NCBI GenBank assembly: GCA_027039165.1
Contig: JALWEZ010000058.1
Span: 1-16,064 of the forward strand
Length of the DNA stretch: 16,064 bases
Origin: Candidatus Moraniibacteriota bacterium
Lineage (GTDB): Bacteria; Patescibacteriota; Minisyncoccia; Moranbacterales; GCA-2747515
Direction of reading: 5' to 3'
Numbering within the stretch: position 1 is the stretch's first letter; every line of letters starts with the position of its first letter. Made by a program: the position numbers and the translations under genes. Shown one piece after another: positions 1 to 16,064 of the stretch. Under the pieces are notes generated by a model, which saw only the letters and a list, made by a program, of their open reading frames with translations, did no database searches and had not been told where the DNA came from.

Positions 1-1277
1 ATAGTATAGAATGTAATTTAGGTGCTAATTGTGTTGCTTTAGATAAAAAAATACATGATGAAATTTTTGAATCTATAAAAAAATTAGAAAGTGCTACTGG
101 AGAAGGAAATCAATATTTAGGATGGTTGAATTTACCTAAGGAATATTCAAAAGAGGAGGTTCAAAAAATAAAAAATACAGCAACAGAGATAAAAGAAAAT
201 GCAGATATTTTACTAGTAATAGGTATTGGTGGATCTTACTTGGGAGCCAGAGCCGTTATAGAGTCGCAAAGGGGAGTTTTTCATAATGAGGTAGGTAGTA
301 CAAAAATTTATTTTTTAGGAACTAGTCTCGATGAGACTTATATTACACAAATTCTAGAAATTATAGAAGATAAAAGTGTATATGTGAATGTAATATCAAA
401 GTCAGGAACTACACTTGAACCCGCAGTGGCTTTTCGCATAATTAAAAAAGCATTATCTGAAAAATATTCAGAAAAGGAACTTAAAAAAAGAATTATTGCA
501 ACAACAGACAAGGAAAAAGGAGCTCTTAAGAAATTAGCAGATGAAGAGGGTTTCAGTACATTTGTGGTACCAGATGATATTGGAGGTAGATATAGTGTTT
601 TTACTCCAGTAGGGCTTTTGCCAATAGCTGTGGCAGATGTTGATATAGAAGAGCTTTTAGATGGAGCTAGACAAGCTATGAATGATTTTTCTGTAGGTAG
701 TTTAGAAGATAATCCGTTCTATAAGTATGTAGCAGTTAGGAATGCGCTTTACAGAGCAGGTTACAGTACAGAAGTTTTTACAAATTATTTGCCAAGTTTT
801 GTACAATTTAATGAGTGGCTTAAACAACTTTTTGGAGAATCAGAAGGAAAAGATGGTAAAGGTTTATATCCATCATCTATGACTTTTACAACAGATTTGC
901 ATTCACTTGGTCAGTATATTCAAGACGGGAAAAAGGGACTATTATTCAAAACAGAATTAAAGATAGAAAGTTCGGAGAATGATATATCTGTGCCGCACGA
1001 TAACAAAAACTATGATGAATTAAATTACATTGCAGGCAAGTCGTTTAAAGAACTGAATTTGACCGCTCAAGAAGGTGTTTATATAGCTCACGACAACGGA
1101 GGTGTTCCGCAAATAACTATTTCAATTCCAAAAAATAACGCATATTATTTAGGTATGCTCATTTATTTTTTTGAAAAGGCTTGTGCAGTGAGCGCATATA
1201 CACTGGGCGTAAATCCGTTTAATCAACCAGGAGTAGAAGAGTATAAGAGTCATATGTTTAGACTTCTTGGAAAATAA
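1..1277 (+). CDS. pgi: Glucose-6-phosphate isomerase, 5'-truncated by window edge
   Basis: Interconverts glucose-6-phosphate and fructose-6-phosphate in the cytoplasm, linking glycolysis to the sugar-nucleotide genes downstream. The frame is open from position 3 with no stop, so the gene begins before the window. The in-window part reads SIECNLGANC... and passes through GWLNLPKEYSKEEV, which matches the N-terminal GW-[VL]-DLP region of bacterial (Bacillus-type) Pgi. A TTG at 126 lies inside this conserved stretch and is not the start. Visible motifs are VIGIGGSYLGARA (sugar-phosphate isomerase fold), GESEGKDGKGLYPSS, the family signature DDIGGRYSVFTPVGLLP, and the C-terminal signature FNQPGVEEYKSHMFRLL. 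About 425 residues are visible against roughly 450 in Bacillus-type enzymes, so only a short N-terminal piece is missing. It ends in TAA and is followed by a hairpin terminator. Confidence 0.95.
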   Translation, partial: SIECNLGANCVALDKKIHDEIFESIKKLESATGEGNQYLGWLNLPKEYSKEEVQKIKNTATEIKENADILLVIGIGGSYLGARAVIESQRGVFHNEVGSTKIYFLGTSLDETYITQILEIIEDKSVYVNVISKSGTTLEPAVAFRIIKKALSEKYSEKELKKRIIATTDKEKGALKKLADEEGFSTFVVPDDIGGRYSVFTPVGLLPIAVADVDIEELLDGARQAMNDFSVGSLEDNPFYKYVAVRNALYRAGYSTEVFTNYLPSFVQFNEWLKQLFGESEGKDGKGLYPSSMTFTTDLHSLGQYIQDGKKGLLFKTELKIESSENDISVPHDNKNYDELNYIAGKSFKELNLTAQEGVYIAHDNGGVPQITISIPKNNAYYLGMLIYFFEKACAVSAYTLGVNPFNQPGVEEYKSHMFRLLGK

Positions 1278-1300
1278 ATTTTGTTTGTTATTTTGTATAT

Positions 1301-1336
1301 AAATTAAACCATATTGTTGAAATATGGTTTAATTTT
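1301..1336 (+). terminator. Hairpin terminator after pgi
   Basis: A perfect 15-bp inverted repeat (arms 1301-1315 and 1321-1335) encloses the 5-nt loop GTTGA and is followed by a short T run. The outer part of the stem is A/T, so the transcript forms an A-stem-U structure. It sits between convergent genes, pgi (+) and the Tim44-like gene (-), and the near-symmetric AAATT/AATTT flanks could let it act in both directions. The minus side lacks a long T tract. Confidence 0.8.
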
Positions 1337-1372
1337 ATGTTTTTAAACAAGTTCTGAAAAATGAATTACTTT

Positions 1373-1834
1373 TTAATCTTTTGGGTTAACATGAATAAAA
1401 TCTTTTTCTTTTTCCATCCGTTCTTTTACTAATTGTTCAATTTTGGCTTCTCTTTTGGATTTATGTATTTTGTATATTATAAATACTACTCCTATGAGTA
1501 TCAAAACCATTAATACTGTTCCAAAGCCACCACCAAAAGCAGATCCAAATAACGAACCAAGTAAAGCTCCTCCTAATAAACCACCAAGTAATCCGCCAAA
1601 GAAACCTTTTTTAGAAGAGTTGTTTTGTGTTTTATTTGATGTAGTTTTTGTATTTGTAGACGGTTTGGTTGTATGACTTCTAAAACTTCTACCACTTCGT
1701 CTAGCTATTAAAATAGGTTCATTTTTGGACTTTAATAAGGTTGTTTCATAATTTGCTAATTTATTTGTAGAAGAAGCAAATGCTGGAGATGATATTAAAA
1801 ATAACATCATGGATAATATTATAGTTTTTTTCAT
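1373..1834 (-). CDS. Short exported/membrane protein resembling the N-terminal part of Tim44-like proteins
   Basis: 153 residues. A signal peptide is visible (MKK, a hydrophobic core, then AFA at about residues 18-20). It is followed by a polar, Ser/Thr/Asn-rich stretch containing ARRSGRSFRSH, a Gly/Leu-rich segment (about 77-104, GGLLGGLLGGALLGSLFG), a membrane helix (about 106-121), and a charged tail ending FIHVNPKD. The order of signal, RSGRSF motif, Gly-rich block and helix is what I know from the N-terminal region of bacterial Tim44-like/COG4395 membrane proteins. The globular Tim44 domain that normally follows is absent, and the frame ends in TAA with no sign of a frameshift. Function is unknown. 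Its promoter (1863-1890) lies in the divergent region shared with the RHH gene. No Shine-Dalgarno site precedes the ATG. Confidence 0.75.
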   Translation of the reverse strand: MKKTIILSMMLFLISSPAFASSTNKLANYETTLLKSKNEPILIARRSGRSFRSHTTKPSTNTKTTSNKTQNNSSKKGFFGGLLGGLLGGALLGSLFGSAFGGGFGTVLMVLILIGVVFIIYKIHKSKREAKIEQLVKERMEKEKDFIHVNPKD

Positions 1835-1862
1835 TTTAAAATTTTAAATTTGTTATATGAAA

Positions 1863-1890
1863 ATTATAACACAATGTGATTTGGAGTCAA
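1863..1890 (-). promoter_or_regulatory. Sigma-70-type promoter for the Tim44-like gene
   Basis: Read on the minus strand: TTGACT (1890-1885), a 16-nt spacer, then TATAAT (1868-1863) with an extended -10 TGT immediately before it. The predicted start of transcription leaves a leader of about 22 nt before the ATG. The 13-nt block 1863-1875 recurs exactly at 7570-7582 in front of the DUF4349 gene. Confidence 0.7.
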
Positions 1891-1922
1891 TTTCAGTAAA
1901 TTTACAATAAGTGTTTTATGTG

Positions 1923-1960
1923 TCATACTTAATCATACTTTTTGTTGACAATTTGTATGA
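1923..1960 (+). promoter_or_regulatory. Candidate operator: TCATAC half-sites at the RHH-gene promoter
   Basis: TCATACTT occurs at 1923-1930 and again at 1933-1940, one helical turn (10 bp) apart. The inverted form GTATGA follows at 1955-1960, inside the spacer of the promoter. The -35 hexamer lies between the second direct copy and the inverted copy. Short half-sites repeated at helical spacing are typical of ribbon-helix-helix operators, and the adjacent gene encodes an RHH domain, so autoregulation is a reasonable inference. Binding is not shown by the sequence alone. Confidence 0.4.
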
Positions 1961-1972
1961 ATGAGATACAAT
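1945..1972 (+). promoter_or_regulatory. Sigma-70-type promoter for the RHH-fusion / mannose gene cluster
   Basis: TTGACA (1945-1950), a 16-nt spacer, TACAAT (1967-1972). Predicted transcription start is near 1979, giving a leader of about 22 nt with no Shine-Dalgarno sequence before the ATG at 2002. It is the only convincing promoter before the three-gene plus-strand cluster ending at 4882. Confidence 0.75.
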
Positions 1973-2001
1973 TTGAATGTATTGATTTACTTTAAAATAA
2001 A

Positions 2002-2793
2002 ATGAATAAAAGAGATAGAATTACAATAACAATCAAAAAAGATATACTCAGGCAAGTAGACGCTCTTGTAGATGGTGATAAAATACGAAACAGATCTCAT
2101 GCAATTGAATCAATTTTAAATGATAAATTTGGTGATTCGTTTGTGCGTACTGCTGTTATATTGGGCGGTGGTAGTGGTGTAAAAGTTTCAGGATATACCG
2201 AGTTGACATCACCACTACTTTCTAGATATAAAAAGAAGACTTTAATTGAATGGCATATAGAAAAGCTTAAGAAAATAGGAGTAGAAGAAGTTATCCTTGC
2301 GGTTGGAGTGTTTGGTAGTGACGTACGAAAGTTTTTGGGGGATGGTTCAGTTTATGATATAAGAGTTCTTTATTTTGAACGTGATTATGGTACAGCTAGT
2401 TCCATTCGTCAAGCTAGAAATCTCCTTAAAGATACATTTATAATGTTTAATGGTCATATTGTAGTGGAGGATGTGGACATAAAGGAAATGTTTTTGGCGC
2501 ATAAAAATTCTAAGGCTTTTGTTACTATGGGATTAACTACAGTTGCAAATCCTTCAGATTATGGTCAAGTTACTTTGAAGGGTTCTAATATAACCAAATA
2601 TGTAGAAAAGCCAGGGAAAAGTAAAACTGTATCTTATATAATAAATGCGGGAATATATATAATAAATTCTGAAGTATGTGAACTTGTGAAACCAGAAGAA
2701 GAATCGTTAGAAAAGGATATATTTCCAAAACTTGCTAAAAATAATAAATTAAATGGCTATATGATAGATGTGCCATGGCAGAGAATTAAATAA
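2002..2793 (+). CDS. Ribbon-helix-helix domain fused to a degenerate sugar nucleotidyltransferase domain
   Basis: 263 residues. Residues 4-44 (RDRITITIKKDILRQVDALV, then GDKIRNRSHAIESIL) form a CopG/Arc-type ribbon-helix-helix: a basic beta strand, a helix, the NRSHAIE turn and a second helix. Residues 50-256 follow the NDP-sugar pyrophosphorylase fold: AVILGGG at 51-57, LIEWHIEKLKKIG, YGTASSIRQA, YVEKP at 200-204, INAGIYI at 214-220 and an IDV near the end. Key positions differ from active enzymes. The GGxGTRL signature reads GGGSGVKV (Arg to Lys61), the PKPLL motif reads TSPLL (Lys to Ser70), and the metal-site NGD reads NGH (Asp to His152). It may therefore bind a sugar nucleotide or sugar phosphate without catalysis and act as a ligand-responsive repressor. 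RHH-nucleotidyltransferase fusions exist in CPR as far as I recall. The gene starts the mannose cluster, 25 nt before manC. The regulatory role is inference. Confidence 0.8.
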   Translation: MNKRDRITITIKKDILRQVDALVDGDKIRNRSHAIESILNDKFGDSFVRTAVILGGGSGVKVSGYTELTSPLLSRYKKKTLIEWHIEKLKKIGVEEVILAVGVFGSDVRKFLGDGSVYDIRVLYFERDYGTASSIRQARNLLKDTFIMFNGHIVVEDVDIKEMFLAHKNSKAFVTMGLTTVANPSDYGQVTLKGSNITKYVEKPGKSKTVSYIINAGIYIINSEVCELVKPEEESLEKDIFPKLAKNNKLNGYMIDVPWQRIK

Positions 2794-2818
2794 AGTTATT
2801 AAGTATATAATTTGAATT

Positions 2819-3892
2819 ATGAGTAAAAAAATAAATAAAGCAGTTATAATGGCAGGTGGAACTGGAAGTAGGTTGTGGCCTGTGTCAGTTAAAAATAAAC
2901 CTAAACAATTTCAAGCTATAGCATCCGACAAAACAATGCTACAAGAAACTTACTTAAGACTTAGAAAAAAATTTGAAGTAGAAGATATTTACATATCCAC
3001 AAATTTAGAATACGTCGCTGAAATAAAAAGAGAAATACTTGAGATTCCAGAAAAAAATATTATTTCTGAGCCTGTAGCAAGAGGTACGGCTAGTAGTATA
3101 GCGTTTACAGTTGCAGTGATACTTGCACATGAGCCAGAAGCTATTGTATCTACTTTTCCAGCTGATCATTTAATAAAGTCTAGTGATAGATTTATAGATG
3201 CTGTAAATGATGGTGAAAAATTTATTATAAATAATCCAAAAAGTATATTTACGTTTGGTATAATCCCGACTTATCCAGAGGTTGGATATGGGTATATAAA
3301 AAAGGTTTCAGATAGCTTTAATAAGAATGACATTTTTAAAGTGGATAGGTTTGTAGAAAAACCTGATATTGAGACGGCTCATAAGTATATAAAAGATGGT
3401 AGTTATTTTTGGAATGCTGGGATGTATATATTTAATGCAAAAAGTATGAAAAATAGATTTAAAAAATATATTCCAGACATTTTTAAAATGATAGAAATAA
3501 TTCAAAAATCATTAGATTCTGATAATTATGAAAAAATTTTAGCCAAAGAATATCCAAAAATGAATGATATAAACTTTGAATACGCTATAGTTGAAAATGA
3601 TAATAATGTTTTTGTGATGCCACTCGATATTGGTTGGAGTGATGTAGGAAGTTGGTCGTCTTTAAAAGATACGTTGGTTAGTGACGAAAATAAACATTTA
3701 GTTAGAGGGAGGCATATTGATTTTGATAGTAAAAATTTATTAGTATATGGTTCTAAAAAACTAATAACAACTGTAGGATTGGAAGATTTAGTTATAGTAG
3801 ATTCAGAAGATGCGATTTTGATTTGTCACAAAGATAAATCTCAAATGGTAGGAGATATTTCAAAGAAAATTCAGTCTTTAAATAATAAATAA
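2819..3892 (+). CDS. manC: Mannose-1-phosphate guanylyltransferase (GDP-mannose pyrophosphorylase)
   Basis: Makes GDP-mannose from mannose-1-phosphate and GTP in the cytoplasm. 357 residues. The N-terminal signature MAGGTGSRLWPVS (11-23), followed by NKPKQF (26-31), is the classic family motif. Further motifs in order are STFPADHLI, VEVGYGYIKK-like EVGYGYIKK, RFVEKPD, FWNAGMYIF, FEYAIVEND and DIGWSDVGSWSSL, so all catalytic elements look intact. The length fits the monofunctional enzyme: the C-terminal cupin phosphomannose isomerase domain of bifunctional ManC/AlgA proteins (about 470 residues) is missing. It follows the RHH fusion by 25 nt and precedes the SDR gene by 15 nt, so it is probably co-transcribed. 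There is no Shine-Dalgarno site; the start is preceded by an A/T-rich stretch. Confidence 0.93.
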   Translation: MSKKINKAVIMAGGTGSRLWPVSVKNKPKQFQAIASDKTMLQETYLRLRKKFEVEDIYISTNLEYVAEIKREILEIPEKNIISEPVARGTASSIAFTVAVILAHEPEAIVSTFPADHLIKSSDRFIDAVNDGEKFIINNPKSIFTFGIIPTYPEVGYGYIKKVSDSFNKNDIFKVDRFVEKPDIETAHKYIKDGSYFWNAGMYIFNAKSMKNRFKKYIPDIFKMIEIIQKSLDSDNYEKILAKEYPKMNDINFEYAIVENDNNVFVMPLDIGWSDVGSWSSLKDTLVSDENKHLVRGRHIDFDSKNLLVYGSKKLITTVGLEDLVIVDSEDAILICHKDKSQMVGDISKKIQSLNNK

Positions 3893-3907
3893 TATAATTA
3901 TAAACAT

Positions 3908-4882
3908 ATGTCAAAAAAAAGAATATTAGTTTGCGGTGGTGCAGGTTTTATAGGTTCAAATTTTGCAAATTTTCACAAGGATAATTATGAAGTTATAGTT
4001 GTTGATAATCTACTTCTTGGAGATAAGAGAAATTTAGAGGAAGGTGTGACTTTTATAGAAGGTTCTGTCGCAAATGAAGATACTTTGAATAAAGTGGGTC
4101 CAGTTGATTATGTATTTAATTTAGCAGGAACTTCTTCTCAACCTATGTTTAACGGCGATGGTTTAGTGGAAGGATATGTGAATTCTGTAGAGTCATTTAT
4201 GAGAGTACTTGATTGGAGTGCAAAAAATGGAGTAAAAAAAGTTTTATATGCTTCTACGTCATCTTTATATGCAAATAATCCTTTACCTTTAGTAGAAACT
4301 CAAAGAGTAACTCCTCCAAATCATTACGCTGTAACTAAACATTTATATGAATCGGCTAGTAGATGTTTTAATAAGGTTCATCCTGAAATGGACATCATAG
4401 GATTTCGTTTCATGAGTATTTACGGTCCAAACGAAGAAGCTAAAGGTCAATATGCTAATCTTATTTCACAATTTGTTTGGGATGTAGCTAGGGGAAGTAG
4501 ACCTCAGATATGGGGGGACGGTACTCAAACTCGTGATTTTACGAATGTTAGAGATGTTATACAAGGCGCAACTCTTGCTATGGAGTCAGACAAAAAGTTT
4601 GGTGCAGAAGTGTTTAATATAGGAACTGGTAAATCTACATCATTAAATGAAGTAACGGATGCAATATATAAAGCTTTTGGAAAAGAAAATGATACTGAAT
4701 ACATAGAAAATCCAGTTAAAGAAACTTACATAAAAGATCAGCATGCTGATATTTCGAAAATTAAAAAAGAATTAGGATTTGAACCAAGTGTGGAATTATC
4801 TGATGGGATAAAAGAACAAGTTAAAAATTTGAGAATGGATAGAATAAGACAGACAAGTTCAGATTTAATGAGGCAAAAATAA
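3908..4882 (+). CDS. NAD-dependent epimerase/dehydratase, extended SDR family (sugar nucleotide)
   Basis: 324 residues. It has a Rossmann NAD-binding motif GGAGFIG (10-16), an acidic residue ending strand 2 (VVDN, Asp33), the NLAGTSSQP loop, the catalytic region ASTSSLYA (115-122) and YAVTK (140-144). The C-terminal substrate-binding half contains FRFMSIYGP, IWGDGTQTRDFTNVRDV and FNIGTGKSTSLNEV. This is the architecture of UDP-glucose/UDP-GlcNAc 4-epimerases and GDP- or dTDP-sugar dehydratases. The exact substrate cannot be read from sequence. Its place 15 nt after manC makes a GDP-sugar possible, while the motifs are also close to UDP-sugar 4-epimerases. The last 18 residues form a charged tail beyond the usual fold. 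A second, clearer GalE lies at 5447-6466, so this one probably has another substrate. Confidence 0.88.
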   Translation: MSKKRILVCGGAGFIGSNFANFHKDNYEVIVVDNLLLGDKRNLEEGVTFIEGSVANEDTLNKVGPVDYVFNLAGTSSQPMFNGDGLVEGYVNSVESFMRVLDWSAKNGVKKVLYASTSSLYANNPLPLVETQRVTPPNHYAVTKHLYESASRCFNKVHPEMDIIGFRFMSIYGPNEEAKGQYANLISQFVWDVARGSRPQIWGDGTQTRDFTNVRDVIQGATLAMESDKKFGAEVFNIGTGKSTSLNEVTDAIYKAFGKENDTEYIENPVKETYIKDQHADISKIKKELGFEPSVELSDGIKEQVKNLRMDRIRQTSSDLMRQK

Positions 4883-5050
4883 TTTAAGCTTTTAGATGTA
4901 ACTATTTAGGTTTTTCCAGTACATTTTAAAAAATGCTTTAAATAAAGAGTTTAAAAAAATGTCAAATACTTTTTATAAATTTTAAAATACCGTAATTAAA
5001 GCGTTTTTGGGATTTTCTTAGATAAACGTGAATAATTACTTTTAGATAAC

Positions 5051-5078
5051 TTGACTTTTAAAGGATATAGGTTAATAT
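5051..5078 (+). promoter_or_regulatory. Sigma-70-type promoter for the small membrane protein
   Basis: TTGACT (5051-5056), a 16-nt spacer, TAATAT (5073-5078). Predicted transcription start is near 5085, which gives an unusually long leader for this window (about 137 nt). The direct repeat TTAGATAA ends two bases upstream of the -35. Confidence 0.6.
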
Positions 5079-5085
5079 ATGATAT

Positions 5086-5189
5086 ATGAAGTAGTTATAT
5101 TATGCTTCATGTTGTTAAAAAATATCTGTTTTTATTAAAAGCAGATAAAGAGGTGATACTTTTGTATTTAGTGGTTTGCTTGTTGCAAA
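5086..5189 (+). promoter_or_regulatory. Structured 5' leader with three hairpins, candidate cis-regulatory RNA
   Basis: Hairpin 1: ATGAAG (5086-5091) pairs with CTTCAT (5105-5110). Hairpin 2: an 11-bp stem, 5123-5133 with 5137-5147, loop ATT, one T-G wobble. Hairpin 3: GGTTTGC (5173-5179) pairs with GCAAATT (5185-5191 counting two wobbles), loop TTGTT. A GAGGTG at 5150-5155 precedes a TTG at 5162 that opens a 12-codon frame ending in TAA at 5198-5200, so a leader peptide is possible. No U-tract follows, so control of translation or stability is likelier than termination. I do not recognise a known riboswitch class. Confidence 0.4.
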
Positions 5190-5222
5190 TTGTAAAGTAA
5201 AAAAATCCAAAAGGAGTAACAA

Positions 5223-5393
5223 ATGGAATATTTACTAGGTTTTATAAAAGTTGTTTTAGTGCTTTTACTCCCATACATTGGGGTAATGTTAATAAAAAAA
5301 GCCTATAAAAATCCTGCACATGAAAATACAGGAATCTATGGTTTTTTTGGCGGAGCTTTAATTATAGTAGGACTTTTAGTATTACTATTATAA
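5223..5393 (+). CDS. Small two-helix membrane protein, 56 residues, unknown function
   Basis: Starts MEYLLGFIKVVLVLLLPYIG and has two hydrophobic segments (about residues 4-24 and 38-56). A short polar loop (KKAYKNPAHENTGIYG) with basic residues next to helix 1 separates them. The start is well supported: AAGGAG at 5211-5216 lies 6 nt before the ATG, the only textbook Shine-Dalgarno site in the window, and a promoter lies upstream. It ends in TAA at 5391-5393, before a hairpin terminator shared with the convergent galE gene. The two-helix form recalls SecG or small immunity-type proteins, but the Gly-rich SecG loop is absent and I do not recognise the family. Its own promoter, leader and terminator make it a single-gene unit. 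Confidence 0.7.
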   Translation: MEYLLGFIKVVLVLLLPYIGVMLIKKAYKNPAHENTGIYGFFGGALIIVGLLVLLL

Positions 5394-5411
5394 TATACCT
5401 TACAAAAACAT

Positions 5412-5441
5412 AACTAGACTCAAGTTTAAGTCTAGTTTTTT
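5412..5441. terminator. Bidirectional hairpin terminator between the small membrane protein and galE
   Basis: AACTAGACT (5412-5420) pairs with AGTCTAGTT (5429-5437) around an 8-nt loop, followed by a run of T on the plus strand. On the minus strand the stem is followed, after ATG, by a T run from the A-rich stretch 5404-5408, so it could also stop galE transcription. It lies between convergent genes. Confidence 0.8.
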
Positions 5442-5446
5442 TATGT

Positions 5447-6466
5447 TTAGTTATCTTTAATGCAATTTTTTTGCCAACGCCAAGAATCTCTAAGAGCTTC
5501 TTCTATAGTTTTCTCTGCTTTCCAATTCATAGTTTTTTCTATTTTTTTTGTATCTGCAAAACACTCAGCTATATCACCAGCTCGTCTAGGAACTATTTTG
5601 TATGGAAGTTTTTGTCCAGATACTTTCTCAAAGGTTTTTATAAGTTGCATCACGCTTGCACCTTTTCCAGTGCCTACATTATACACATCAAATAATGGTT
5701 TCTTTTGTTCTTTTAGAAACTCAAGTGTTTTTATGTGAGCATTGGCTAAATCTATAACATGAATGTAGTCTCTGACTCCTGTACCATCAATTGTTGGGTA
5801 ATCATCACCAAACACAGAAAGCTCGTCTCTAATTCCAGCGGCGGTTTGTGTAATAAAAGGAACTAAATTATTAGGAGTTCCTAAAGGTAATTCACCAATT
5901 AAACCAGAAGGATGTGCTCCTATAGGATTAAAATACCTAAGAGCAATAGTTTTTAAATTAGCGCCACTCAAAACTAAATCTCTCAAAACATCTTCAGCGA
6001 TAGCTTTAGTATTTCCATAAGGATTTGTGGCAGGTTTTCTATTGGTTGATTCAGGTATCGGATTTTTTTCTGGTTCACCATAAACTGTAGCAGAAGAAGA
6101 AAATACAAAATTAGTAATGTTGTATTTCTTGGAGATTTCAAGAACATTAACTAAACCGTTTAAATTATTATTATAGTATTTTAGAGGTTTTTGTGCAGAT
6201 TCTCCAACTGCTTTAAAAGCTGCAAAATGAATTATTCCATCTATATCAGATTCTTTGGCAAAAACAGTATTCAAAAAACTAGAATCTCTTACATCACCTT
6301 TATAAAATTTGGGACTTTTCCTAGAAATAGTGAAAATTCGGTTTAGCACATTTTCATTTGAATTTGATAGATTATCCACTATAATAGCTTCATGTCCAGC
6401 GTTTAAAAGTTCAACCACCACATGTGATCCAATGTATCCAGTTCCGCCAGTTACAAGTATTTTCAT
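5447..6466 (-). CDS. galE: UDP-glucose 4-epimerase
   Basis: Interconverts UDP-glucose and UDP-galactose (or the N-acetyl forms) with tightly bound NAD, supplying galactose units for surface glycans. 339 residues, the normal GalE length. Motifs: MKILVTGGTGYIGSH with GGTGYIG at 7-13, VDNLSNS, GDVRD (57-61), HFAAFKAVGES (80-90), SSSATVYG (123-130) with the catalytic Ser/Thr, NPYGNTK with Tyr150 and Lys154, ALRYFNPIGAHPSG, and VRDYIHVIDLA. These GalE-specific signatures (AFKAVGES, RYFNPIGAHPSG) make the call firm. It lies 41 nt downstream of the DUF4349 gene on the same strand with no promoter evident between, so both are probably one transcript. No Shine-Dalgarno site. Confidence 0.95.
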   Translation of the reverse strand: MKILVTGGTGYIGSHVVVELLNAGHEAIIVDNLSNSNENVLNRIFTISRKSPKFYKGDVRDSSFLNTVFAKESDIDGIIHFAAFKAVGESAQKPLKYYNNNLNGLVNVLEISKKYNITNFVFSSSATVYGEPEKNPIPESTNRKPATNPYGNTKAIAEDVLRDLVLSGANLKTIALRYFNPIGAHPSGLIGELPLGTPNNLVPFITQTAAGIRDELSVFGDDYPTIDGTGVRDYIHVIDLANAHIKTLEFLKEQKKPLFDVYNVGTGKGASVMQLIKTFEKVSGQKLPYKIVPRRAGDIAECFADTKKIEKTMNWKAEKTIEEALRDSWRWQKNCIKDN

Positions 6467-6507
6467 AGTATTTTTTAAATTATTTATTGTAGATTTCAGA
6501 TAATATA

Positions 6508-7539
6508 TTATTCTATATCTGTGATATTCTCCTCTCTATTTTTTCTATTTTTGGTAATTTTTTTAAATATCTTTTTTATTATTGAATATGCAATCCATAA
6601 TCCAAAAATAGATAAGATGAATATAGGTAAAGAAGCTATTGAAACACTAATTGTATAGTTTATTATATTCTGTATTTTTTTAATTAAAGTATTAAAAGAA
6701 TTTTTCGCCACTTGAAGTGGTCTCCAATTATTTTTTGAAGGTAAGATTTCGGCATCTTCTCGTAAAGTAACACTTATTTTACTATAAGAAGTTTGATTTT
6801 TAAGTGACTTTTGTCTAGCTTCAAGTCTTCCAATTTCACCACGAACAACTGTTATATTTTTTTCAATTGCCAATAAATCCTTAACATCTTTAGCTTTTTC
6901 AAAAAATTCTCTCAATCTAGTTTCTTGAGCTCTTTTATTAACTAAAGCAGCTTCCAAATCAATCACTTCTGTAGTGGCATCTGATGTAAAAATTGATTCA
7001 CTTTCTACTACGGACGCGGTGTCTTTTATTTTATTGATAGCTTCTTGAAACTTATTCACATCAACCTGTAATTCAACATAACCCGATTTTGCTTGAGGAT
7101 TTATATTTGTAGAGATGATATCTCCTCCATTTAGTTTAGCAATTTGAGAAATACTATCTATAGATTCATCTAAAGAAAAAACTTTTATATATAAATTAGC
7201 ATTTTTTATAACATACCGCTTACTTTTGCTTATTTTTATGTCCTGAATGCCTTGAATTTGGTTGTTTGAAGAAGGAATTTCTTTTAATTGCTTTGGTGTA
7301 GGAAGAGTTTCTCTTTCGGTGGATGGGACTATATTTTTTGATTTGTCCGAGGTAGAGGAATTGTATGTATTAGTATCTAGTGCATAATCTGCAGATATTC
7401 CACTTGCTGACATAGATAAATTATTTTTTGCAAATCTAGCTTTGGCAGTAAAAAGTATAATTAAAAAAATAAGAGAGGTTATTACAATAATTATTATAAA
7501 TCTTTTTCTAGATTCATTTTTAGCGTTTAAATCTTTCAT
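6508..7539 (-). CDS. DUF4349-family membrane-anchored protein
   Basis: 343 residues. An N-terminal membrane anchor (about 12-31, FIIIIVITSLIFLIILF) is followed by a Ser/Thr-rich extracytoplasmic linker (about 38-100). The DUF4349 core (about 108-258) follows: YVIKNANLYIKVF, LNGGDIIS, VELQVDVNKFQEAI, then the coiled-coil part with EVIDLEAALVNKRAQETRL, KDVKDLLAIEKNITVVRGEI and LKNQTSYSKISVTL. A second membrane helix (about 296-319) and a very basic cytoplasmic tail close the protein. This domain order is typical of the family, whose function is unknown; an envelope role fits the neighbouring glycan genes. It is the first gene of the unit with galE. It starts without a Shine-Dalgarno site and its promoter abuts that of the divergent glycosyltransferase. 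Confidence 0.85.
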   Translation of the reverse strand: MKDLNAKNESRKRFIIIIVITSLIFLIILFTAKARFAKNNLSMSASGISADYALDTNTYNSSTSDKSKNIVPSTERETLPTPKQLKEIPSSNNQIQGIQDIKISKSKRYVIKNANLYIKVFSLDESIDSISQIAKLNGGDIISTNINPQAKSGYVELQVDVNKFQEAINKIKDTASVVESESIFTSDATTEVIDLEAALVNKRAQETRLREFFEKAKDVKDLLAIEKNITVVRGEIGRLEARQKSLKNQTSYSKISVTLREDAEILPSKNNWRPLQVAKNSFNTLIKKIQNIINYTISVSIASLPIFILSIFGLWIAYSIIKKIFKKITKNRKNREENITDIE

Positions 7540-7569
7540 AATAGTTTTTTAGTGCTTAATAATATTATC

Positions 7570-7599
7570 ATTATAACACAATATTGATTTATTCGTCAT
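7570..7599 (-). promoter_or_regulatory. Extended -10 promoter for DUF4349-galE
   Basis: On the minus strand, TATAAT (7575-7570) is preceded by TGT, an extended -10. The -35 is weak: ATGACG (7599-7594) at an 18-nt spacing is the best match. The block 7570-7582 is identical to 1863-1875 in front of the Tim44-like gene. Confidence 0.6.
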
Positions 7600-7626
7600 T
7601 TACGTTTAAAATGAAATAGTTAATAT
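7599..7626 (+). promoter_or_regulatory. Promoter for the glycosyltransferase-dehydrogenase pair, giving a near-leaderless mRNA
   Basis: TTTACG (7599-7604), a 16-nt spacer, TAATAT (7621-7626). Transcription would start around 7633, only about 6 nt before the ATG at 7639, so the message may be almost leaderless. The -35 touches the weak -35 of the divergent DUF4349 promoter, so the two units could share an upstream regulator. Confidence 0.5.
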
Positions 7627-7638
7627 TATTAAATAAGT

Positions 7639-8571
7639 ATGGGCAAGAAAATTTCTGTGGTGGTTCCTTTGTACAATGAAGAAGATAATGTGGTCAAATT
7701 ACATGAAAAAATTGTATCAGCGTGCAAAGAAATTAAACAAGAGTATGAAATTATCTTTGTGGACGATGGCTCAAGAGATGATACAGTGCGTAATGCAAAA
7801 AAATTATCCCCTTTGATTTTAATAGAACTTAGAAAAAATTTTGGACAAACTGCAGCGTTTGATGCAGGATTCAAAGCTTCGAATGGTGATATTATTATAA
7901 CAATGGATGGTGATTTACAAAATGATCCCTCAGATATACCGCTTATTTTGAATAAGATGGATGAAGGGTACGATATTGTGTCAGGTTGGAGAAAAAAAAG
8001 ACAAGATTCTTTGGAGAAAAAAATTTTTTCAAGAACTGCAAATCTACTTAGAAAGATTCTTTTAAAAGACAGTATTCATGATAGTGGTTGCTCACTAAAA
8101 GCAATCAAAAGAGAAGCATTGGAGGAAGTTGATTTATTTGGTGAGATGCACAGATTTATACCAGCAATTTTGGAATTTGATGGTTGGAAAGTAGGAGAAG
8201 TGGAAGTTTCTCATCATCCAAGAATTCATGGCAAAACTAAATATAATTGGAAAAGGGGATTGAAGGGTTTTGTGGATATGGTATTTATTTGGTTTTGGCG
8301 TTCGTATTCATCTCGTCCAATTCATTTTTTTGGTGGAACTGGGCTTGTTTTTATTTTTGTAGGTTCACTAATTCTACTTTGGATGCTTATAGAGAAATTT
8401 GCACTAAATGGTTCAATTTCTGAGCGAATTTGGCCACTTATGGGTGTTTTTATTATAATACTAGGCGTACAATTCTTGATTTTTGGATTACTGGCTGATA
8501 TAATTATAAAAAATTATTATAAAATTCGAAATAGAATGAATTATTCAATAAAAAATGTAAATAAATTATAA
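7639..8571 (+). CDS. Family 2 glycosyltransferase, polyprenyl-phosphate sugar transferase type (DPM1/GtrB/ArnC-like)
   Basis: 310 residues. The GT2 domain shows VVVPLYNEEDNV (7-18), IIFVDDGSRDDT (38-49), the LRKNFGQTAAFDAGF block (64-78), the metal-binding MDGDLQNDP (89-97), SGCSLKAIKR (near 150), the HPRIHGKTKYNW motif and a WKRG segment. Two membrane helices follow (about 230-252 and 263-290), ending in a basic tail. This is the layout of enzymes that move a hexose from UDP-glucose or GDP-mannose onto undecaprenyl or dolichyl phosphate at the inner face of the membrane. ManC upstream makes GDP-mannose a plausible donor, but donor and acceptor are inference. The next gene starts 5 nt downstream, so the pair is co-transcribed. 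Confidence 0.9.
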   Translation: MGKKISVVVPLYNEEDNVVKLHEKIVSACKEIKQEYEIIFVDDGSRDDTVRNAKKLSPLILIELRKNFGQTAAFDAGFKASNGDIIITMDGDLQNDPSDIPLILNKMDEGYDIVSGWRKKRQDSLEKKIFSRTANLLRKILLKDSIHDSGCSLKAIKREALEEVDLFGEMHRFIPAILEFDGWKVGEVEVSHHPRIHGKTKYNWKRGLKGFVDMVFIWFWRSYSSRPIHFFGGTGLVFIFVGSLILLWMLIEKFALNGSISERIWPLMGVFIIILGVQFLIFGLLADIIIKNYYKIRNRMNYSIKNVNKL

Positions 8572-8576
8572 AATAT

Positions 8577-9389
8577 ATGAAAATAGCAATAATCGGTTAT
8601 GGATATGTAGGTAGGGCTTATCATCAAATTTTTAAAGATGCAATTATCTACGATCCGTTTGTAAAAGATGTAAAAACTGTTTCAAAAAAAGAAGTTAATA
8701 CTTGCGATTTAGTTTTAATATCAGTTCCTACTCCGACTGCAAGTGATGGATATTCATGTGATACTTCAATTGTAGAAGAAACTCTTTCATGGCTTAAGGT
8801 AAAAAATGTTTTAATAAAATCCACAGTCCGTCCAAAAACAACAGAAAAGTTACAGAAGAAATATAAAGATTTGAATATAGTGTTTAGTCCTGAATTTGTG
8901 GGTGAGGGAGGATATTTTGTACAGTATTGGCTTTATCCACATGCGACTAATCCAATGTATCATGACTTTCAAATACTTGGAGGACCAAAAGAGGCAACAG
9001 CAAGATTTGCTGAAATGTTTATACGGTATGTAGGACCACATATTAAAGTTTATCAAACTGATTCACGTACTGCTGAAATTATAAAGTATACTGAGAATAT
9101 GTTTATAGCGACAAAAGTCACATTTGTAAATGAAATGCATGAGGTTTGCAAGGCTTTTGATAGGGAATGGGTTGATGTTAGAGAAGGATGGTTACTAGAT
9201 ACAAGAGTTAGTAGGATGTTTACTGGAGTTTTCTCTGATAAAAGAGGCTATGAAGGAAAATGTCTTCCAAAGGACACAAAGGCTTTGGTAAAATCCGTAG
9301 AAAAAGAGGGATATGATCCTAAACTACTAAAAGAAGTTATAGCTAGTAATAATAGAATAAGAAAAGAAACTGGATTTGAGGAAGTATAA
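8577..9389 (+). CDS. Short UDP-glucose/GDP-mannose dehydrogenase family protein lacking the C-terminal domain
   Basis: 270 residues. The Rossmann motif GYGYVG lies at 7-12, SVPTPTASDGYSCDTS is the conserved PTP...D...DTS block, FSPEFVGEGG is the family's SPEF-EG motif, KYTENMFIATKVTFVNEM is the central helix with its Lys and Asn-Glu, and GYEGKCLPKDTKAL carries the nucleophilic Cys229 used in the two-step oxidation of NDP-sugar C6. Full enzymes have about 400-450 residues. Here the protein stops 41 residues after the Cys, so the C-terminal UDP-binding domain is missing, and the first Rossmann half is also condensed. No remnant of that domain follows: the next 200 nt are the tuf promoter region. 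An uronate-forming role is likely by family, but the nucleotide partner is uncertain. Confidence 0.85.
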   Translation: MKIAIIGYGYVGRAYHQIFKDAIIYDPFVKDVKTVSKKEVNTCDLVLISVPTPTASDGYSCDTSIVEETLSWLKVKNVLIKSTVRPKTTEKLQKKYKDLNIVFSPEFVGEGGYFVQYWLYPHATNPMYHDFQILGGPKEATARFAEMFIRYVGPHIKVYQTDSRTAEIIKYTENMFIATKVTFVNEMHEVCKAFDREWVDVREGWLLDTRVSRMFTGVFSDKRGYEGKCLPKDTKALVKSVEKEGYDPKLLKEVIASNNRIRKETGFEEV

Positions 9390-9408
9390 TTATAGATTTG
9401 ATGGGGTA

Positions 9409-9436
9409 TTGACAATAAATTTAAATATGATAAATT
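9409..9436 (+). promoter_or_regulatory. tuf promoter P1
   Basis: TTGACA (9409-9414), a 16-nt spacer, TAAATT (9431-9436) preceded by TGA, an extended -10. The resulting leader of about 147 nt contains a 7-bp hairpin, ATACTTC (9444-9450) with GAAGTAT (9460-9466), and a minimal ATG frame MVELAKEM (9465-9491) of doubtful meaning. Confidence 0.6.
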
Positions 9437-9474
9437 ATAGATAATACTTCAAGAGTTTAGAAGTATGGTTGAGC

Positions 9475-9503
9475 TTGCAAAAGAAATGTAAATCATATAT
9501 AAT
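9475..9503 (+). promoter_or_regulatory. Possible second tuf promoter P2
   Basis: TTGCAA (9475-9480), a 17-nt spacer, and a perfect TATAAT (9498-9503). Tandem promoters are common for tuf. The -35 matches only four of six positions, so this is less secure than P1. Confidence 0.4.
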
Positions 9504-9589
9504 GGTTTTATGGTTTCTTAAATTTAATTAATAAGTATAGTAATTTACGTTGCATGTGTGGATAATTGCATGTTACGTATGTAAAAAAT

Positions 9590-10783
9590 ATGGCAGAAAA
9601 AGAATTTGATCGAACTAAACCACATGTGAATGTTGGTACAATTGGTCACGTTGACCATGGGAAGACTACAACAACGGCAGCTTTGTTGCACGTTCTTGCT
9701 CATAAAGGTTATGCAAAACCAAAAGAGGTAGATGCAATAGATAACGCTCCAGAAGAAAAGGAGAGAGGAATTACAATTGCAACTGCTCACTGTGAATACG
9801 AGTCTGATGCTCGTCATTATGCTCACGTTGATTGTCCAGGACATGCGGATTATATCAAAAACATGATCACGGGTGCTGCACAGATGGACGGAGCTATACT
9901 TGTTGTTTCTGCAACAGATGGACCTATGCCACAAACTCGTGAACACATTCTACTTGCTAAACAGGTTGGTGTACCAGAAATTGTTGTGTTTATAAATAAA
10001 GTTGACATGGTTGATGATTTGGAACTAGTTGAACTTGTTGAAGAAGAAATTAGAGATCTTTTGAATAAATATGATTTTGATGGAGATAATGCAACAATAA
10101 TAAAAGGAAGTGCTTTGAAAGCTCTTGAAACTACTAGTGTTGATGATGAAGCTGCAAAGCCAATTCTTGACTTAGTGGAAGCATTAGATCAAAAAATTCC
10201 GCAACCAGAAAGAGATATTGAAAAAGATTTCTTAATGCCTATAGAAGACATATTCTCGATTGAAGGTCGTGGTACAGTAGTAACTGGACGTATCGAACGT
10301 GGTCAAATAAATGTAGGTGACGAAGTAGAGATTGTAGGACTTAAAGACCTTCAAAAAACTACAGTTACTGGTATAGAGATGTTTAACAAAAATCTTGCAC
10401 ATGGAGAAGCTGGTGATAATGCTGGGGTTTTGTTGAGAGGAATAAAAAAAGAAGATGTGGAAAGAGGGCAAGTTTTAGCAAAGCCTGGATCTATAACTCC
10501 ACATACTGAATTTGAAGCAGAAGTTTATGTACTTACAAAAGATGAAGGTGGGCGACATACTCCATTCTTCAAGGGATATAAACCGCAATTCTTCATTAGA
10601 ACAACTGATGTAACTGGAGAGGTTTTCCTTCCAGAAGGAACAGAAATGGTTATGCCTGGAGATACTGTAAGTATTACAATTAAATTGGGTGCTGAAGTAG
10701 CGCTTGAGTCAGGTATGAAGTTTGCTATTCGAGAAGGAGGACGTACAGTTGGAGCTGGATTTGTTACAAATATTATTAAATAA
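9590..10783 (+). CDS. tuf: Elongation factor Tu
   Basis: GTPase that carries aminoacyl-tRNA to the ribosomal A site. 397 residues counted from the ATG at 9590. The frame is open further upstream to an ATG at 9566, but the eight extra residues have no counterpart, whereas [20 protein letters not shown] is the canonical beginning. G motifs: GHVDHGKT (19-26), the effector-region [14 protein letters not shown] (about 81-88), NKVD (about 136-139) and GSAL. Domain 2 ([16 protein letters not shown]) and domain 3 ([31 protein letters not shown]) are complete. tuf is not preceded by rpsL-rpsG-fusA as in many bacteria; it follows sugar genes. It has its own promoter(s) and precedes rpsJ by 86 nt. Confidence 0.98.
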
Positions 10784-10802
10784 TTACTTGTAAACAGAAG
10801 TG

Positions 10803-10843
10803 AAGGGCTTAATAAAAGCCTTTCCTTCTCTCGACAAGAGAAG
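10803..10843 (+). other. Tandem hairpins between tuf and rpsJ
   Basis: Stem A: AAGGGCTT (10803-10810) pairs with AAGCCTTT (10816-10823) around AATAA, with one G-U pair. Stem B: CTTCTCT (10825-10831) pairs with AGAGAAG (10837-10843) around CGACA. The stems are one base apart and no T run follows, so they look like an RNA processing or stability element, or an rpsJ leader, rather than a terminator. TATAAT at 10847-10852 lacks a good -35. Confidence 0.5.
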
Positions 10844-10869
10844 AGATATAATTACTAAAATAACTCGCG

Positions 10870-11193
10870 ATGACAAAAAAAGAAGACGCAAAAACTAGAG
10901 TTAGGATCAAGGTTAAAGGGTATGATCACAAGGTTTTGGATAAGTCTAGTGCTCAGATTATTGAAACTGCACTTCGCAGTGGAGCTGAAGTTGTTGGACC
11001 TGTTCCATTACCAACTAACATCAGGAAAATTACTGTGAATAAATCGACTTTTGTTTATAAGGATTCTAGAGAGCAATTTGAGATGCGTACTCACAAGAGA
11101 CTTATAGATATTTTAAACCCTACTCCGAAAACCATAGAAGATTTGACAGATTTAAATCTTCCGAATGGGATTGATATAGAGGTAAAAATGTAA
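10870..11193 (+). CDS. rpsJ: 30S ribosomal protein S10 (NusE)
   Basis: 107 residues. S10 sits in the head of the 30S subunit and, as NusE, joins the antitermination complex with NusB. Conserved parts are [13 protein letters not shown], the [13 protein letters not shown] segment, and [24 protein letters not shown]. It has a short charged N-terminal extension (TKKEDAKT) beyond the usual start of about 100-residue homologues. It lies 86 nt after tuf and 209 nt before rplC. The rplC leader has its own promoter and attenuator, so rpsJ may be transcribed mainly with tuf. Confidence 0.97.
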
Positions 11194-11291
11194 GTTACAA
11201 TTGTTTTTTTGTAGTCTGTGTGCTATAGTAGACAGATACTCAAAGAGCAGGTTATAGTTGTTTAGACTTTTAATATATAGTATCAAAAGCC

Positions 11292-11319
11292 TTGACAATA
11301 CTTTATCTTTTGATATACT
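11292..11319 (+). promoter_or_regulatory. Promoter of the rplC ribosomal-protein operon
   Basis: TTGACA (11292-11297), a 16-nt spacer, TATACT (11314-11319) preceded by TGA, an extended -10. Transcription should begin near 11326. The -10 lies inside an inverted repeat ACTTTATC (11300-11307) / GATAAAGT (11321-11328), which could be an operator. The sequence ATACTAGATAAA that starts at 11315 is repeated exactly 50 bp downstream at 11365-11376. Confidence 0.75.
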
Positions 11320-11338
11320 AGATAAAGTTAAATAAAAT

Positions 11339-11363
11339 CTATGCTCTAAGGGCGTGGTTTTTT
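11339..11363 (+). terminator. Terminator-like attenuator in the rplC leader
   Basis: CTATGCTC (11339-11346) pairs with GGGCGTGG (11350-11357) around a TAA loop, giving an 8-bp stem with three G-U pairs, followed at once by six T (11358-11363). The G-U pairs mean it folds only as plus-strand RNA. It begins about 13 nt after the predicted transcription start and 40 nt before rplC, so it could stop transcription early and set operon output. The first half contains ATG CTC TAA, a minimal start-stop frame. Confidence 0.5.
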
Positions 11364-11402
11364 AATACTAGATAAATTTAATTCAAAATAAGCATTACCG
11401 AA

Positions 11403-11963
11403 ATGAAGTTTGCATTAGGAAAAAAACTTGGAATGACAACCATTTATAATGATGATGGAGCACAAAATGTCACTTTAATAGAAATTGTTCCAAATAAAAT
11501 AACAAATATATACACAAATGAAAAGGATGGACGTAATTCCATTTGTTTGAGTATTCCAAAAACTAATAAAAAAAGTTTTTTGAGAGAGTTTCGTTCTGAT
11601 GAAATTTCGGAATTTTCAGAAGGAAATGAAATAGAAGCGTCAATTTTTGAAAAAGGAGATATTGTTAGTGTTAGTGCAAACACAAAAGCAAAGGGTTTTC
11701 AGGGTGTAGTAAAAAGACATAATTTTAAAGGAGGTCCTGCAAGTCATGGACATAGACATTCTTTGCGTGCACCAGGTTCTATTGGTTCTGCGTACCCACA
11801 ACATGTTATAAAGGGTAAAAAAATGGCTGGTAGAGATGGTGGAAAAAGAGCAACAATCAGTTCTTTAGAGGTTATTTTAGTCGACAATGATAATAACTTA
11901 ATAGCTGTAAAAGGCTCAGTTCCTGGAGTAGTTGGTCGCATAGTAGAGGTAAAAAGTAAATAA
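11403..11963 (+). CDS. rplC: 50S ribosomal protein L3
   Basis: 186 residues, shorter than the usual 205-210. L3 reaches the peptidyl-transferase centre through its central loop. Conserved features are FALGKKLGMTTIYND at the N-terminus, SANTKAKGFQGVVKRHNFKGG, the SHGHRHSLRAPGSIG loop, GKKMAGRDGGKRATI, and the C-terminal LIAVKGSVPGVVGRIVEV. The shortening lies in the N-terminal barrel region (about 20-85), which is also less conserved. First gene of the operon with its own promoter and leader. No Shine-Dalgarno site. rplD follows after 12 nt. Confidence 0.96.
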   Translation: MKFALGKKLGMTTIYNDDGAQNVTLIEIVPNKITNIYTNEKDGRNSICLSIPKTNKKSFLREFRSDEISEFSEGNEIEASIFEKGDIVSVSANTKAKGFQGVVKRHNFKGGPASHGHRHSLRAPGSIGSAYPQHVIKGKKMAGRDGGKRATISSLEVILVDNDNNLIAVKGSVPGVVGRIVEVKSK

Positions 11964-11975
11964 GTAATTATAAAT

Positions 11976-12605
11976 ATGACAACAGTTAATCTTTATAACA
12001 TAGAAGGGAAAAAAACTGGTAGTATAGATTTACCAGAAGTTGTTTTTGGACTTGAGAGTAATAATAACTTACTTCATCAGGTATATGTTTCTCAATCTGC
12101 TAATCGTAGAATTGGTAGTGCACATACAAAAAGGCGTAGTGAAGTAAGTGGAGGTGGGAGAAAGCCTTGGAAACAAAAAGGCACAGGTAACGCAAGAACA
12201 GGTTCTATAAGAAATCCAATTTGGAGAGGTGGTGGAACAGTTTTTGGGCCAAGAAAAGATAAAAACTTTTCAAAAAATATTAATGTAAAAATGAAAAGAA
12301 AGGCCATGCTTACAGCTTTATCAGAAAAAGCTAGATTAGGAAAGATTTTTGTAATAGAATCTTTGGTTTTGGATGATATAAAAACAAAGAAAATGTCAAA
12401 TTTGTTTAATAATATCGAAATTAGCACTTCAGCGTTAGTTGGATTAGCTAATGAAGAAAGAGAAAGCTATAAAGCAATTAGAAATATTGAGAAAAAAAAT
12501 GCGTGTGAAATAGAAAAATTTAATACGTATGATATATTGAACTCAGATGTTGTAGTTATTAGTCAAGAAGGTATTAAAGCTTTAGAAAATCAATTTATTA
12601 AATAA
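11976..12605 (+). CDS. rplD: 50S ribosomal protein L4
   Basis: 209 residues, the normal length. The extended loop is clear: TKRRSEVSGGGRKPWKQKGT, then GNARTGSIRNPIWRGGGTVFGPR, which lines the exit tunnel. The C-terminal half follows the family (MKRKAMLTALSEKA, FVIESLVLDDIKTKKM, YDILNSDVVVISQEGIKALE) but with low conservation. In E. coli L4 represses its own S10 operon, so it is a candidate ligand for the leader attenuator at 11339-11363; this is inference. Gap to rplW 7 nt. Confidence 0.96.
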   Translation: MTTVNLYNIEGKKTGSIDLPEVVFGLESNNNLLHQVYVSQSANRRIGSAHTKRRSEVSGGGRKPWKQKGTGNARTGSIRNPIWRGGGTVFGPRKDKNFSKNINVKMKRKAMLTALSEKARLGKIFVIESLVLDDIKTKKMSNLFNNIEISTSALVGLANEERESYKAIRNIEKKNACEIEKFNTYDILNSDVVVISQEGIKALENQFIK

Positions 12606-12612
12606 TTTATAT

Positions 12613-12999
12613 ATGGGTATTTTTAAGAAAAAAGCAAAAGATGATAGGGAGAACGTTAAAGATGTAAAAAAAACAAATTCTTCTATAGAATCAGAAAATG
12701 CAAATTTGAATTATAGTACAAAAGGTAATGTTTTAATATCACCAATTACTACAGAAAAAACACATAATCTTGCAAAAGAAGGTAAATACGCATTTTCAAT
12801 AAAAAGAGACGCTTCAAAGCGTAATGTTAAATACGATATTGAAAAAGAATATGAAGTTAATGTGGAAAAGATTAATATAATTAAAATTCCAGCTAAAAGA
12901 AGAACAATCAAACATAATAAAGGTTATCAAAGTGTGGGTAAAAAAGCAATAGTAACTCTCAAAAAAGGAGAGAAAATTGCATTATTTGAAACAGCATAA
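12613..12999 (+). CDS. rplW: 50S ribosomal protein L23 with charged N-terminal extension
   Basis: 128 residues against about 95-100 for typical L23. The core begins near residue 39 (NVLISPITTEKTHNLAKEGKY) and continues with the AFSIKRDASKRNVKYDIEK helix, the VEKINIIKIPAKRRT segment and the closing KKAIVTLKKGEKIALFE. L23 lies at the tunnel exit and docks trigger factor and SRP. The first 38 residues are Lys/Asp/Ser/Asn-rich low-complexity sequence of a kind seen on CPR ribosomal proteins. The ATG at 12613 is the only suitable start 7 nt after rplD. An internal start near the core would lose the tight operon spacing. Confidence 0.94.
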   Translation: MGIFKKKAKDDRENVKDVKKTNSSIESENANLNYSTKGNVLISPITTEKTHNLAKEGKYAFSIKRDASKRNVKYDIEKEYEVNVEKINIIKIPAKRRTIKHNKGYQSVGKKAIVTLKKGEKIALFETA

Positions 13000-13017
13000 C
13001 GTATTGAAATAAGATTT

Positions 13018-13854
13018 ATGGCAATTAAAGTATATAAAAGAAATACAGCAGGACGAAGGAATATGTCTATAGTAAAACCTGACCAAATTACTAGAAGCAC
13101 TTCTGAAAAATCGTTGACTGTAAAAAATAATTATAAAGCGGGTAGAAGTAATGGAAAAATTTCAACTCGACATAAGGGTGGTAGAGTAAAGAGGTTATAT
13201 AGAATCATTGATTTTAAACAAGATAAATTTGGAGTAGAAGGTAAAATAGTTGAAATTGAGAGAGATCCTAATCGTAGTGCTTTAATAGCATTGGTTAGCT
13301 ATGTTGATGGTGAAAAAAGATATATTCTAGCTACTCATAATATGAAAGTTGGAGATAAAATCTTATCAGATGAAAATGCTCCAATAGAAGAAGGAAATAG
13401 AACAAAGATAAAAAATGTTCCTGTGGGGACTGAAATTTCTAACATCGAAATGAAGCCTGGAAAAGGTGGTCAAATAGTAAGAAGTGCAGGTAGTGCAGCA
13501 TCAGTAATGGGTACGGATTCAGGATACACACATGTCAAAATGCCTTCAGGGGAAGTTAGACTTATAAATGTTGATTCATATGTAACAATTGGTAAGATTA
13601 GTAATTTTGAACATAGTGCAACAAAAATAGGTAAAGCAGGTAGGTCTAGACATATGGGAAAAAGGCCAGCTGTTCGTGGTAGTGCTATGAATCCAGTAGA
13701 TCATCCACATGGAGGTGGTGAAGCAAAGAAAGGTGTCGGTCTCAAATATCCAAAAACACCATGGGGACGTCCAGCTCTAGGCGTAAAAACAAGAAAAAAG
13801 AATAAAACCAGTAATCGTTTTATTGTAAAAACAAGACACATTAAAAAACGTTAA
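13018..13854 (+). CDS. rplB: 50S ribosomal protein L2
   Basis: 278 residues, the usual length. A primary rRNA-binding protein needed for subunit joining and peptidyl transfer. Conserved landmarks are VYKRNTAGRRNMS, ISTRHKGGRVKRLYRIIDF, DPNRSALIALV, GDKILS, NVPVGTEISNIEMKPGKGGQ, RSAGSAASVMG, and the C-terminal GSAMNPVDHPHGGGEAKKG with the essential His, followed by GRPALGVKTRKK. The 118-nt gap to rpsS is the longest within the operon and holds a long hairpin. Confidence 0.98.
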   Translation: MAIKVYKRNTAGRRNMSIVKPDQITRSTSEKSLTVKNNYKAGRSNGKISTRHKGGRVKRLYRIIDFKQDKFGVEGKIVEIERDPNRSALIALVSYVDGEKRYILATHNMKVGDKILSDENAPIEEGNRTKIKNVPVGTEISNIEMKPGKGGQIVRSAGSAASVMGTDSGYTHVKMPSGEVRLINVDSYVTIGKISNFEHSATKIGKAGRSRHMGKRPAVRGSAMNPVDHPHGGGEAKKGVGLKYPKTPWGRPALGVKTRKKNKTSNRFIVKTRHIKKR

Positions 13855-13863
13855 TATAAACAA

Positions 13864-13924
13864 TATGCGGTCTCTTATATGTATTTATAGTGGAATAGCT
13901 TGAATACAAACAAGAGATCGCATA
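13864..13924 (+). promoter_or_regulatory. Long hairpin between rplB and rpsS, candidate processing or regulatory RNA
   Basis: TATGCGGTCTCTT (13864-13876) pairs with AAGAGATCGCATA (13912-13924): 13 bp with a single G-U pair. Inside, TGTATT (13880-13885) pairs with AATACA (13903-13908) across a 3x3 internal loop, leaving a 17-nt apical region. No T run follows, so it is not an intrinsic terminator. TATAAT at 13937-13942 has no good -35. It could be an RNase III-type processing site, a ribosomal-protein binding leader, or a stabiliser. Confidence 0.55.
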
Positions 13925-13972
13925 ACAAGGCGAAAGTATAATAAAAGATTTTTAATAACTAATGATAAAATC

Positions 13973-14257
13973 ATGAGTCGATCGATAAAAAAAGGACCGT
14001 ACATAGATGAACGTGTTATAAAGAAAATTGAAGGCAAAAAGCCTGAAGAGGTGGGTGTTGTGAATACTTGGTCGAGAGCTTGCACAATAGTACCAGAAAT
14101 GATTGGATATAAATTCAATGTTCATAATGGCAAAGGTTTCACTGAAGTTCTTGCAACAGAAGAAATGGTTGGACATAAATTAGGAGAATTTGCTCCAACT
14201 AGGAAATTTTTGCGACACGGAGGAAAAATACAAAAAGGTATAGATGCATCTAGATAA
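13973..14257 (+). CDS. rpsS: 30S ribosomal protein S19
   Basis: 94 residues, normal length. Located in the 30S head near the A-site finger contact and the anti-SD side. [70 protein letters not shown] are all hallmark S19 segments in order (the last two blocks lie at about 48-82). It follows the long hairpin by 48 nt and is 11 nt from rplV. No Shine-Dalgarno site. Confidence 0.97.
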
Positions 14258-14268
14258 TAATATATTGT

Positions 14269-14928
14269 ATGACAAAGGTAAAAGCACGATTAAATAATTT
14301 AAGAACGTCACCTAGAAAAGTGAATTTAGTGGCGATGAGATTAAGAGGAAAGAGCGTTGAAGAAGCACTTAATATATTAGAGTTTGATTTGCGCAAGTCT
14401 TCAATTCCTTTCTCTAAATTAATTTTGAGCGCAAAAGCTAATGCTATTAATAACTTTAAATTAAATGAAAAAAAGTTAATAATCGATGAAATATTAGTTT
14501 CTGCTGGACCAACTTTAAAAAGATGGAGGCCGAGGGCTTATGGAAGAGCTTCTAAAATCATGAAGCGAACATCAAAAATAATAGTGGTTTTAAGAGAAAA
14601 TGAGATTACTGAAGAAAATAAAAAAGTAGTAATAGAAAAGAAGCGAGAAGATAAAATTAATAGTTCTAAGAAATCACTAAAAAAAGATGATTTTACAAAA
14701 ATAGAGGGAATTGGTCCGAAAATATCTGAAACTTTAATAAAAGCAGGAGTAAAAACTTTTAAAGATTTGAGCGAACAAAAAACATCTAAGATTGATGAAA
14801 TAATATCAGGTGTTAGAGGAAATCATGATTCAACTACGTGGCCAGAGCAAGCAAGAATGGCTCACAAAGGAGAATGGGAAAAGTTAGAAAAATGGCAAAA
14901 AGAGCTTATAGGAGGTAAGAAAAAATAA
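14269..14928 (+). CDS. rplV: 50S ribosomal protein L22 fused to a C-terminal helix-hairpin-helix domain
   Basis: 219 residues, about twice the usual 110. Residues 1-112 are L22: RTSPRKVNLVAMRLRGK (12-28), LILSAKANAINN, DEILVSAGPTLKRWRPRAYG (tunnel-lining hairpin, about 73-92), and KRTSKIIVVL. A Lys/Glu linker (113-138) leads to an HhH domain (about 140-182: DDFTKIEGIGPKISETLIKAG, then TFKDLSE) and a STTWPEQARMAHKGEWEKLE tail (about 188-207). HhH plus WPEQA tail is a module I know as a C-terminal extension on ribosomal proteins such as L21 and L22 in Bacteroidetes and CPR. It probably binds rRNA through the HhH backbone; its role is unknown. The frame is continuous, so this is a real fusion. 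Confidence 0.95.
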   Translation: MTKVKARLNNLRTSPRKVNLVAMRLRGKSVEEALNILEFDLRKSSIPFSKLILSAKANAINNFKLNEKKLIIDEILVSAGPTLKRWRPRAYGRASKIMKRTSKIIVVLRENEITEENKKVVIEKKREDKINSSKKSLKKDDFTKIEGIGPKISETLIKAGVKTFKDLSEQKTSKIDEIISGVRGNHDSTTWPEQARMAHKGEWEKLEKWQKELIGGKKK

Positions 14929-14952
14929 TTTTCAATAAATAAAAGTCTATTT

Positions 14953-15609
14953 ATGGGGCAAAAAGTTAATCCAAAAAGTTTCCGTTTAGGAATCACAACA
15001 AACTGGCGATCACGCTGGTATGCAGAGAAAGATTATGTACAAAAGTTACAAGAAGATGTGCAATTACGTAGAATTGTAATGAAAAAATATAGATACGCAG
15101 CTATTGCTGACGTTGAAATAGAAAGAAGTTCACACAATATTAAAGTTATAATAAAGACAGCGAAGCCTGGTGTTATAATAGGAAGAGGTGGAAGTGGTAT
15201 AGAGGACGTCACTAAGTTTATAAAGAGTAATGTTTCTATAAATAAAAAGTCAGTAGTAACAGTAGATGTGCGCGAAGTTCGTCGTTCAGAAGAAAGTGCA
15301 GCACTAGTTGCTCAGAACGTTGCTGAACAATTAGAAAAACGAATGCCTTTTAGGAGGGTGTTAAAAACTACACTTGAACAAGTAGAAAAAAGTAGAGTTA
15401 TAAAAGGTATGAAAATACAAGTTTCTGGAAGATTGAACGGTGCAGAGATGAGTAGAGTGGAATGGTTATCTACTGGTAGAATACCATTACATACTTTGAG
15501 AGCAGATATAGATTTTGCAAGAGATGTTGGTAGGACAACATATGGAGCAATAGGTGTTAAAGTGTGGATTTATAAAGGTGAAAAGTTTGATAATAAGAGT
15601 AAAGTTTAA
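14953..15609 (+). CDS. rpsC: 30S ribosomal protein S3
   Basis: 218 residues, normal length. MGQKVNPKSFRLGITTNW begins the N-terminal domain. The type II KH domain carries VIIGRGGSGIEDV (GRGG loop, about 74-86). The C-terminal half shows RMPFRRVLKTTLEQ, GMKIQVSGRLNGAEMSR, and GRIPLHTLRADIDFA, lining the mRNA entry and helicase site. Only a short tail follows. 24 nt after rplV, 21 nt before rplP. No Shine-Dalgarno site. Confidence 0.98.
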   Translation: MGQKVNPKSFRLGITTNWRSRWYAEKDYVQKLQEDVQLRRIVMKKYRYAAIADVEIERSSHNIKVIIKTAKPGVIIGRGGSGIEDVTKFIKSNVSINKKSVVTVDVREVRRSEESAALVAQNVAEQLEKRMPFRRVLKTTLEQVEKSRVIKGMKIQVSGRLNGAEMSRVEWLSTGRIPLHTLRADIDFARDVGRTTYGAIGVKVWIYKGEKFDNKSKV

Positions 15610-15630
15610 TTGGAGTTATAGAAAAAGATT

Positions 15631-16047
15631 ATGTTAATGCCACGAAAAGTAAAACATAGAAAAATGTTCAGGGGAAAACATCCTGAGGATGCTAGTGCTG
15701 CAACTCGCGGCATTACGGTAGCATTTGGAAGCTATGGTTTAAAAGTTGTAGAAGGAGGTTTGATAACAGCTAGACAAATTGAGTCAGCTAGACGGACAAT
15801 TACAAGAAAGATGCAAAGAACTGGAAAATATTGGATACGAGTTTTTCCAGATCATCCGATGACCAAGACTGGAGATGAAACTCCAATGGGTAAAGGAAAA
15901 GGAGGGGTTGATTATTATGTAGCAAAAGTTAGACCAGGTAAAATAATATTTGAAATCGATGGGATAAGCGAAGAATTAGCAAAAGAAGCTTGTCGTTTAG
16001 CTGGTAATAAATTTGGTATTAAGACTAAATTTATAACAAAAAATTAA
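15631..16047 (+). CDS. rplP: 50S ribosomal protein L16
   Basis: 138 residues, normal length. MLMPRKVKHRKMFRG is the canonical beginning, so the ATG at 15631 is preferred over the one at 15637. It binds near the A-site tRNA elbow. Other signatures are GSYGLKVVEGGLITARQIESARR, TRKMQRTGKYWIRVFPDHPMT, and ETPMGKGKGGVDYYVAKVRPG. GGAG lies at 15612-15615, about 15 nt upstream, too far for a standard Shine-Dalgarno. By operon order rpmC (L29) would be expected next, just outside the window. Confidence 0.98.
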   Translation: MLMPRKVKHRKMFRGKHPEDASAATRGITVAFGSYGLKVVEGGLITARQIESARRTITRKMQRTGKYWIRVFPDHPMTKTGDETPMGKGKGGVDYYVAKVRPGKIIFEIDGISEELAKEACRLAGNKFGIKTKFITKN

Positions 16048-16064
16048 GATACATAATAATAGTA

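Follow-up and report, generated by a model that had tools for sequence, protein, structure and literature searches.

NikR is a nickel-responsive ribbon-helix-helix (RHH) repressor that reads the half-site GTATGA through residues R3, T5 and T7. Trigger enzymes with a DNA-binding domain include PutA, an RHH plus an enzyme, and NadR, an HTH plus a nucleotidyltransferase. Among sugar nucleotidyltransferases (NTases), whose catalytic set comprises the GGxGTR arginine, the PKP lysine, the NGD aspartate, the EKP lysine and the WxDxG aspartate, GMPPA is a dead, GDP-mannose-binding paralogue of GMPPB. To our knowledge, little is known about gene control in the ultra-small, host-dependent Patescibacteria and DPANN archaea.

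We analysed a 16,064-nucleotide stretch of a Candidatus Moraniibacteriota genome (contig JALWEZ010000058.1, positions 1 to 16,064; hereafter the window), which carries a gene for an RHH joined to a sugar NTase (Table 1). A limited literature search found no RHH-NTase fusion in titles or in the opening parts of abstracts, which is not a claim that it is absent from print. Our main reading, to which we give a probability of roughly 60% from sequence comparisons, is that the window protein is a non-catalytic, sugar-nucleotide-responsive transcription factor that arose from a GDP-mannose-pyrophosphorylase-like enzyme and binds tandem TCATAC half-sites.

Table 1. Predicted and observed features of the window.
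Feature	Coordinates	Strand	Remarks
Phosphoglucose isomerase	126..1277	+	metabolic neighbour
Divergent small Gly-rich protein	1373..1834	-	probably exported
Divergent sigma-70-like promoter, TTGACT-N16-TATAAT	1863..1890	-	11/12; for gene 1373-1834
Predicted operator, TCATAC-TTAA-TCATAC	1923..1938		direct repeat, 10-bp period
Sigma-70-like promoter, TTGACA-N16-TACAAT	1945..1972	+	11/12
Third half-site, GTATGA	1955..1960		inverted, within promoter spacer
RHH-NTase fusion regulator gene	2002..2793	+	263 aa plus stop
RHH domain, residues 4-44	2011..2133	+	R6, T8, T10 align with NikR R3, T5, T7
Sugar NTase fold, residues 50-261	2149..2784	+	closest to GDP-mannose pyrophosphorylases
Lys61	2182..2184	+	in place of GGxGTR arginine of intact members
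Ser70-Pro71	2209..2214	+	in place of Pro-Lys of intact members; PKP lysine lost
His152	2455..2457	+	in place of NGD metal Asp of intact members
Lys203	2608..2610	+	retained EKP motif
NAG motif, residues 215-217	2644..2652	+	retained
Arg261	2782..2784	+	in place of second metal Asp (WxDxG) of intact members
ManC-like mannose-1-phosphate guanylyltransferase	2819..3892	+	with beta-helix domain; catalytic motifs seen by eye
NAD-dependent sugar epimerase/dehydratase	3908..4882	+	

The RHH-NTase family

The initial annotation had read the gene as an RHH joined to an NTase fold, and profile searches bear out both parts. The NTase domain is certain (PF00483, NTP_transferase, residues 51-256, E 5e-25). 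The RHH of the single window sequence scores 14.4 bits, under the Pfam cut-off of 20.5, and RHH_1 individually matches 22 of 43 family N-termini at 1e-3, the window sequence not among them; a profile built from those 43 N-termini recovers E. coli NikR at an E-value of 1e-6. The family has a conserved strand, two helices and an N-R-S turn, and the RHH signature is kept in 119 of 120 aligned homologues, with R6, T8 and T10 present in 114, 110 and 118 of them. A Foldseek search with a model of the RHH alone, whose pLDDT was only 77, gave NikR 2hza as the top match with a probability of 0.94 but an E-value of 0.32. The nickel-binding domain of NikR is absent from the window protein, residues 50-261 being NTP_transferase, and NikR models score 19 bits against it (cut-offs 83 and 175); a model of the C-terminal beta-helix found no match in it either.

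We collected 357 homologues and 233 relatives in genome contigs, the best 80 of which were examined, and these numbers rule out a one-off fusion or an assembly artefact. The family ranges over Patescibacteria and archaea, mainly DPANN. Compared with its same-genus orthologue, the window ORF has a dN/dS of 0.105 (RHH part 0.067, NTase part 0.113) at a dS of 1.37, near saturation; this purifying selection rules out a decaying pseudogene in the NTase part. An anti-phage defence role was also rejected, PADLOC giving 0 families at E 0.1 within the contents of that library.

A predicted operator and its promoters

Among all 6-mers in the 200 bp upstream of 82 loci (duplicates L003, L005, L006, L108 and L109 removed), TCATAC/GTATGA ranks first, occurring at 55 loci where 1,399 background stretches from these loci predict 6.0, and its 10-bp direct repeat is found at 38 loci vs 0.18 expected, both counts being uncorrected for kinship. 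This half-site equals that of NikR. TCATAC-N4-TCATAC at 11 or 12 of 12 letters precedes 34 of 79 loci (one locus with less than 100 bp upstream left out) vs none of 1,580 dinucleotide shuffles, which ignore the kinship of the loci. An inverted arrangement as in NikR, with 16 bp between the half-sites, was our first guess by eye and was discarded, the family pattern being the 10-bp direct repeat. The third, inverted half-site of the window lies 22 bp from the second repeat and is absent in the same-genus orthologue. In 45 of the 79 loci the upstream 200 bp contain no strong direct repeat; a few of these 45 carry inverted or operon-level sites. Targeting of DNA by the family is well supported by these comparisons, and the proposal that the RHH is a working DNA-binding domain gains comparative support from the conserved operator.

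Two loci lack a good site immediately ahead of the regulator and carry exact or 11-of-12 repeats further upstream, L172 at 4998 and 6815 and L029 at 2796 and 5146. The two repeats of L172 precede a HAD-phosphatase gene and a further gene in the presumed operon, at distances of 98 and 154 bp.

The position of the operator relative to the basal promoter elements was compared in archaeal-type and bacterial loci; the promoter and TATA spacings stand without a shuffle control. In an archaeal-type set hand-picked by record title, 12 of 14 loci with an operator of at least 11 letters have a TATA-like box whose start is 26-29 bp past that of the operator, in 9 of them exactly 27 bp, which makes activation in archaea plausible. 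This set includes L045, an archaeal-type member with the archaeal TATA spacing on a contig titled Aminicenantes, possibly a binning error. In bacterial loci the operator centre lies between -3 and +7 of the -10 start in 10 of 20 loci when the best predicted promoter is used, and in 13 of 20 when either of the two best is allowed. Because the repeat itself has -10-like letters, a TTGAC element at the right distance serves as an independent sign, and one is correctly spaced in nine of these (in L085 via the second promoter). Since the operator would sit over a -10-like box in many Patescibacteria, repression fits there.

The window is among the 13 through its second-best promoter (9 of 12 letters), in which the operator covers the -10 box. 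With the best promoter, 36 bp separate the operator centre from the downstream -10 start in both the window and the same-genus orthologue, which puts the centre immediately upstream of the -35 box, so that the position of the window operator differs with the choice of promoter. The divergent gene 1373-1834 is a possible second target; it is conserved beside the regulator in L028, and its promoter shares an intergenic region with the operator.

Catalytic residues, the family tree and neighbouring genes

Five catalytic columns were scored for each protein (L065 and L097, which had no ORF by the filter, were left out). The window protein scores 1 of 5, keeping the EKP lysine alone. The family alignment agrees with the initial annotation on the R61 to K and D152 to H losses and on the retention of EKP (K203) and NAG (215-217). 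The PKP lysine is absent as claimed, but its assignment to Ser70 holds in the phmmer pairing only, the family alignment placing the column at 71, a Pro in the window. The loss of the second metal-ligand Asp (D261R) had been missed.

Twenty sequences have His at position 152, and within this H152 group, whose counts are uncorrected for kinship, the lost positions are now fixed as S70 (100%) and P71 (95%), and H152, R136 and H85 are further newly fixed residues. GGxG, GTA, NG and NAG are all at 100%, and E202, K203 and P204 at 90%, 85% and 65% (missing in 2, 3 and 7 of the 20). In the window's clade, the pattern looks like re-purposing, not decay, and loss of catalysis in the window protein is very likely. 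In partial support of the first interpretation, the catalytic residues of this clade have given way to equally fixed ones and the pocket frame stays.

That the window protein is still an enzyme, with altered chemistry and autoregulation in addition, would be in keeping with purifying selection on its NTase part and with the new fixed residues H152, R136 and H85; we regard it as very improbable, given the joint absence of both metal Asp, the PKP Lys and the GGxGTR Arg and the presence of a separate ManC next door.

In a tree of 111 rows (L072, with masked letters, and the truncated L029 left out), the degenerate proteins form one branch (support 100/99) of 47 rows, the window protein included, in which every row scores 3 or less; of the 64 rows outside it, one scores 3 and 63 score 4-5. 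These 64 divide into a mostly bacterial group of 23 rows, 21 of which lack the GGxGTR arginine alone, and a mainly archaeal group of 41 rows, 28 of which keep all five residues. Since the tree is midpoint-rooted, the direction of residue change is one that we infer. The losses are therefore not general among RHH-fused members: homologues with an intact RHH and intact catalytic motifs exist, the sequence half of what the initial annotation, which also called for measured pyrophosphorylase activity of this protein, had named as counting against a non-catalytic repressor.

It is also conceivable that the NTase part is an oligomerisation scaffold only and the protein a constitutive, ligand-free autoregulator, a reading that accords with the operator and the RHH being the best-supported parts. 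The pocket loops and NAG are 100% conserved in the 20 sequences despite the changed catalytic residues, and the archaeal-side relatives mostly retain a full active site; both points speak against a mere scaffold, which we consider improbable.

ManC lies directly downstream at 11 of the 17 loci (among 80) whose protein scores 3 or less vs none of the 63 others, and a phosphohexomutase at 25 of the 63 higher-score loci vs none of the 17. Two of the 17 are special cases: L070 is outside the degenerate clade, and L072, absent from the tree, owes its low score only to one masked residue. Without them ManC is directly downstream at 11 of 15 loci and a strong operator is present at 7 of 15. Residue loss and the ManC neighbourhood are confined to essentially one clade. 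Genes for FBPase, FBP aldolase, GAPDH-II, PGK, transketolase, PGI/PMI and PRPP synthetase are each near two to four loci. One genome, G130, has two RHH-NTase genes, a degenerate copy before ManC (L034) and a copy from the opposite side of the tree (L070).

In the window, the ManC-like gene is likely co-transcribed with the regulator, and the epimerase/dehydratase gene likely belongs to the same operon. The dead NTase domain could instead be a protein-protein regulatory subunit of the adjacent ManC, as GMPPA is of GMPPB, binding GDP-mannose and/or ManC, with DNA binding or ManC activity following complex formation. This analogy we judge unlikely to hold, although less so than the altered enzyme or the scaffold: the score 4-5 members lack ManC within five genes (63 loci), and because many of them carry the same operator, control at the DNA appears independent of ManC.

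Further along the window, the gene at 8577-9389 encodes a nucleotide-sugar dehydrogenase of only 270 aa, which spans positions 68-298 of the 413 in the model and lacks a match to a C-terminal UDP-binding domain. By eye, a 219-aa ORF at 14269-14928 is ribosomal protein L22 with a long C-terminal extension resembling a helix-hairpin-helix stretch.

Regulon, proposed mechanism and comparison with known systems

The exact repeat has two copies in the window's 1.15 Mb genome, one at 1923-1938. With one mismatch allowed, the scan of this genome gave 11 sites vs 6 for a control pattern, which is uninformative, and therefore exact sites only were used. Sixty-four regulator-bearing genomes (G130, searched twice, counted once) hold 57 exact sites vs 17 for the reversed pattern; by our count 25 of the 57 have an RHH-NTase gene no more than 350 bp downstream, and five precede glutamate dehydrogenase (GDH). 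Within the same order, 111 genomes without the regulator have 9 exact sites vs 9 control matches, and seven with it have 6 vs 1.

Upstream of GDH, a score of at least 10/12 is reached in 8 of the 20 regulator-bearing genomes, including that of the window, vs 0 of 19 without the regulator (Fisher 0.003, GDH having been chosen after the exact matches were seen); minus the five exact-match genomes, the comparison becomes 3 of 15 vs 0 of 19 (p 0.08). These sets are the GDH-bearing members of 37 bacterial genomes with the regulator and 46 same-order genomes without it. In terms of lineages the eight genomes count as about four: the Uhrbacteria (three related genomes), the Gottesmanbacteria-like (two sisters), the window genus (two) and a single Doudnabacterium. 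The other 12 regulator-bearing genomes have no good GDH site. In the three Uhrbacteria the gene after GDH seems to encode PEP carboxykinase, which Pfam confirms in one and inspection by eye suggests in the other two. Single further sites precede a GAPDH, a phosphohexomutase, a PfkB kinase and an alpha-amylase-family gene. The regulon is likely wider than the mannose cluster and would include GDH; the gene does stand before ManC and the epimerase, but the earlier suggestion that it heads and controls a mannose cluster would cover only part of its targets.

Other exact operators have no clear target gene. Two such site pairs, L137/L138 and L150/L165, look common to related genomes; L137 and L138, in two Uhrbacteria, have look-alike surroundings by eye, and the L150/L165 pair is beside PRPP synthetase.

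Under our main reading, a transcription factor made from a pyrophosphorylase-like enzyme, NikR-type RHH dimers would bind tandem TCATAC half-sites, spaced by one turn of the helix, at two promoters where comparative genomics shows such sites, the regulator's own and that of GDH. The NTase domain lacks the residues that hold triphosphate and metal and keeps the frame of the nucleotide loop and sugar pocket, so that its most likely role is to bind a sugar nucleotide or a sugar phosphate without turnover. Our best guess at the ligand is GDP-mannose or mannose-1-phosphate, product or substrate of the adjacent ManC. Its occupancy would alter the seating of the RHH dimers on DNA, so that the sugar-nucleotide pool would feed back on the mannose operon and on amino-acid-fed carbon metabolism. 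The simplest history would start from an ancestral enzyme-regulator acting on sugar nucleotides; ManC may have taken over the chemistry in the window's clade, and the old enzyme may have turned into a sensor.

For the family as a whole we tentatively suggest, at somewhat less than even odds, that one operator serves two basal machineries and ties the sugar-nucleotide pool to gluconeogenesis and amino-acid breakdown. In many bacteria the regulator would block the -10 box; in archaea it would sit at a fixed distance from TATA, mostly 27 bp upstream, and probably activate, and one clade would have gone from working enzyme to pure sensor after a separate ManC took over.

The operator of the RHH-NTase family is new in this follow-up. 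Regulator, operator, promoter geometry and part of the regulon can all be read from sequence, and stages from enzyme to sensor are visible in one tree, so that one could trace, stage by stage, how a metabolic enzyme becomes a transcription factor that senses a metabolite.

The family resembles NikR in its RHH sequence, including the alignment of the NikR specificity residues with R6-T8-T10, and differs in having a sugar-NTase fold, not a nickel domain, as its sensor and sites that are mainly 10-bp direct repeats, whereas NikR half-sites are inverted and 16 bp apart. The window protein shares its NTase fold with the GDP-mannose pyrophosphorylases (VTC1, GMPPB, ManC), but it lacks four of their catalytic residues and a match to their C-terminal beta-helix, and has the added RHH. 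Like GMPPA, it is a catalytically degenerate pyrophosphorylase that has likely been reused as a sensor; GMPPA acts on the GMPPB protein, whereas the RHH-NTase family appears to act on DNA. PutA and NadR likewise join a metabolic enzyme fold to a DNA-binding domain; their enzyme folds are different ones, and in the RHH-NTase family an entire clade has lost the catalytic residues.
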